Part shown: positions 1 to 64,000 of the stretch, piece by piece
How the letters are laid out: each line of letters opens with the position of its first letter
How positions within the stretch are numbered: the stretch's first letter is position 1
From: Acidovorax sp. 210-6
GTDB lineage: Bacteria > Pseudomonadota > Gammaproteobacteria > Burkholderiales > Burkholderiaceae_C
Assembly (NCBI RefSeq): GCF_010020825.1
Contig: NZ_JAACJE010000001.1
Location: 744,001 to 808,000 of the forward strand
Reading direction: 5' to 3'
DNA: 64,000 nucleotides
Notes under the pieces: model-generated
Told to the model about the DNA's origin: nothing
Seen by the model: the letters and a program-made list of their open reading frames with translations, nothing else
Database searches by the model: none
Made by a program: the position numbers and the translations under genes

Positions 1-2097
1 GATCCAGGTCACGGCCGCCACTGTGGGTTGGAATCCGGCGAACCAGGCGTCCCAGGCATCGTTGGTGGTGCCCGTCTTGCCGTAGAGGTCGGGTCGCTTG
101 AGGGTGGCTTGTGCTCGGGCTGCCGTGCCGGAGCGGGTGACTTCCTGCAACAGGCTGTTCATCACAAAGGCGTTGCGTGCGTCGATGACGCGTTCGTTTT
201 CCTCGGTCGCTGGCGGGGTGAACTCGGTCAGCAATTTGCCCTTGTGGTCGGTCACCCGTGTCACCAGCCATGGGTTCACGCGGTAGCCACCGTTGGCAAA
301 CACCGAATAGGCCACGGCCATCTGCATGGGTGTGACCGAACCGGCACCCAGGGCCATGGTCAGAAATGGGGGGTGCTTGTCCGCTTCAAAGCCAAAGCGC
401 GTGGCCCATTCCTGGCCGTTGCGTGCGCCCACCGCCTGGAGGATGCGGATGGAGACCATATTCTTGGAGCGCGCCAGGGCCGAGCGCATGGTCATCGGGC
501 CGTCGAACTTGCCGTCGTAGTTTTTGGGCTCCCAAGGTTTGCCACCAGTGAAGCCAGCGTCGAAGAACAGTGGCGCGTCGTTGATGACCGTTGCGGGTGT
601 GAAGCCTTTCTCCAGGGCAGCGGAGTAGATGAACGGTTTGAAGCTGGATCCGGGCTGACGCCAGGCTTGGGTGGCGTGGTTGAACTTGTTCTTGTCAAAG
701 TCAAAACCGCCTACCAGCGAGCGGATAGCGCCGTTGCGAGGGTCAACAGCCACCAGGGCGCCTTCCACTTCGGGGAGTTGGGTGGCCTCCCAGGTCTGCT
801 TGGGAGTCTGAACCACCCGAATGATGGCGCCGCGACGGATCCGTATATTGGGTGGCGCCTTGTCGCTGAGTCCAGATTGCACTGGCTTGAGCCCATCGCC
901 GGTGATTTCCAGGGTGTCGCCGTTGGGCCGCATGGCGACAATCTTCTTGGCGTTGGCTTCCAACACCATGGCAGACAGCACATCGCCGTTGTCAGGGTGG
1001 TCGGCCAGAAGGTCGTCGATGTTCTCTTCAAGATCGGCAGCATTGGCGGGGAGGTTGACGAACTTCTCCGGGCCTCGGTAGTGCTGCCTGCGCTCGTAGG
1101 TCATGATCCCCTGGCGCAAGGCCAGGTAAGCTGCATCCTGTTCTGCCGCATTGATGGTGGTGTACACGTTCAGGCCCCGTGTGTACGCCTCGTTGCCGTA
1201 CTGTGCAAAGATCAACTGGCGCGCCATCTCGGCCACGTATTCGGCATGGACACGGGTGCTGTCGGTGTGGGTGCGGATTTTGAGCTTCTCCTCCCGGGCT
1301 TGCGCGGCCTCTTGGGTCGTGATGAAGCCGTTCTCCTCCATGCGATCAATGATGTGCAGCTGTCTTGCCCGTGCGCGCTTGTAGTTGCTGATCGGGTTGT
1401 ATGCGGAAGGGGCCTTGGGCAACCCGGCGAGCATCGCTGCTTCGGCAATAGAAATGGATTGAAGCGGCTTGCCAAAATATGCTTCTGAAGCTGCGGCAAA
1501 TCCGTAGGCACGATTTCCCAGAAAGATCTGATTCATGTAGATTTCAAGAATCTGATCTTTGGTCAGAAAATGCTCTAACTTGAAAGTTAGTAATATTTCG
1601 TAAATTTTGCGTGTAATTGTTTTTTCCGAGGAAAGATACACATTCCGCGCTACCTGCATCGTGATGGTGGATGCGCCTTGGCTTTTCATCTTGCCCAGAT
1701 TGGCCAGAACTGCACGCAGCATTCCCTTGTAGTCAACGCCCCCATGCTGAAAGAAGCGCGCATCTTCAATGGCGAGAACGGCATCCTTCATGACCTTGGG
1801 AATCTCGGCGATGGGGGTCAGGTTGCGACGCTCTTCCCCGAACTCGCCCAGCAGAGCCCCCTCGGCAGAATAGACCCGCATGGGCAGCTTGGGCCGGTAG
1901 TCTGCCAAGTCAGAGATGTCCGGCAGATTCGGATAGGCCATGGCCAGTGCAATGGCAAGGCCCAGTGCCAAGGCGACTGCGCCAGCTGCAGCCACGCCGA
2001 CTGCCCACGCCAACAACCGCAGCAGCCAGCGCAGCCAGCGCGGACGCGAAGAGGGGGATGATGGAGTGGAGGAGGTGGGTTGGGCTGGGGGCGGCAT
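1..2097 (-). CDS. mrcA: Penicillin-binding protein 1A, partial (3' end outside window)
   Basis: Bifunctional class A PBP that polymerises lipid II and crosslinks peptidoglycan in the periplasm. About 699 residues are visible. They comprise a cytoplasmic Pro/Ser-rich tail, a membrane anchor (about 21-54), a glycosyltransferase-51 domain with EDARFFQH (Glu111 is the likely catalytic acid) and QGASTITMQVARN, then the transpeptidase domain with S484-S-F-K (SxxK), SKN (SxN) and KTGTTND (Lys674). The C-terminus runs off the left edge. The ATG at 2097 is preceded by GGAG six bases upstream and the N-terminus has the expected layout. The gene diverges from the pilM operon, an arrangement common in beta- and gammaproteobacteria. 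Confidence 0.96.
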   Translation of the reverse strand, partial: MPPPAQPTSSTPSSPSSRPRWLRWLLRLLAWAVGVAAAGAVALALGLAIALAMAYPNLPDISDLADYRPKLPMRVYSAEGALLGEFGEERRNLTPIAEIPKVMKDAVLAIEDARFFQHGGVDYKGMLRAVLANLGKMKSQGASTITMQVARNVYLSSEKTITRKIYEILLTFKLEHFLTKDQILEIYMNQIFLGNRAYGFAAASEAYFGKPLQSISIAEAAMLAGLPKAPSAYNPISNYKRARARQLHIIDRMEENGFITTQEAAQAREEKLKIRTHTDSTRVHAEYVAEMARQLIFAQYGNEAYTRGLNVYTTINAAEQDAAYLALRQGIMTYERRQHYRGPEKFVNLPANAADLEENIDDLLADHPDNGDVLSAMVLEANAKKIVAMRPNGDTLEITGDGLKPVQSGLSDKAPPNIRIRRGAIIRVVQTPKQTWEATQLPEVEGALVAVDPRNGAIRSLVGGFDFDKNKFNHATQAWRQPGSSFKPFIYSAALEKGFTPATVINDAPLFFDAGFTGGKPWEPKNYDGKFDGPMTMRSALARSKNMVSIRILQAVGARNGQEWATRFGFEADKHPPFLTMALGAGSVTPMQMAVAYSVFANGGYRVNPWLVTRVTDHKGKLLTEFTPPATEENERVIDARNAFVMNSLLQEVTRSGTAARAQATLKRPDLYGKTGTTNDAWDAWFAGFQPTVAAVTWI

Positions 2098-2121
2098 AAC
2101 GCTCCAGGTGACAAAGGCGCC

Positions 2122-2148
2122 ATTATAAAAATGGATGTCGTGTGGAAA
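2122..2148 (-). promoter_or_regulatory. Candidate mrcA promoter
   Basis: On the minus strand a perfect TATAAT (2127-2122) lies 25 bp upstream of the mrcA ATG, with a weak -35 candidate TTTCCA at 2148-2143 (15-bp spacer). The implied transcript would have a short leader holding the GGAG ribosome site. The rest of the 265-bp divergent region (2098-2362) must also carry the pilM promoter; I see a TTGACA at 2241-2246 but no convincing -10 partner for it. Confidence 0.4.
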
Positions 2149-2362
2149 TGCACATCCAAGAAATGCAGGCTATTCAATACCTGTGCACTGGCGATGATGA
2201 GACGGATGTCGCGGCTGGGTGGTTCAAGAAGCGTCTGCTTTTGACAACGTTCAAACGGGACGAAAGCCGGAAAAGCCTTTGCTGGAGAAGTATCTTACTG
2301 ATAGCATTCATGTGAAATGTTAAGTTTTGTTGTGTCGGGATGACAATTTTCAGGGGGCTATC

Positions 2363-3442
2363 TTGATCTCCACGGGATCTCTGTTCAGTCGCCAGCCTGC
2401 GCCGTTGCTGGGAATCGACATCAGTTCCTCTAGTGTCAAACTGGTTGAACTCGGGCGAGACAAGGCCGGCATGCTGGTGCTGGAACGTTGCGCCATTGAG
2501 CCGCTGGAGCGCGGCTGGATCACTGACGGCAACATCGAAAAATTCGATGAGGTCGCTGAGGCGGTACGCCGAGTGGTTAAGAAGAGCGGAACCAAAACCA
2601 AAAACGTAGCGATGGCACTGCCGCCTTCAGCGGTCATCACCAAAAAAATTGTGCTTCCTGCAGGCATGAGTGATCAGGAGCTTGAGGTTCAGGTTGAATC
2701 TGAAGCCAACCAGTACATCCCATTCTCCCTGGATGAGGTCAGTCTCGATTTTTGCGTGATCGGTCCTTGCAAGAGTTCGCCCGGCGATGTGGATGTTCTG
2801 ATCGCAGCGTCTCGCCGCGAAAAGGTGCAGGATCGGCAGGGGTTAGCGGAAGCTGCCGGCCTCAAGGCGGTCATCATCGATGTGGAGTCCTATGCCTCAC
2901 GCTTGGCGACGAGCCGATTGATCGAGGGTTTGCCCAACAAGGGGGTGGACACCATGGTTGCCTTGTTCGAGGTGGGGGCGTTGACAACGAGCATGCAGGT
3001 CATACGGAACGATGAGGTTCTCTACGATCGAGATCAAGCCTTCGGTGGTGCGCAACTCACGCAGTTGATCGTGCGCCAATACGGCTTTTCGCCAGAGGAG
3101 GCCGAGAGCAAAAAACGCAATGGCGACTTGCCGGACGACTATGCAAGCGCCGTGCTGCGTCCATTCGTGGAAAGCCTCTCGCAGGAAATTGGCAGGGCTT
3201 TGCAGTTCTTCTTCACCAGCACTCCCCACAATCGCGTCGATCACATCATGCTTGCTGGTGGCTCGGCGCCCTTGCAGGGGCTCATTGAATCGGTGACACA
3301 GCACACCGGCTTCCCTTGCTCGGTTGTCAATCCGTTTGACGGCATGGAAATTGGGAGTTCCGTGCGAATGAAAAAAATGGTACGTGAGGCGCCCTCCTAT
3401 CTGACGTCTTGCGGCTTGGCGATGCGGAGGTTTCTGCAGTGA
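2363..3442 (+). CDS. pilM: Type IV pilus inner-membrane platform protein PilM
   Basis: Actin-like cytoplasmic ATP-binding protein that binds the N-terminus of PilN and links the pilus alignment complex to the cytoplasm. The sequence shows the actin-fold phosphate-1 motif LLGIDISSSSVKLVEL near the N-terminus and the C-terminal LAGGSAPLQGL nucleotide-binding segment. It has 359 residues, normal for PilM. I chose the TTG at 2363 because AGGGGG lies about 6 bases upstream and the protein then begins MISTGSLF, matching PilM N-termini; an in-frame TTG at 2327 lacks such a site. It is the first gene of pilMNOPQ and overlaps pilN by 4 bp. Confidence 0.95.
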   Translation: MISTGSLFSRQPAPLLGIDISSSSVKLVELGRDKAGMLVLERCAIEPLERGWITDGNIEKFDEVAEAVRRVVKKSGTKTKNVAMALPPSAVITKKIVLPAGMSDQELEVQVESEANQYIPFSLDEVSLDFCVIGPCKSSPGDVDVLIAASRREKVQDRQGLAEAAGLKAVIIDVESYASRLATSRLIEGLPNKGVDTMVALFEVGALTTSMQVIRNDEVLYDRDQAFGGAQLTQLIVRQYGFSPEEAESKKRNGDLPDDYASAVLRPFVESLSQEIGRALQFFFTSTPHNRVDHIMLAGGSAPLQGLIESVTQHTGFPCSVVNPFDGMEIGSSVRMKKMVREAPSYLTSCGLAMRRFLQ

Positions 3443-4044
3443 TTCTTATCAACCTTCTTCCCCACAGGGAGGCCGCGCGCAAGCGTCGGCGCGAAACGTA
3501 CCAGGCCGCGATGCTTGGAGCGGCGATGGCGGGCCTGTTGATTGCAGGTGCAATCTATTGGTGGTTCCAGATGATGATCGAGAACCAGCAGGCCAACAAC
3601 AATTTCCTGCAAAGCGAGATTCGGGTGCTGGAAGACCAAATCAAGGAGATTGCGACCATCGAAGAGGAAATCGCGGCATTGCGCGCTCGGCAAAAGGCAG
3701 TAGAAGATTTGCAGGCGGATCGCAATCTTCCCGTTCACTTGCTCAGTGAGTTGGTGGAGCAACTGCCGGATGGGGTGTATATCACCATGCTCAAGCAAAC
3801 CAATCAGACGGTCGAGATGAAGGGCATGGCCCAGTCCAATGAGCGGGTGTCGGAGTTGTTGCGCAACTTGTCGAATAACACGCCTTGGCTCTCCAAGCCG
3901 GAGCTGGTGGAGATCGTTGCCAAGAACGTTGCTTTGACTCCGCGCGACTTGCGCCGGGCTTCCGAATTCAATCTGCGCTTTCAATTGGTTCGCTCTAGCG
4001 AGGCCAAGAAGGCGATGGAAACCGCCAGCGCGGCAGGGAAGTAA
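3439..4044 (+). CDS. pilN: Type IV pilus assembly protein PilN
   Basis: Bitopic inner-membrane protein of the pilus alignment subcomplex; its short cytoplasmic tail docks into PilM and its periplasmic part pairs with PilO. The N-terminus ILINLLPHREAARKRRRE is the conserved PilM-binding segment. A membrane helix follows (about residues 21-43), then a coiled coil and a ferredoxin-like periplasmic domain. The start is the GTG at 3439, which overlaps the pilM stop as GTGA; an upstream in-frame ATG at 3409 would add ten residues not seen in the family. 201 residues. Confidence 0.94.
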   Translation: MILINLLPHREAARKRRRETYQAAMLGAAMAGLLIAGAIYWWFQMMIENQQANNNFLQSEIRVLEDQIKEIATIEEEIAALRARQKAVEDLQADRNLPVHLLSELVEQLPDGVYITMLKQTNQTVEMKGMAQSNERVSELLRNLSNNTPWLSKPELVEIVAKNVALTPRDLRRASEFNLRFQLVRSSEAKKAMETASAAGK

Positions 4045-4047
4045 GCG

Positions 4048-4743
4048 ATGGCCAAGACCAAAACACCCAAGATCGATATGGCGCAGTTGCAGGAGCAGCT
4101 GCAACGCCAATTCACCAACCTGGATACCAAGGATCCTTCACTGTGGCCCATACTGCCACGCATTCTGCTCTGCCTCTTCATTGCGGCGGCGGTTGCAGTC
4201 GCTTTGTGGTATGTCAAGTTGACGGACTACCAAGCCGAGTTGGAAGCTGAGCGCGCCAAAGAGCTTAGCTTGCGTGAAGACTACAAGAAAAAGTTACAAA
4301 AAGCTGTAAGCCTCGATTTGTTGAAGAAGCAGCGGGAGCAGGTTCAGCAGTACGTTTTGCAGATGGAAAAACAACTGCCCAGCAAGGCGGAAATGTCTGC
4401 GTTGCTCTCGGATATCAACCAAGCTGGCTTGGGGCGGAGCCTCCAATTTGAACTTTTCAAGCCGGGGCAGGTAGTGGTGCGCGAATACTACGCAGAGTTG
4501 CCGATTTCCATTCGTGTCACTGGGCGTTATCACGACATGGGGGCCTTTGCTTCTGATGTGGCTCACCTCTCCCGAATCGTGACTCTCAATGACGTTGCCA
4601 TCAGCGTTCCGGCGAAGGACAAGGAGAAGTTTGCCGGGAGTCTGGTTTTGGATGCGACGGCGCGCACTTTCCGGTATTTGGATAATGAGGAGGTGCAGGC
4701 CCAGCGTGCCGCAGCGAAGGATCCGAAAGGGGCTAACAAATGA
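4048..4743 (+). CDS. pilO: Type IV pilus assembly protein PilO
   Basis: Inner-membrane partner of PilN in the alignment subcomplex that links the pilus motor to the secretin through PilP. 231 residues: a cytoplasmic tail, one membrane helix (about residues 32-54, beginning PILPRILLCLFIAAAV), a Glu/Lys-rich coiled coil (about 60-115), then a small periplasmic domain. It lies three bases after pilN and overlaps pilP by 4 bp (ATGA), consistent with translational coupling. Confidence 0.94.
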   Translation: MAKTKTPKIDMAQLQEQLQRQFTNLDTKDPSLWPILPRILLCLFIAAAVAVALWYVKLTDYQAELEAERAKELSLREDYKKKLQKAVSLDLLKKQREQVQQYVLQMEKQLPSKAEMSALLSDINQAGLGRSLQFELFKPGQVVVREYYAELPISIRVTGRYHDMGAFASDVAHLSRIVTLNDVAISVPAKDKEKFAGSLVLDATARTFRYLDNEEVQAQRAAAKDPKGANK

Positions 4744-5285
4744 CATTACCTCGGATCGCATCAGTTTCCTTAGTCTTGCTTGCCTTGGGCGGATGCTCTG
4801 CTTCGGGTGAAGATGAGTTGCGGGAGTGGATGGCCAGTGAGCGTGCGCAGGCGAGGCCACGTGTGACGCCGTTGACAGAGCCGAAACAGTTTCAGCCAGT
4901 GGGTTATGAAGTCAACTCTGAGATGGATCCGTTTGATCCAATGAAACTTACCCAAGCCTTGCGCAGAGAATCGGCACAGATGGCTTCCAATGCAGCGCTC
5001 ATTGCGCCGGAATTGGCTCGTCGAAAAGAACCATTGGAGGCCTTCCCCTTGGATGCGATCTCTATGGTGGGCAGTTTGAACAAGGAGGGTAAGCCCACCG
5101 CGCTTATCAAAGTGGACAAGCTGCTGTATCAGGTGCAGGCAGGAAATTACCTGGGACAGAATTACGGGCGAATTGTCGCCATCAACGAAACGTCCGTCCA
5201 ACTGCGCGAAATTGTGCAGGACCCGGCAGGGGACTGGATTGAACGCACCACATCGCTCGAGTTGCAGGAGGAGGCGAAAAAATGA
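4740..5285 (+). CDS. pilP: Type IV pilus biogenesis lipoprotein PilP
   Basis: Lipoprotein that bridges PilNO in the inner membrane to the N0 domain of the PilQ secretin. 181 residues with a signal peptide ending in LLALGGCSAS (lipobox Cys19), a proline-containing linker, and a C-terminal HR-type beta domain whose segment SMVGSLNKEGKPTALIKVD is typical of PilP. It overlaps pilO and pilQ by 4 bp at each end, so the whole operon is tightly packed. Confidence 0.95.
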   Translation: MTLPRIASVSLVLLALGGCSASGEDELREWMASERAQARPRVTPLTEPKQFQPVGYEVNSEMDPFDPMKLTQALRRESAQMASNAALIAPELARRKEPLEAFPLDAISMVGSLNKEGKPTALIKVDKLLYQVQAGNYLGQNYGRIVAINETSVQLREIVQDPAGDWIERTTSLELQEEAKK

Positions 5286-7417
5286 ATCAGCATAAGGTTG
5301 CAGTAATGAAATGGATGCACCAGGGCGTCTTGGCGTCGGCTGCGGTGTTGTGCTCCACTGCCTCTTGGGCGCAGGCCGCCATTGAGGCAGTCACTGGATC
5401 TATCCAGGGAGGGGCGGAAGTCGTTCGTATTGACTTGTCCGAGCCAATGGCTAGTGTTCCCAATGGATTTGCCACTCAATCTCCAGCGCGCATTGCATTG
5501 GATTTTCCTGGTGCTATCAACGCAATGGGGCGTTCGGCAGTCGAAGTAAATCAGGGAAATCTCAAGTCGGTCAACGTCGTTCAGGCCGGGGGGCGATCCA
5601 GAGTTGTATTGAACCTCAAACAGCCGACCACTTACCGAGCGGAACTGCAGGGCAAGGCTGTCTTGATTCAATTGGATCCAGTAGCTGCGGTTGCTGCAGC
5701 GCAAGCGCCACAAGCAGCCGTTTTCGCCGAGAGCGGACATTCCGATGTGCTGCCCATCAAGGATGTGGATTTTCGCAGGGGGGCTGATGGTGCTGGGCGG
5801 GTGGTCATTGGCTTGGCCAACAACCAAGTAGGCGTCGATCTTCGGCAGCAGGGCAAGGGTCTAACCGTTGAGTTCATCCGCTCATCATTGCCTGAAGGGC
5901 TGCGCCGTCGTTTGGATGTTGCTGATTTTGGGACTCCCATTCAGTCAGTTACCACTACTCAACAAGGCGATAAGGTTCGGATGGTGATCGAGCCGGTGGG
6001 AGAGTGGGAGCACTCTGCATACCAGAGCGACAACCAGTTTGTGGTGGAGGTACGCCAGAAAAAGGTGGATCTGAACAAACTCACCCAAGGGCCTGGCTAT
6101 AGCACGGAGAAGCTGTCGCTGAACTTTCAAAACATTGATCTGCGCTCATTGTTGGCCGTGTTTGCTGATTTCACAAACATTAACATCGTGACATCTGACA
6201 CGGTGACGGGCGCAATGACGCTGCGTTTGCAGGACGTTCCATGGGATCAAGCGCTCCAGATCATCATGGAAGCCAAGGGCTTGGGGATGCGCAAGACAGG
6301 CAATGTACTGTGGATTGCTCCCAAGGATGAAATTGACGATCGCATGAAGAAGGACTTCGAAGCGGCGCAAACCATTCAAAAACTGGAGCCCTTGCGCACC
6401 CAGGCGTTTCAACTCAACTATGCCAAAGCCGTCGATATGGTGGCACAGATCACTACCACCAGTGGCAGCTCTGGAAGTACCAGCAATCGCTTCCTGTCTG
6501 AACGTGGGACGGCTATTGCTGAGCCACGCACTAACCAAATTTTTGTGACGGATACTCCGACCAAGCTCGAAGAGGTGCGGCAATTGTTGGCCTCTCTCGA
6601 TGTGCCGGTGAGGCAGGTGATGATCGAGGCGCGCATCGTAGAGGCGTCGGACACCTTTGGTCGATCGCTGGGCGTGCGTCTTGGCGCAACAGATCTGCGT
6701 GCCAACAGGGGGGGAACCGGTGGCTATGCACTCAGTGGTGATAATCGGGTTGGCTTTGGGACAGGTTACAGCAACGCAGTTGCGTCGACTGGTGCAGGAG
6801 GCTTGGTCAATACGTTGGGAAATTTTGTCAATTTGCCTGCTCAATCAATCGGCGGTTACGATCCAGGCAGCTTTGCAATCTCCATTTTTAATTCTGCGGC
6901 CAATCGTTTTCTTAATTTGGAAATTTCTGCACTGGAGGCTGATGGAAAGGGTAAGGTGGTTTCGAGTCCACGTGTTGTGACTGCGGACCAAACCAAGGCA
7001 GAAATCGAGCAAGGTACCGAATTTCCTTACCCGGTAACAGCGCCCAATGGCGCAACGGTGATCGCTTTCAAGAAGGCGGTCTTGAAACTGGAAGTTCTTC
7101 CTCAGATCACCCCTGAAGGCAACATCATCATGGATCTGGTGGTCAACAAAGACAGCCCTGGTGAGATTTTGCAAAACGTTCGCGCCATCAATACTAAGCG
7201 CGTGAAGACGCAAGTGCTCGTGGAGAATGGGGGAACTGTAGTCATTGGTGGTATTTTCGAGATTGAGGAGACCGATGGCGAAACCAAGGTGCCATTCCTG
7301 GGGGATGTGCCCGTTGTTGGCAATCTGTTCAAGACGACAAACAGAGAAAGCAAAAAACGGGAGATGCTCGTCTTTATTACCCCCAAGGTGATTACGGATC
7401 GCGTCTCCGTTCGCTGA
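5282..7417 (+). CDS. pilQ: Type IV pilus secretin PilQ
   Basis: Outer-membrane secretin forming the pilus exit pore. 711 residues with a cleavable signal peptide (ending about SWAQA), one or two N-terminal AMIN domains that bind peptidoglycan (about 45-260), an STN/N0 domain (SLNFQNIDLRSLLAVFADF), an N1/KH-like domain and the C-terminal secretin domain. The last contains the family signature VENGGTVVIGGIFE and VPFLGDVPVVGNLF near the end. It is the last recognisable pil gene here; pilA and the pilB/T motors lie elsewhere. Confidence 0.96.
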   Translation: MNQHKVAVMKWMHQGVLASAAVLCSTASWAQAAIEAVTGSIQGGAEVVRIDLSEPMASVPNGFATQSPARIALDFPGAINAMGRSAVEVNQGNLKSVNVVQAGGRSRVVLNLKQPTTYRAELQGKAVLIQLDPVAAVAAAQAPQAAVFAESGHSDVLPIKDVDFRRGADGAGRVVIGLANNQVGVDLRQQGKGLTVEFIRSSLPEGLRRRLDVADFGTPIQSVTTTQQGDKVRMVIEPVGEWEHSAYQSDNQFVVEVRQKKVDLNKLTQGPGYSTEKLSLNFQNIDLRSLLAVFADFTNINIVTSDTVTGAMTLRLQDVPWDQALQIIMEAKGLGMRKTGNVLWIAPKDEIDDRMKKDFEAAQTIQKLEPLRTQAFQLNYAKAVDMVAQITTTSGSSGSTSNRFLSERGTAIAEPRTNQIFVTDTPTKLEEVRQLLASLDVPVRQVMIEARIVEASDTFGRSLGVRLGATDLRANRGGTGGYALSGDNRVGFGTGYSNAVASTGAGGLVNTLGNFVNLPAQSIGGYDPGSFAISIFNSAANRFLNLEISALEADGKGKVVSSPRVVTADQTKAEIEQGTEFPYPVTAPNGATVIAFKKAVLKLEVLPQITPEGNIIMDLVVNKDSPGEILQNVRAINTKRVKTQVLVENGGTVVIGGIFEIEETDGETKVPFLGDVPVVGNLFKTTNRESKKREMLVFITPKVITDRVSVR

Positions 7418-7446
7418 AAATTTAAACGTGACAGAGGAAGAGAACA

Positions 7447-8976
7447 ATGCGTAAATTATTCAAAACCGTGTTGCTGGCCGTCGCTGCGGCCACCCTGGGG
7501 GCCTGCGGAGGTGGGGGTGGTAGCCCGGGGGATACGAGCCTCCCATACACCATCAGCCTGAAGGCTGATACCACTGTATTGCCCATTAACCTGGCAAATG
7601 AGACCCCTGGATTTAACAACTATTCTGGAATTGGTGCCTATGCACGCTACACCACGGTCTTGCATGTTCAAGCCATGGAGGGCGGAAAACCTATCCAGGA
7701 CGGCGAAAAGATGTTTGCCTGCAATCTGTCCGGTGGTTTGAAGTCAGGTGCTTTGTACTACCTGGATGGAAAAGATGAGCACATGGTCGAAGTGGACGAT
7801 GGCAAGGGCGGCAAAATCAAGGTGCCGGGCGCTTATCGCAACATCACACTGGATTCCAATGCGGGGGGGGCTTCTTTCCACTTCCATGCTGGGGATGAGG
7901 CCGGCCCGGTGCAAATTCGCTGCGCCGTCACCAACCCCGCAGACAAGCAGGTGTCCAGTGCTATTGTGAATATCACCGTGGGCGCCAATACAGGTCAAGT
8001 CGCCAGTGTGGTCGGCACCATTCAAGCGCCGCGCTACCTGGGAACGCAGGGCAATAAACAAAACCTACCGACCAGTGTGGGTGTGAGTGTCGATGTCAAG
8101 GATGATGCCAACCAGCCGATTCCTAACTCCGCGAATGCCAACGTGGAGGTGAGCATCATTCCTTTCGGTGCATCGGCCGGGGCCCGTCTGTTGTCGGGTT
8201 CTCAGCAAGGCAGCGCGGTGAAGGTCAAGACCATCAATGGCATTGGTCAGTTTGCTGTATCCAGCGGCCCCAGCTCGGGAGTGATCCTGTTGCAATTGAC
8301 CGGCGACCGGGCCGACAACGATGTGACCAATGGCATCCAGGATGCTGTCAAGCAGCTCAGGGTGGTGACCGTCCATCAGTTTGTGGGCGGGTTGAGCGAC
8401 TTAAGCATTCGAGATACAGAGTTGAGTGTTGTCAATGGCATGCAATACACCTTTGCCCTGACCGGTGAAGGTGGTGAGCCCCCTTATAAGTGGTCGAGTT
8501 CTGCATTGCCTGCCGGTCTGACTTTGAGTGCGGATGGCATTTTGTCTGGTACGGTTGCCGCTCCTTCGGGCGATTACAACGTTCAATTTGCCATTGAAGA
8601 CGCTTTGGGCGTGGTGGTGAAGAAAAATATCAAGATCAAGGTAACAGGTAATTTTGATATCGATGGCTGTGACGGTGATCTCGCCAAGGCTTGTGAACTC
8701 CCTGCTTGGAAGGGCGTGCCAGTGCCTGCAGTGCCTCCAGCTCCTGCGAAGCCACGAGATAATTATTTGCACACCTTGTCGCTGTCTGTGGGCGATCCAT
8801 CCATCCCCGTTGTCTGGACTTATACGCCGACGTCGCCTGTACCAGGTTTGAGTTTTGGTGCAGATGGGGTTATTCAATCGACAGGGGATGGTACGGCTGG
8901 AACTTATACGTTCATTGTCACAGCAACCCGTGGCAGTATCGTCATCAAGCGCCCGGTGAAGATCACTGTCAGCTGA
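7447..8976 (+). CDS. Putative Ig-like-domain lipoprotein of unknown function
   Basis: 509-residue predicted lipoprotein with signal peptide and lipobox TLGACGGGGG. The body is beta-rich. At about residues 330-400 it has a cadherin/He_PIG-type repeat (PYKWSSSALPAGLTLSADG), and a weaker second copy lies near the C-terminus (VPGLSFGADGVIQSTG). It begins 30 bp after pilQ with an AGGAAGAG ribosome site, so it may be co-transcribed with the pilus genes. No enzymatic motif was seen. A surface or pilus-associated role is inference from position only. aroK, which often follows pilQ in betaproteobacteria, is absent here. Confidence 0.8.
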   Translation: MRKLFKTVLLAVAAATLGACGGGGGSPGDTSLPYTISLKADTTVLPINLANETPGFNNYSGIGAYARYTTVLHVQAMEGGKPIQDGEKMFACNLSGGLKSGALYYLDGKDEHMVEVDDGKGGKIKVPGAYRNITLDSNAGGASFHFHAGDEAGPVQIRCAVTNPADKQVSSAIVNITVGANTGQVASVVGTIQAPRYLGTQGNKQNLPTSVGVSVDVKDDANQPIPNSANANVEVSIIPFGASAGARLLSGSQQGSAVKVKTINGIGQFAVSSGPSSGVILLQLTGDRADNDVTNGIQDAVKQLRVVTVHQFVGGLSDLSIRDTELSVVNGMQYTFALTGEGGEPPYKWSSSALPAGLTLSADGILSGTVAAPSGDYNVQFAIEDALGVVVKKNIKIKVTGNFDIDGCDGDLAKACELPAWKGVPVPAVPPAPAKPRDNYLHTLSLSVGDPSIPVVWTYTPTSPVPGLSFGADGVIQSTGDGTAGTYTFIVTATRGSIVIKRPVKITVS

Positions 8977-9038
8977 TTGTTCGACTGCCGATCCTGACAG
9001 CGGAGGGGCCTAAAATCCCTTTACTGTCCTGACACTTG

Positions 9039-9067
9039 CAGCCCCTTGGATGGTTTCCAAGGGGCTG
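9039..9067 (+). terminator. Perfect 12-bp stem-loop between the lipoprotein gene and aroB
   Basis: CAGCCCCTTGGA and its exact complement are separated by a 5-base loop and followed by a moderately T-rich CTTCATTTCT. It lies 63 bp after the lipoprotein stop and 38 bp before the aroB ATG. It most simply terminates the upstream transcript. However, a TAAAAT box at 9011-9016 could place an aroB transcript start before the hairpin, which would then sit in the aroB leader. Confidence 0.6.
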
Positions 9068-9104
9068 CTTCATTTCTGCATCAACCAGTCATCCAGCTCC
9101 TTCA

Positions 9105-10241
9105 ATGTCTGAGTCCATTGCTTCCCCTTTTGCCGCGCCCAGCAACACCAATCATCAGCAAGTGAACATCGATCTGGGCGATCGCAGTTATCCCATTGAG
9201 ATCACAGTCCGCGGGCTGGAAAATCTTTGTCAGCACGCTGCGCTGCCCTCTGCTGCCAGCGCTTTTATCGTCTCCAACAATGTAGTCTGGCCGCTGTATG
9301 GCGCTGCGTTGGTAGCTGCGCTTCAACAGCGCTACGCCAAGGTGTACTCCGTCCAACTCCCCGACGGCGAAGAACACAAGAACTGGCAAACGCTGAATCT
9401 CATTTTTGACGCCTTGCTGCGGCATGGATGTGACCGCAAGACGGTTCTCTTTGCCTTGGGCGGCGGGGTGATTGGCGACATGACCGGTTTTGCAGCCGCC
9501 TGTTACATGCGTGGTGTTCCGTTTGTGCAGGTTCCGACCACCTTGCTGGCGCAAGTGGACTCATCGGTGGGCGGCAAAACCGGCATCAACCACCCGCTGG
9601 GCAAGAACATGATCGGGGCGTTCTATCAGCCCCGTCTGGTGGTATGTGACCTTGCTACCTTGGATACCTTGCCCGAGCGAGAGCTTTCAGCGGGCTTGGC
9701 GGAAGTCATCAAGTACGGTCCTATCGCCGATATGGAGTTCATGGCTTGGCAAGAGGCCTCCATGGACGACTTGCGTGCCCGTGACCGCACGGCATTGGCG
9801 CATGCAGTAAGGCGTAGCTGCGAGATCAAGGCCTGGGTGGTCGGGCAGGATGAGCGTGAGTCAGGCCTGCGTGCCATTCTCAATTTTGGGCATACGTTTG
9901 GTCATGCCATCGAGGCGGGAATGGGCTACGGCGTGTGGCTCCATGGTGAAGCGGTGGGTGCTGGCATGGTGATGGCTGCCGAGCTGTCGCTGCGCATGGG
10001 TCTGGTGGACGAGAAGTTTGTTCTGCGGCTGCGCAACTTGATCCAGCGGGCCGGCCTGCCCGTCAAAGCGCCAGTGCTGGACCCTTCAGACAATGCGGGG
10101 CGCTACCTAGAACTCATGCGTGTCGACAAAAAGGCAGAGTCTGGCGAGATTCGATTTGTGCTGATTGATGGTCCGGGCAAGGCGGTATTGCGTTCGGCGC
10201 CCGATGCCTTGGTGCGAGAAGTCATCGATGCATGCTGGTGA
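9105..10241 (+). CDS. aroB: 3-dehydroquinate synthase
   Basis: Second step of the shikimate pathway: DAHP to 3-dehydroquinate, using NAD+ and a divalent metal in the cytosol. 378 residues. The Rossmann domain carries [10 protein letters not shown] and the NAD-binding [31 protein letters not shown] and the metal-binding [10 protein letters not shown] segment are intact. An upstream in-frame TTG at 9036 would translate through the hairpin and add a non-family extension, so I chose the ATG at 9105. dgt follows 50 bp downstream. Confidence 0.96.
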
Positions 10242-10291
10242 TGCGAAAAGTGCCAGCCTTTCGGACCGCTTGAGCAAGCAAGGCATGCGGT

Positions 10292-11464
10292 ATGCATGAG
10301 GCAGGCTTGGCTGCCTATGCGTGCGATCCGGCGCAATCGCGTGGACGCAGGTACTGGGAGGAGCCCGCGCCAACGCGTACGCCTTTTCAGCGGGATAGGG
10401 ACCGCATTGTCCATTCGACAGCGTTCCGGCGCCTGGTGTACAAAACACAGGTCTTCTTGAACCATGAGGGCGATCTGTTTCGCACCCGGCTGACCCATTC
10501 CATTGAGGTGGCTCAATTGGGCCGCTCGATCGCGCGCTCACTGAGCCTCAATGAGGATTTGGTGGAAGCGATCTGCCTGGCGCACGATCTGGGGCATACG
10601 CCCTTTGGCCACGCAGGGCAAGATGCGCTCCATGACTGCATGGCAGAGTTCGGTGGGTTTGAGCACAACCTGCAAAGCCTGCGCGTGGTCGATTGGCTGG
10701 AGCGGCGTTATCCCCAATTCGATGGCCTGAACCTGTGTTTTGAAACGCGGGAGGGCATTCTCAAGCATTGTTCCCAGGCAAATGCCAGGGCGCTGGAAGC
10801 GCAGGAGCTCGGTGGTGTGGGCGCCCGTTTTCTATTGCGTCAGCAGCCCAGTTTGGAGGCGCAGTTGTGCAACCTGGCTGATGAGATTGCGTATAACGCG
10901 CACGATATCGATGATGGCGTGCGCTCGGGTCTCATTTCGATGGAGCAGTTGCAAAGCATTCCTCTGTTCGAGTCGCACCGGCTCCAGGCGCTCGCTGAAT
11001 ATCCGGCATTGGCGCGTTTGGAGTTGCAACGCCGCTTGTTGTACGAAGCCATCCGACGCATGCTCAGTGCACAGGTGTATGACGTCATCGAAGCCACCCG
11101 GCATGCCTTGCAGACCCATGGCCCCAAGCATGTGGACGAGGTACGAGCCTTGCCCTTGCTGGTACGCTTCAGCGAAGAGATGCACGGGCAGTCCCTCGCG
11201 CTCAAACGTTTCTTGTTTGCCAACCTGTATCGTCATCCGCAGGTGGTTGAAACCACCAACAGCGCGCGACAAGTGGTGCGAGATCTCTTTGCTTCCTACA
11301 TGCAGCAGCCCCAGGCCATGAAGCCCATCTTCGCGCAGCGCTGGGACGAGGCTGTCGCGCCCTCGGACCGTGCGCGGGTTGTGGCAGACTTCATCGCTGG
11401 CATGACCGACCGCTACGCGGTGAAGGAGCATGAGCGTCTGACCGGCCAGCGTCTGCTGGGCTGA
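10292..11464 (+). CDS. dgt: Deoxyguanosinetriphosphate triphosphohydrolase-like HD protein
   Basis: HD-superfamily dNTP triphosphohydrolase, expected to release tripolyphosphate from dGTP or other dNTPs. 390 residues; the N-terminal part has FRRLVYKTQVF and RTRLTHSIEVAQ, and the metal-binding HD is in CLAHDLGHTPFGHAG. The length and motif order fit the short Dgt-like clade (type 2) rather than the ~500-residue E. coli enzyme. Its substrate preference cannot be read from the sequence. It follows aroB in the same direction, as in many Burkholderiales. Confidence 0.93.
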   Translation: MHEAGLAAYACDPAQSRGRRYWEEPAPTRTPFQRDRDRIVHSTAFRRLVYKTQVFLNHEGDLFRTRLTHSIEVAQLGRSIARSLSLNEDLVEAICLAHDLGHTPFGHAGQDALHDCMAEFGGFEHNLQSLRVVDWLERRYPQFDGLNLCFETREGILKHCSQANARALEAQELGGVGARFLLRQQPSLEAQLCNLADEIAYNAHDIDDGVRSGLISMEQLQSIPLFESHRLQALAEYPALARLELQRRLLYEAIRRMLSAQVYDVIEATRHALQTHGPKHVDEVRALPLLVRFSEEMHGQSLALKRFLFANLYRHPQVVETTNSARQVVRDLFASYMQQPQAMKPIFAQRWDEAVAPSDRARVVADFIAGMTDRYAVKEHERLTGQRLLG

Positions 11465-11500
11465 TGTTCGCCAGCCAAGCAGTACCCCATTTCACCGCCC

Positions 11501-12415
11501 ATGAAGCACATCACGCCCAAGACATCCAAAACCCGAACGGAACCATCGCTGCAAGAGTTGCTGCCTTCGTTGCGGCCTGGTCAATCGGTGGAGCTCTTGA
11601 AAGAGTTGCACATCCTCACCCGGGATGGGCGGCTGAACCAGGATTCGCGCCGCAAACTCAAGCAGGTGTATCACCTGTACCAGTTCATCGAACCCCTGTT
11701 GCAGGAGTTGTCGGCAGATGGGCATGCGCCTACCCTGGCGGACCATGGCGCAGGCAAGTCCTACCTGGGCTTTATTCTGTACGACCTGTTCTTCAGGCCG
11801 CTGGGGCGCGGGCACATCTATGGCATCGAATCGCGCCCGGACCTCGTGGAGCGCTCGTGCCAATTGGCTGAGCGACTGGGATTTGCGCGCATGTCGTTCC
11901 TTAACCTCTCCGTCGCGCAGGCCACTGAATCGGCGACATTGCCCGCCAGTATCGACGTGGTCACCGCGTTGCACGCCTGCGATACTGCAACGGATGATGC
12001 CATCGCGTTTGGCCTCCAGAAGAAGGCGCGTGCCATGGCCATCGTTCCGTGTTGTCAGGCCGAGGTGGCTTCGCATCTGCGTCGCAACAAGGCCCTTCAA
12101 TTGGCGCGCACGCCCTTGGCGGAGCTGTGGCGCCACCCCTTGCATACGCGCGAAATCGGAAGCCAGATCACCAACGTGCTGCGGTGCCTGTACCTGGAGG
12201 CCAGTGGCTACCAGGTCACCGTGACCGAGCTGGTGGGCTGGGAGCACAGTCTCAAGAATGAGCTCATCATTGCGCGCTATACGGGCCAGCGCAAACGCAG
12301 CGCGCGCGAGCGATTGCAGCAGATCCTGCAGCAGTTTGGCTTGGAGCAAGACATGGCAAACCGGTTTGGCTTGCCATGGAGCGAGGACGCAGAACTCAGC
12401 GGCGAAGCGTCATGA
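11501..12415 (+). CDS. Class I SAM-dependent methyltransferase (Methyltransf_32-like)
   Basis: 304 residues. The SAM-binding motif I is degenerate (LADHGAGKSYLGF), motif II is in YGIESRPDLV, and TALHACDTATDDAI followed by IVPCCQAEV is the pattern of the family that includes GSTCD-like and putative RNA methyltransferases. The target is unknown. It begins 36 bp after dgt and may belong to the same transcript. Confidence 0.82.
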   Translation: MKHITPKTSKTRTEPSLQELLPSLRPGQSVELLKELHILTRDGRLNQDSRRKLKQVYHLYQFIEPLLQELSADGHAPTLADHGAGKSYLGFILYDLFFRPLGRGHIYGIESRPDLVERSCQLAERLGFARMSFLNLSVAQATESATLPASIDVVTALHACDTATDDAIAFGLQKKARAMAIVPCCQAEVASHLRRNKALQLARTPLAELWRHPLHTREIGSQITNVLRCLYLEASGYQVTVTELVGWEHSLKNELIIARYTGQRKRSARERLQQILQQFGLEQDMANRFGLPWSEDAELSGEAS

Positions 12416-12722
12416 GGTTTTTGACTTCCTTGACCCCATGTGTCTGAAGAGCCACTGTCTCGGCCATCTGGCGTTCTTCCGCATTGCGGGCTTCGCCCAG
12501 CAGTTCGGCTTGGCCTTTGACGACATTCACACGGACCGTGTGGCGCAAAGCCTGCCGCTCATCCGCCTGGATGCGTGCCTCGACCCGGGCCGCCGTGTCG
12601 AGATCCATGGCGACTGCGCGGTGGCGCTGGTGGGGGCTGGCGACGTAGTTGCCGTTGGAAGTGCAAGCACCCAGGGCGATGGCAGCCACCAGAGTGCTCA
12701 AGGCGATGTACAAGGGTTTCAT
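12396..12722 (-). CDS. BON-domain lipoprotein
   Basis: 108-residue predicted periplasmic lipoprotein with lipobox AIALGACTSN, then one BON (OsmY/nodulation) domain (about residues 45-106) containing VRVNVVKGQAELLGEA. BON domains are thought to bind membranes or phospholipid. The start at 12722 has AGGAG seven bases upstream; the longer ATG at 12752 would spoil the signal peptide. It converges with the methyltransferase gene and overlaps its 3' end by 20 bp. Confidence 0.85.
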   Translation of the reverse strand: MKPLYIALSTLVAAIALGACTSNGNYVASPHQRHRAVAMDLDTAARVEARIQADERQALRHTVRVNVVKGQAELLGEARNAEERQMAETVALQTHGVKEVKNLMTLRR

Positions 12723-12797
12723 GTCGGGTCTCCTGATCCGGAAGTATGGCATGGCTCACTGCTGCGCATGCAGCCACGGAAGCGCCTTTTTTAAGCC

Positions 12798-13499
12798 ATG
12801 GCCCGACTCGCACGACTTTCGCTGCCTGGGCAGGTTCATCATGTCTTGCAACAGGGCAACAACCAGCAACCCATCTTCCTGGATGCGCAGGACCGGGATG
12901 CGTTCTTGGGTGGCTTGGCCGACAGTGCGCGCACGCATCGGGTGACCATTCATGCCTATGTGTTGCTGAGCGCCAGCTACCACTTGCTCATCACTCCGGC
13001 CACGGCGGAGGGGTTGTCCTTGATGGTGCAGGCGTTGGGGCGGAGCTATGTGCGCTACTTTAATCGCCGCCATGCCCGCAGCGGAACGCTGTGGGAAGGG
13101 CGCTTTCGCTCGTCGGTGCTGGAGGCGCCGGTCTATTTGTTGCCCGCCATGGTGGGCTTGGATTGGGCGCCGGTCCGTGCAGGCCTTGCGGCGCAGCCGC
13201 AGGATTGGGCCTGGTCCAGCCATGCGCACTACCGCGGCTTGCGTGTGGATCGGTTGATCACGCCCCATGCCCAATATTGGGCACTGGGCAACACACCGTT
13301 CGACCGGGAGAACGCGTATGCGGAAATGGTGCGCACGGGCCTGGATGAAGCGCAATGGCAGCGCATGGAAGGTGCTGCGCGCGGTGGGTGGGCTCTGGGC
13401 AGTGAGCCCTTTCTGCAAGCACTGAACACCCAGGGTGCGACGCGCAGATTGACGCAGGCCCGGCCAGGGCGCCCGCGCAAATCCCACCCCCTTGATTGA
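12798..13499 (+). CDS. RayT-like Y1 transposase homologue with lost catalytic residues
   Basis: 233 residues aligning by eye along their whole length with REP-associated tyrosine transposases (IS200/IS605 Y1 fold), a single-copy relative of IS200 TnpA. The landmarks LPGQVHHVLQQGNN, HAYVLL, NRRHARSGTLWEGRFRSS, APVRAGL, WSSHAHY and LGNTPF are present. However, the metal-binding H-x-H of the NHVH segment reads A59-S-Y-H62, and in the YxxxN helix the catalytic Tyr position is Gly120 and the Asn is Ala124. The reading frame is otherwise intact, suggesting a retained, non-transposing DNA-binding protein. Confidence 0.85.
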   Translation: MARLARLSLPGQVHHVLQQGNNQQPIFLDAQDRDAFLGGLADSARTHRVTIHAYVLLSASYHLLITPATAEGLSLMVQALGRSYVRYFNRRHARSGTLWEGRFRSSVLEAPVYLLPAMVGLDWAPVRAGLAAQPQDWAWSSHAHYRGLRVDRLITPHAQYWALGNTPFDRENAYAEMVRTGLDEAQWQRMEGAARGGWALGSEPFLQALNTQGATRRLTQARPGRPRKSHPLD

Positions 13500-13542
13500 G
13501 TCATGCAGTGCTCCATCAGAGGCGAACTGCCGTCGTATTTAA

Positions 13543-13605
13543 TATGTCCCCAAATAATATGCCAGAGAGTTCTTTGCGGCTTTATTGGTATCTGACCCCG
13601 AATAA
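13543..13605 (+). repeat. Two short direct repeats between the RayT homologue and gltB
   Basis: TATGTCCCCAAATAA (13543-13557) and TCTGACCCCGAATAA (13591-13605) match at 12 of 15 positions and start 48 bp apart. They resemble the 'TGACCCCGAATTA'-type motifs I recall near such transposases in Comamonadaceae. Their link to the neighbouring RayT homologue is inference. Confidence 0.4.
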
Positions 13606-13674
13606 ACTGCTTGCCATGGGATGTTGCAATGCACTAAGCTTGCGCTCCCCGCGTATAAATATGAGGAGTGCGCC

Positions 13675-18408
<4,734 letters not shown>

Positions 18409-18449
18409 ACGGGCTTGGCGCCAAGGAACACATTCACAAGGACACAGAC

Positions 18450-19928
<1,479 letters not shown>

Positions 19929-19947
19929 GCGTTCAGCCTCTTCCGCC

Positions 19948-19975
19948 AACGGCGCCCCAGGGCGCCGTTTTTTGT
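19948..19975 (+). terminator. Rho-independent terminator after gltD
   Basis: A 9-bp GC-rich stem (AACGGCGCC / GGCGCCGTT) with a CCAG loop is followed by a run of T. It lies 20 bp after the gltD stop. Confidence 0.85.
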
Positions 19976-19976
19976 T

Positions 19977-20023
19977 GCTACATATTTGATAGCATTAACG
20001 CTTGATGGACAAGCGCCAGGGCC
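19977..20023 (+). repeat. Short dispersed repeat (GCTA...TAGC + CGCTTG...CAAGCG)
   Basis: This copy directly abuts the gltD terminator. An AT-rich palindrome (19977-19993) is followed by CGCTTG-ATGGA-CAAGCG and ends in AGGGCC, the two-part layout shared by the other copies. Confidence 0.7.
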
Positions 20024-20074
20024 GAATTTCGATCTTGGTTGAATTCCCCAGGCATGGCCGCAGGGCGCAGATCA

Positions 20075-20102
20075 TGGACAATCTAGGGTTTTCCCGTATG
20101 GG
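20075..20102 (+). promoter_or_regulatory. Candidate promoter of the amino-acid ABC operon
   Basis: TGGACA (20075-20080) and TATGGG (20097-20102) are spaced by 16 bp, about 75 bp before the substrate-binding protein ATG. The -35 box matches consensus at 5 of 6 positions and the -10 box at 3 of 6. Confidence 0.25.
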
Positions 20103-20177
20103 TGCCGCACTGCCGCCACGAGCGGGCGGCGCGGCCCGTCCGGTTCCTCCCTTGTCTTGATCGAGAGCCACTACACC

Positions 20178-20972
20178 ATGAAAAAGATCGCCGCTGTCGC
20201 GCTGTTGGCCCTGGGCGCCGCGCTGGTTGGATGCAGCAAGAACGAAACCGCACAACCCGCCGCCGCGCCTGCGCCGGCCGCTGCGGCCAAGATCGTCGTC
20301 GGCCTGGACGACAACTTCCCGCCCATGGGCTTCCGCGACGAGAAGAACGAGCTCGTCGGCTTCGACATCGACATGGCTAAGGAAGCCGCCAAGCGCCTGG
20401 GCCTGGAGGTGGAGTTCAAGCCCATCGACTGGAGCGCCAAGGAAGCCGAACTCTCCGGCAAGCGCGTGGATGTGTTGTGGAACGGCCTGACCATCACCGA
20501 AGAGCGCAAGCAGAACATCCTGTTCACCGCGCCCTACATGGAAAACCACCAGATCATCGTGGTGGCCGCCGGCTCCACTATCAAGGGCAAGGCCGATCTG
20601 GCCGGCAAGGTGGTCGGCGCCCAGGAAGGCAGCAGCGCCGTGGACGCCGTGAAGAAGGACGATGCCGTCTTCAAGAGCTTCAAGGAATTCAAGACCTTTG
20701 GCGACAACGTGACGGCCCTGATGGACCTCTCCACCGGCCGCCTCGAAGCCGTGGTGGTGGATGAGGTGGTGGGCCGCTACTATGTGGCCAAGAAGCCGCA
20801 GGACTATGCCGTGCTGCAGGACCACTTCGGCACCGAAGACTACGGCGTGGGTCTGCGCAAGGACGATACCGAACTGCATGCCAAGATCGACAAGGCCCTG
20901 GCCGACATGAAGGCGGACGGCAGCGCGGCCAAGATCGCCGAGCAGTGGTTTGGCAAGAACATCATTAAATAA
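20178..20972 (+). CDS. Amino-acid ABC transporter substrate-binding lipoprotein
   Basis: 264-residue periplasmic solute-binding protein of the polar amino-acid family (SBP_bac_3). The signal peptide ends in GAALVGC (lipobox Cys19), followed by an Ala/Pro-rich linker and KIVVGLDDNFPPMGF, VGFDIDMAKEAAKRLG and NGLTITEERKQNILFT. The exact substrate is not readable. The ATG at 20178 gives a proper signal peptide; an upstream in-frame start does not. It is separated from its permease by a long repeat copy, unusual within an operon. Confidence 0.93.
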   Translation: MKKIAAVALLALGAALVGCSKNETAQPAAAPAPAAAAKIVVGLDDNFPPMGFRDEKNELVGFDIDMAKEAAKRLGLEVEFKPIDWSAKEAELSGKRVDVLWNGLTITEERKQNILFTAPYMENHQIIVVAAGSTIKGKADLAGKVVGAQEGSSAVDAVKKDDAVFKSFKEFKTFGDNVTALMDLSTGRLEAVVVDEVVGRYYVAKKPQDYAVLQDHFGTEDYGVGLRKDDTELHAKIDKALADMKADGSAAKIAEQWFGKNIIK

Positions 20973-20979
20973 AGCACAA

Positions 20980-21095
20980 CCCCCTGAGCGGCTGCGCCGC
21001 TTCCCCCTTCTCTCGGCTGTCGCCGGGAAGGGGGACGCCACCAGCGCGGCGGGGCGGCCCTTGCGCGGTGGCCGCTGGCTTGGGCCGCGCCCGTG
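20980..21095 (+). repeat. Long dispersed repeat, copy 1
   Basis: About 116 bp sharing CCCCCTGAG, CTTCCCCC, GGGGGACGCCACCAGCGCGGCGGGGCGGCCCTTGC-like blocks with the other copies. The first hairpin is GCGGC-TGC-GCCGC (20988-21000). It sits between the substrate-binding protein and permease genes. Confidence 0.85.
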
Positions 21096-21136
21096 CTGAC
21101 GGCCGCGGACAAAACATACTGAACTGTCGCCACCGC

Positions 21137-21770
21137 ATGGACTACGTTCTCTCCCTCCTGGGGCCGCTGGCGCAGGGCGCTGCCGTCACCCTCAAGCTGT
21201 TCGCCATCACGCTGGCGCTGGCCGTGCCGCTCGGGCTGGTGCTGGCGCTGGCGCGGGTATCGCACTGGAAGGCCCTGTCGGCGGCGGTCAATGGCTACAT
21301 CTGGCTCATGCGCGGCACGCCGCTCATGCTGCAGATGCTGTTCATCTACTTCGCGCTGCCCTTCGTGCCCGTGGTCGGCGTGCGCCTGCCCGACTTTCCG
21401 GCCGCCGTGGTGGCGTTTGCGCTGAACTACGCGGCTTACTTCGCCGAGATCTTCCGCGCCGGCATCCAGTCGGTGGACCGCGGCCAGTACGAGGCCGCCA
21501 AGGTGCTGGGCATGGGCTACGGCCAGACCATGCGCCGCATCGTGCTGCCGCAGATGGTGCGCAGCATCCTGCCGCCCATGAGCAATGAGACCATCACGCT
21601 CGTGAAGGACACCTCGCTCATTTATGTGCTGGCCCTCAACGACCTGCTGCGCGCCGCGCGCGGCATCGTGCAGCGCGACTTCACCACCACACCCTTCATC
21701 GTCGCGGCGGCCTTCTATCTGGCCATGACGCTGCTGCTCACCTGGGGCTTCCAGCGCCTGGAGAAACGCT

Positions 21771-21790
<20 letters not shown>
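21137..21790 (+). CDS. Amino-acid ABC transporter permease
   Basis: Inner-membrane subunit of the His/Glu/Gln/Arg family. 217 residues with about five membrane helices and the EAA coupling motif EAAKVLGMGYGQTMRRIVLPQ; RGTPLMLQMLFIYF is typical of the family. The ATG at 21137 begins MDYVLSLLGPLAQGAAVTL, matching homologues, whereas the longer frame reads into the repeat. It overlaps the ATPase gene by 20 bp. Confidence 0.94.
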
Positions 21791-22550
<760 letters not shown>

Positions 22551-22561
22551 TTTGGAGTGAA

Positions 22562-22630
22562 AATGGGCTGTAACGCCCATTCAGCAAGCGCTAATCGCTA
22601 TATATTTAATAGCATTTGACGCTTGCGCTG
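22562..22630 (+). repeat. Short dispersed repeat with extra stem-loop between convergent genes
   Basis: An AATGGGC-TGTAAC-GCCCATT hairpin (22562-22581) is followed by GCTAT-ATATTTA-ATAGC (22597-22613). AGCAAGCG before and CGCTTGCGCT after form an outer inverted repeat. It fills the gap between the ABC ATPase gene and the oppositely oriented speD, so it may terminate both. Confidence 0.6.
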
Positions 22631-22637
22631 TGGCGCC

Positions 22638-23042
22638 TTATGCCCGATCCACGCGCCGCAGGTGCGGCTCGCGCGGGTTGAATGCGGTCAGCAGGGCGTC
22701 GAACAGTTGCTGCGCCTTCGGCCCGTTGTCGGCGGAGTGGTTGCACACGAAAACGTCCAGCGTCACGTAGCCCGATTCGGGCCAGGTGTGCACCGACAGG
22801 TGTGACTCGGCCAGCACCACCACGCCCGTCACGCCGCCACCCTCGTCAAAGCGGTGGAACAGGCTGCCCACAGGGGTCAGGCCAGCGGCGCTGACACGCT
22901 CCTGGCAGAAGGCTTCCAGGTGCGCCGCGTCGTGCATCAGGCGGTGGTCGCACAGGCAGCCATGCAGGTCGCCCATCAGGTGCACGCCGGCGGCCTGCCG
23001 CTGGACGGCTGGAAAGGAGGCTGCGGGCGGAACATGCTTCAT
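22638..23042 (-). CDS. speD: S-adenosylmethionine decarboxylase proenzyme
   Basis: Pyruvoyl enzyme supplying decarboxylated SAM for spermidine synthesis. 134 residues; the self-cleavage site is E79|S80 in ESHLSVHTWPE, followed by the conserved DVFVC segment, as in the short class Ib (Thermotoga/Bacillus-type) proenzyme. The start is uncertain: ATG at 23042 is the family-like choice, and a start at 23096 would add 18 basic residues. No speE lies next to it. Confidence 0.92.
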   Translation of the reverse strand: MKHVPPAASFPAVQRQAAGVHLMGDLHGCLCDHRLMHDAAHLEAFCQERVSAAGLTPVGSLFHRFDEGGGVTGVVVLAESHLSVHTWPESGYVTLDVFVCNHSADNGPKAQQLFDALLTAFNPREPHLRRVDRA

Positions 23043-23266
23043 GGAACGGGCGGCCTTTTTTCTGGATGCGGAGACTCCGTGGCTTGCCTGGATCACCCTG
23101 GCATCGCGGCGCCTGGCGCAGCGGGCAGGGCATTGCAGAAAGCGATCATCATAGCCAAGGCTTGGGCGGGGGATGAAACCAGGAAGGGCGTGGTCAAAGG
23201 GTTTCCCCTATGATGGCGGGTTTTCCGCCCGGGTGTGCGCCCTGGCGGAGCTTGCTTTCCAACACC

Positions 23267-24100
23267 ATGCCCTCCAACACACCGCCGCCTGCCGACGCGC
23301 TCGTGGAATTGCGCAACGTCACCTTCGGGTATGGCGATCGCACGGTGCTGCGCGGCGTGTCGTTGTCCGTGCCACGCGGCAAGGTCACGGCCATCATGGG
23401 GGCCTCTGGGGGCGGCAAGACGACGGTGCTGCGCCTCATTGGCGGCCAACAGCAGGCGCAGCAGGGCGAGGTGCTCTTCGACGGGCGGGACGTGGGCCGC
23501 ATGGACCAGGCCCAGCTTTATGCAGCGCGGCGCCGCATGGGCATGTTGTTCCAGTTTGGCGCCTTGTTCACCGACATGAGCGTCTATGAGAACGTGGCCT
23601 TTCCGCTGCACGAACACACCGACCTGCCCGAGGCGCTGGTGCGCGACATCGTGCTCATGAAGCTGCATGCGGTGGGCCTGCGCGGCGCGCGTGACCTGAT
23701 GCCCAGCCAGATTTCCGGTGGCATGGCCCGGCGCGTGGCGCTGGCGCGTGCCATTGCGCTCGATCCCGAGCTGGTGATGTACGACGAGCCCTTTGCCGGG
23801 CTCGATCCGATCTCCCTGGGCACGGCGGCCCAGCTCATCCGCCAGCTCAACGACGCCATGGGGCTCACCAGCATTCTGGTGTCGCACGACCTGGAGGTGA
23901 CCTTCGCGCTGGCCGACCATGTGGTGATCCTGGGGCCGGGCACCATTGCTGCGCAAGGTACGCCCGATGAGGTGCGAAACAGCCAGGATCCTCTGGTGCA
24001 CCAGTTTGTGCATGCCTTGCCCACGGGGCCGGTGCCCTTCCATTACCCCGGCCCCACCGTGGCGCAGGACTTTGGTCCGCTGCCGGGAGGGCGCCCATGA
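23267..24100 (+). CDS. mlaF: Phospholipid-trafficking ABC ATPase MlaF
   Basis: Cytoplasmic ATPase of the MlaFEDB complex, which moves phospholipids between the inner membrane and MlaC to keep the outer membrane asymmetric. 277 residues: Walker A GASGGGKTT, FQFGALFTDMSV, signature ISGGMARR and Walker B LVMYDEPFAGLDPI, the specific MlaF/MCE-ATPase pattern. The ATG at 23267 precedes the conserved start of the fold. mlaE overlaps by 4 bp. The 224 bp upstream hold a TATGAT box (23209-23214) without a good -35. Confidence 0.95.
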   Translation: MPSNTPPPADALVELRNVTFGYGDRTVLRGVSLSVPRGKVTAIMGASGGGKTTVLRLIGGQQQAQQGEVLFDGRDVGRMDQAQLYAARRRMGMLFQFGALFTDMSVYENVAFPLHEHTDLPEALVRDIVLMKLHAVGLRGARDLMPSQISGGMARRVALARAIALDPELVMYDEPFAGLDPISLGTAAQLIRQLNDAMGLTSILVSHDLEVTFALADHVVILGPGTIAAQGTPDEVRNSQDPLVHQFVHALPTGPVPFHYPGPTVAQDFGPLPGGRP

Positions 24101-24879
24101 GCTGGTACCGCCCCGCCACCGTGGGAAGGGCCGTGCGGCGCCTGCTGGCCGACATCGGCCAGGCGGCGCGCCTGTTCCTGCGCCTGTTGCTGCTGGCGCC
24201 CGAGGCCTTGCGCCGACCCGCGCTGGTGCGCGACCAGGTGCACTTTCTGGGTAACTATTCGCTGGCCATCATCACCGTGTCGGGCCTGTTCGTGGGCTTT
24301 GTGCTGGCGCTGCAGGGCTACTACACGCTGCAGGACTTTGGCTCGACCGAGGCGCTGGGCCAGTTGGTGGCCCTGAGCCTGCTGCGCGAGCTGGGGCCGG
24401 TGATCACCGCCTTGCTGTTTGCCGGGCGTGCGGGCACGTCGCTCACGGCAGAAATCGGGCTGATGCGCGCGGGCGAGCAGCTCAGCGCCATGGAGATGAT
24501 GGCCGTGGACCCGGTGCGCCGCATCCTGGTGCCGCGCTTCTGGGCGGGCGTGATTGCCATGCCGGTGCTGGCGGCCGTGTTCAACGCGGTGGGCGTCATC
24601 GGCGGCTGGGTGGTGGCCGTGCCCATGATCGGTCTGGACGGGGGCTCTTTCTGGAGCCAGATGCAGGGCGGTGTGGATGTGTTCAGCGACGTGGGCAACG
24701 GCGTCGCCAAGAGCATTGTGTTTGGCTTCACGGTCACCTTTGTGGCGCTGCTGCAGGGCTACACGGCCCGGCCCACGCCCGAGGGCGTGTCGCACGCGAC
24801 CACGCGCACCGTGGTGATGGCCTCGCTGGCCGTGCTGGCGCTGGACTTTGTGCTCACGGCGCTGATGTTCAGCATTTGA
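24097..24879 (+). CDS. mlaE: Phospholipid-trafficking permease MlaE
   Basis: 260-residue inner-membrane permease with about five helices. Family signatures are LGPVITALLFAGRAGTSLTAE, the MLA-type loop DPVRRILVPRFWAGV, and the C-terminal GYTARPTPEGVSHATTRTVV. It couples MlaF to the MlaD ring. It overlaps mlaF by 4 bp and reaches to just before mlaD. Confidence 0.95.
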   Translation: MSWYRPATVGRAVRRLLADIGQAARLFLRLLLLAPEALRRPALVRDQVHFLGNYSLAIITVSGLFVGFVLALQGYYTLQDFGSTEALGQLVALSLLRELGPVITALLFAGRAGTSLTAEIGLMRAGEQLSAMEMMAVDPVRRILVPRFWAGVIAMPVLAAVFNAVGVIGGWVVAVPMIGLDGGSFWSQMQGGVDVFSDVGNGVAKSIVFGFTVTFVALLQGYTARPTPEGVSHATTRTVVMASLAVLALDFVLTALMFSI

Positions 24880-24893
24880 CAAGGATGGATGCG

Positions 24894-25367
24894 ATGCAAG
24901 CGCACAAGAACGATGTCTGGGTGGGGCTCTTCGTCATGCTGGGGGCTGCGGCGCTGGTGTTTCTGGCGCTGCAATCGGCCAACCTGCTGAGTCTCAATTT
25001 CGACCGGGGCTACCAGGTCACGGCGCGCTTCGACAACATCGGCGGGCTCAAGCCCAAGGCGGCCGTGCGCAGCGCCGGTGTGGTGGTGGGGCGTGTGGAG
25101 TCGATCACATTCAATGACAAAACTTACCAGGCGCAAGTCACTTTGTCGCTGGACAAACGCTATGCTTTCCCCAAGGACAGTTCGCTCAAGATCCTGACCA
25201 GCGGTCTGCTGGGCGAGCAGTACATCGGCATCGAGGCCGGGGCCGAAGAAGCATCGCTCGGCGCAGGCGATGCGGTGGCGTCCACCCAGTCGGCCCTGGT
25301 GCTCGAAAACCTCATCAGCCAATTCCTCTACAGCAAGGCCGCCGAAGGCGCAGACAGCAAGAAATGA
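24894..25367 (+). CDS. mlaD: MCE-domain protein MlaD
   Basis: 157-residue inner-membrane-anchored MCE protein whose hexameric ring forms the periplasmic lipid channel. One membrane helix (about residues 8-30, WVGLFVMLGAAALVFLAL) is followed by the MCE domain with FDNIGGLKPKAAVRSAGVVVG and LLGEQYIGIE. I chose the ATG at 24894 because AAGGA sits eight bases upstream; ATG 24885 has its Shine-Dalgarno too close. The last four bases overlap mlaA. Confidence 0.94.
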   Translation: MQAHKNDVWVGLFVMLGAAALVFLALQSANLLSLNFDRGYQVTARFDNIGGLKPKAAVRSAGVVVGRVESITFNDKTYQAQVTLSLDKRYAFPKDSSLKILTSGLLGEQYIGIEAGAEEASLGAGDAVASTQSALVLENLISQFLYSKAAEGADSKK

Positions 25368-26086
25368 CTTCCTTCCCAACCTCCGCAGGCCCACAGGTGG
25401 CGCGCGCGCTGTGTGCGGGTGTTCTGGCGTGCCTGGCCGGAACGGCGCTGGCGCAGCAGGCCGACCCACTGGAAGCGTACAACCGCAGCATGACGCGCTT
25501 CAACGACACGGTGGACGAGGTCGTGCTCAAGCCCGTGGCCACGGCCTACCAGCAGGCCATGCCTGCGCCCGTGCGCACGGGGGTGAGCAACTTCTTCGGC
25601 AACCTGGGCGATGCCTGGTCGTTCGTCAACAACACCCTGCAGTTGCGTGGTGAAGCCGCCATGGCCAGCCTGTTCCGCGTGGGCATCAACACCACCATGG
25701 GTCTGGGTGGGGTGCTGGACGTGGCCACCGAAATGCGCATCGACCGTTATAAGCAGGACTTCGGCCTGACACTGGGGCGCTGGGGCGTGCCCACGGGGCC
25801 GTATTTCGTGCTGCCCATCCTGGGGCCATCCACCGTGCGCGACACGCTGGCCTTGCCGGTCGATCTGCGCGGCAACCTGCTGCGGGAAGTCACGCCCGTG
25901 TCGGCGCGCAACAGCCTGTATGCGCTGCGCATTGTCGATACCCGTGCCAACCTGCTGCGCGCCGAGAGCGTGCTGGACGACGCCGCGCTCGACAAGTACA
26001 GCTTCACACGCGACGTCTATATGCAGCTGCGCGGTGCGCGCAATGGCAGCGGCGACGGATCCCTGCCGCCCGAGCCCGAGCAATGA
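25364..26086 (+). CDS. mlaA: Outer-membrane lipid-asymmetry protein MlaA (VacJ family)
   Basis: 240 residues with an N-terminal signal peptide (cleaving near ALAQ) and the VacJ core: DPLEAYNRSMTRFND, FFGNLGDAWSFVNN, GVPTGPYFVLPILGPSTVRD. MlaA removes mislocalised phospholipid from the outer leaflet. There is no clear lipobox Cys (the region reads ACLAGTALAQQ), although E. coli MlaA is a lipoprotein. In E. coli it is not in the mla operon; here it lies between mlaD and mlaC, as usual in Burkholderiales. Confidence 0.93.
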   Translation: MTSFPTSAGPQVARALCAGVLACLAGTALAQQADPLEAYNRSMTRFNDTVDEVVLKPVATAYQQAMPAPVRTGVSNFFGNLGDAWSFVNNTLQLRGEAAMASLFRVGINTTMGLGGVLDVATEMRIDRYKQDFGLTLGRWGVPTGPYFVLPILGPSTVRDTLALPVDLRGNLLREVTPVSARNSLYALRIVDTRANLLRAESVLDDAALDKYSFTRDVYMQLRGARNGSGDGSLPPEPEQ

Positions 26087-26126
26087 CGCGGCCCGGCCCG
26101 CAGTGCCCCCACAAGGAGAACACACA

Positions 26127-26774
26127 ATGACGAAACGATGGTTCCTGGCCCGCCTGCTGGCCGCCGGCACTGCAGCGGCGGCCTTGTCCGTGGGCCTGGT
26201 GTTGCCCGCACATGCTGCGGACGAAACGCCCGATGCCCTGGTGCAGCGCCTGTCCAGCGAGGTGCTGGACGCGCTGCGCAACGACAAGTCCATCAAGGCG
26301 GGCGATGTGGACAAGATCATGGTGCTGGTGGACAAGACCATCATGCCCAACGTCAACTTCCGGCGCATGACGGCCGCCGCCGTCGGCCCCGGTTGGCGCC
26401 AGGCCAGCCCCGAGCAGCAACAGCGCCTGCAGGAGGAGTTCAAACAACTGCTGGTGCGCACCTATGCCGGCGCGCTGGCGCAAGTGAGCGACCAGACGGT
26501 GAGCGTCAAGCCGCTGCGCGCCGGGGCCGAGGACAAGGATGTGCTGGTGCGCACCGAGGTGCGCGGCCGGGGTGACCCGGTGCAGCTCGACTACCGCCTG
26601 GAAAAAACCCCAGGCCAGGGCGCGGGCTGGAAGATCTACAACCTCAACGTGCTGGGTGCATGGCTGGTGGAAACCTACCGCAGCCAGTTTGCCGCCGAGA
26701 TCAACGCCAAGGGCATCGATGGCCTGATCCAGACCTTGAGCGCCCGCAACAAGGGCAATGCCGCCCGCGGGTGA
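26127..26774 (+). CDS. mlaC: Periplasmic phospholipid carrier MlaC
   Basis: 215 residues with a signal peptide ending VLPAHAAD and the Tol_Tol_Ttg2 fold: PNVNFRRMTAAAVGPGWR, RTYAGALAQV, KIYNLNVLGAWLVETYRSQF. It ferries phospholipid between MlaA and MlaFEDB. The ATG at 26127 has AAGGAG eight bases upstream and yields the signal peptide. It follows mlaA by 40 bp. Confidence 0.95.
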   Translation: MTKRWFLARLLAAGTAAAALSVGLVLPAHAADETPDALVQRLSSEVLDALRNDKSIKAGDVDKIMVLVDKTIMPNVNFRRMTAAAVGPGWRQASPEQQQRLQEEFKQLLVRTYAGALAQVSDQTVSVKPLRAGAEDKDVLVRTEVRGRGDPVQLDYRLEKTPGQGAGWKIYNLNVLGAWLVETYRSQFAAEINAKGIDGLIQTLSARNKGNAARG

Positions 26775-26794
26775 CCGGCCCTCAGGTGAACCCC

Positions 26795-27067
26795 ATGCCC
26801 GTGCTGCCCCCGGAACTGACCCACCGCCAGGCGAGCGCCACGCTGCAGCAGTTGCTGGCTGCACTGGCCGCCGCGCCAGCGGATGGGGCCTGCGTCGATG
26901 CGCGCGCACTGCGCGTGTTCGACTCCTCGGCACTGGCGGTGCTGCTCGAATGCCGCCGCGCCGCTCTGGCTGCAGGCCGCCGCTTTGCCGTGCACGGCCT
27001 GCCCCCCGCGCTGGCCGGCATGGCGGGCTTGTATGGGGTGCAAGACCTCATTCAAGAGCCAGGCTAA
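26795..27067 (+). CDS. mlaB: STAS-domain protein MlaB
   Basis: 90-residue STAS-fold cytoplasmic subunit that stabilises MlaF. It has the STAS core VDARALRVFDSSALAVLLECRR. I chose ATG 26795 because AGGTGA lies five bases upstream; a GTG at 26771 overlapping the mlaC stop (GTGA) is an alternative. The stop TAA lies within a weak GCTA/TAGC palindrome (27063-27079). Confidence 0.88.
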   Translation: MPVLPPELTHRQASATLQQLLAALAAAPADGACVDARALRVFDSSALAVLLECRRAALAAGRRFAVHGLPPALAGMAGLYGVQDLIQEPG

Positions 27068-27118
27068 AAAGTCTGTAGCGGCGTGCCACAGGCCCAGGAC
27101 GTAAAATCGCGGGTTCTC

Positions 27119-28048
27119 ATGCCTGCTGTCTCCTTCCAGTCCGTCTCCAAGACCTATTCCACCCCCCGAGGGCCCTTTCACGCACTCAACGGGGTGTCGC
27201 TGGACATCGAGGAGGGCGAATTCTTCGGCCTGCTCGGCCCCAATGGCGCGGGCAAGACCACGCTCATCAGCATTCTGGCCGGCCTGGCGCGTGCCACGCA
27301 GGGCAAGGTCACGGTGCTGGGCCACGATGTGCAGCAGGACTTTGCCGCCGCCCGGCGCAAGCTTGGCGTGGTGCCGCAGGAGCTGGTGTTCGACCCCTTC
27401 TTCAACGTGCGTGAAGCGTTGCGCTTCCAGTCGGGCTACTTTGGCGTGCGCCACAACGACGACTGGATCGACGAGCTGCTCGCCCACCTGGGCCTGGCCG
27501 ACAAGGCCCAGGCCAACATGCGCCAGCTCTCGGGCGGCATGAAGCGCCGCGTGCTCGTGGCACAGGCGCTGGTGCACAAGCCGCCCATCATCGTGCTCGA
27601 TGAACCCACGGCCGGGGTCGATGTGGAGCTGCGCCAGACGCTGTGGCAGTTCATCGCCCGCCTCAACCGCGAAGGCCACACCGTGCTGCTGACCACGCAC
27701 TATCTCGAAGAAGCCGAGGCCCTGTGCGGGCGCATCGCCATGCTCAAGAGCGGTCGCATCGTGGCGCTGGAGCGCACCAGTACGCTGCTCAAGGCCGCCT
27801 CGGGCAGCGTACTGCAGTTCAAGACCGACACCGAACTGCCCTTCGATCTGGCCGTGCAGGCCCGTGTGATGGGGCGCATCGTGCAACTGCCTGCGCACGA
27901 CGCCGCCGAGATCGAGCAGCACCTGGCCGCACTGCGCCTGGCCGGTGTGCCGGTGCACGACATGGAAATCCGCCGCCCCGACCTGGAGGACGTGTTCCTG
28001 CAGGTCATGTCCGCCGCAGCCACCCAGCAGGAAGGAGCGGGCGCATGA
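27119..28048 (+). CDS. ABC-2 type exporter ATP-binding protein (YadG-like)
   Basis: 309-residue ATPase with Walker A GPNGAGKTTL, signature LSGGMKRRV and Walker B IIVLDEPTAGVDVELR, of the NodI/YadG/CcmA group, plus a C-terminal extension typical of this clade. Its permease overlaps by 4 bp. The location between mla and murA is conserved in Burkholderiales, but the exported substrate is not known from sequence. Confidence 0.92.
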   Translation: MPAVSFQSVSKTYSTPRGPFHALNGVSLDIEEGEFFGLLGPNGAGKTTLISILAGLARATQGKVTVLGHDVQQDFAAARRKLGVVPQELVFDPFFNVREALRFQSGYFGVRHNDDWIDELLAHLGLADKAQANMRQLSGGMKRRVLVAQALVHKPPIIVLDEPTAGVDVELRQTLWQFIARLNREGHTVLLTTHYLEEAEALCGRIAMLKSGRIVALERTSTLLKAASGSVLQFKTDTELPFDLAVQARVMGRIVQLPAHDAAEIEQHLAALRLAGVPVHDMEIRRPDLEDVFLQVMSAAATQQEGAGA

Positions 28049-28800
28049 CCGGCTGGCAGATGCTGTTTTACAAAGAGGTGCTGCGCTTCTGGAAGGTCAG
28101 CGTCCAGACCGTGGCCGCGCCAGTGCTCACCGCCGTGCTGTACCTGCTGATCTTCGGTCATGTGCTTGAAGACCACGTGAAGGTGTACGACCGCATCAGC
28201 TACACCGCCTTTCTGGTGCCCGGCCTGGTGATGATGAGCGTGCTGCAGAACGCGTTTGCCAACAGCTCGTCCAGCCTGATCCAGAGCAAGATCATGGGCA
28301 GCCTGGTGTTCCAGTTGCTCACGCCGCTGTCGCACTGGGCCTGGTTTCTGGCCTACGTGGGCTCGTCGGTGGTGCGTGGCCTGGTGGTGGGGTTGGGGGT
28401 GTTTGTTGTCACCCTGGGGTTTGCCACACCGCAGTTTGCCGCGCCGCTGTGGATTGTGGTGTTTGCCCTGCTGGGCGCCGCGCTGCTGGCCACGCTGGGC
28501 GTGATCGCCGGGCTCTGGGCCGACAAGTTCGATCAGATGGCGACGTTCCAGAACTTCATCATCGTGCCCATGACCTTTCTGTCGGGCGTGTTCTATTCCG
28601 TCGGCTCGCTGCCACCGTTCTGGCAGGCAGCGAGCCACCTCAACCCGTTCTTCTACATGGTGGACGGCTTTCGCTACGGTTTCTTCGGCGTGAGCGATGC
28701 CTCGCCATGGCTCAGCCTGGGTATCGTGGCTGGGGCGTGGCTGGGCGTGAGCACTCTCGCCGTCCACCTGCTGCGCACGGGCTACAAAATCAGAAATTGA
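28045..28800 (+). CDS. ABC-2 type exporter permease (YadH-like)
   Basis: 251-residue membrane protein with six predicted helices and the ABC2 signature FIIVPMTFLSGVFYSVGSLP followed by LNPFFYMVDGFRYGFFG. It starts with ATGA overlapping the ATPase stop and GGAGCGGGCGC upstream. A long repeat copy follows six bases after its stop. Confidence 0.93.
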   Translation: MTGWQMLFYKEVLRFWKVSVQTVAAPVLTAVLYLLIFGHVLEDHVKVYDRISYTAFLVPGLVMMSVLQNAFANSSSSLIQSKIMGSLVFQLLTPLSHWAWFLAYVGSSVVRGLVVGLGVFVVTLGFATPQFAAPLWIVVFALLGAALLATLGVIAGLWADKFDQMATFQNFIIVPMTFLSGVFYSVGSLPPFWQAASHLNPFFYMVDGFRYGFFGVSDASPWLSLGIVAGAWLGVSTLAVHLLRTGYKIRN

Positions 28801-28805
28801 TGAAC

Positions 28806-28929
28806 ACCCCCTTGAGTCGCTTCACGCCTTCCCCCCGCTCTCGCATGGCTGCGCCATGCGGGCAGGGGGATGCCGCCAGTGCGGCGGGGCGGCCCTTGCA
28901 CGGCGGACCTGGCCTGGGTCGTGCCCGTT
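28806..28929 (+). repeat. Long dispersed repeat, copy 2
   Basis: It carries the second hairpin CGCATGGC-TGC-GCCATGCG (28842-28860), then the conserved GGGGGATGCC...GCGGCGGGGCGGCCCTTGC block. The first hairpin position is degenerate here (GTCGC-TTC-ACGCC). It lies between the exporter permease and the bolA-family gene. Confidence 0.85.
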
Positions 28930-28971
28930 TGATGCGTTGCGGGTGCCAACTACGCTGAATGGATCAATGAA

Positions 28972-29214
28972 ATGACTGCTGACCAGATCAAAGACCTCAT
29001 CGCCGCAGGCATGGCCTGCGATTACATCCACCTCGAAGGCGATGGGCGCCACTGGTATGCCACCATCGTCTCGCCCGAGTTCGAGGGCAAGCGCCCCATT
29101 GCGCGCCACCAGCGCGTGTATGCCACGCTGGGCAGCAAGATGCAGAACGATGAGGTGCACGCCTTGTCGATGAAGACACTCACCCCCGCCGAATGGGCTG
29201 AGCTGAACCAATAA
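28972..29214 (+). CDS. BolA/IbaG-family protein
   Basis: 80-residue BolA-like protein. The fold's helix-turn segment IARHQRVYATLGSKM and EVHALSMKTLTPAEW near the end are typical of IbaG (YrbA), which sits between mlaB and murA in E. coli. Such proteins pair with monothiol glutaredoxins in Fe-S handling. The position here before murA supports the IbaG subgroup. Confidence 0.93.
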   Translation: MTADQIKDLIAAGMACDYIHLEGDGRHWYATIVSPEFEGKRPIARHQRVYATLGSKMQNDEVHALSMKTLTPAEWAELNQ

Positions 29215-29218
29215 GATT

Positions 29219-29266
29219 GCTATAAAAATAATAGCTTTTGGCGCTTGATGGATAAGCGTTGAAGGC
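29219..29266 (+). repeat. Short dispersed repeat upstream of murA
   Basis: GCTAT-AAAAATA-ATAGC (29219-29235) followed by CGCTT-GATGGAT-AAGCG and AAGGC. It fills most of the 76-bp gap before murA. Confidence 0.75.
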
Positions 29267-29290
29267 AGATTTCATTGAAAAATACTGACC

Positions 29291-30562
29291 ATGGACAAGC
29301 TCCTCATCCGCGGCGGCCGTTCCCTGCAGGGGCAGGTGGACATCTCCGGTGCCAAGAACGCTGCGCTGCCCGAGCTGTGCGCTGCGCTGCTCACCGCCGA
29401 TCCGGTGGAGCTGCGCAACGTGCCGCGCCTGCAGGACGTAAGCACCATGCTCAAGCTCATCCGCAACATGGGCGTGGCGGTGCAGCAGGGCGACGATGGT
29501 TGCGTGCGCATCGACGCCAGCGGCCTGTCCACCCCCGAGGCGCCCTACGAACTGGTCAAGACCATGCGCGCCTCGGTGCTGGCGCTGGGCCCGCTGCTGG
29601 CGCGCTTTGGCGAGGCCACGGTGTCGCTGCCCGGCGGCTGTGCCATCGGCTCGCGCCCGGTGGACCAGCACATCAAGGGCCTGCAGGCCATGGGCGCGGA
29701 GATCGTGGTCGAGCATGGCTACATCATCGCCCGCCTGCCCCAGGGGCGCACGCGCCTGCAGGGCGCGCGCATCACCACCGACATGGTCACCGTCACCGGC
29801 ACCGAGAACCTGCTCATGGCCGCCACGCTGGCCGAGGGTGAAACCGTGCTGGAAAACGCCGCCCAGGAACCCGAGGTGACCGACCTGGCCGAGATGCTCA
29901 TCGCCATGGGCGCGCAAATCGAAGGCCAGGGCACCAGCCGCATCCGCATCCAGGGGGTGGACCGGCTGCACGGCGGCACCCATACCGTGGTGGCCGACCG
30001 CATTGAGGCCGGCACCTTTCTGTGCGCCGTGGCCGCCACGGGCGGTGAGGCGCTTTTGCGCCATGCCCGCGCCGACCACCTGGACGCCGTGATCGAAAAA
30101 CTGCGTGACGCTGGCGTGCAGGTCGAGGTGGCCCAGGGCGGCCTGCGCGTGCGCAGCCCCGGCGGCGCGCAGCTCAGGGCGCAGGGCTTTCGCACCACCG
30201 AATACCCCGGCTTCCCCACCGACATGCAGGCGCAGTTCATGGCGCTCAACACCGTGGCGCAGGGCACGGCCACGGTGACCGAAACCATTTTTGAAAACCG
30301 CTACATGCACGTCAACGAGCTGCTGCGGCTCGGTGCGCGCATACAGGTCGATGGCCGCGTGGCCGTCACCGAGGGTGCGGCGCGCCTGTCGGGCGCCACC
30401 GTCATGGCCACCGACCTGCGCGCTTCGGCCAGCCTGGTCATCGCGGGCCTGGTGGCCGAGGGCGAGACCGTGGTGGACCGCATCTACCACCTGGACCGCG
30501 GCTACGATTGCATGGAAGCCAAGCTGCGCGGGCTGGGCGCCGATATAGAGAGAATCCGATGA
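29291..30562 (+). CDS. murA: UDP-N-acetylglucosamine 1-carboxyvinyltransferase
   Basis: First committed step of peptidoglycan synthesis: transfers enolpyruvate from PEP to UDP-GlcNAc. 423 residues, a full-length EPSP-synthase-fold enzyme with [17 protein letters not shown] (the conserved Lys-Asn pair at about residues 22-23) and [15 protein letters not shown], where the position-115-type loop Cys that fosfomycin attacks is present as GGCAIG. It overlaps hisG by 4 bp (ATGA), tying cell-wall and histidine genes in one transcript, as in related genera. Confidence 0.96.
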
Positions 30563-31221
30563 TCACGCTTGCACTGTCCAAAGGCCGCATCTTTGAAGAA
30601 ACCCTGCCGCTGCTCGGTGCCGCTGGCATCGAGGTGCTGGAAGACCCCGAAAAATCGCGCAAGCTCATTTTGCCTACCAACCACGAAGACGTGCGCGTGG
30701 TGCTGGTGCGCGCCTCCGACGTGCCCACCTACGTGCAGTACGGTGGTGCCGACATGGGCGTGTGCGGCAAGGACACGCTGCTGGAGCACCGGGCCGAATG
30801 GGGCGGCGCAGCGCGCTCGGGCCTGTTCCAGCCGCTGGACCTGCGCATTGCGCGCTGCCGCGTGAGCGTGGCCGTGCGTGCCGACTTTGATTACCAGCAG
30901 GCCGTGCGCCAGGGCTCGCGCCTGAAGGTGGCGACCAAGTACCCCGGCATTGCCCGCGAATTCTTTGCCGCCAAGGGCGTGCACGTGGACCTCATCAAGC
31001 TCTACGGCAGCATGGAGCTGGCGCCGCTCACCGGCCTGGCCGACGCCATCGTCGATCTGGTCTCCACCGGCAACACGCTCAAGGCCAACCACCTGGTGGA
31101 GGTCGAGCAGATCATGGACATCAGCAGCCACCTGGTCGTCAACCAGGCCGCGCTCAAGCTCAAGCAGGCCCGGCTGCGCCGCATCATCGACGCCTTTGCC
31201 TCGGCCATCCGCAAGGATTGA
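30559..31221 (+). CDS. hisG: ATP phosphoribosyltransferase, short form
   Basis: First step of histidine biosynthesis. 220 residues starting [19 protein letters not shown]; the segment [13 protein letters not shown] binds PRPP. The protein lacks the C-terminal ACT-like regulatory domain, so it is the short HisG that needs HisZ, which is not in this window. The start at 30559 overlaps the murA stop. Confidence 0.96.
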
Positions 31222-31223
31222 TT

Positions 31224-31244
31224 TACTATGAAATTGGTAGCTGC
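31224..31244 (+). repeat. Partial short repeat supplying the hisD start
   Basis: TTACTATGAAATTGGTAGCTGCT matches the first arm of the dispersed element (GCTAT..AATTGATAGCTGCT consensus among these copies) and contains the hisD ATG and its first five or six codons. Confidence 0.5.
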
Positions 31245-32547
31245 TCCCGCCCGTCTGTCAACCGTTTCAAGCACTTTTGATGCTGAATTCGCAGCGCGCC
31301 TGCACTGGTCGGCGGAGCAGGACGCCGCCATCGAGCAGCGCGTGGCCGACATCCTGGCCGATGTGCAAAAGCGTGGCGACGCCGCCGTGCTGGAGTACAC
31401 CGCCCGCTTCGACGGCCTTTCGGCTCCCAACATGGCGGCGCTGGAGCTGACGCAGGCCGAACTCAAGGTCGCCTACGACGCCATTCCCGAGGCCCAGCGC
31501 CAGGCCCTGAGCGCTGCCGCCGCCCGTGTGCGCCAGTACCACGAGGCCCAGAAAAAAGCCTGCGGCGAGAGCTGGAGCTACCGTGACCAGGATGGCACCC
31601 TGCTGGGCCAGAAGGTCACACCGCTGGATCGCGTGGGCATCTACGTGCCCGGCGGCAAGGCCGCGTACCCCAGCAGCGTGCTGATGAACGCCATCCCCGC
31701 GCATGTGGCGGGGGTGCAGGACATCATCATGGTGGTGCCGACCCCGCAGGGTGCCAAGAACCCGCTGGTGCTGGCCGCCGCCTACGTGGCCGGTGTGACC
31801 CGCGCCTTCACCATCGGCGGCGCGCAAGCGGTGGCCGCACTGGCCTACGGCACGGCCACCGTGCCCAAGGTGGACAAGATCACCGGCCCCGGCAACGCCT
31901 ACGTGGCCAGCGCCAAGAAGCATGTGTTCGGCACCGTGGGCATCGACATGATCGCCGGCCCGAGCGAAATCCTCGTGCTGGCAGACGGCAGCACGCCGCC
32001 CGACTGGGTGGCCATGGACCTGTTCAGCCAGGCCGAGCACGACGAGCTGGCCCAGAGCATCCTGCTGTGCCCCGACGCCGCCTACATCGATGCTGTGCAG
32101 CGCGAAATCGACCGCCTGCTGCCCACCATGCCGCGCGCCGAGATCATCGCCAAGAGCCTGACCGGGCGCGGCGCGCTGATCCACACGCGCAGCATGGAAG
32201 AGGCCTGCGCCATCAGCAACCGCATCGCGCCCGAGCACCTGGAAGTGAGCAGTACCGACCCGCACCGCTGGGAGCCGTTGCTCAAGCACGCGGGCGCCAT
32301 CTTCCTGGGCGCCTACACCAGCGAATCCCTGGGTGACTACTGCGCAGGCCCCAACCACGTGCTGCCCACCAGCGGCACGGCGCGCTTTTCCAGCCCGTTG
32401 GGGGTGTACGACTTCCAGAAGCGCAGCAGCCTCATCGAGGTGAGCGAGCAGGGCGCCCAGGTGCTGGGCCGCATCGCCAGCGTGCTGGCGCACGGTGAAG
32501 GCCTGCAGGCACACGCGCAGGCGGCAGAGTTCAGGCTCAAGAACTGA
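31228..32547 (+). CDS. hisD: Histidinol dehydrogenase
   Basis: Zn- and NAD-dependent two-step oxidation of L-histidinol to L-histidine. 439 residues with [19 protein letters not shown], the zinc-ligand region [13 protein letters not shown] and [11 protein letters not shown]. The ATG at 31228 is 6 bp after the hisG stop, with AAGGA ten bases upstream. The first residues MKLVAAP derive from a repeat, and the conserved protein begins only about ten residues later. Confidence 0.96.
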
Positions 32548-32692
32548 GGCCCAAACGCTGAGGACGCTGGCGCGGCATCGGCGGGGTGTCTGCCACGCTG
32601 GTGCGCTCCAGCACCCAGCGCAGCATCGGTGATGTGGCTGGTGCGATGGCTTCGGCAACCAGCCAGCGGCGCGCGTAGGGCAACGATGGGAA

Positions 32693-32959
32693 CTACCGCG
32701 AGGGGAGCCCGCGACGTTGGTCGCGCAGCATGAACAGGTACAGCCCCTCCACCTTCTCGCGCGCCCAGGGTGTTTTGCGCAGGAACTTCAGGCTGGACGA
32801 TACGCTGGGCTCGCTGGTGAAGCAGCGCACCGGAATGCGCCTGCCCAGCTCCTGCCAACCATAGTGCGCCACCAGCGCCGTGACGATGGCCTCCAGGGTC
32901 AGGCCATGCAGTGGGTTGCGTGGCTGGGCGGGTGGAGCGGGCGGGGTCGGAGAGGTCAT
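32693..32959 (-). CDS. VF530-family small DNA-binding protein (DUF2132)
   Basis: 88 residues; after a Pro-rich N-terminus the VF530 core is clear: NPLHGLTLEAIVTALVAHYGW, RIPVRCF and SSLKFLRKTPWAREKVE. The family has a helical fold with reported DNA-binding potential, but its role is unknown. It sits antisense to the his genes, between hisD and the toxin-antitoxin pair. The frame stays open for about 49 codons after its TAG stop. Confidence 0.9.
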   Translation of the reverse strand: MTSPTPPAPPAQPRNPLHGLTLEAIVTALVAHYGWQELGRRIPVRCFTSEPSVSSSLKFLRKTPWAREKVEGLYLFMLRDQRRGLPSR

Positions 32960-33132
32960 GGCGTAGCTGTTTCAAAGGACGCTGTTTCGGGCAGGCGCCG
33001 TTGGGCAGGGTTCTCAAGAGCCCTGGTCGTGCTCAGCGCCTCCCATGGCTACCGGTGTCCAGCAGAGGCGGGCGCGGAGCAAGGACGGCCATCTTATCGC
33101 CGCGCAGGTAGGGAAAGGTCGGGATTTGCATC

Positions 33133-33170
33133 AACACGAACTTCGTGTTTCACGAACTTCGTGTTATCCT
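33133..33170 (+). promoter_or_regulatory. Tandem operator palindromes and promoter of the VapBC-like pair
   Basis: AACACGAA-C-TTCGTGTT (33133-33149) and CACGAA-C-TTCGTG (33151-33163) are two palindromes with centres 16 bp apart. TTCGTG at 33142-33147 and TATCCT at 33165-33170 give a plausible -35/-10 pair with a 17-bp spacer that overlaps both palindromes. This is the layout expected for autorepression by a ribbon-helix-helix antitoxin. Confidence 0.7.
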
Positions 33171-33177
33171 GTGCCCC

Positions 33178-33402
33178 ATGAAGAACGTCACCATCACCAT
33201 GGACGACGCAGTGGCCGAATGGGTGCGCGTGGAGGCGGCCAAGCGTGGCAGCAGCGTGTCGCGCCTGCTGGGCGAGTGGCTGGCCGAAAAGATGCGCCAG
33301 GAAGACGCCTACGCCCAGGCCATGCGCGAGGCGCTGGGGTTCGAGTCCTGGGGCGCGTCCACCCGGCCCTACCTGGCGCGGCCTGAGCTGCAGGAGCGCT
33401 GA
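33178..33402 (+). CDS. Putative ribbon-helix-helix antitoxin
   Basis: 74 residues. KNVTITMDDAVAEWVRVEAA and SSVSRLLGEWLAEKM fit a ribbon-helix-helix (CopG/VapB-like) DNA-binding domain; the C-terminal half would wrap the toxin. The ATG at 33178 lies right after the palindromic operators; an in-frame ATG at 33145 lies inside them. The toxin gene begins five bases downstream. Confidence 0.8.
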   Translation: MKNVTITMDDAVAEWVRVEAAKRGSSVSRLLGEWLAEKMRQEDAYAQAMREALGFESWGASTRPYLARPELQER

Positions 33403-33406
33403 AGCC

Positions 33407-33859
33407 ATGGCCCAGCCGCTGCTCTTCGTCGATACCTCGGTGCTGCTGGCCAGCGTGGACGAGCGCGATGGTGCCCGCCAGGCGCGTGCACGCGAATGGC
33501 TCACGCTGTGCTGGCAGAGCCGCTGCGGGCGCATCAGCTCGCAGGTGCTCAACGAGCTGTACCACAACGCCGTGGCCTGCTTTGCCGGGCCGCAAACCCT
33601 GCACCTGGTGCGTGCCCAGGTGCGCCGCCTGCGCGTGTGGCAGCCGCCGCATCTGGACGCCTACACCGTGGACGGCGCCTGGGACCTGCAGGACCGCTAC
33701 GGCCTGGGCTACTGGGATGCGCTGGTGCTGGCCTCGGCGCACCAGCAGGGCTGCCGCTATGTGCTGGGCGATGTGCTGCCGCACGGTCGGCAGTACGACG
33801 CCGTGCGCGCCATCAACCCGTTTGTCACCTCTCCCGCTGAACTGGAATCGCTCGAATGA
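33407..33859 (+). CDS. PIN-domain toxin (VapC-like ribonuclease)
   Basis: 150 residues with the PIN-domain acidic quartet apparently intact: D9 (FVDTSVLL), E50 (VLNELYHN), D104 (GYWDALVLA) and D122 (YVLGDVL). Such toxins cleave tRNA or rRNA, but the target is unknown. The stop overlaps the hisC start as ATGA, so the toxin gene is translationally coupled to a histidine gene. Confidence 0.87.
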   Translation: MAQPLLFVDTSVLLASVDERDGARQARAREWLTLCWQSRCGRISSQVLNELYHNAVACFAGPQTLHLVRAQVRRLRVWQPPHLDAYTVDGAWDLQDRYGLGYWDALVLASAHQQGCRYVLGDVLPHGRQYDAVRAINPFVTSPAELESLE

Positions 33860-34974
33860 CTGCCGTGCCTGCCAACCCCCTCGATCGCATCCGCCCCGAC
33901 GTGCGCGCCATGCACGCTTATGTGGTGCAGGACGCCACCGGCTACCTCAAGCTGGACGCGATGGAGAACCCGTATTCCTTGCCGCCGGATTTGCAGGCCG
34001 CCTTGGGCCAGCGCCTGGGGCAGCTTGCGCTCAACCGCTACCCCGGCCCGCGCTATGCCGACCTGCGCACCGCACTGGCGCAGCACGCCGGTTTGGCGCA
34101 GGGGCACGCGATGATCCTGGGCAACGGCTCGGACGAGCTCATCAGCCTGGTATCGCTGGCCTGCGCGCTGCCACCCGCCGCCGATGGACAGCGTCCCGTG
34201 GTGCTGGCGCCCGTGCCCGGCTTTGTGATGTATGCCATGAGCGCGCAGCTGCAGGGGCTGGATTTTGTGGGCGTGCCGCTCACGCCGGACTTTGAACTCG
34301 ACGAGGTCGCCATGCTCGCCGCCATTGCGCTGCACCGGCCTGCCATCACGCATCTTGCGTACCCCAACAACCCCACGGCTACGCTGTGGAACGAAGACGT
34401 GGTGCAGCGCATCATCGACGCCGTGGCAGCGGTGGGCGGCATCGTCGTCATGGACGAGGCCTACCAGCCTTTCGCCAGCCGCACCTGGCTGGACCGCATG
34501 CGCGCCGAGCCGCAGCGCAATGCCCATGTGCTGCTGATGCGCACGCTCAGCAAGTTCGGCCTGGCCGGGGTGCGTCTGGGCTACCTGATCGGCCCGGCGG
34601 CGCTGGTGGGTGAGATCGACAAGGTGCGCCCCCCCTACAACGTGAGCGTGCTCAACTGCGAGGCGGCACTGTTTGCCCTGGAGCATGCCCCGGTGTTTGC
34701 CGAGCAGGCGCGCCAGCTGCGCGAACAGCGCAGTGCGCTGGTGGCGGCCCTGCGCGCCATGCCTGGCATTGAAAAATGCTGGGACAGCGAAGCCAACATG
34801 GTGCTGGTGCGCGTGCAGGACGCCGCCCGCACCTTCGCCGGTCTGCGCGAGCGCAAGGTTTTGATCAAGAACGTTTCTACAATGCACCCATTGCTGGCAA
34901 ACTGCCTGCGCCTGACCGTGGGCACCGCTGCCGACAATGCGATCATGCTGCAGGCACTCCAGGCATCGCTATGA
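33856..34974 (+). CDS. hisC: Histidinol-phosphate aminotransferase
   Basis: PLP-dependent transamination of imidazole acetol phosphate. 372 residues; fold-type I signatures [23 protein letters not shown] and VMDEAY, and the PLP lysine in [15 protein letters not shown]. It follows the PIN toxin with a 4-bp overlap and itself overlaps hisB by 4 bp. Confidence 0.95.
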
Positions 34975-35594
34975 CCTCTTCCGCACTCGTTCCCTCCGCA
35001 TCCACCGACCGCACGGCCGAAGTCAGCCGCAATACCGCCGAGACGCGCATCACCGTGCGCCTGAACCTCGACGGCACCGGGCAGGCCAGCCTGCACACCG
35101 GCATCGGGTTTTTTGACCACATGCTGGAGCAGATTGCGCGCCACGGCCTGATCGACCTCGAAGTGCATGCCGACGGCGACCTGCACATCGACGGCCACCA
35201 CACCGTGGAGGATGTGGGCATCACCATTGGCCAGGCCTTCGCGCGCGCCGTGGGCGACAAGAAAGGCATCCGCCGCTACGGCCACGCCTATGTGCCGCTC
35301 GACGAGGCGCTCTCGCGCGTGGTGGTGGATCTGTCGGGGCGTCCCGGCCTGGTGCTCAACATCCCGTTCACCAGCGGCATGATCGGTGGCTTTGACACCC
35401 AGCTCACACACGAGTTCTTCCAGGGCTTCGTGAACCACGCGGGCGCCACGCTGCACATCGACAACCTGCGCGGTGTGAACGCGCACCACCAGTGCGAGAC
35501 TGTGTTCAAGGCCTTCGCCCGCGCGCTGCGCGCCGCCGTGGAGCGCGACCCGCGCAGCGCAGGCACCATTCCCTCGACCAAGGGTTCCCTGTAA
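34971..35594 (+). CDS. hisB: Imidazoleglycerol-phosphate dehydratase
   Basis: Monofunctional IGPD of histidine biosynthesis (no HisB-N phosphatase domain), 207 residues. Manganese-binding motifs [22 protein letters not shown] and [17 protein letters not shown] are present. The first ~19 residues are variable. The start at 34971 overlaps the hisC stop. Confidence 0.96.
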
Positions 35595-35609
35595 ATTTCA
35601 AGCCAAAAA

Positions 35610-35658
35610 GGCCTCCGGCGCTTATCTGATATGCGCTAACAGCTATGAATTCAGTAGT
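35610..35658 (-). repeat. Short dispersed repeat overlapping the hisH start
   Basis: Read on the minus strand it has the usual order: imperfect GCTA-type palindrome, CGC...GCG arm and GGCC end. It occupies the hisB-hisH gap, and the hisH ATG at 35645 lies inside the palindrome. Confidence 0.65.
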
Positions 35659-36313
35659 AAAAACCGTGGCGGTGGTGGACTATGGCATGGGCAACCTGCG
35701 CTCGGTGTCGCAGGCCGTGCAGGCCGCTGCACAGGGCACGGGCTGGACGGTGATCGTCACCTCGCGGCCCGAAGAAGTGCGTGCGGCCCAGCGCATCGTG
35801 CTGCCAGGCCAGGGTGCCATGCCCGACTGCATGCGCGAGCTGCGTGACTCGGGCCTGCGCGAATCGGTGCTGGAGGCCGCTGCCGCCAAGCCGCTGTTTG
35901 GCGTTTGCGTGGGCATGCAGATGCTGCTCACGCACAGCGCCGAGGGCGATACGCCGGGCCTGGACCTGATTCCTGGCGAGGTGGTCAAGTTCGACTTGGC
36001 CGGCCGGTTGCAGGCCGATGGCAGCCGCTTCAAGGTGCCGCAAATGGGCTGGAACACCGTGCGCCAGGTGCCGCACGGTGGCACCGTGCACCCGGTGTGG
36101 CAAGGCATTCCGGACCAGAGCCACTTCTATTTCGTGCACAGCTTTTTTGCCCGGCCCACGGACGCACGCCACTGCGCGGGCGAGACCGACTACGGCGGCG
36201 CGTTTGCATCGGCCATTGCGCGCGATAATATTTTTGCGACACAGTTCCACCCGGAAAAGAGTGCGGAGCAGGGCTTGGCGCTCTACCGCAATTTCCTGCA
36301 CTGGAATCCGTGA
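35645..36313 (+). CDS. hisH: Imidazole glycerol phosphate synthase, glutaminase subunit
   Basis: Class I glutamine amidotransferase supplying ammonia to HisF. 222 residues with [12 protein letters not shown], oxyanion loop PGQGAMPDC, nucleophile Cys in [10 protein letters not shown] and the His-Glu pair in ATQFHPEKS. The first codons (MNSVVK) come from the repeat. The synthase partner HisF is not in this window. Confidence 0.96.
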
Positions 36314-36390
36314 GTTCACACCGTTTTTAACCCAGCTTTTGTCACTGCCCGGGCGGCGTTCGCCAATGCCCATTCACCCCTCGCACCACC

Positions 36391-37137
36391 ATGCTTTTGA
36401 TTCCCGCCATCGACCTCAAGGACGGCCATTGCGTACGCCTCAAGCAAGGCGATATGGACCAATCGACCACCTTCGGTGAAGACCCGGCCGCCATGGCGCG
36501 CAAGTGGGTGGACGCGGGCGCGCGCCGCCTGCATCTGGTCGATCTGAACGGCGCGTTCGCGGGCAAGCCCAAGAACTATGCGGCCATCAAGGCCATCCTC
36601 AAAGAGGTGGGCAGCGAGATTCCGGTGCAGCTCGGCGGCGGCATCCGCGACCTGGACACCATCGAGAAATACATCGACGGCGGCCTGCGCTACGTCATCA
36701 TCGGCACGGCGGCCGTCAAGAACCCCGGCTTCCTCAAGGACGCCTGCTCGGCCTTCGGCGGCCACATCATCGTGGGCCTGGACGCCAAGGACGGCAAGGT
36801 GGCCACCGACGGCTGGAGCAAGCTCACAGGGCACGAAGTGGTCGATCTGGCCAAGAAGTTCGAGGACTGGGGCGTCGAGTCCATCGTCTATACCGACATC
36901 GGCCGCGACGGCATGCTCACGGGCATCAATATCGAGGCCACCGTCAAGCTGGCGCAGGCGCTCACCATCCCCGTGATCGCCTCGGGCGGACTGGGCAGCA
37001 TGCAGGACATCGAGAACCTCTGTGCCGTTGAGAACGAAGGCATCGAGGGAGTGATCTGCGGACGGGCCATCTACTCGGGCGACCTCGACTTTGCTGCCGC
37101 GCAGGCGCGCGCCGATGAGATCCAAACACCCCCCTGA
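36391..37137 (+). CDS. hisA: HisA isomerase (ProFAR isomerase)
   Basis: (beta/alpha)8 Amadori isomerase, 248 residues. [20 protein letters not shown] carries the first catalytic Asp, and [15 protein letters not shown] the second; two phosphate-binding half-barrel loops are VQLGGGIRD and IASGGLGS. The final codons and TGA (QTPP, stop at 37135-37137) lie in long repeat copy 3. In related genomes hisF usually follows; here it does not. Confidence 0.96.
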
Positions 37138-37252
37138 GGCCCTGCGGGCCTTCCCCCCGTTCTCGCAGCGCTGCGCGCTGCGGGCAGGGGGACGCCACCG
37201 GTGCGGCGGGGCGGCCCTTGCACGGTGGCCGCTGGTCTGGGCTGCGCCTATT
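37126..37252 (+). repeat. Long dispersed repeat, copy 3, containing the hisA stop
   Basis: The first hairpin is GGCCC-TGC-GGGCC (37138-37150) and the second CGCAGCGC-TGC-GCGCTGCG (37164-37182), followed by the conserved GGGGGACGCCACCGGTGCGG-type block. It supplies the hisA terminal codons. Confidence 0.85.
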
Positions 37253-37283
37253 GCGTGCATGGCATTCGTTCCTATCGGAGTGC

Positions 37284-38129
37284 ATGTTGCCCAAGGCCCG
37301 CAGTGAGGTTGAAACCTATTGCGGCCAGCCCTGCATTCGCTTGGCCATTGGCGACGGCGACTGTGCCCTGGTGGCCTTGCATGGCGCGCAGGTGCTGTCC
37401 TGGGTCTCTCGCGGGCGTGAGCGCCTCTACCTGAGCCCGAAGGCCGTTTTCGACGGCCAGGCCGCCATCCGGGGTGGCATTCCGCTGTGCTTTCCGCAGT
37501 TCAACCAGCGTGGGCCGCTGCCCAAGCATGGCTTTGCGCGCAACCTGGCCTGGCGTACCGATGGTGCGCAGGCCGGGGAGGGCGTTACCCGGCTGTCGCT
37601 GCACCTGACGGATGACGAACGCAGCCGCGCCTGGTGGCCGCAGGCCTTTGCTGTGCGCTTGGATGTGGTCTTGTCCGAAGGCCAGTTGCAGGTGGAATGC
37701 GCCGTGCGTAACACCGGCGCCGTGGCCTGGGACTTCACCATCGCCTTGCACAGCTACCTGCACGTGGACGACATCGCCCAAGCCCGCTTGCAGGGCCTGG
37801 ACGGCTGTGCGCGCTGGGACGCGGTGGCCGATGTGCGCAGCGTGCAACAAGGCCCCATCGGTTTTGCAGGTGAGTACGACAGTGTGTTTGCCTCAGCCTT
37901 GGCCCCCTTGCAGCTGCACGATGGCACGCAACGTTTGGATGTTGCCCAGAGCCCGACCATGGGGCAGACCGTGGTCTGGAACCCTGGGGCGGCGCTGTGC
38001 GCGCGATTGGCCGACATGCCCCCTGAGGGTCACGCCCACATGCTGTGCGTGGAAGCAGCGCAGATCGACACGCCAGTGCACCTGGCACCAGGCGCCAGCT
38101 GGACGGGCTGGCAGCGCCTGCGCGCCTGA
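37284..38129 (+). CDS. Glucose-6-phosphate 1-epimerase-like (D-hexose-6-phosphate mutarotase)
   Basis: 281-residue galactose-mutarotase-fold protein of the YeaD/COG0676 type. GGIPLCFPQFNQRGPLPKHGFAR is its hallmark; HSYLHVDDI and MLCVEAAQ hold the other expected active-site positions. It would interconvert alpha/beta anomers of hexose-6-phosphate. The ATG at 37284 has GGAG five bases upstream. It converges with the pel-linked lipoprotein gene, leaving only 13 bp. Confidence 0.9.
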   Translation: MLPKARSEVETYCGQPCIRLAIGDGDCALVALHGAQVLSWVSRGRERLYLSPKAVFDGQAAIRGGIPLCFPQFNQRGPLPKHGFARNLAWRTDGAQAGEGVTRLSLHLTDDERSRAWWPQAFAVRLDVVLSEGQLQVECAVRNTGAVAWDFTIALHSYLHVDDIAQARLQGLDGCARWDAVADVRSVQQGPIGFAGEYDSVFASALAPLQLHDGTQRLDVAQSPTMGQTVVWNPGAALCARLADMPPEGHAHMLCVEAAQIDTPVHLAPGASWTGWQRLRA

Positions 38130-38142
38130 GGTCTCCTGAGGG

Positions 38143-39324
38143 TCAGCAGCCGGGCAGTGCCGTGCCGCGGTTGAGTGCGCTCACCGTGCCGAGCAAGGAC
38201 GTCCAGTAACTGGGCAGGTTGGCCCAAGGGTTGCCGGTGTTGGTGGCAAAGTCGTACAGCAGGTCGGTGGCATAGACCAGGCCCGTGTTGTTTCTTGCCG
38301 AGGCCGCGGCGCGCATGGCTGTTTGCATGGCGGTACAGCTGGTGGCGTTGTGCACCAGCATGGCCTGGGCGGAGTTGGTCTTGGCATAGACCCAGGCACT
38401 GCCGTCCTGGGGGTTGAAGCGGGTGTAGTCGGAGGCCTTGCCTTCGAAAGTGACCAGCACATCGGCAACCCCGGCGTAGTCGGCCACGGGCAGGGTGCCG
38501 GGGTTGCCGATCACCCGCAGTTCCTCGTCCAGGCCTTTGATGTAGCTGTAGATCTGTTTGTAGAAGGCCAGGTGCTGGCTGGTGGCACCCATTTCGTCCA
38601 GGAAGAAGCCGCTGAGCTGGTTGCGGCCGTAGTAGCGCAGGTAGTTGTCGATGTTCTGCTTGATGGCACTGACGGAGCGACCCGTGCCATAGCCGGTGGC
38701 CACGTAGGCCACCACCTGCCCGCCCTCGCCGGTAAAGTCGCTGACCACTCGGGCAAACTGCTCGTCGGCGCTGCTGAAAATGCCGTCGTTCGGGTTCATG
38801 ATGGCTGTCACCTGCACCCCCGGGTAGGCCTGTGCGGTGCTGATCAGCTGATCCCAGGCCGAACCGCTGGGGTTGGGATAGAAGTACGCGGGCACCAGCA
38901 CTTCCAGGGCTTGCGGAGCCGGGCGCAGGTACAGCGTTTGGGTGGCACTGCCGGTCTGCCCCGCAACCGTGGCGCTGGCCTGCACCTGCAGCATGCCGCC
39001 AGCGGTTGCGACCATGGTGGAGGATGCCTGCCCGCCGGTGCTGCTGCTGCGGGCGGGCGAAAAGCTCGCGTTGGCCGCGCTCCACAGCACCGAGGAGCCA
39101 TCGGCCGCGATTGCGCCATTGAAGGTGACCCCCACGGCCACGGGGATGGCGGCACCCACCGTACGCACATTGTCGGTATCGGTGGGGCTGGTGAACTGCA
39201 CGCGCACCTGGCCGGTGGGAGTGGGGGGCGTGGTGCTGTCCGACCCGCCGCCGCAACCGCCCAACAGTGCGGTCAGCAAGGGGATCAGGGCCAGGGGGTG
39301 GAGTGTGGAGGGATGGGAAGTCAT
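38143..39324 (-). CDS. Pel-linked spherulin-4 family (GH135-like) lipoprotein
   Basis: 393 residues: signal peptide with lipobox LTALLGGC (Cys24), an Ig-like beta domain (about 36-135), then a TIM-barrel of the spherulation-specific family 4: EVLVPAYFYPNPSGSAW, TAIMNPNDG, VVAYVATGYGTG, LSGFFLDEMGA and LVTFEGKASDY. In the fungal member Sph3 (GH135), which cuts a GalNAc-containing polymer, the key acids are a DE pair and a downstream Glu; the counterparts here are D243-E244 and E294. It follows pelG in the same direction after 79 bp. The start could also be at 39366. Predicted role (inference): outer-membrane hydrolase acting on Pel. Confidence 0.82.
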   Translation of the reverse strand: MTSHPSTLHPLALIPLLTALLGGCGGGSDSTTPPTPTGQVRVQFTSPTDTDNVRTVGAAIPVAVGVTFNGAIAADGSSVLWSAANASFSPARSSSTGGQASSTMVATAGGMLQVQASATVAGQTGSATQTLYLRPAPQALEVLVPAYFYPNPSGSAWDQLISTAQAYPGVQVTAIMNPNDGIFSSADEQFARVVSDFTGEGGQVVAYVATGYGTGRSVSAIKQNIDNYLRYYGRNQLSGFFLDEMGATSQHLAFYKQIYSYIKGLDEELRVIGNPGTLPVADYAGVADVLVTFEGKASDYTRFNPQDGSAWVYAKTNSAQAMLVHNATSCTAMQTAMRAAASARNNTGLVYATDLLYDFATNTGNPWANLPSYWTSLLGTVSALNRGTALPGC

Positions 39325-39381
39325 GGTTGGGTGGCCCGGTGCGGAAAATGGTATCCAATTGTGCATGGGGCTGCCGTTGGG

Positions 39382-39400
39382 TTTGCCAAGGCTTGGTAAA
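39382..39400. promoter_or_regulatory. 19-bp near-perfect palindrome between pelG and the GH135-like gene
   Basis: TTTGCCAAG-G-CTTGGTAAA has one mismatched pair. It lies in the only sizeable gap of the pel transcript. It could be a repressor or activator site giving the downstream gene its own control, but no clear promoter pair was found beside it. Confidence 0.35.
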
Positions 39401-39403
39401 GAC

Positions 39404-40777
39404 TCACTGCAGCATGAAGGTTTGGTACTCTAGGCGGTTCAGTCGGCGTGTGAGCAGCGCCAGCCCCGCGCCCAAAGTCAGCAAGGTGGCCAGCGCAAAG
39501 CCGTAGCCATACAGGGCCGCACCATAGGCCAGCGTCCAGCCCGTGAGCAGCACGTTCAGCAGCACAAACAGCACGCACAGCAGCAGCACGGTGCGGCGCT
39601 GGTCCAGGTAGAAGAACACGTTGAGCACGGCCATCAGGCCCACCTGCAGGCCTGCGCCGATCACCTGCACTTGCAGCAGTGGCAGGTACAGGCGCGAGAT
39701 GCCCAGCGCGTCCAGCAGTACCGGCCCGGCGACAAAGGTGACCAGCACGGCCAGGGTCTGGATCTTGGCGATCTCGCCCAGGCCCTGCTGGATGGAATAG
39801 ACCATCTCGTCGCGCATGGTCTCGATGTATTCCAGCGAGCCGCCGCCGCGCACCGCGTCGTAGAACTTGTCGTAGAACTCGACGAAATCCGTTTCGATGC
39901 GCACCAGGAACACGGCCATGCCGGGGATGATGGACAGGTAGGACAGGAACACCGGCAGGTCATAGATGATGGACGCGCGCAGGCTCCCGATGATGGCGTC
40001 CGAGGTGGGCGGGAAGTACCAGAACATGAACTTGTCGATCCACACGCCCAGGTTGTAGAGCAGTCCAATGGCCATGAGTGTGGGGTACAGCATGGCGCGG
40101 CGTGCAAAGTCAAAGGCGATGATGGGCCCCGACGGATTGAACTCGCGCACCACCAGCAGCCACATGCCCACCAGCAGCACATAGTTGCCCAGCACAAAGC
40201 CGCCCAGCAACCCTTCCAGCCCCCAGGGGCGCATCAGCAGCGCGCTCACCACGATGAGTCCGTAGGACACGCCAAACAACAGCACGATGGCCTTGTAGCG
40301 CTTCATGCCCGACAGCAGCACCGTCAGCACCCATACGCCGCACATGAGGGTAAAGCCGGCCAGCATCAGCAGTCGGTATACCAGCCCCAGGCCCGGCAGC
40401 GCGATGAACAGTGCCGCCGTGCCCAGCACGCAGGCCCCCAGCAGCACCAGCACCAGCAGGCCGTGCAGATTGGGCAGCACCATGTCCTTGCGCTTTTCAA
40501 ACAAGCGGTCGGAGATGAAGCGGGTGAACGCCAGCTGCACCAGACCGGTGTAGATCAGGCTGCAGGCCACCAGGTAGGTCACCGAGGTCTGGAACTGCGT
40601 GACCAGGCTTCCGGGGATCACCACGCTGGCGCTGAAGATACCGATCAGCAAGATGCCCACGATGGACAGTACCCAGGGCCCGGAGCCGATGACGCTGGCG
40701 TAGGCATAGGCCTGCACGAGGCCCAGCAGGGTGTCCTTGCGCAGCATGCGCCGCAGCTCAAAGCCAATGCCCGCCAT
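39404..40777 (-). CDS. pelG: Pel exopolysaccharide inner-membrane protein PelG
   Basis: 457-residue polytopic membrane protein (about 12 helices, MATE/Wzx-like fold) that works with PelF, PelD and PelE to make and move Pel across the inner membrane. The N-terminal MAGIGFELRRMLRKDT is the PelG hallmark, and WYFPPTSDAIIGSLRAS is in mid-protein. The ATG at 40777 shares its A with the pelF stop (TGATG). Confidence 0.95.
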   Translation of the reverse strand: MAGIGFELRRMLRKDTLLGLVQAYAYASVIGSGPWVLSIVGILLIGIFSASVVIPGSLVTQFQTSVTYLVACSLIYTGLVQLAFTRFISDRLFEKRKDMVLPNLHGLLVLVLLGACVLGTAALFIALPGLGLVYRLLMLAGFTLMCGVWVLTVLLSGMKRYKAIVLLFGVSYGLIVVSALLMRPWGLEGLLGGFVLGNYVLLVGMWLLVVREFNPSGPIIAFDFARRAMLYPTLMAIGLLYNLGVWIDKFMFWYFPPTSDAIIGSLRASIIYDLPVFLSYLSIIPGMAVFLVRIETDFVEFYDKFYDAVRGGGSLEYIETMRDEMVYSIQQGLGEIAKIQTLAVLVTFVAGPVLLDALGISRLYLPLLQVQVIGAGLQVGLMAVLNVFFYLDQRRTVLLLCVLFVLLNVLLTGWTLAYGAALYGYGFALATLLTLGAGLALLTRRLNRLEYQTFMLQ

Positions 40778-42318
40778 CAGTGCGCTCCCTCGGTGCGTGC
40801 CAGCGCGGTTTCGTACACGGCGCGGTAGCGGTCGAACATCATGGTGTCGGTGTAATAACGCTCCACGCGCGCAATGGCGGCCTGGCTGGCCGCCTGCCAG
40901 GCCGCAGGGTCCTTGAGCAGGGCGAGCGAGGCATCGGCCAGTTGCTGTGGGTCGGCAATGGGCACGATACGGCCTGACGCGCCCAGCGCACGGTCTTCGT
41001 CGTCCAGGCCCTCGACCAACTGGCGGCACGAGCCCACGTCGGTGGACACGGCGGGCACGCCTGCGGCATAGCCTTCGAGCAGCACCAGCGGCAACGCCTC
41101 GCTGATGGAGGAGAGCACCACCAGGCCGATGCGCGGCATCAGGTCTTCCACGCGCTGAAAGCCCAGGAACTTGACATGCTCCTGCAACCCGAGGCTGCGC
41201 ACCAGGTTTTCGCATTCCTGCGCGTAGGCCCGGTCTTCATCGGCGGGCCCGGCAATCCAGCCCTCGGCCTGGGGCAACTGGTTGACCACCCGGCGCATGG
41301 CGCGCACAAAGGTCTTGATGTCCTTGATGGGCACCACGCGCCCGATCAGGCACAGCACGGGCGGTGGATCGGCGGGGCGCTGGGCGCGCAGCGGTGCAAA
41401 GCGCGCCAGGGCAATGCCATTGGGAATGTTGAAGGTGCGCTCGGGCTGCGCGCCGTCAGCCACCTGGCGCAGGCGGTTGGCTTCGTAGAGCGCGATGATG
41501 GGGTTGGCCGATGCGTAGCAGTAGCGGCCCAGCCATTCGAAGAAATGGATCCACATCTGGCGGAAGAACGACAGCTCGGTCGGGTCGCGCTGGAAGATGT
41601 TGCGGTTGTCGCGGATCCACTCGCTCTTGAACAGGTCGATCTTGCGCTCCTTGGTGTAGATGCCATGTTCCGAGAGGATCAGCGGTGTCCCGCGTGTCTG
41701 CTCCAGCAGTGCACCCAGAAAGCCCGCATAGCCCGTGGAAGCGCAGTGCACCGCGCGCACCGGAATCAGGCCTTGCGCCACGCGTGCCAGCAGCCACAGG
41801 GGCTGGAACATGATGCGCACCGTCCAGAAGTAATCCACAAACGAGGGGTCGGTGCAGTGCTTGCGGTACACGTCGCACAGCAGGTTCCAGGCGCGCTCGC
41901 TGTAGAGAAAGTCTTCGAGGTGCATGCTGCCGCCAGGCTGCATGGCGCGCACCACCTGCTGGAACAAGGCCATGGTCTGAGGGCTGTCGGCGCCGGTGCG
42001 CTCCATGGTGGCGATGAGCTGCTCCACCTGGTCGAACGCATGGGCATGGCCCTTGCGCGGCGCGGGCTGGAAGTCGGCATTCAGATGCTCGTAGAGGTAG
42101 TGCTCCTCGAAGTGCACCACGTTGTCTGGCAACTGGTATCTGAAGGCGCCGTAGTCGGCGCGGCGGCTGCCCAGGAACACCAGCGCAAAGCGGTACTGGG
42201 GATACGCGCGCAGGATCTGGTTGATCCAGCTTGACACCCCACCGCTCACGTAGGGGAAGGTGCCTTCGAGCACCAGGGCAATGTCGGCCTGCGTCGCCTT
42301 GGGGTGCGAAGCGGTCAT
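40777..42318 (-). CDS. pelF: Pel glycosyltransferase PelF (GT4)
   Basis: 513-residue cytosolic GT4 family polymerase using UDP-sugar. N-terminal VLEGTFPYVSGGVSSWI is typical of PelF; SEHGIYTKERKIDL, IGRVVPIKDIKTFV and the EX7E donor-site motif SEALPLVLLEGYAAG are intact. It overlaps pelE by 4 bp and pelG by one base. Confidence 0.96.
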   Translation of the reverse strand: MTASHPKATQADIALVLEGTFPYVSGGVSSWINQILRAYPQYRFALVFLGSRRADYGAFRYQLPDNVVHFEEHYLYEHLNADFQPAPRKGHAHAFDQVEQLIATMERTGADSPQTMALFQQVVRAMQPGGSMHLEDFLYSERAWNLLCDVYRKHCTDPSFVDYFWTVRIMFQPLWLLARVAQGLIPVRAVHCASTGYAGFLGALLEQTRGTPLILSEHGIYTKERKIDLFKSEWIRDNRNIFQRDPTELSFFRQMWIHFFEWLGRYCYASANPIIALYEANRLRQVADGAQPERTFNIPNGIALARFAPLRAQRPADPPPVLCLIGRVVPIKDIKTFVRAMRRVVNQLPQAEGWIAGPADEDRAYAQECENLVRSLGLQEHVKFLGFQRVEDLMPRIGLVVLSSISEALPLVLLEGYAAGVPAVSTDVGSCRQLVEGLDDEDRALGASGRIVPIADPQQLADASLALLKDPAAWQAASQAAIARVERYYTDTMMFDRYRAVYETALARTEGAH

Positions 42319-43328
42319 GGGGCGTTCCAGTATTCGATCACCGGGCGCAGCCGGGGCAGCGCGTCCCAGGGGCCCAGGGCATGCACCAAGGCCCGCGCCT
42401 GTGCATAGTCGCCACGTTCAAAGCACAGCTGGGCCTGGTAGGGAAGGACCCTGGTGGCGGGCAGTCCCAGGCGGCTGGCGGCTTCGTAGGATTCCTGGGC
42501 CTCCTGGGGGCGGCGCAGTGCGTGCAGCAGCCGGCCCCGGCGCATGTGCAGGGGCGCGTTCTCGGGCTGTGCGTGCAGCACGGCCTCGCAATGGCGCAGG
42601 GATTCGCGGATGGCGTGCTCGCGCAGGTCGCCCTGCACCAGTTCCTGGTACACCAGTTCCCAGTACAGATCGGACAGGCGGCGCAGGGATTCCAGTCGGG
42701 CTGCATCATCGACAGCGGCACCGGACGCCGAACCATCGGCCTGCAATGCCGACAGTTCCTGGTCAATGGCCTGGTTGATGCGCTTTTCCAGCGAATCGAG
42801 CATGCCGTAGGCCAGCAGGCGCAGGTCTTCGCTGGGGTCGCTCAGCACCGAACGCAGCAGGGGCGAGGCGGTGCGGCCCGACACATACTGCAGCGCGACC
42901 ATGGCGCGCATGCGGGCCTGTATGGGTGCTTCGCTGTTGCCCAGAAACGATCGCAGCCCCGCATGGCGGAAATTGCCCTGGCGATGCTGGTGCAGGTCGA
43001 ATTCTGGCAGTTGAACGGACTCGTACTCGTCGGCGCTGCGCGTGCGGCCCAGGTAGTGCAGCGATAACGCTGCCGCCAGTACGCCCAGAAAACCCGCAAT
43101 GGGCACCGCGTAGCAGCAGGCCACAATCAAAACGATCAGGGGGGCGCGTGGTTGTGCGCGCTCTCGCGGCAGCAAAGGCAGCAGGAACAAGGTCAGCAAA
43201 ACACTGGCCACGGCGTGCAGCAGCAGGTAGGCGGCGAGTGCCTCGTCAGAGTGCTGTTGCAGCAGTGGGCCGCTCCAGGCGCCCACTTCCAGCAGCAAGG
43301 CCGACAGTCCGAGCTTGGGGTTAAGCAT
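42315..43328 (-). CDS. pelE: Pel biosynthesis protein PelE
   Basis: 337 residues with two N-terminal membrane helices (about 33-54 and 63-92) and a C-terminal cytoplasmic TPR-like region including APLHMRRGRLLHALRRPQEA. PelE is thought to bring PelF to the membrane complex. It overlaps pelD by 8 bp and pelF by 4 bp. Confidence 0.92.
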   Translation of the reverse strand: MLNPKLGLSALLLEVGAWSGPLLQQHSDEALAAYLLLHAVASVLLTLFLLPLLPRERAQPRAPLIVLIVACCYAVPIAGFLGVLAAALSLHYLGRTRSADEYESVQLPEFDLHQHRQGNFRHAGLRSFLGNSEAPIQARMRAMVALQYVSGRTASPLLRSVLSDPSEDLRLLAYGMLDSLEKRINQAIDQELSALQADGSASGAAVDDAARLESLRRLSDLYWELVYQELVQGDLREHAIRESLRHCEAVLHAQPENAPLHMRRGRLLHALRRPQEAQESYEAASRLGLPATRVLPYQAQLCFERGDYAQARALVHALGPWDALPRLRPVIEYWNAP

Positions 43329-44721
43329 GGGCCAGTGCGTGCAGGCGCTGCAAGGTGTTCAGCGGGGACAGGGCATCCAGCGACAAGACATGCGGGAAGA
43401 TGCCCGCCTGTGCCGGGGTTTGGCCGCTCTTTTGCTGCAGCCAAGCTTCCAGGCGGGCAATGTAGCCCTCGGCCGTGGCAGCGTTGCCCAAAGGCATGAG
43501 GATGGCCAGCACCGTGCGCTGGGGGGTGGAGATTTCCCAGATCTCATCCAGTTCGCGCTTGAAGCGGTGGATCTGTGCCGGTACGTCCTGTTCCACCGCA
43601 CGGGGCAGGCACTCCAGCGCCACCACGATGCTGCTGACCTGGGTGCTCTGGTGCATGTGGGCCAGACGCTGCGCTTCAAAGGCGAATGGCACCGGGCAGT
43701 CGGGCAATTGCTCCACGATAGGCCGGGCCAGGGTCTGCATCGACAGGCCATCGGTGTAGTACCCCAGCAGCAGGTTGATGGTTTGCAGGTTCTCGGTCTG
43801 CAACGCAAAGAAGGGCATTTCCGTCACGGCCAGCAGGCCGTACACCTCACCGGCCAGATCCAGCAGAGGCGCGACCGCCAGGTAGGCCGACGACTGCTGT
43901 GCGGCCAACGCCTGGCTGATGTGGCACAGCCGACGTGTCTCCAGTGCCTGCTGCACCAGCGGGTCCTGGAGTTCCAGCGTGGCATGGCTCCCCAGTCCGG
44001 CCAGGGGCGCGCTCTCGGGCTCGTCGTCGCGCACGGGGTAGATGGCCGCAGATTCCAGCTGGCAATACTGTGCCAGCAGGCGCAGCAGCGCCTGCGCGCC
44101 CTGCTCGCCGTTGGTCTTTTCGGAGCTCAGGGTCTGCAGTGCCGCCAGGGCGTCGCGCATGGACATGGGGCGGCCAATCAGCTCTTGCTCCAGCCGGTCG
44201 TGCGACAAGCGCAGCAGGTAGTGCTGGCGCACCAGGTGTTCCAGCCGCTGATCGAGGTACATCTGCAGTGTCTCGGAGCGGCGCGCCCGCGCCTGCCAAA
44301 GGCTGGAGAACTCTCCGACGATCATCACCAGAATCAGCCCCCCCAGGAAGTGCACCTGGGGAAACTGATCCAGGGTTTCGAAATGGAACGCCAGCCAGCC
44401 CAGCAGCAGAACCGATGCTCCGCCCAGCCCCGCCAAAGGGCCATAGCGCAGCGCCAGAATCACCGGGGCCAGCCAGGACCACGGGAACGGCGCCTGCGTC
44501 CACAGGGGGTCCTGCGGGCTCCAGAATCGACCCAGTGCAATCGCGATGAGCGGCAGCAACAGGGTTTCGCCGGCAGTGACAGCGGGCCGTTTGTGCAACT
44601 GGGTGAGCTTGCCCAGCAGGTGCGTCGGCAGATGCTTGCCGGCCAGGGCCGCGTGCGGCCGTGTGTCCGCCACGTACGAGGGCTCCGCTGGGGTGACGGG
44701 GGGCTTCGGGGCGTCCTGCAT
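43321..44721 (-). CDS. pelD: c-di-GMP receptor PelD
   Basis: 466 residues: N-terminal cytosolic tail, about four membrane helices (about 48-137), a coiled region, a GAF domain and a degenerate GGDEF domain. The GGDEF active-site signature is absent, but an RxxD inhibitory-site motif, R389-E-L-D392, is present, matching the c-di-GMP-binding site of Pseudomonas PelD. The gene therefore predicts post-translational activation of Pel synthesis by c-di-GMP. Confidence 0.94.
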   Translation of the reverse strand: MQDAPKPPVTPAEPSYVADTRPHAALAGKHLPTHLLGKLTQLHKRPAVTAGETLLLPLIAIALGRFWSPQDPLWTQAPFPWSWLAPVILALRYGPLAGLGGASVLLLGWLAFHFETLDQFPQVHFLGGLILVMIVGEFSSLWQARARRSETLQMYLDQRLEHLVRQHYLLRLSHDRLEQELIGRPMSMRDALAALQTLSSEKTNGEQGAQALLRLLAQYCQLESAAIYPVRDDEPESAPLAGLGSHATLELQDPLVQQALETRRLCHISQALAAQQSSAYLAVAPLLDLAGEVYGLLAVTEMPFFALQTENLQTINLLLGYYTDGLSMQTLARPIVEQLPDCPVPFAFEAQRLAHMHQSTQVSSIVVALECLPRAVEQDVPAQIHRFKRELDEIWEISTPQRTVLAILMPLGNAATAEGYIARLEAWLQQKSGQTPAQAGIFPHVLSLDALSPLNTLQRLHALAHA

Positions 44722-44737
44722 GCGTCGGGCAAATGGT

Positions 44738-45292
44738 TCAGCGGGCGTCCGACAGGCCGGTGTCCAGCAGGGAGCGAATCAGCTTGTGTGCCACGGCAGA
44801 CAAGGCCTCACGGCTCCAGCCGCTCTTGCCACCCGAGCCGCTCCAAAGCATTTCGCCGGTGGCCACGTCAATGATTTGCAGCGTCACCCCTGCGGCAGGT
44901 TCTCCATCCACCCCCACCTTGTAGCGCCACTCCTCCACGGTCCCCGTCAGTGCGTAGCGCACCTTCTGGCCGCGCGCCCATTCGAGGGCTTGCTGGCGGC
45001 GCGTTTCATCGGCGGCATCGAACAGCGCCTCCTGTTGTGTGTTGGTGGGCGCCACGAGTACCTTGCCCGTGCGCGCCACCAGCAAGGACTGTGCAATCGC
45101 CTGGGCGCGGCTTCCGGCCATGGGGGTTTCGGTGTGGTTGGCAAAGGGCAGTACGGTCCACGTGGCCTGGGTCTGCAAGGTGGGTGGCTTGCCACGGTCC
45201 AGGGAGGAGCAGGCGCCCAGCATCAAGGCCAGGCCCAGCGCGGTGCAGGCGGACCAGGTCCGCAGAGAGGAGAAGCGATGGAGCAGGTTCAT
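44738..45292 (-). CDS. pelC: Pel outer-membrane lipoprotein PelC
   Basis: 184-residue lipoprotein with lipobox LALMLGACSS and a mature domain containing WTVLPFANHTETPMAG and YALTGTVEEWRYKVG, the PelC pattern. PelC forms a periplasmic ring that guides the cationic polymer to PelB. AGGAAAGACC lies upstream of the ATG. It follows pelB by 24 bp and precedes pelD by 16 bp. Confidence 0.93.
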   Translation of the reverse strand: MNLLHRFSSLRTWSACTALGLALMLGACSSLDRGKPPTLQTQATWTVLPFANHTETPMAGSRAQAIAQSLLVARTGKVLVAPTNTQQEALFDAADETRRQQALEWARGQKVRYALTGTVEEWRYKVGVDGEPAAGVTLQIIDVATGEMLWSGSGGKSGWSREALSAVAHKLIRSLLDTGLSDAR

Positions 45293-45316
45293 GGTCTTTC
45301 CTGTGGGAAGCGAAGG

Positions 45317-48300
45317 TCAGAAAGGGAGACGGTAGCGTAGCTGCCACTCGTTGCTGCGGTCTTGTGACTGGAGCCCGGATTTGGACAGTCCCCAGGCAAT
45401 GCTGAAATGGTCTGCGCCCAGCAGGCTGCCTGCCAAGCCCAGGCGCACGCCGTAGCCTGGGCCCAATCGGCTGTGCCAGGTGCGGCTGACGCTGGCAAAC
45501 GGCTGGAGGGCGCGGGTGTAGTCCTGCTCCAGGCGCGTGTTGCTGGAAGCCTCCAGGCCATAGAACGCGAAGCTTCGTGCTACGAAGGTGCGCGGTCCTT
45601 CCAGTGCGCCGGGTGGCAGAAAATCCAGCGACGGCCAGCCCATGGCGTCCTGGTTGATGCGGTAGCCGTGATAGGAGCCAAAGGCACTGAACTCCAGGTG
45701 CGGCAAATCCTGGCGATAGGTGTGGGTGTAGCGCAGTTCGGTGTGGCGGCCGCTGCCCAACCAATGACCGGTTTGCAGGTAGTAGTCCTCGGCGCGGTAG
45801 TCCCACAGCACGCTGTCCAGGCGCGAGAACTGGTAGCGCAGGGACAGGTGGGCATGGTTCTTCATGCCGGCCAGGCGCAGGGCCAGGCTCTCTTCGCTGG
45901 GTTGGTGCCATCCCAGCTCTGCCATCAGCGTCACGCGGCTGTCCAGGCGCTGCTCGTGGCTGAGCAGCCAGGCATCGGTCTGTTGCCAGCCCTCGCGCCG
46001 CATCCATCCCAGGCGCGTGGCGGTGCTGGCCGTTTTCCAGAGCAGGCGAGCGCCCCACAGGCGCTCCTGGGGGGGCAGGCTGACCACACGAGTGTTGGTC
46101 GATTGGCGGCGGATGCTGTTCCATTCAATGTCCATCGCCAGCCGGGGGGACAGGGCCAGGTGCAGGCTGCCGCCCAATTGGTTTTCGTCCATGCCCGCGA
46201 GCTGGATGTGCCGGGTGTTGGCTTGCACCTGGTCGCTGAAGGCCAGGAGGGATTCGGTCAGCTGCAGGTGCAGGGGTTCGTCGTCGTGTTGGGCGTGTTG
46301 GGTATCGAAGGCCGCGCTTTGGGCGGTGCGCAGGTCTTCCACGGCGCGTGCCGCATTCACGCGGTCGTAGCGTGGCAGCCGTTCGTCAAAGGCTTCGAGC
46401 AGTTCGCCTGCGGCCATGCGGTCGTCTTCGGCCAAGGCGACGGTGATGTCGGCCCAGAGCGGGCGGTGGGTGCGCAGGCTGCGGCTGCGGGCGTACTGGT
46501 GCCACAGAAAACGCCGCTCGGCTGAGTATTCCTGCTGGTCCTGCAGCCAGCCAATGGCGGTCTCGGCGGCTGCGTTGGACAGTTGGCCTTGGTCGTCCAG
46601 GTCCAGACGCATCAGTTCCCGCAGCACGGCATAGGCCGGGTCACCAGGGTTCTGCGTGATTTGCAGGCGCGCACGGGCCACACGCTGCGTGGCGTCCAGG
46701 CCCTGTTGGGTCAGCCACTGCGCGCGCACCAACCCAGGTCGGCCTTGCGCGTTGGGTACCTGCTGCGCGAGCTGTCGCCATTGCTGGCGCAGCAGGTGGC
46801 GGCGCAAATGCCACGCACGGTCGAACTGCTGGTTCTGATCCAATGCGTCGGCGTAGTTCATCATCCAAAGGAAATCGTCCTGTCGTGCCTGCAACTGGGG
46901 CGTCAGGTAGCGCTCCAGCGCCACCTGTGGCTGTGACAAGGCTTGGTAGCTGGACGCCAGCGCGTTGTGCACGGCGGCCTGGCGGCTCCAGGCCACTTCG
47001 TGTCGTGCGAGCAGTTCACGCAGTGCCACGGCATCGTTGCTGTCGATCAGCAGCCACAGCAACGCGGTCTGCATATCGGTGGAGTCCGGGCTTGCGGCCA
47101 GGCCCGCCTGCAAGTGCTCACGGGCCACTGCCAGGCGTCCTGCGTTCTGGTGGTGCGAACCCATGAGGCGCAGGTACTCGGGCATGCGCCAGAGCTTGCG
47201 CAGCGAGCGGCGCGGCGCGTCGGGTGCCGGGTCGAGCAGGGACAGCACGCGGTCAAAGGGTGCCCACTCGCCGCGGCCTGAATACAGCGTCAGGGCCTGG
47301 ATCAGGTGACGCGGTTGGTCGTGGCGCTCCCAGGCGCGCAGTGCCACCTGGGCCGCCTCCAGAGGGTGATCGGGCAGCAGTTGGCGGATCAGGGCGTCCA
47401 AGTCCTCCAGGGGCGCGTCGGGGTTGGCCGCCAGTTGCCGGTAGGCGGTGATCGCCAGTTCGCGGCGCTCCTGGCTCTCGGCAATCTGGCCGGTCAGGCG
47501 CCAGAATTCCGACGCATCGCCCTCCGCGGGCAGGTGGCGCTGGGCGGCCTCCATCCATTGCAGGCCTTCGTCGGGGTGGCCTTGCATCAACGCCAGCACG
47601 GCGGCGGGGACGGCCCTGGCGGGGGTGATCTGCGCGGGATCGCTGAACAGCGAGCGCCAGGCGTTCAGCGCCGTGTCGGGCTGGCCTGCGCGTTCGGCCA
47701 GCCAGGCCAGCCGCTCCAGGCTGGCGGGGCTGCGGGCGTTCTGTTGCAGGTAGCGCAGCGCTGGCTCGGGCTCCCCCAGGCGTTCGTAGGCTTCGACCAG
47801 ATCCTCGATCAGCTCTTCATCGCCCGGTTTGCGGCGCAATTGGTAGTGCAGGGCTTCGATCAGTGCCGCATCATGGAACAGCCCTGGGGCCAGTCGCAGC
47901 ACGGCCTTCCAGGCGTCGTCTTTCTGGGTTTGCCGTGCGATGAACAGCCATTGCTCCAGCGCCTGCACGGGGCGTTCGGTCCATTCGGACACCCGCGCCA
48001 GGCGCTCGCGCCAGACAAGGCTGGAGGGTTGCTGCTGCACGGCGGCGTTGGCCACGGCCCATGCGTCCTCGGGCTTGCCGTTTTCGAGGAACACCTGGTA
48101 GCCCAGCGAAAACGCCTTGTCATCAAAAGGCAGGGCCGGGGCCTTGGGGGTCGGTGCGCTCTGCACGGGCCACGCCACCTGCTGCATCTCCGAGCGCAGG
48201 AGGCTGGCACCGTCGTCGTACTGTGCGGTAGCGGGAGCCTCTTGCGCAGCGTCATACCCAGGCCACGTCCTCAGGAGCGAAATGCGCAGCAGGCGGCGGG

Positions 48301-49156
48301 CATAGCGGTCTGCCACATCGGGACGCCCTGCGGCGCGTGCGATCTCGATGACCAGCAACAGGGTGTCGCGGTCGTCTGCCAGCGGGCCCAACTCGCGCTC
48401 GGCCAGGGCCAGGGCGCCGGCAGGATCATTGCCCGCGCGCAGGGTGCGCAGGGCCTCATGGAAGAAATGCTTGGCCTGTGCGGCGCTGTCGCTGGTGTTG
48501 CGCGCGAGCATGAAAAGCTCTGCGCTGCCCGCATAGTCGCCTGCGGCCAGTGCATCGCGCGCTGCGCGCTCGTAGGAGGTGGCGTCCTGTGGCTGTTGCT
48601 GGGGCTGGGTTTGGGCCCACTGCTGCTCCAGGCGCTTGCGCAGGGCATCGTCACCGAACTGGGCGGCAAGTGTGATGAGCCTGCGTTGGCGATCCAATGG
48701 CCACTCTTCGGCCGCCAGCCTGTGCAGCAGGGCGCGCAACCCGGGGAGCTGCTCCTGGCGTTCGTCCTGGCGGTCTTCGGGGGTGCGCACATACTGGGTG
48801 TAGCGAAGCTCCCACAGTGTCCACAAAGCGTTGCGGTGGATCTCCGGGTTGCTCGATGCCAGTGCGGGGGCGAGTGTCACGTGGGCACTGTCCATCTCGC
48901 CGTGCAGGATTTGCTGGCGCGCCAGCAGCAGGCGCAGGGTGGGGTTTTCTGGGTCGCTGCGCAGCAGGTTGTGCAGGTAGGCGGCAGACAGCGGTGAGTC
49001 GGCCGTTTCGGACAGGCGCCGCTCCAGCGCCTGGCGCGGGTACAGCAGCCACAGGCCACCCGCCACCATGCAGGTGAGCACGGCGATGAGCCAGTCGGGT
49101 GCGAGCACCGGGCGGTCAACGCGCTGGGCAGTGAATCTGGATACGCGCTGTGACAT
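45317..49156 (-). CDS. pelB: Pel outer-membrane export protein PelB
   Basis: 1279 residues. One N-terminal membrane helix (about residues 20-40, DWLIAVLTCMVAGGLWLLYP) is followed by a very long series of TPR helices (about 60-900) and a C-terminal 16-strand beta-barrel domain ending in RYRLPF. The TPRs bind PelA and the barrel exports Pel. It is somewhat longer than the Pseudomonas protein (about 1190). The ATG at 49156 begins MSQRVSRFTAQ and lies inside the pelA 3' end, a 41-bp overlap. Confidence 0.94.
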   Translation of the reverse strand: MSQRVSRFTAQRVDRPVLAPDWLIAVLTCMVAGGLWLLYPRQALERRLSETADSPLSAAYLHNLLRSDPENPTLRLLLARQQILHGEMDSAHVTLAPALASSNPEIHRNALWTLWELRYTQYVRTPEDRQDERQEQLPGLRALLHRLAAEEWPLDRQRRLITLAAQFGDDALRKRLEQQWAQTQPQQQPQDATSYERAARDALAAGDYAGSAELFMLARNTSDSAAQAKHFFHEALRTLRAGNDPAGALALAERELGPLADDRDTLLLVIEIARAAGRPDVADRYARRLLRISLLRTWPGYDAAQEAPATAQYDDGASLLRSEMQQVAWPVQSAPTPKAPALPFDDKAFSLGYQVFLENGKPEDAWAVANAAVQQQPSSLVWRERLARVSEWTERPVQALEQWLFIARQTQKDDAWKAVLRLAPGLFHDAALIEALHYQLRRKPGDEELIEDLVEAYERLGEPEPALRYLQQNARSPASLERLAWLAERAGQPDTALNAWRSLFSDPAQITPARAVPAAVLALMQGHPDEGLQWMEAAQRHLPAEGDASEFWRLTGQIAESQERRELAITAYRQLAANPDAPLEDLDALIRQLLPDHPLEAAQVALRAWERHDQPRHLIQALTLYSGRGEWAPFDRVLSLLDPAPDAPRRSLRKLWRMPEYLRLMGSHHQNAGRLAVAREHLQAGLAASPDSTDMQTALLWLLIDSNDAVALRELLARHEVAWSRQAAVHNALASSYQALSQPQVALERYLTPQLQARQDDFLWMMNYADALDQNQQFDRAWHLRRHLLRQQWRQLAQQVPNAQGRPGLVRAQWLTQQGLDATQRVARARLQITQNPGDPAYAVLRELMRLDLDDQGQLSNAAAETAIGWLQDQQEYSAERRFLWHQYARSRSLRTHRPLWADITVALAEDDRMAAGELLEAFDERLPRYDRVNAARAVEDLRTAQSAAFDTQHAQHDDEPLHLQLTESLLAFSDQVQANTRHIQLAGMDENQLGGSLHLALSPRLAMDIEWNSIRRQSTNTRVVSLPPQERLWGARLLWKTASTATRLGWMRREGWQQTDAWLLSHEQRLDSRVTLMAELGWHQPSEESLALRLAGMKNHAHLSLRYQFSRLDSVLWDYRAEDYYLQTGHWLGSGRHTELRYTHTYRQDLPHLEFSAFGSYHGYRINQDAMGWPSLDFLPPGALEGPRTFVARSFAFYGLEASSNTRLEQDYTRALQPFASVSRTWHSRLGPGYGVRLGLAGSLLGADHFSIAWGLSKSGLQSQDRSNEWQLRYRLPF

Positions 49157-51926
49157 CGTTGAGGCGGTAGTGGCGGATGTCGGTCCGTGCCGGGGTGGGG
49201 CTGGACTGGGGTGCCAGAGTGCGCTGGTGGGCGCGAACCTGACAGGGGGAAGGGATGTGCAGGCTGAATTCCAACGGCCCGTGGCCCTGCAATTGGAATT
49301 CGCCGCCCTGGGCCTGCATGTCCCAATGCGTGATGCGGGCATTGGCATCGCGCAGTGCGGGCGCGGCCGGTGTTTGCATGGGCGCGGCGCGCAACCAGGC
49401 CTGACCACCGGTGAGGTGGGCGTAAGTGCCCTCAGGGCCTTCGCTCCAACCCGCGACGCCCCGGCTGCGCTCGGGTTGTGCCGCCCCCAGGACTGTGGGC
49501 AGGCGCAGCGTGCGCAAGGCACCGTTGCCGCGCACGCGCCAGCCTTCACCTTCGCGTGCCAGTGCCAGGCCATGGAAGTCCTGCACCTTGGCGATGAACT
49601 CCGATGTGAACACCGGGTGCAGCGGCTGGGCCAGTGCCCAGCCATACACCTTGTGCAGCGCTTTCAATCCGGCAGGCTTGCTGGCTGAGTAGGTGTGGTA
49701 GTAGATGCCTACGGGTTTGATGCGGCGCGGCGCGTTGGTCAGCTCAAAGGTCTCGATGGCGCGTTCGAACCCGTAGAACGGGCCTTTCCAGAGGTTGGTG
49801 TAGATGTTTTCGTTGGTGATGGGGGCATACACCTGCAGGTGTCCGGCCTTGTGGATGCCCAGTGCTCCAATGGCCGTGAGCGAGGGATTGGCGCGGGTGA
49901 TGAAGGTGTCGCCCCCGTTGATGTTCAGCAGGCCGGCTTCCTCGGTGATCTTGAGTGCTTCGGTGCTGGGAGCGGTGTCGCCGGACCACTGCAGGATGCG
50001 CACCGGCTTGCCTTGCGGCACCAAGTGATCTCGGATGTAGGCAATGGAGCCGACGATTTCGCGCTGCAGGTCGAACCGGTAGTTGGGCAGCGGCAACTGG
50101 TAGGCGGCACTGCCGTCGTCTTTGAACACGCCATGGCGCACCGCGCGATCCCACAGGAAGGGGTGCGAATAGGTGTGGCTGGCGGCCTCGATGTGGGGCA
50201 GCTTGAACATCGCCTTGGCAATCGCCTGCAACTGGGGGCTTTGGGCGGGATACAGGCCGTGGGGCGCGACCTCGGCTTCGATGACCGACATGGTTTGCGG
50301 AATGCGGTAGCGCATGAACACGTCACGCAGCAGAACCTCCGCCGCCAGCGGACTGCCGGGCAGTTCGGCCAGCGAAGGGAAGCCGTCTCCGTCCACATGC
50401 GCGAGCAACAGGCGGCGGCCGTTCTCGGTGGTGGTGTCGGGCACCGGAATGGCGGGCAGGCGCAGTGCCTGGGTGAGAAAGGCGAAAGGGTCGATCACCC
50501 AGCGCGAGTACTCGGTGCCGGGCACGTTCACCAGTGTGTAGGGCTCCAGCACGAAGCCGCCCCAGGACGTCAGGGCAGCGGCGACCTGCTCACGCTGGGA
50601 TTTGCCCCGGAAGGCCACCAGGGGGGAGGCCTGAGGTTTTTCCTGGGCACTGAGGAGGAACAACTCCACGTCGTTGCCAGGTTTGGGTGGTGGGGCCTCG
50701 AGGCCCACCATTGCATGGTAGGGCAGCGGCTCCAACGGGGCGGACGTTCGCGCAGCGGACTCCAGCCCCAACTTGCGTGCCAAGCCGGGCGGGGGTGTCA
50801 GTCCGAACCCGCCAACCACGGCCATGGGCACCTTGTGGGCCAGTTGCCGCTCTATCCAGGCCGCGAGCGCCGCCTGCTTGCCTTCGGGCAGGTAGCCCGA
50901 GAAGCTGAGCACGATGCCTGCATAGCGATCAGGCAGGATGGGTTCGGGCAGCGGCTCCAAGGCGTCGCGCAGCTCCACGGTGTAGCCCAGGTGGTTCAGG
51001 GGCATTTGCAGGAACCGGTGCGCCACGGAGTAGTTGACCGAAGGCGACTCCTCGGCGTTGTAGATCATCAGCACCTTGCGTGCCACCGGCTCGATGCTGC
51101 CCATGCCCACGCCGGACAGCTCGGCATTGCTGACCCAGGGGGTGAACCCGTCGGCCAGGATCTTCTGGGCTGTGGCGCGTGCCAGCGTGCGGTCGTGCGG
51201 CGGCACATAGTCGATCACCAGGACCGGCAGGCCATGGCGCTCGCGTACCTGTTGCAGCTGGCCCAGCAGCCAGCTGCGGTCGGCCTCGGGGACTTCTTCG
51301 TATTGGCGCTGGGTAGCGTTCCAGCGGCGATAGAGCGACTCGGCGGCCACCCATTCGATCTGGCCTGGCAGTTGCGGCACGATGTCGAAGCCCCGGTTCA
51401 GCATGAGCCGGATGCCCGGAAACCGCTGGTGCAGCCCGCGGATCAGTTGCACCAAGCCTTGTTGCTGCGCCTGTTCGTCAAAGCGCTCGGCCAGGCGGTA
51501 CGAGTCCAGCGTGTCCAGGAAAAAGCCCCGGTAGCCTTGTGCCCACAGCGGTGCAATCACGCGGGTGGCAAAAAACTCTGGCCAACCGGGGGCACTTTGG
51601 TCGATCAGGTCTGATCCCCAGGCAGGATTGCGCCCTATCTTCCAGTCGACCGGGATGTCGGCGTAATAGGCGCGGGAGGGCTGTACCTCCGTGACGGAGG
51701 CATAGGCATAGAACTGGGTGCCGTCCCACGCAGGCAGCGGCTGCTGCCGGTAGTGGTCTGGATCCACCACCACCAGGTCGAATGCGCGAAAATCGGCCAG
51801 GCCTGCGCGTTCGCCGTAGTACAGCGCCACCGCAGGTGCTGCATGCGCTGCCAGAGGCCAGCACAGCGCTGCCATCAAGGCCAGTAGGCAGGTTCGTACG
51901 AATGGAAAACGCAAATCCAGCAACAT
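49116..51926 (-). CDS. pelA: Pel deacetylase/hydrolase PelA
   Basis: 936 residues. A signal peptide (about 1-29, ending AAHA) is followed by a GH166-type hydrolase domain with D138 (GYRGFFLDTL) and E196 (WVAAESLYRRW). These lie 22 positions before Pseudomonas D160 and E218. A middle reductase-like domain comes next, then the CE18-type deacetylase with HVDGDGF and metal-binding SHTYSHPF. PelA trims and partly deacetylates Pel in the periplasm. The start is uncertain: ATG 51926 gives a clean signal peptide, while in-frame ATGs up to 52055 add residues. Confidence 0.95.
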   Translation of the reverse strand: MLLDLRFPFVRTCLLALMAALCWPLAAHAAPAVALYYGERAGLADFRAFDLVVVDPDHYRQQPLPAWDGTQFYAYASVTEVQPSRAYYADIPVDWKIGRNPAWGSDLIDQSAPGWPEFFATRVIAPLWAQGYRGFFLDTLDSYRLAERFDEQAQQQGLVQLIRGLHQRFPGIRLMLNRGFDIVPQLPGQIEWVAAESLYRRWNATQRQYEEVPEADRSWLLGQLQQVRERHGLPVLVIDYVPPHDRTLARATAQKILADGFTPWVSNAELSGVGMGSIEPVARKVLMIYNAEESPSVNYSVAHRFLQMPLNHLGYTVELRDALEPLPEPILPDRYAGIVLSFSGYLPEGKQAALAAWIERQLAHKVPMAVVGGFGLTPPPGLARKLGLESAARTSAPLEPLPYHAMVGLEAPPPKPGNDVELFLLSAQEKPQASPLVAFRGKSQREQVAAALTSWGGFVLEPYTLVNVPGTEYSRWVIDPFAFLTQALRLPAIPVPDTTTENGRRLLLAHVDGDGFPSLAELPGSPLAAEVLLRDVFMRYRIPQTMSVIEAEVAPHGLYPAQSPQLQAIAKAMFKLPHIEAASHTYSHPFLWDRAVRHGVFKDDGSAAYQLPLPNYRFDLQREIVGSIAYIRDHLVPQGKPVRILQWSGDTAPSTEALKITEEAGLLNINGGDTFITRANPSLTAIGALGIHKAGHLQVYAPITNENIYTNLWKGPFYGFERAIETFELTNAPRRIKPVGIYYHTYSASKPAGLKALHKVYGWALAQPLHPVFTSEFIAKVQDFHGLALAREGEGWRVRGNGALRTLRLPTVLGAAQPERSRGVAGWSEGPEGTYAHLTGGQAWLRAAPMQTPAAPALRDANARITHWDMQAQGGEFQLQGHGPLEFSLHIPSPCQVRAHQRTLAPQSSPTPARTDIRHYRLNDVTARIQIHCPAR

Positions 51927-52148
51927 GCCAAAGTGTCGCAGCACGATCAAGAGAAAAACAAGCAGGGATGTATAAGAACAGAAGGTCATTGCGAACGGGT
52001 GTCGCATGACCTGAATGGATGTTGCGGAAGGCTTGCTCCGCACATATGTTCCCAAACGTCACAATCATTGATTTTAGACAAACACCAATAGTTTTGGCGT
52101 ATCTTTGACTGTTCCATTATTGTATTTTTAGATTTGCAGGGGCTGAGA

Positions 52149-53168
52149 ATGATTCTTGTGACTGGTGGGGCGGGCTACATCGGATCCCACACCTGTGTGG
52201 CGCTGGCGCAGGCGGGTATGCCTTGCCTGGTGCTGGACAACTTCTGCAACAGCCGTCCCGATGCGCTGGAGCGCGTCGGGCGCATCACCGGCCAGGTGCC
52301 GGCGCATGTGCAAGGGGATGTGCGTGACTCGGCCTTGCTGGACGATCTGTTTGCGCGCCATCCGATCCAGGCGGTGATCCACTTCGCGGCGCTCAAGGCC
52401 GTGGGTGAGTCGGTGCGCGAGCCGTTGCGTTATTACGACAACAACGTGGCGGGCACGGTGTCGCTCCTGCAGGCCATGCGGCGTGCCGGGGTGCGCACCT
52501 TGGTGTTTTCCTCGTCGGCCACGGTGTATGGTGACCCGGCACAACTGCCGATTCGCGAGGACTTTCCGCTCAGCGCCACCAATCCCTACGGCTGGAGCAA
52601 GCTCATGATGGAGCAGGTGCTGGCCGATCTGGATACCTCCGAGCCTGGCCAGTGGCGGCTGGCGCGGCTGCGCTATTTCAACCCCGTGGGTGCGCATGAA
52701 AGCGGCCTCATTGGCGAAGACCCGCAGGGTATTCCCAACAACCTGCTCCCCTTCGTGGCCCAGGTGGCCGTGGGCCAGCGCGAACGCCTGAGCGTCTATG
52801 GCGACGATTACCAGACCGTTGATGGCACGGGGGTACGGGACTACATCCATGTCAGCGACCTGGCGCAAGGCCATGTGGATGCGCTGCGCTATCTGGAACG
52901 CCATCCAGGCCTGCTGACTGTGAACCTGGGCACGGGCCGCCCGGTGTCGGTGCTGGAGATGGTGCGGGCCTTCGAACAGGCCAGCGGCCGTCCCGTGCCC
53001 TACCAGGTGGTGCCACGCCGCCCTGGTGATGTGGCTGCCTGCTGGGCCGATCCCACGCTGGCGCAGCAACTGCTGGGCTGGTGTGCGCAGCATGGCGTGC
53101 AGCGCATGTGCGAGGACGCCTGGCGCTGGCAGAACGGCGAGGCCCGCACACTGAAAAATGCTATCTAA
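52149..53168 (+). CDS. galE: UDP-sugar 4-epimerase (GalE-type, possible PelX role)
   Basis: 339-residue short-chain dehydrogenase that interconverts UDP-hexose C4 epimers. NAD site VTGGAGYIGSH, catalytic SSSATVYG and YxxxK in NPYGWSK are present. The gatekeeper position (Tyr299 in E. coli, Cys307 in human GALE) is Cys298 in DVAACWADP, which in known enzymes lets UDP-GlcNAc/GalNAc fit. It diverges from pelA, as expected for a Pel precursor enzyme. A TTG at 52134 is an alternative start. The last codons and stop come from a short repeat. Confidence 0.93.
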   Translation: MILVTGGAGYIGSHTCVALAQAGMPCLVLDNFCNSRPDALERVGRITGQVPAHVQGDVRDSALLDDLFARHPIQAVIHFAALKAVGESVREPLRYYDNNVAGTVSLLQAMRRAGVRTLVFSSSATVYGDPAQLPIREDFPLSATNPYGWSKLMMEQVLADLDTSEPGQWRLARLRYFNPVGAHESGLIGEDPQGIPNNLLPFVAQVAVGQRERLSVYGDDYQTVDGTGVRDYIHVSDLAQGHVDALRYLERHPGLLTVNLGTGRPVSVLEMVRAFEQASGRPVPYQVVPRRPGDVAACWADPTLAQQLLGWCAQHGVQRMCEDAWRWQNGEARTLKNAI

Positions 53169-53207
53169 TTGATAGCTTCTTGCGCTTGCTGGTATTGCGC
53201 TGTAGCC
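53160..53207 (+). repeat. Short dispersed repeat between galE and the Fbp ATPase gene
   Basis: GCTAT-CTAATTG-ATAGC (53160-53176) with a second, weaker arm TGCGCTTG...TTGCGC. It encodes the last galE codon pair and stop, and fills the gap between two convergent genes. Confidence 0.75.
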
Positions 53208-53211
53208 ATAT

Positions 53212-54282
53212 TTAGCCTGAATTTCGCTCGAAGGTCACCACATGGTCCACGAGCGCGCGGATACCGATCCACTCTCCAAGGGCGTGGTCGTGGTGGCTGG
53301 GTACATGGGCCAGCAGCATCTGGCCGTTGTCCATGCGCAGCGTGTATAAAAACTCTGACCCGCGAAACGACTTGCGCACGATCTGCGCCTGCACCGGGGC
53401 CGCATCGTCGTGCACGATGTCGTCGGCCCGCAGCAGTACGTCACACGCCCCTCCGGGGTAGCGCGAGGGCAGGGGGCAGTCGGTCAGGTTGGCCAGGTCA
53501 CCCAGGGGGGTGCGCACCACCACGCCGCTGCCTTGCTGCACCAGTGTGGCGGGGGCGAACACGCCGTGCCCGATGAAGTCGGCCACAAACCGGGTGGCGG
53601 GGCGGTGGTACAGGGTGTAGGCGTCGTCCCACTGGTGCAGGCGGCCCTGGTGCATCACGCCAATCATGTCCCCGATCGCAAACGCTTCGAGTTGGTCGTG
53701 GGTGACAAACAGTGCCGTGGCGCCTGCCTGCTTGAGGATGTTGCGCACCTCGTGGGCCAGTCGTTCGCGCAAATCTACATCCAGGTTGGAGAAGGGCTCG
53801 TCCAGCAGCATGAGCTGCGGACGGGGCGCCAGCGCGCGCGCCAGGGCCACGCGTTGCTGTTGGCCGCCAGAGAGTTCATGTGGGTAGCGTTGCGCACTGC
53901 CCTCCAGGCCCACCAGTTGCAGCACTTCGGCCACACGCAGGCTGCGTTCGGCGGCGGGCAGGTGCTCGATTCCAAAGGCCACGTTGCTGCCCACAGTCAG
54001 GTGCGGAAACAGCGCATAGTCTTGGAACACCATGCCAATGCGTCGCTGCTCGGGCGGCATGTTGTGGCCGGGGCTGCCCACCACCTGCGAACCCAGGCGG
54101 ATGCCGCCTGCGGCCACGGACTCCAGCCCGGCCACGCTGCGCAGCAAGGTGGTCTTGCCGCAGCCCGAGGGGCCGATAAGCACGCCAATCTGGCCAGCTG
54201 CCAGACCCAGGGACACATCCTGCACTGCGGCCACCGCCTGACCGGCATAGCGCACTTGCAGTTGGGAGACTTGCAGAAACAT
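53212..54282 (-). CDS. Iron(III)-type ABC transporter ATP-binding protein
   Basis: 356-residue CUT1/FbpC-like ATPase: Walker A GPSGCGKTT, MVFQDYALFPHLTV, signature LSGGQQQR, Walker B LMLLDEPFSNLDVDLR, and a C-terminal TOBE domain. The ATG at 54282 begins MFLQVSQLQVRY. The matching fused permease diverges only 22 bp away, and no substrate-binding protein is nearby, so iron specificity is inferred from family similarity alone. Confidence 0.88.
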   Translation of the reverse strand: MFLQVSQLQVRYAGQAVAAVQDVSLGLAAGQIGVLIGPSGCGKTTLLRSVAGLESVAAGGIRLGSQVVGSPGHNMPPEQRRIGMVFQDYALFPHLTVGSNVAFGIEHLPAAERSLRVAEVLQLVGLEGSAQRYPHELSGGQQQRVALARALAPRPQLMLLDEPFSNLDVDLRERLAHEVRNILKQAGATALFVTHDQLEAFAIGDMIGVMHQGRLHQWDDAYTLYHRPATRFVADFIGHGVFAPATLVQQGSGVVVRTPLGDLANLTDCPLPSRYPGGACDVLLRADDIVHDDAAPVQAQIVRKSFRGSEFLYTLRMDNGQMLLAHVPSHHDHALGEWIGIRALVDHVVTFERNSG

Positions 54283-54302
54283 GTGCGCATTGTAGGAGGG
54301 TC

Positions 54303-54323
54303 GAATGCGTAGAATTCGCATTC
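54303..54323. promoter_or_regulatory. Palindrome at the divergent transporter start codons
   Basis: GAATGCG and CGCATTC are separated by TAGAATT. It overlaps the permease ATG (54305) and lies 21 bp from the ATPase start. Its spacing is loosely Fur-box-like, but the sequence is not close to consensus. Confidence 0.3.
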
Positions 54324-56008
54324 CTCTCGGCCCTCGCGGCCGTCACTCCCTGTCTGCCGCCCTTCGAGACGCTCTCTTGCCACGCCTGTCCGCCGTTTTG
54401 CGCTCCCTTCCCTTGCTGCTGCTGGCGGGTGTGCTGTCCCTGCCTGTTCTGGCCCTGCTGGGGGCCTGGCTGCCCTGGGGAGAGGGGGGGGCATCGGCCT
54501 GGGCCGTCCTGCGCGAGATGGCATCCACCGTGTTGCCGGGCTATGTGGGCACCACGCTGTGGCTGTGCCTGTGGGTGGGGTTGGGGGCGGCCGTGGTCGG
54601 CAGCGCGGCGGCGGCGGCGGTCACCTTGTTCGATTTTCCGGGGCGGCGGGCGTTCGAATGGCTGCTGCTGTTGCCCCTGGCCATGCCGGCCTATGTGACA
54701 GCCTATGCCTACACCGATTTTCTGCAGTTCAGCGGACCGTTGCAGGTGGGGTTGCGTGCGGCCTTTGGCTGGGAGGGGCACCTGCTGCCCGAGGTGCGCA
54801 GCCTGTGGGGCGCGGTGCTGGTGTTTGTCGTGTCTTTGTATCCCTATGTGTACCTGCTGGCCCGCACGGCATTGGGTGAGCGGGCTGCACATCTCATGGA
54901 AGCGGCGCGCCTGCTCGGGGCGCCGCTGCCCCGGCGCATTGCCCGCATTGCCCTGCCGCTGGCGCGCCCGGCGGTGGCCGCCGGGGTGGCGTTGGTGCTG
55001 ATGGAAACCCTGGCCGATTTTGGGGTGACCAGCTACTTTGGCATCCAGAGTTTCACCACGGGCATCTACAAGGCCTGGCTGGCCATGGACAACCGCGTGG
55101 CGGCTGCGCAGCTCTCCACCCTGTTGCTGGCATTGGTCCTGGTGGTGATGGGGCTGGAGCAGCGTGCCCAGCAGCGCATGCGCTTTGCTGCGTCGGGTGT
55201 GGGCCGGGGTGGGTCGGCCGAAGCGACGCCGGTACGTCTGCGCGGTGGCCGTGTGCTGTGGGCCTGGGCGGTGTGCGCCCTGCCGGTGTTGCTGGGCTTT
55301 GTGGCGCCGGTGTTGTTCATGCTGCGGCCACTGGCTGCCGACTGGTCGGTGCTGCCCTGGGACCGCTTTCTGGCCTGGGGTTGGAACAGCATGCGGCTGG
55401 GTGGCATTACCGCCGTATTGTCTGTGCTGGTGGCGCTGGCACTGGCTTTTGCCGTGCGGCGCGGTGCGGGCGTGCTGACGCGCGGCGTGGTGCGCCTGGC
55501 CAGCCTGGGCTATGCGGTGCCGGGCGCGGTGATCGTGGTGGGGTTGTTGCTGCCCGTGGGCTGGCTGCAGGCGCTGGCGCCGCAGTGGGGCGTGGGCGCG
55601 CTGGTCACCACCACGGCGCTGGGCATCGTGTGGGCCTACCTGGTGCGCTTTAGTGCGGTGGCGCTGCAATCGGTACAAAGCGGGTATGCACGCATCCCGG
55701 CCAGCCTGGACGACTCGGCACGCATGCTGGGCGCTGGCAGCCTTCGGTTGTTGGCACGGGTGCACTGGCCGCTGTTGCGCCGATCCACCGCGGCGGCGGC
55801 TTTGTTGGTGTTTGTGGATGTGATGAAGGAGTTGCCCGCCACGCTGGTGCTGCGCCCCTTCAACAGCGACACGCTGGCCGTGGTGGCCTATCAGTTGGCA
55901 CGCGATGAGCGGCTGGGCGAGGCGGCGCTGCCTTCGCTGGCGCTGGTATTGGTGGGCTTGGTGCCCGTGGTGCTGCTCAGCCGGGCTTTGCGTACCAATT
56001 CAGGGTAA
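54305..56008 (+). CDS. Iron(III)-type ABC transporter permease, fused double domain
   Basis: 567-residue inner-membrane protein with about 12 helices and two BPD_transp_1 halves. EAA-type loops are EAARLLGAPLPRRIARIALPLARP (first half; shown region about 198-222) and SARMLGAGSLRLLARVHWPL (second half). This fused layout is typical of FbpB/AfuB ferric permeases. The ATG at 54305 has GGAGG upstream; a TTG at 54377 is possible. No solute-binding gene is adjacent. Confidence 0.9.
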   Translation: MRRIRIPLGPRGRHSLSAALRDALLPRLSAVLRSLPLLLLAGVLSLPVLALLGAWLPWGEGGASAWAVLREMASTVLPGYVGTTLWLCLWVGLGAAVVGSAAAAAVTLFDFPGRRAFEWLLLLPLAMPAYVTAYAYTDFLQFSGPLQVGLRAAFGWEGHLLPEVRSLWGAVLVFVVSLYPYVYLLARTALGERAAHLMEAARLLGAPLPRRIARIALPLARPAVAAGVALVLMETLADFGVTSYFGIQSFTTGIYKAWLAMDNRVAAAQLSTLLLALVLVVMGLEQRAQQRMRFAASGVGRGGSAEATPVRLRGGRVLWAWAVCALPVLLGFVAPVLFMLRPLAADWSVLPWDRFLAWGWNSMRLGGITAVLSVLVALALAFAVRRGAGVLTRGVVRLASLGYAVPGAVIVVGLLLPVGWLQALAPQWGVGALVTTTALGIVWAYLVRFSAVALQSVQSGYARIPASLDDSARMLGAGSLRLLARVHWPLLRRSTAAAALLVFVDVMKELPATLVLRPFNSDTLAVVAYQLARDERLGEAALPSLALVLVGLVPVVLLSRALRTNSG

Positions 56009-56027
56009 ACCCTGATTTGCGGGGCCT

Positions 56028-56327
56028 TCAGGTTTGGATTTTTAGCCGAATCGCGTTAACCTGCCAGCCCTTGCTGCGCAGGTGGGCCTGCAAGGCGGGC
56101 AACAGTTGGCGCAATTTGGCGGCAGCTGCGTTGCTTTTGACCACCAGGCACCAAGTATCGCCCTCGATGGGCCCCGCTTGCAGTGCAGAGCGCAGCGCCG
56201 GTGGAACCAGCGGTTCCACCGCCTTGAGGCGTTCGCTGGACTCGCGCGTGAGCGCAGCCAGCTTGGCCAATGTGGGTGACTCATCGGCGGCCTGCTGCAG
56301 CGAAATGGCGTGGTGGCGGCGGAGCAT
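56028..56327 (-). CDS. DciA-like protein (DUF721)
   Basis: 99 residues with the DUF721 core: a conserved N-terminal helix, PLVPPALRSALQAGPIEGDTW and VKSNAAAAKLRQLLPAL. DciA loads the replicative helicase in bacteria lacking DnaC. It lies next to an M23 peptidase gene and secA, an arrangement seen in other betaproteobacteria. Its 3' end is 19 bp from the convergent permease gene. Confidence 0.85.
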   Translation of the reverse strand: MLRRHHAISLQQAADESPTLAKLAALTRESSERLKAVEPLVPPALRSALQAGPIEGDTWCLVVKSNAAAAKLRQLLPALQAHLRSKGWQVNAIRLKIQT

Positions 56328-56354
56328 GTTCGGTCAAGGACACAGGAAGCAGGA

Positions 56355-57332
56355 ATGCAGTTGATTATCATGGACTCGCGGCTGTGCCGCAGCCGCACCA
56401 TCCATCTGACGGGTACGCGACTGATGGCAGCGATGCTGGCCGCATCTCTGTTGCTGATGGCAGTGGCGGCGTTGCTGTACCACTTGGTGTTTCTCAAGGG
56501 TGCGCGCGAAGGCTGGCCCGTGGTGGGCTCGCTGGTGCGCCTGGTCGTGGAGGATGAATTTGCCCAGCGCGACCGCTTCATGCGCCAGAACCTCGACGCC
56601 ATGGCGCGCAAGCTGGGTGAGATGCAAGCACGCATGGTCGAGCTGGAATCCCTGGGCGAGCGGGTGTCGGGTTTGGCGGGCATAGAGCCTGCGGTGACCA
56701 AGCCCGCAGGCCGAGCACCAGGACTGGGTGGGGCGTTGATGGCCGGGCGCTCGCTCTCCATGGAAGAACTGGACGCCACCCTGAAGGAACTCGATCAGAT
56801 CAGTGGCCAGCGCATTGATCTGCTCACGGTGCTGGAATCCCGCCTGTTCGATCAGCACATTCGCAAGCACATGGTGCCCACCGAGTCTCCCGCACCGAGC
56901 AAGGACGTGGGGTCGCGCTTTGGCTGGCGCATCGATCCCCTCACCGGGCAGTCGGCGTTGCATGCGGGACTGGATTTCTCTGCCGACACTGGGGCTCCCA
57001 TCGTGGCTGCCGCAGGCGGTGTGGTGATTACGCAGGAGTATCACCACCAATTCGGCAACATGGTTGAAATCGACCACGGCAACCAACTGGTGACCCGTTA
57101 CGCCCATGCATCCAAGGTGCTGGTCAAGCGGGGTGACCTGGTGCGCCGCGGCCAGAAAATTGCCGAGGTGGGCAGCACTGGGCGTTCCACGGGGGCGCAC
57201 CTGCACTTCGAGGTGCTGGTGCAGGGCGTGCCCCAGGATCCGCAGAAATTTCTCTTGGCAGGCCAGCAGGCAACGCAAAAGCTGGCAGTCCTGCCGTCAC
57301 GCAGCAGTGGGGCACCCACGGCTGGCAGGTAA
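56355..57332 (+). CDS. M23 family metallopeptidase (LytM domain)
   Basis: 325 residues: one N-terminal membrane helix (about 22-48), a coiled coil (about 70-110), and a C-terminal LytM domain with zinc-binding ALHAGLDF (HxxxD) and HLHFEV. Typical of periplasmic endopeptidases or EnvC-like activators of cell-wall hydrolases. The active-site ligands look intact, so it may be a true hydrolase. The ATG at 56355 has AGGA upstream; it diverges from the DciA-like gene with 27 bp between starts. Confidence 0.9.
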   Translation: MQLIIMDSRLCRSRTIHLTGTRLMAAMLAASLLLMAVAALLYHLVFLKGAREGWPVVGSLVRLVVEDEFAQRDRFMRQNLDAMARKLGEMQARMVELESLGERVSGLAGIEPAVTKPAGRAPGLGGALMAGRSLSMEELDATLKELDQISGQRIDLLTVLESRLFDQHIRKHMVPTESPAPSKDVGSRFGWRIDPLTGQSALHAGLDFSADTGAPIVAAAGGVVITQEYHHQFGNMVEIDHGNQLVTRYAHASKVLVKRGDLVRRGQKIAEVGSTGRSTGAHLHFEVLVQGVPQDPQKFLLAGQQATQKLAVLPSRSSGAPTAGR

Positions 57333-57356
57333 AATCCGCGCTATTTGGTGCCGTTC

Positions 57357-57387
57357 CGCAGCTTGTCGATGCTTGACAAGCTGCGGG
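57357..57387 (+). promoter_or_regulatory. Perfect 12-bp hairpin upstream of secA
   Basis: CCGCAGCTTGTC and its exact complement flank a 7-base loop. It lies 24 bp after the peptidase stop and about 80 bp before the secA ATG. There is no T-run, so it is not a typical terminator. It may be a leader structure for secA. Confidence 0.55.
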
Positions 57388-57466
57388 ATGCCCCCAACTG
57401 AACCCCTTTCAATCAAGCTTCTGGCCGTCCGGTGTGCCTTCGGGCGCACGGGGCGGATCTGTTCGC

Positions 57467-60226
57467 ATGGCCACCAACTTCCTCACCAAAATTTTCGGCA
57501 GCCGCAATGACCGGCTTCTCAAGCAATACCGCAAGACGGTGGCCCGCATCAATGCGCTGGAGCCCCAGTTCGAGGCTCTGAGCGACGAAGCCCTGCGGGC
57601 CAAGACGCAGGAGTTCCGCCAGCGCCTGGAACAGGGCAGCACGCTGGACGAACTGCTGCCCGAAGCCTTCGCGGTGGTGCGCGAGGGTTCCAAGCGCGTG
57701 ATGAAGATGCGCCACTTCGACGTGCAGCTGATCGGCGGCATGGCGCTGCACTACGGCAAGATCGCCGAAATGCGCACGGGTGAGGGCAAGACGCTGACCG
57801 CCACGCTGCCCGTGTACCTCAATGCCCTGTCGGGGCACGGGGTGCATGTGGTCACGGTGAACGATTACCTGGCCAACCGCGATGCCCAATGGATGGGGCG
57901 GCTGTACAACTTCCTGGGTCTGACGGTGGGCATCAACCTGCCGCAGATGCCGCGCGAACAAAAACAGGCTGCCTACGCCAGCGACATCACCTACGGCACC
58001 AACAACGAGTACGGGTTTGACTACCTGCGCGACAACATGGTCTATGAGGTGCAGGACCGGGTGCAGCGTAAGCTCAACTACGCCATCGTGGACGAGGTGG
58101 ACTCCATCCTCATCGACGAGGCGCGCACCCCGCTGATCATCAGCGGTCAGGCCGAAGACCACACCGCCACCTATCTGGCCATGAACAAGGTGGTCCCGCT
58201 GCTGGTGCGCCAGGAAGGCGAAGCTGACCCACGCACTGGCGAGGGCGTGACCAAGCCCGGCGACTTCACGGTGGATGAAAAATCGCACCAGGTCTTCCTG
58301 ACCGAGCAGGGCCATGAGAACGCCGAGCGCATCCTGGCCAGCCAGGGCCTGATTGCCGAGGGCGCATCGCTGTATGACCCGGCCAACATCACGCTCATGC
58401 ACCACCTGTATGCGGCGCTGCGGGCCAATCACCTGTACCACCGCGACCAGCATTACGTGGTGCAGAACGGCGAAATCGTCATCGTTGATGAATTCACCGG
58501 CCGCCTGATGTCGGGCCGCCGCTGGAGCGATGGTCTGCACCAGGCTGTGGAGGCCAAGGAGGGCGTGCAGATCCAGGCCGAGAACCAGACGCTGGCCTCC
58601 ATCACCTTCCAGAACTACTTCCGCCTGTACAACAAGCTCTCGGGCATGACGGGTACGGCCGATACCGAGGCCTATGAGTTCCAGGAAATCTACGGTCTGG
58701 AAACCGTGGTCATCCCGCCCAACCGCCCGAGCAAGCGCGATGACCAGCTCGACCGCGTGTACAAGACCACGCGCGAAAAGTACGAGGCCGCCATTGCGGA
58801 CATCCGCGAATGCCACGAGCGTGGCCAGCCGGTGCTGGTGGGAACAACCTCGATCGAGAACTCCGAAATCATCGACCAGTTGCTGACCCAGGTGGGCCTG
58901 CCGCACCAGGTGCTCAACGCCAAGCAGCACGCCCGCGAGGCCGACATCGTGGCCCAGGCCGGTCGCCAGGGCATGATCACCATTGCCACCAACATGGCAG
59001 GCCGCGGCACCGACATCGTGCTGGGCGGCAACATCGAGAAGGATGTGGCTGCCATCGAGTCCGATGAAAGCCTGGATGACGGCACCAAGCAATCGCGCAT
59101 TGCCCAGTTGCGCGCGCAGTGGCAGCAAGACCACGAAAAGGTCAAGGCGCTGGGCGGCCTGCGCATCATCGCGACCGAACGCCACGAATCCCGCCGCATC
59201 GACAACCAGCTGCGCGGCCGTTCGGGCCGCCAGGGCGACCCGGGTTCCTCGCGCTTCTACCTAAGCCTGGACGATGCACTGATGCGCATCTTCGCGGGCG
59301 ACCGCGTCAAGGCCATCATGGACCGGCTCAAGATGCCCGATGGCGAAGCCATCGAGGCGGGCATCGTCACGCGCAGCATTGAATCGGCCCAGCGCAAGGT
59401 GGAAGCACGCAACTTCGACATCCGCAAGCAATTGCTGGAGTACGACGATGTGGCCAATGACCAGCGCAAGGTCATCTACCAGCAGCGCAACGACATCCTG
59501 GATGCCGCCGAGCTGTCCGAGGTCATCGCCGGCATGCGTGAAGGCTGCTTTACCGACCTGGTGCGTCAGCATGTCCCCGCTGAATCGGTCGAGGAGCAAT
59601 GGAACCTGCCTGCGCTGGAGAAGGCCCTGGCCGACGAGTGGCAGCTGAGCCTGGCGCTGCAGCAAATGGTGGAAGGGGCCCAGTCGCTCACCGATGACGA
59701 CGTTCTGGAAAAGGTGCTGGCCGCCGCGCATGGCGCCTACGAAGCCAAGGTCGCGCTGGTGGGCAAGGAGAACTTCACCCAGTTCGAGCGCATGGTGCTG
59801 CTGCAGAACATCGACACCCACTGGCGTGATCACCTCAGTGCGCTGGACTATCTGCGCCAGGGCATCCACTTGCGCGGTTACGCACAAAAGCAGCCCAAGC
59901 AGGAATACAAGCGCGAGGCTTTCGAGCTGTTCCGCCAGTTGCTCGACGTGGTCAAGAACGAAGTGACCCGCGTGCTGATGACCGTGCAGGTGCAGTCGCC
60001 CGAGCAGATCGACCAGGCCGCTGAGGACCTGGAGGCCCGTGCCGAACACATCGCCAACGTGACCTACACCGCGCCCACCGAAACCGGCGAGGTCGAGACC
60101 ACGGTGGACGAGCGCACGCTCAGCGTGCAGCAGAAGGTGGCGGCCGGTGGCCGGGTGGGCCGCAACGATCCCTGCCCCTGCGGCAGCGGGAAAAAATACA
60201 AGCAGTGCCACGGCAAGCTGGCTTGA
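57467..60226 (+). CDS. secA: Preprotein translocase ATPase SecA
   Basis: 919-residue motor that drives preproteins through SecYEG. NBD1 Walker [31 protein letters not shown], the preprotein crosslinking domain, NBD2 with [12 protein letters not shown] and [14 protein letters not shown], and the C-terminal zinc-binding SEC-C motif [13 protein letters not shown] are all present. I chose the ATG at 57467 because [16 protein letters not shown] matches family N-termini. No SecM-like ORF precedes it. Confidence 0.97.
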
Positions 60227-60243
60227 GCCTGTTTGCGCACCAG

Positions 60244-60270
60244 ACACGGGCCTCGGCCCGTGTTTTCATT
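60244..60270 (+). terminator. Rho-independent terminator after secA
   Basis: ACACGGGC-CTCG-GCCCGTGT (8-bp stem) is followed by TTTTCATTT, 18 bp after the secA stop. Confidence 0.85.
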
Positions 60271-60322
60271 TCGGCGGCTCGGTGACTGCGTATCATCGGC
60301 CCAGTTTTTGGAAGGAAACCCC

Positions 60323-61552
60323 ATGCCCGTTCATCTCTCCGCTCCTGTTCCCTCGGATCTGCACCCGGTTGCCGGATTGCGCATCGGTGTCGCCGAAGCC
60401 GGCGTGCGCAAGGCCCACCGCAAGGACCTCACGGTGTTCCTGCTGGACGAGGGCAGCGCGGTGGCGGGCGTGTTCACGCAGAACCGCTTCTGCGCCGCGC
60501 CGGTGCAGGTCTGCCGCGAGCATCTGGCGGGCGGCCAGGCCATCCGCGCCCTGGTGGTGAACACTGGCAACGCCAACGCCGGCACGGGTGCCGACGGCCT
60601 GGCACGCGCACGCGCTACCTGCGCGGCGCTGGCGCGGCATTTGCAAGTGGATGCGGCACAGGTGCTGCCCTTCTCCACCGGCGTCATCATGGAGCAGCTG
60701 CCCGTGGACCGCATCGAGGCCGGGCTGCCCGCCGCCATCGCCGACGCGCAACCGGCCCACTGGGCGCGCGCGGCCGAGGGCATCATGACCACCGACACCG
60801 TGGCCAAGGCCTTCAGCCGGCAGGTGCAGATTGGCGGCGCCACCGTCACGGTGACCGGCATCGCCAAGGGCGCGGGCATGATCCGTCCGAACATGGCCAC
60901 CATGCTGGGCTTCGTGGCCACCGACGCGCGCATCGCGCCGGCACTGCTGCAGGGCCTGGTGCGCGAGCTGGCGGACCAGTCGTTCAACCGCATCACCATC
61001 GACGGCGACACGTCCACCAACGACTGCTTCATGCTGATGGCCACGCAGAAGGCGGCGCATGCCTCCATCGAATCGCTGTCCAGTACCGAGGGCCAGGCGC
61101 TCAAGGCGGCACTGTTGGACGTGGCGCAGAAGCTGGCCCAGGCCATCGTGCGCGACGGCGAGGGCGCGACCAAGTTCATCACCGTGCGCGTGGAAGGCGG
61201 CAAGACCGGCGAGGAATGCCGCAAGGTGGCCTATGCCATCGCGCATTCACCGCTGGTCAAGACGGCCTTCTTCGCCAGCGACCCGAACCTGGGACGCATC
61301 CTGGCGGCCGTGGGCTATGCCGGCATTGACGACCTGGACCAGACCGGCATCGACCTGTACCTCGACGACGTGCACGTGGCCGTGCAGGGCGGCCGTAACC
61401 CGCAGTACCGCGAGGAGGACGGCCAGCGCGTGATGAAGCAGAGCGAGATCACGGTGCGCGTGCTGCTGGGCCGGGGCGAGGCGCAGGACACGGTGTGGAC
61501 CTGCGACTTGAGCCACGACTACGTGACCATCAACGCCGACTACCGCTCTTGA
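60323..61552 (+). CDS. argJ: Glutamate N-acetyltransferase/amino-acid acetyltransferase
   Basis: Bifunctional ornithine acetyltransferase/N-acetylglutamate synthase that recycles the acetyl group in arginine synthesis. 409 residues; the self-cleavage site and nucleophile is Thr193 in [14 protein letters not shown], preceded by the oxyanion residues TGNANAGTG. GGAAGG lies seven to twelve bases upstream of the ATG at 60323. Long repeat copy 4 follows its stop. Confidence 0.96.
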
Positions 61553-61560
61553 CGTGGATA

Positions 61561-61680
61561 CCCCCTGAGCCGCTGCGCGGCTTCCCCCCGCTCTCGCATT
61601 GCTGCGCAATGCGGGCAGGGGGACGCCCCCAGCGCGGCGGGGCGGCCCTTGCACGGGGGCTGCTGACTTTGGCCGCGCCA
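61561..61680 (+). repeat. Long dispersed repeat, copy 4
   Basis: The first hairpin is GCCGC-TGC-GCGGC (61569-61581) and the second CGCATTGC-TGC-GCAATGCG (61595-61613), then the conserved GGGGGACGCC...GGCGGGGCGGCCCTTGC block. It follows argJ by 8 bp. Confidence 0.85.
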
Positions 61681-61719
61681 GGTTCATGCGCCGTGGACGC
61701 ATGCGAGTGCGGAATGTTT

Positions 61720-61768
61720 GCTACGTATTTAATAGCTGCTGGCGCTTTATAAATGGGCGCTGGAGGCC
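61720..61768 (+). repeat. Short dispersed repeat upstream of the DUF815 gene
   Basis: GCTAC-GTATTTAA-TAGC, then GGCGC...GGCGC and GGAGGCC. It ends three bases before the ATG at 61772, so its GGAGG may act as that gene's ribosome site. Confidence 0.75.
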
Positions 61769-61771
61769 AAA

Positions 61772-62644
61772 ATGAACGAAAAATTTGAACATCTGATCGA
61801 ACGCGCAGAGCAGCTCATTGCGCGCATCGAATCCGTGCTGCCGCAGCCGTTGGCGGCGCCCGACTGGTCGGCAGCGATTGCCTGGCGCTACCGCAAGCGC
61901 AGCAGCGGCCTCGGCGCGCTGGAGCCCGTGCGCCATGTGGCGGCGATGCGCCTGGAAGATCTGAAGGAGATCGACGGCCAGAAGGAAAAGATCCAGCGCA
62001 ACACCGAGCAGTTCGTGCGCGGCCTGCCAGCCAACAACGTGCTGCTCACGGGGGCGCGCGGCACGGGCAAGTCCTCGCTCATCAAGGCCTGCCTGAACGC
62101 CTACGCACCGCAGGGCCTGCGTCTGATCGAGGTGGACAAGGCCGACCTGACCGACCTGCCCGACATCGTCGAGGTGGTGGCCGGCCGGCCGGAATACTTC
62201 ATCGTGTTCTGCGACGACCTGAGCTTCGAGGACGGCGAGCCGGGCTACAAGGCGCTCAAGTCCATCCTCGACGGTTCGGTGGCGGCTGCTACGCCCAACG
62301 TGCTGATCTACGCCACCAGCAACCGGCGCCATCTGCTGCCCGAGTACATGCGCGAGAACCTCACGTACACCCACACCGACGATGGCGAGGTGCATCCGGG
62401 CGAGGGCGTGGAGGAGAAGATCTCGCTGTCCGAGCGCTTCGGCCTGTGGGTGAGCTTCTACCCGTTCAGCCAGGACGAGTACCTGGCCATCGCCGCCCAG
62501 TGGCTGGCGTCCTTCGGGCTGGGCGGTGACGCTATCGCCGCCGCGCGCCCCGAGGCCCTGGTCTGGGCACTGGAGCGCGGCTCGCGCAGCGGTCGCGTGG
62601 CCTACCAATTCGCGCGCGACTTTGCGGGGCGGCGCGGTGGCTGA
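61772..62644 (+). CDS. AAA-family ATP-binding protein (DUF815)
   Basis: 290 residues with Walker A TGARGTGKSSL, a Walker B-like IVFCDDLSFED segment and ATSNRRHLLPE, the DUF815 pattern. Function is unknown; the fold is AAA+. Its ribosome-binding site appears to come from the preceding repeat (GGAGG). The mutT gene overlaps or follows closely. Confidence 0.9.
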   Translation: MNEKFEHLIERAEQLIARIESVLPQPLAAPDWSAAIAWRYRKRSSGLGALEPVRHVAAMRLEDLKEIDGQKEKIQRNTEQFVRGLPANNVLLTGARGTGKSSLIKACLNAYAPQGLRLIEVDKADLTDLPDIVEVVAGRPEYFIVFCDDLSFEDGEPGYKALKSILDGSVAAATPNVLIYATSNRRHLLPEYMRENLTYTHTDDGEVHPGEGVEEKISLSERFGLWVSFYPFSQDEYLAIAAQWLASFGLGGDAIAAARPEALVWALERGSRSGRVAYQFARDFAGRRGG

Positions 62645-62648
62645 GGCG

Positions 62649-63083
62649 ATGCCCGTGCAGCGCAAGCACACCGAGGTCGCGGTGGGCATCCTCATCCGCG
62701 CCGATGGCGCGCTGCTGCTGACCACGCGGCCACCGGACAAGGTCTATGCGGGCTACTGGGAATTCCCCGGCGGCAAGATCGAGGCGTGCGAGACCGTGGA
62801 GCAGGCGCTGCGCCGCGAGCTGCACGAGGAGCTGGGCGTCACCATCGGCCCTGCGGCGGTCTGGAAGGTGACCGAGCACGACTACCCGCACGCGCTGGTG
62901 CGCTTGCACTGGTGCAAGGTGCACGAATGGACGGGTGACTTCGAGATGCGTGAGGGCCAGACGATGGCTTGGCAGCACTGGCCTATCGGGGTGCGTCCCG
63001 TGCTACCGGGCGCGTTGCCGGTGCTGGGCTGGCTGGCCGAGGAGCGTGGCGTACCATTTGATCCGGAAATACTATCAAATTGA
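62649..63083 (+). CDS. mutT: Nudix hydrolase, MutT/8-oxo-dGTPase type
   Basis: 144 residues with the full Nudix box GGKIEACETVEQALRRELHEELGV and RPPDKVYAGYWEFPGGK, typical of MutT, which removes 8-oxo-dGTP. The final residues (ILSN) and the stop are encoded by the short repeat that follows. A GTG at 62637 is an alternative start. Confidence 0.92.
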   Translation: MPVQRKHTEVAVGILIRADGALLLTTRPPDKVYAGYWEFPGGKIEACETVEQALRRELHEELGVTIGPAAVWKVTEHDYPHALVRLHWCKVHEWTGDFEMREGQTMAWQHWPIGVRPVLPGALPVLGWLAEERGVPFDPEILSN

Positions 63084-63125
63084 TAGCTGATGGCGCTTGT
63101 CCAACAAGCGCCAGTGCCATTTTTT
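63070..63125 (+). repeat. Short dispersed repeat acting as terminator after mutT
   Basis: A CTATC-AAATT-GATAG palindrome (63072-63086 region) is followed by GGCGCTTG-TCCAA-CAAGCGCC (63092-63112) and a run of six T (63120-63125). It contains the mutT stop codon and separates mutT from the convergent yacG. Confidence 0.8.
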
Positions 63126-63345
63126 AATCAATGCTGGTGCGGGGATCGCCAAAGGTGGCATCCTCGGGCGGTGCTTCGGCGGGTACGCGAAAACCCTCGC
63201 TGGCCCAGGCGCCGAGGTCCATCTGCTTGCAGCGCTCGCTGCAAAACGGGCGCCAGGGGTTGGCGGGGCTGAACAGGCTCCAGCCCTGACAGGCCGGACA
63301 GCGCACCTTGCGCGGTGCCGTGGGTGCTGATTTGTCTGGATGCAT
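63124..63345 (-). CDS. yacG: DNA gyrase inhibitor YacG
   Basis: 73-residue zinc-binding protein that can inhibit gyrase in E. coli. The four zinc cysteines appear as CPAC (about residues 16-19) and CSERC (about 35-39), followed by [16 protein letters not shown], which is the YacG pattern. It lies downstream of zapD in the same direction, as in other proteobacteria. Confidence 0.94.
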
Positions 63346-63389
63346 TTCAGTTTTTCATGGTGTTTGCACCATCTGCGACGTATGAAGCT

Positions 63390-63512
63390 GGCGCAACTCA
63401 GGCCAGCGGCCACCGTGCAAGGGCCGCCCCGCCGCACCGGTGGCGTCCCCCTGCCCGGAGCGCGCCGCGCTGCGAGAGCGGGGGGAAGGAGCGTAGCGAC
63501 ACAGGGGGGTGT
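63390..63512 (-). repeat. Long dispersed repeat, copy 5 (minus orientation)
   Basis: Reads in the zapD-to-yacG direction. The second hairpin CGCAGCGC-GGC-GCGCTCCG has one mismatched pair, and the conserved GGGGGACGCCACCGGTGCGG-type block follows. It lies between zapD and yacG. Confidence 0.8.
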
Positions 63513-63519
63513 TGGTGCT

Positions 63520-64000
63520 TCAAGCGCACAAAGCCAGTTCGAACACCGCGTCCTCGGTGCTGGCCTGCAGGTGCCCTTGGGGCATCTGGTGCATGAGGCG
63601 CACCGACACCATGAGCCGGTTGCCACTGATTTCGGGCACCAGCCCCTGGGCGGGATCGATGCGCAGGCGCAGCAGTTGGAAGGTGCGACCCTGCGGCAGG
63701 TTTTGCTGGAACTGGCCTCGTTCGGCAGCCACTTTTTGAGGGACGCCGGAGTCGCGCAACAGCTTCAGCAGCAGATAAATGGACTCGGCCAGCGGTGCCA
63801 GGGTGCCCGCCCAGCCTTCCAGGGCCTGTTGGCGCTCTGGGGCAGGTCGGTGCTGCCACGCGTAGTAGCTGGGCAGGTCGAACCCGCAGGTGCCGCCCGG
63901 AATGCCTGCGCGGCTGCGGATGCTCATGAGCCATTCGTTCTCGCTCAGGGGCTGGCCGGTCTTGCCCGCCTGGGTGTTGAGAAGGCCAAAGCATCGGTCG
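63520..64000 (-). CDS. zapD: Cell division protein ZapD, partial (5' end outside window)
   Basis: About 159 C-terminal residues of the ~250-residue FtsZ-bundling protein. The frame is open to the right edge and includes FGLLNTQAGKTGQPLSENEW and IPGGTCGFDLPSYYAWQH, both ZapD-specific. An internal ATG at 63927 is not the true start. The gene precedes yacG. Confidence 0.94.
   Translation of the reverse strand, partial: DRCFGLLNTQAGKTGQPLSENEWLMSIRSRAGIPGGTCGFDLPSYYAWQHRPAPERQQALEGWAGTLAPLAESIYLLLKLLRDSGVPQKVAAERGQFQQNLPQGRTFQLLRLRIDPAQGLVPEISGNRLMVSVRLMHQMPQGHLQASTEDAVFELALCA

Follow-up and report, generated by a model that had tools for sequence, protein, structure and literature searches.

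A GH135 lipoprotein gene at the end of a complete pel operon in Acidovorax sp. 210-6 and its probable role as a second, separate Pel-trimming enzyme

Acidovorax sp. 210-6 and related bacteria probably make a second, separate enzyme that trims the polymer Pel, since the pairing of a GH135 (Spherulin4) gene with pel genes recurs in other bacterial groups. In the analysed stretch of DNA (the window, 64,000 nucleotides), a GH135 lipoprotein gene follows a complete pelABCDEFG operon encoded on one strand, in which pelC and pelE were identified partly by position (Table 1). We think it fairly likely that this gene encodes an outer-membrane-anchored endo-alpha-1,4-N-acetylgalactosaminidase that is functionally part of the pel system. 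Pel occurs widely as a biofilm polymer. With a further hydrolase anchored on its own, many environmental Comamonadaceae would be able to adjust for themselves how much Pel is free and how much is bound. The linkage to pel would also supply a functional context for bacterial GH135 proteins, as members of this family are mostly bacterial while the characterised member named in the accessible text of PMC12054363 is fungal.

Table 1 Features of the extended pel operon and of the GH135 lipoprotein (window coordinates).
Feature	Position	Strand	Basis or remark
GH135/Spherulin4 lipoprotein gene	38143..39324	-	last gene of extended pel operon; 393 aa + stop
GH135 (beta/alpha)8 barrel, residues 137-386	38167..38916	-	PF12138, AF2 model, Sph3 Z 28.2
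E294	38443..38445	-	counterpart of Sph3 E222; invariant in 47/47 rows
D243-E244	38593..38598	-	counterpart of Sph3 D166-E167; invariant in 47/47 rows
Ig-like beta-sandwich domain, residues 38-136	38917..39213	-	AF2 model strands; Big_1 in relatives
Lipobox L-G-G-C (C24)	39253..39264	-	read from sequence
pelG	39404..40777	-	PF16933, E 5.6e-157
pelF	40777..42318	-	NF038011 PelF, 798.6 bits, cut-off 100
pelE (TPR protein)	42315..43328	-	TPR matches and position
pelD	43321..44721	-	PF16963 PelD_GGDEF, E 1.3e-34
pelC lipoprotein	44738..45292	-	position and lipobox by eye; weak LpoB match under its cut-off
pelB (start inferred)	45317..49156	-	PF24604 PelB barrel, E 2.9e-79
pelA, GH166 + deacetylase (start inferred)	49116..51989	-	phmmer PelA 9cgy, E 2.5e-182, 5tcb; PF03537
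galE-like UDP-sugar 4-epimerase	52134..53168	+	divergent from pelA; phmmer 3enk, E 2.8e-136

The initial annotation of this DNA had placed the gene after pelG in the same direction, and it indeed starts on the minus strand 79 nt downstream of the pelG stop, which ends at 39404; an alternative in-frame ATG at 39366 would add 14 codons. A promoter and terminator scan of the 79-nt gap found no such site, a result that is no proof of joint transcription. The gene may be transcribed together with pelG. At the other end of the operon, a galE-like gene stands divergently beside pelA in all 17 family genomes examined. Compared with 6wj9/6wjb (PelX), GalE structures such as 3enk are far closer to the window epimerase. 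The GH135 gene itself is under purifying selection, with dN/dS values of about 0.10 and 0.21 against relatives 98% and 77% identical, respectively. Among the best 80 of 142 matches, the closest named locus belongs to a Giesbergeria MAG (L032, 98% identity).

By profile, predicted fold and acidic residues, the window protein is a member of the GH135 family with a predicted hydrolase activity. PF12138 (Spherulin4) covers residues 141-380 (E 3e-48, 164.9 bits against a Pfam cut-off of 30.2) and is the sole match at E <= 0.001, with no match to PF03537, the profile of PelA. The protein is laid out as a signal peptide with a lipobox, a Ser/Thr/Pro-rich linker, an Ig-like domain and a (beta/alpha)8 barrel. 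In the AF2 model, the barrel has a mean pLDDT of 92.4, residues 1-29 are below 50, and the Ig-like region shows nine strands (residues 40-134). The lipobox cysteine is followed by G-G-G-S, with no Asp at +2 (LGGC-G). All 17 aligned family members share this cysteine; for most of them the start was picked with a lipobox in mind. Neither Pfam nor NCBIfam names an Ig family in the window protein, and Big_1 is matched by 12 of 47 aligned GH135 members at E <= 0.1 (best 4.4e-5). The lipobox and Ig-like domain first noticed in the letters are thus borne out by the LGGC motif, the modelled strands and the relatives.

Sph3, the GH135 enzyme of Aspergillus, is the best match among PDB sequences and among the structures re-aligned here. 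Its two entries (5c5g/5d6t) are the only PDB sequences matched by phmmer at E <= 1, with E about 4e-15, and the barrel model superposes on Sph3 with Z 28.2 and an rmsd of 2.1 A over 231 residues at 23% identity. With 1000 chains re-aligned, the second-best structural match reaches Z 15.8 and Sph3 stands far apart from the rest; a GH191 enzyme appears at Z 14.6, and the 50 matches listed in each fold search include no PelA hydrolase domain, an absence that carries no weight either way. When Sph3 is added to the 47-row alignment, its D166, E167 and E222 fall in the columns of D243, E244 and E294, a mapping that rests on sequence alignment because the structural aligner gives no residue pairs. 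Sixteen columns do not vary among the 47 rows; Sph3 is identical in 13 of them, gapped in one and different in two, namely I175, which is V in Sph3, and Y255, which is L in this alignment but Y in the phmmer alignment. Asp166, Glu167 and Glu222 are the putative catalytic residues of Sph3 in the available text of PMC10485009; that of PMC12054363 gives Asp196/Glu222, where "196" is probably a misprint. The Sph3-type acids proposed in the initial annotation are therefore in place and aligned with those of Sph3, on a modelled barrel that superposes closely. The net charge of the barrel was dropped as a hint to the substrate, since Sph3, which acts on a neutral polymer, has 33 acidic and 18 basic residues. 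The values range from -7 to +3, close to neutral, in pelG-linked barrels and go down to -24 in some other members.

Linkage to pel is frequent within the family. In a sample of 299 genomes of the window's family (Comamonadaceae), PF12138 is found in 36 and PelG in 43, of which 41 are over the cut-off; the two PelG matches under it were left out of the Fisher counts, in which PelG was counted over the cut-off. PelG is present in 26 of 36 genomes with GH135 and in 15 of 263 without it (Fisher p 5e-19, shared ancestry ignored). In 15 of the 41 PelG-positive genomes, distributed over six genera, the GH135 gene comes immediately after pelG in the same orientation, and the other 26 have no adjacent GH135. 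Among the 26 genomes that carry both, it is 16.5 kb from pelG on the opposite strand in two and far from pelG or on another contig in nine. A scan of named genomes, in which the best 80 of 142 matches (77 loci) were kept and which therefore favours close relatives, places GH135 after pelG on the same strand in 32 of 77 loci; the gap measures 20-180 nt in the 30 of these whose start could be set. These loci belong to Giesbergeria, Simplicispira, Acidovorax, Paenacidovorax, Paracidovorax, Xylophilus and relatives. Two GH135 genes follow pelG in tandem in 10 of the 32; these tandem loci (L040, L047, L048, L056, L059, L062, L064, L065, L066 and L069) come from Paracidovorax, Xylophilus and relatives. 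The operon of Simplicispira lacusdiani (L041) has a single copy.

The lipoprotein could also be a foraging or competition enzyme that degrades the GAG or Pel of other organisms and lies near pel by chance or for regulation. A second GH135 copy elsewhere in the same genome would fit such a use, as would the 10 of 36 GH135-positive family genomes with no PelG over the cut-off and the GH135 members of Planctomycetota and Verrucomicrobiota, in whose genomes no PelG was found. The repeated and separately arranged linkage to pel, the short gaps and the tandem copies after pelG argue against it, and we consider this explanation improbable.

The GH135 gene adjoins hisA, and no pel gene is found closer than 10 kb, in Delftia (L051-L054), in a related MAG (L067) and in Comamonas composti (L077), though all six genomes contain PelG. 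In G289, a genome whose copy groups with Delftia in the tree, the block lying between pelG and the GH135 gene matches window positions 20255-37118 in reversed order, which is consistent with an inversion of about 17 kb with one end at the pelG/GH135 junction. In a genome of the same genus (G141), pelG and the GH135 gene are on different contigs. On both contigs of that draft (L123 and L124), similarity to the window ends inside the 79-nt gap, at the same junction where the Delftia-type inversion ends.

Outside the family the linkage takes other forms. In Zoogloea, the end of the GH135 gene is separated by 27 nt from pelA, which follows on the same strand, in one locus (L103), and by 73 nt in another (L107). 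Two further copies (L100, L102) lie so close to a contig end that at most about 110 nt remain beyond them. GH135 occurs in only 4 of 61 genomes sampled from the family of L103. In 117 genomes of Paraburkholderia, a genus sample around P. bryophila, GH135 is found in 19, PelA in 49 and both in 18, so that PelA accompanies 18 of 19 genomes with GH135 and 31 of 98 without (p 2e-7, shared ancestry ignored). Nine of the 117 carry GH135 divergently beside pelA, with 0.94-1.03 kb between the matched stretches. In the order sample, none of 33 PelG-positive genomes of other families has an adjacent GH135 gene, and five have one elsewhere in the genome. Few genomes of the phylum sample contain PF12138 (9 of 398, of which 6 belong to the window's family). 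Recurrent linkage to pel genes, which had been named as a check on the initial annotation, is thus seen in the family as well as in Zoogloea and Paraburkholderia.

A quick tree with Sph3 as its root, computed for 119 barrels after leaving out two partial sequences (L078, L080) and 18 identical barrels, bears on whether the gene sits between pelG and hisA simply by descent, unrelated to Pel. A single clade of 69 rows (SH-aLRT 92) takes in every one of the 50 pelG-adjacent rows and also 11 unlinked ones, as would be expected of an inherited neighbour, and the Delftia gene beside hisA and away from pelG, consistent with the inversion of about 17 kb, agrees with this as well. The Zoogloea and Paraburkholderia rows, however, are placed outside that clade among unlinked members, and this placement indicates that the association of GH135 with pel arose more than once or was rebuilt. 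As these two groups put distant GH135 genes beside pelA in other contexts, and as GH135 co-occurs with pel in two taxa, mere inheritance of position is very improbable.

The state of PelA next to GH135 differs between groups. The GH166 acids of the window PelA are intact, and the GH166 motifs FLDT, NRGF and ES are all present in PelA of all 17 family genomes with a linked GH135 gene (15 adjacent, two at 16.5 kb). The initial annotation had argued that PelA already carries a hydrolase domain, and its description of the lipoprotein as a second hydrolase fits these intact acids; in the Comamonadaceae examined GH135 is therefore predicted to be an additional hydrolase. A replacement of the PelA hydrolase by GH135 in Comamonadaceae was rejected, since none of the 17 genomes examined has lost the acids or NRGF.

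In Paraburkholderia, a stretch of about 30 residues preceding the Asp motif is absent from the PelA type next to GH135 in all 26 loci that allowed the measurement. NRGF is missing in all 30 loci of this PelA lineage (L142-L171), while the deacetylase part remains, and the catalytic Glu has become Asp or Pro in 26 of the 30. Four of the 30 loci, in which the longest frame is not PelA (L148, L161, L166, L168), were dropped from the first PelA check and then re-read for two motifs. For the PelA of L105, the sole Pfam match is the deacetylase, under its cut-off. GH135 is adjacent in one clade only of the eroded-PelA lineage, in 9 of its 10 members; among the other 33 genomes of the lineage it is elsewhere in 8 and was found in none of the remaining 25. 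Erosion is thus wider than the GH135-adjacent clade and probably came first. A strict coupling between erosion and GH135 in Paraburkholderia is unsupported, the lineage being eroded in 30 of 30 loci with GH135 adjacent in one clade. Some Paraburkholderia also have a second type of PelA, 47-49% identical to the PelA of L105, whose GH166 motifs are intact in all five genomes checked, three of them with an adjacent GH135. In at least three of the nine GH135-adjacent Paraburkholderia, GH135 is therefore not the only candidate hydrolase, and any standing-in by GH135 would concern the local pel locus and not always the whole genome. In P. domus (L104), where GH135 adjoins the eroded type, one PelA was found. 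With a decayed GH166 domain and an adjacent GH135 gene, the Paraburkholderia loci offer a natural test of whether GH135 can stand in for GH166.

In the proposed mechanism, PelF and PelG would make and move an alpha-1,4-GalNAc polymer, periplasmic PelA would partly deacetylate and cut it, and PelB and PelC would pass it through the outer membrane. There the lipoprotein, tethered by C24 and the flexible linker and spaced by the Ig-like domain, would meet the polymer, and the D243/E244/E294 site would cut its acetylated stretches, setting chain length and the share of released versus cell-bound Pel. Most likely, GH135 trims or releases Pel, perhaps at its acetylated stretches. According to the accessible text of PMC12054363, Sph3 acts specifically on acetylated polymer, and partly deacetylated stretches are what GH166 prefers. 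Cutting of acetylated stretches at the outer membrane therefore appears to be the likeliest activity, in a division of labour resembling that of fungal Sph3 and Ega3. P. aeruginosa Pel is mainly a GalN-GalNAc repeat (PMC9135694, in part), and in that organism the PelA hydrolase activity generates the secreted form of Pel (PMC9894940, in part). According to the text available from PMC12345266, Sph3 breaks GalNAc-rich aggregates of S. intermedius and does not disrupt the Pel biofilm of P. aeruginosa, which the PelA hydrolase domain does disrupt. These properties of Sph3 and of P. aeruginosa Pel count against the proposed cutting of Pel, and cleavage by GH135 may therefore be limited to acetylated stretches.

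The initial annotation placed the putative Pel-cleaving enzyme at the surface of the outer membrane. A lipobox-like motif is found in most pelG-linked GH135 copies and suggests an outer-membrane lipoprotein, whichever the leaflet. Zoogloea and many unlinked betaproteobacterial copies carry PEP-CTERM-like tails instead, which are frequent outside the pelG-linked clade (L103, L107, L081, L082, L114, L118, L090, L026 and others). TIGR02595 scores over its 16-bit cut-off for all five tails tested, narrowly so for the Zoogloea tail (16.7), while two full Zoogloea proteins stay below it at 13.6 and 14 bits. Two unrelated anchor signals point to an enzyme that stays at the envelope, probably on the outside. 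Alternatively, the same enzyme might face the periplasm and clear acetylated Pel missed by PelA or PelB, a reading that overlaps with surface trimming and that we regard as rather unlikely. Lipoproteins of Gram-negatives face the periplasm in most cases, and the lipoprotein PelC does so too. Moreover, Sph3 is reported to be essential for GAG synthesis and has been proposed to prevent clogging next to the fungal synthase (PMC12054363, in the text accessible). The PEP-CTERM-like tails of Zoogloea and other betaproteobacterial homologues, in contrast, point to the cell surface.

The window protein shares with Sph3 the barrel, the D/E/E site and the position next to a synthesis cluster for an alpha-1,4-GalNAc polymer. 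Sph3 is fungal and thought to work beside the synthase, whereas the lipoprotein described here is bacterial, carries an Ig-like domain and has a predicted activity. The GH166 domain of PelA belongs to the same pathway and has a barrel fold and an Asp/Glu pair as in GH135, but it is part of periplasmic PelA, is assigned to another CAZy family and, as noted above, has the other substrate preference. Gram-positive pel loci, as far as described in the text available from PMC7112168 and PMC12345266, likewise have a separate hydrolase gene beside pel (B. cereus PelAH, S. intermedius SIR_1591). In B. cereus the accessory PelAH occurs in loci whose PelA has no hydrolase domain, and the description given for SIR_1591 is that of a TIM barrel with DUF4832, not of a GH135 protein. 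Some Actinobacteria agd3 operons place a spherulin-4 (GH135) gene beside a GAG-like polymer cluster, as here (PMC7229062, in part), but differ from the complete Gram-negative pelABCDEFG operon of the window; the same text reports pel outer-membrane genes in Gram-negative agd3 operons. The initial annotation knew of no Pel locus described with a GH135 gene, and a literature search found none among the matches listed, subscription papers and supplements being outside its scope. PMC7112168 and PMC7112194 describe pel loci and the main text of neither contains "spherulin", that of PMC7112168 also containing neither GH135 nor Sph3; the accessible portions of PMC12833820 and PMC10485009 name Sph3/GH135 solely as a fungal enzyme. 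The pel operon with an added GH135 lipoprotein thus appears to be new, while spherulin-4 in Actinobacteria agd3 operons was already in print.

All five roles of the fungal GAG cluster (uge3, gtb3, agd3, ega3 and sph3; PMC7229062, in part) have a counterpart at the window locus, namely the galE-like gene, PelF/PelG, the PelA deacetylase, the PelA hydrolase and GH135, in a match by role in which homology was compared for GH135 and Sph3 only. We can tentatively picture GH135 as a movable Pel hydrolase that was added to pel loci at least three times, sharing the work with an intact PelA in an Sph3/Ega3-like split (GH135 on acetylated, GH166 on deacetylated polymer) and serving as a stand-in where the local PelA hydrolase has decayed, as in Paraburkholderia. 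If this is true, pel together with galE and GH135 would be the bacterial equivalent of the fungal GAG cluster with all its five enzymes. It would then also bear on the proposal that fungi took the GAG cluster from bacteria, an earlier idea that PMC7229062 backs in the text available.

An interspersed repeat of about 120 bp has five copies in the window (20973-21091, 28808-28926, 37130-37248, 61561-61679 and 63390-63513), which are 66-90% alike to the copy at 37130, and an Rfam scan of the window gave no match, this repeat included. One copy lies at the end of hisA and before the epimerase-like gene, and the repeat is also found in the relative L124. The second GH135 lipoprotein gene of the genome (L002, G000:C2:1066255-1066974) has a neighbour that by eye resembles phosphoenolpyruvate carboxylase, and it falls in an unlinked subclade nested among pel-linked copies.
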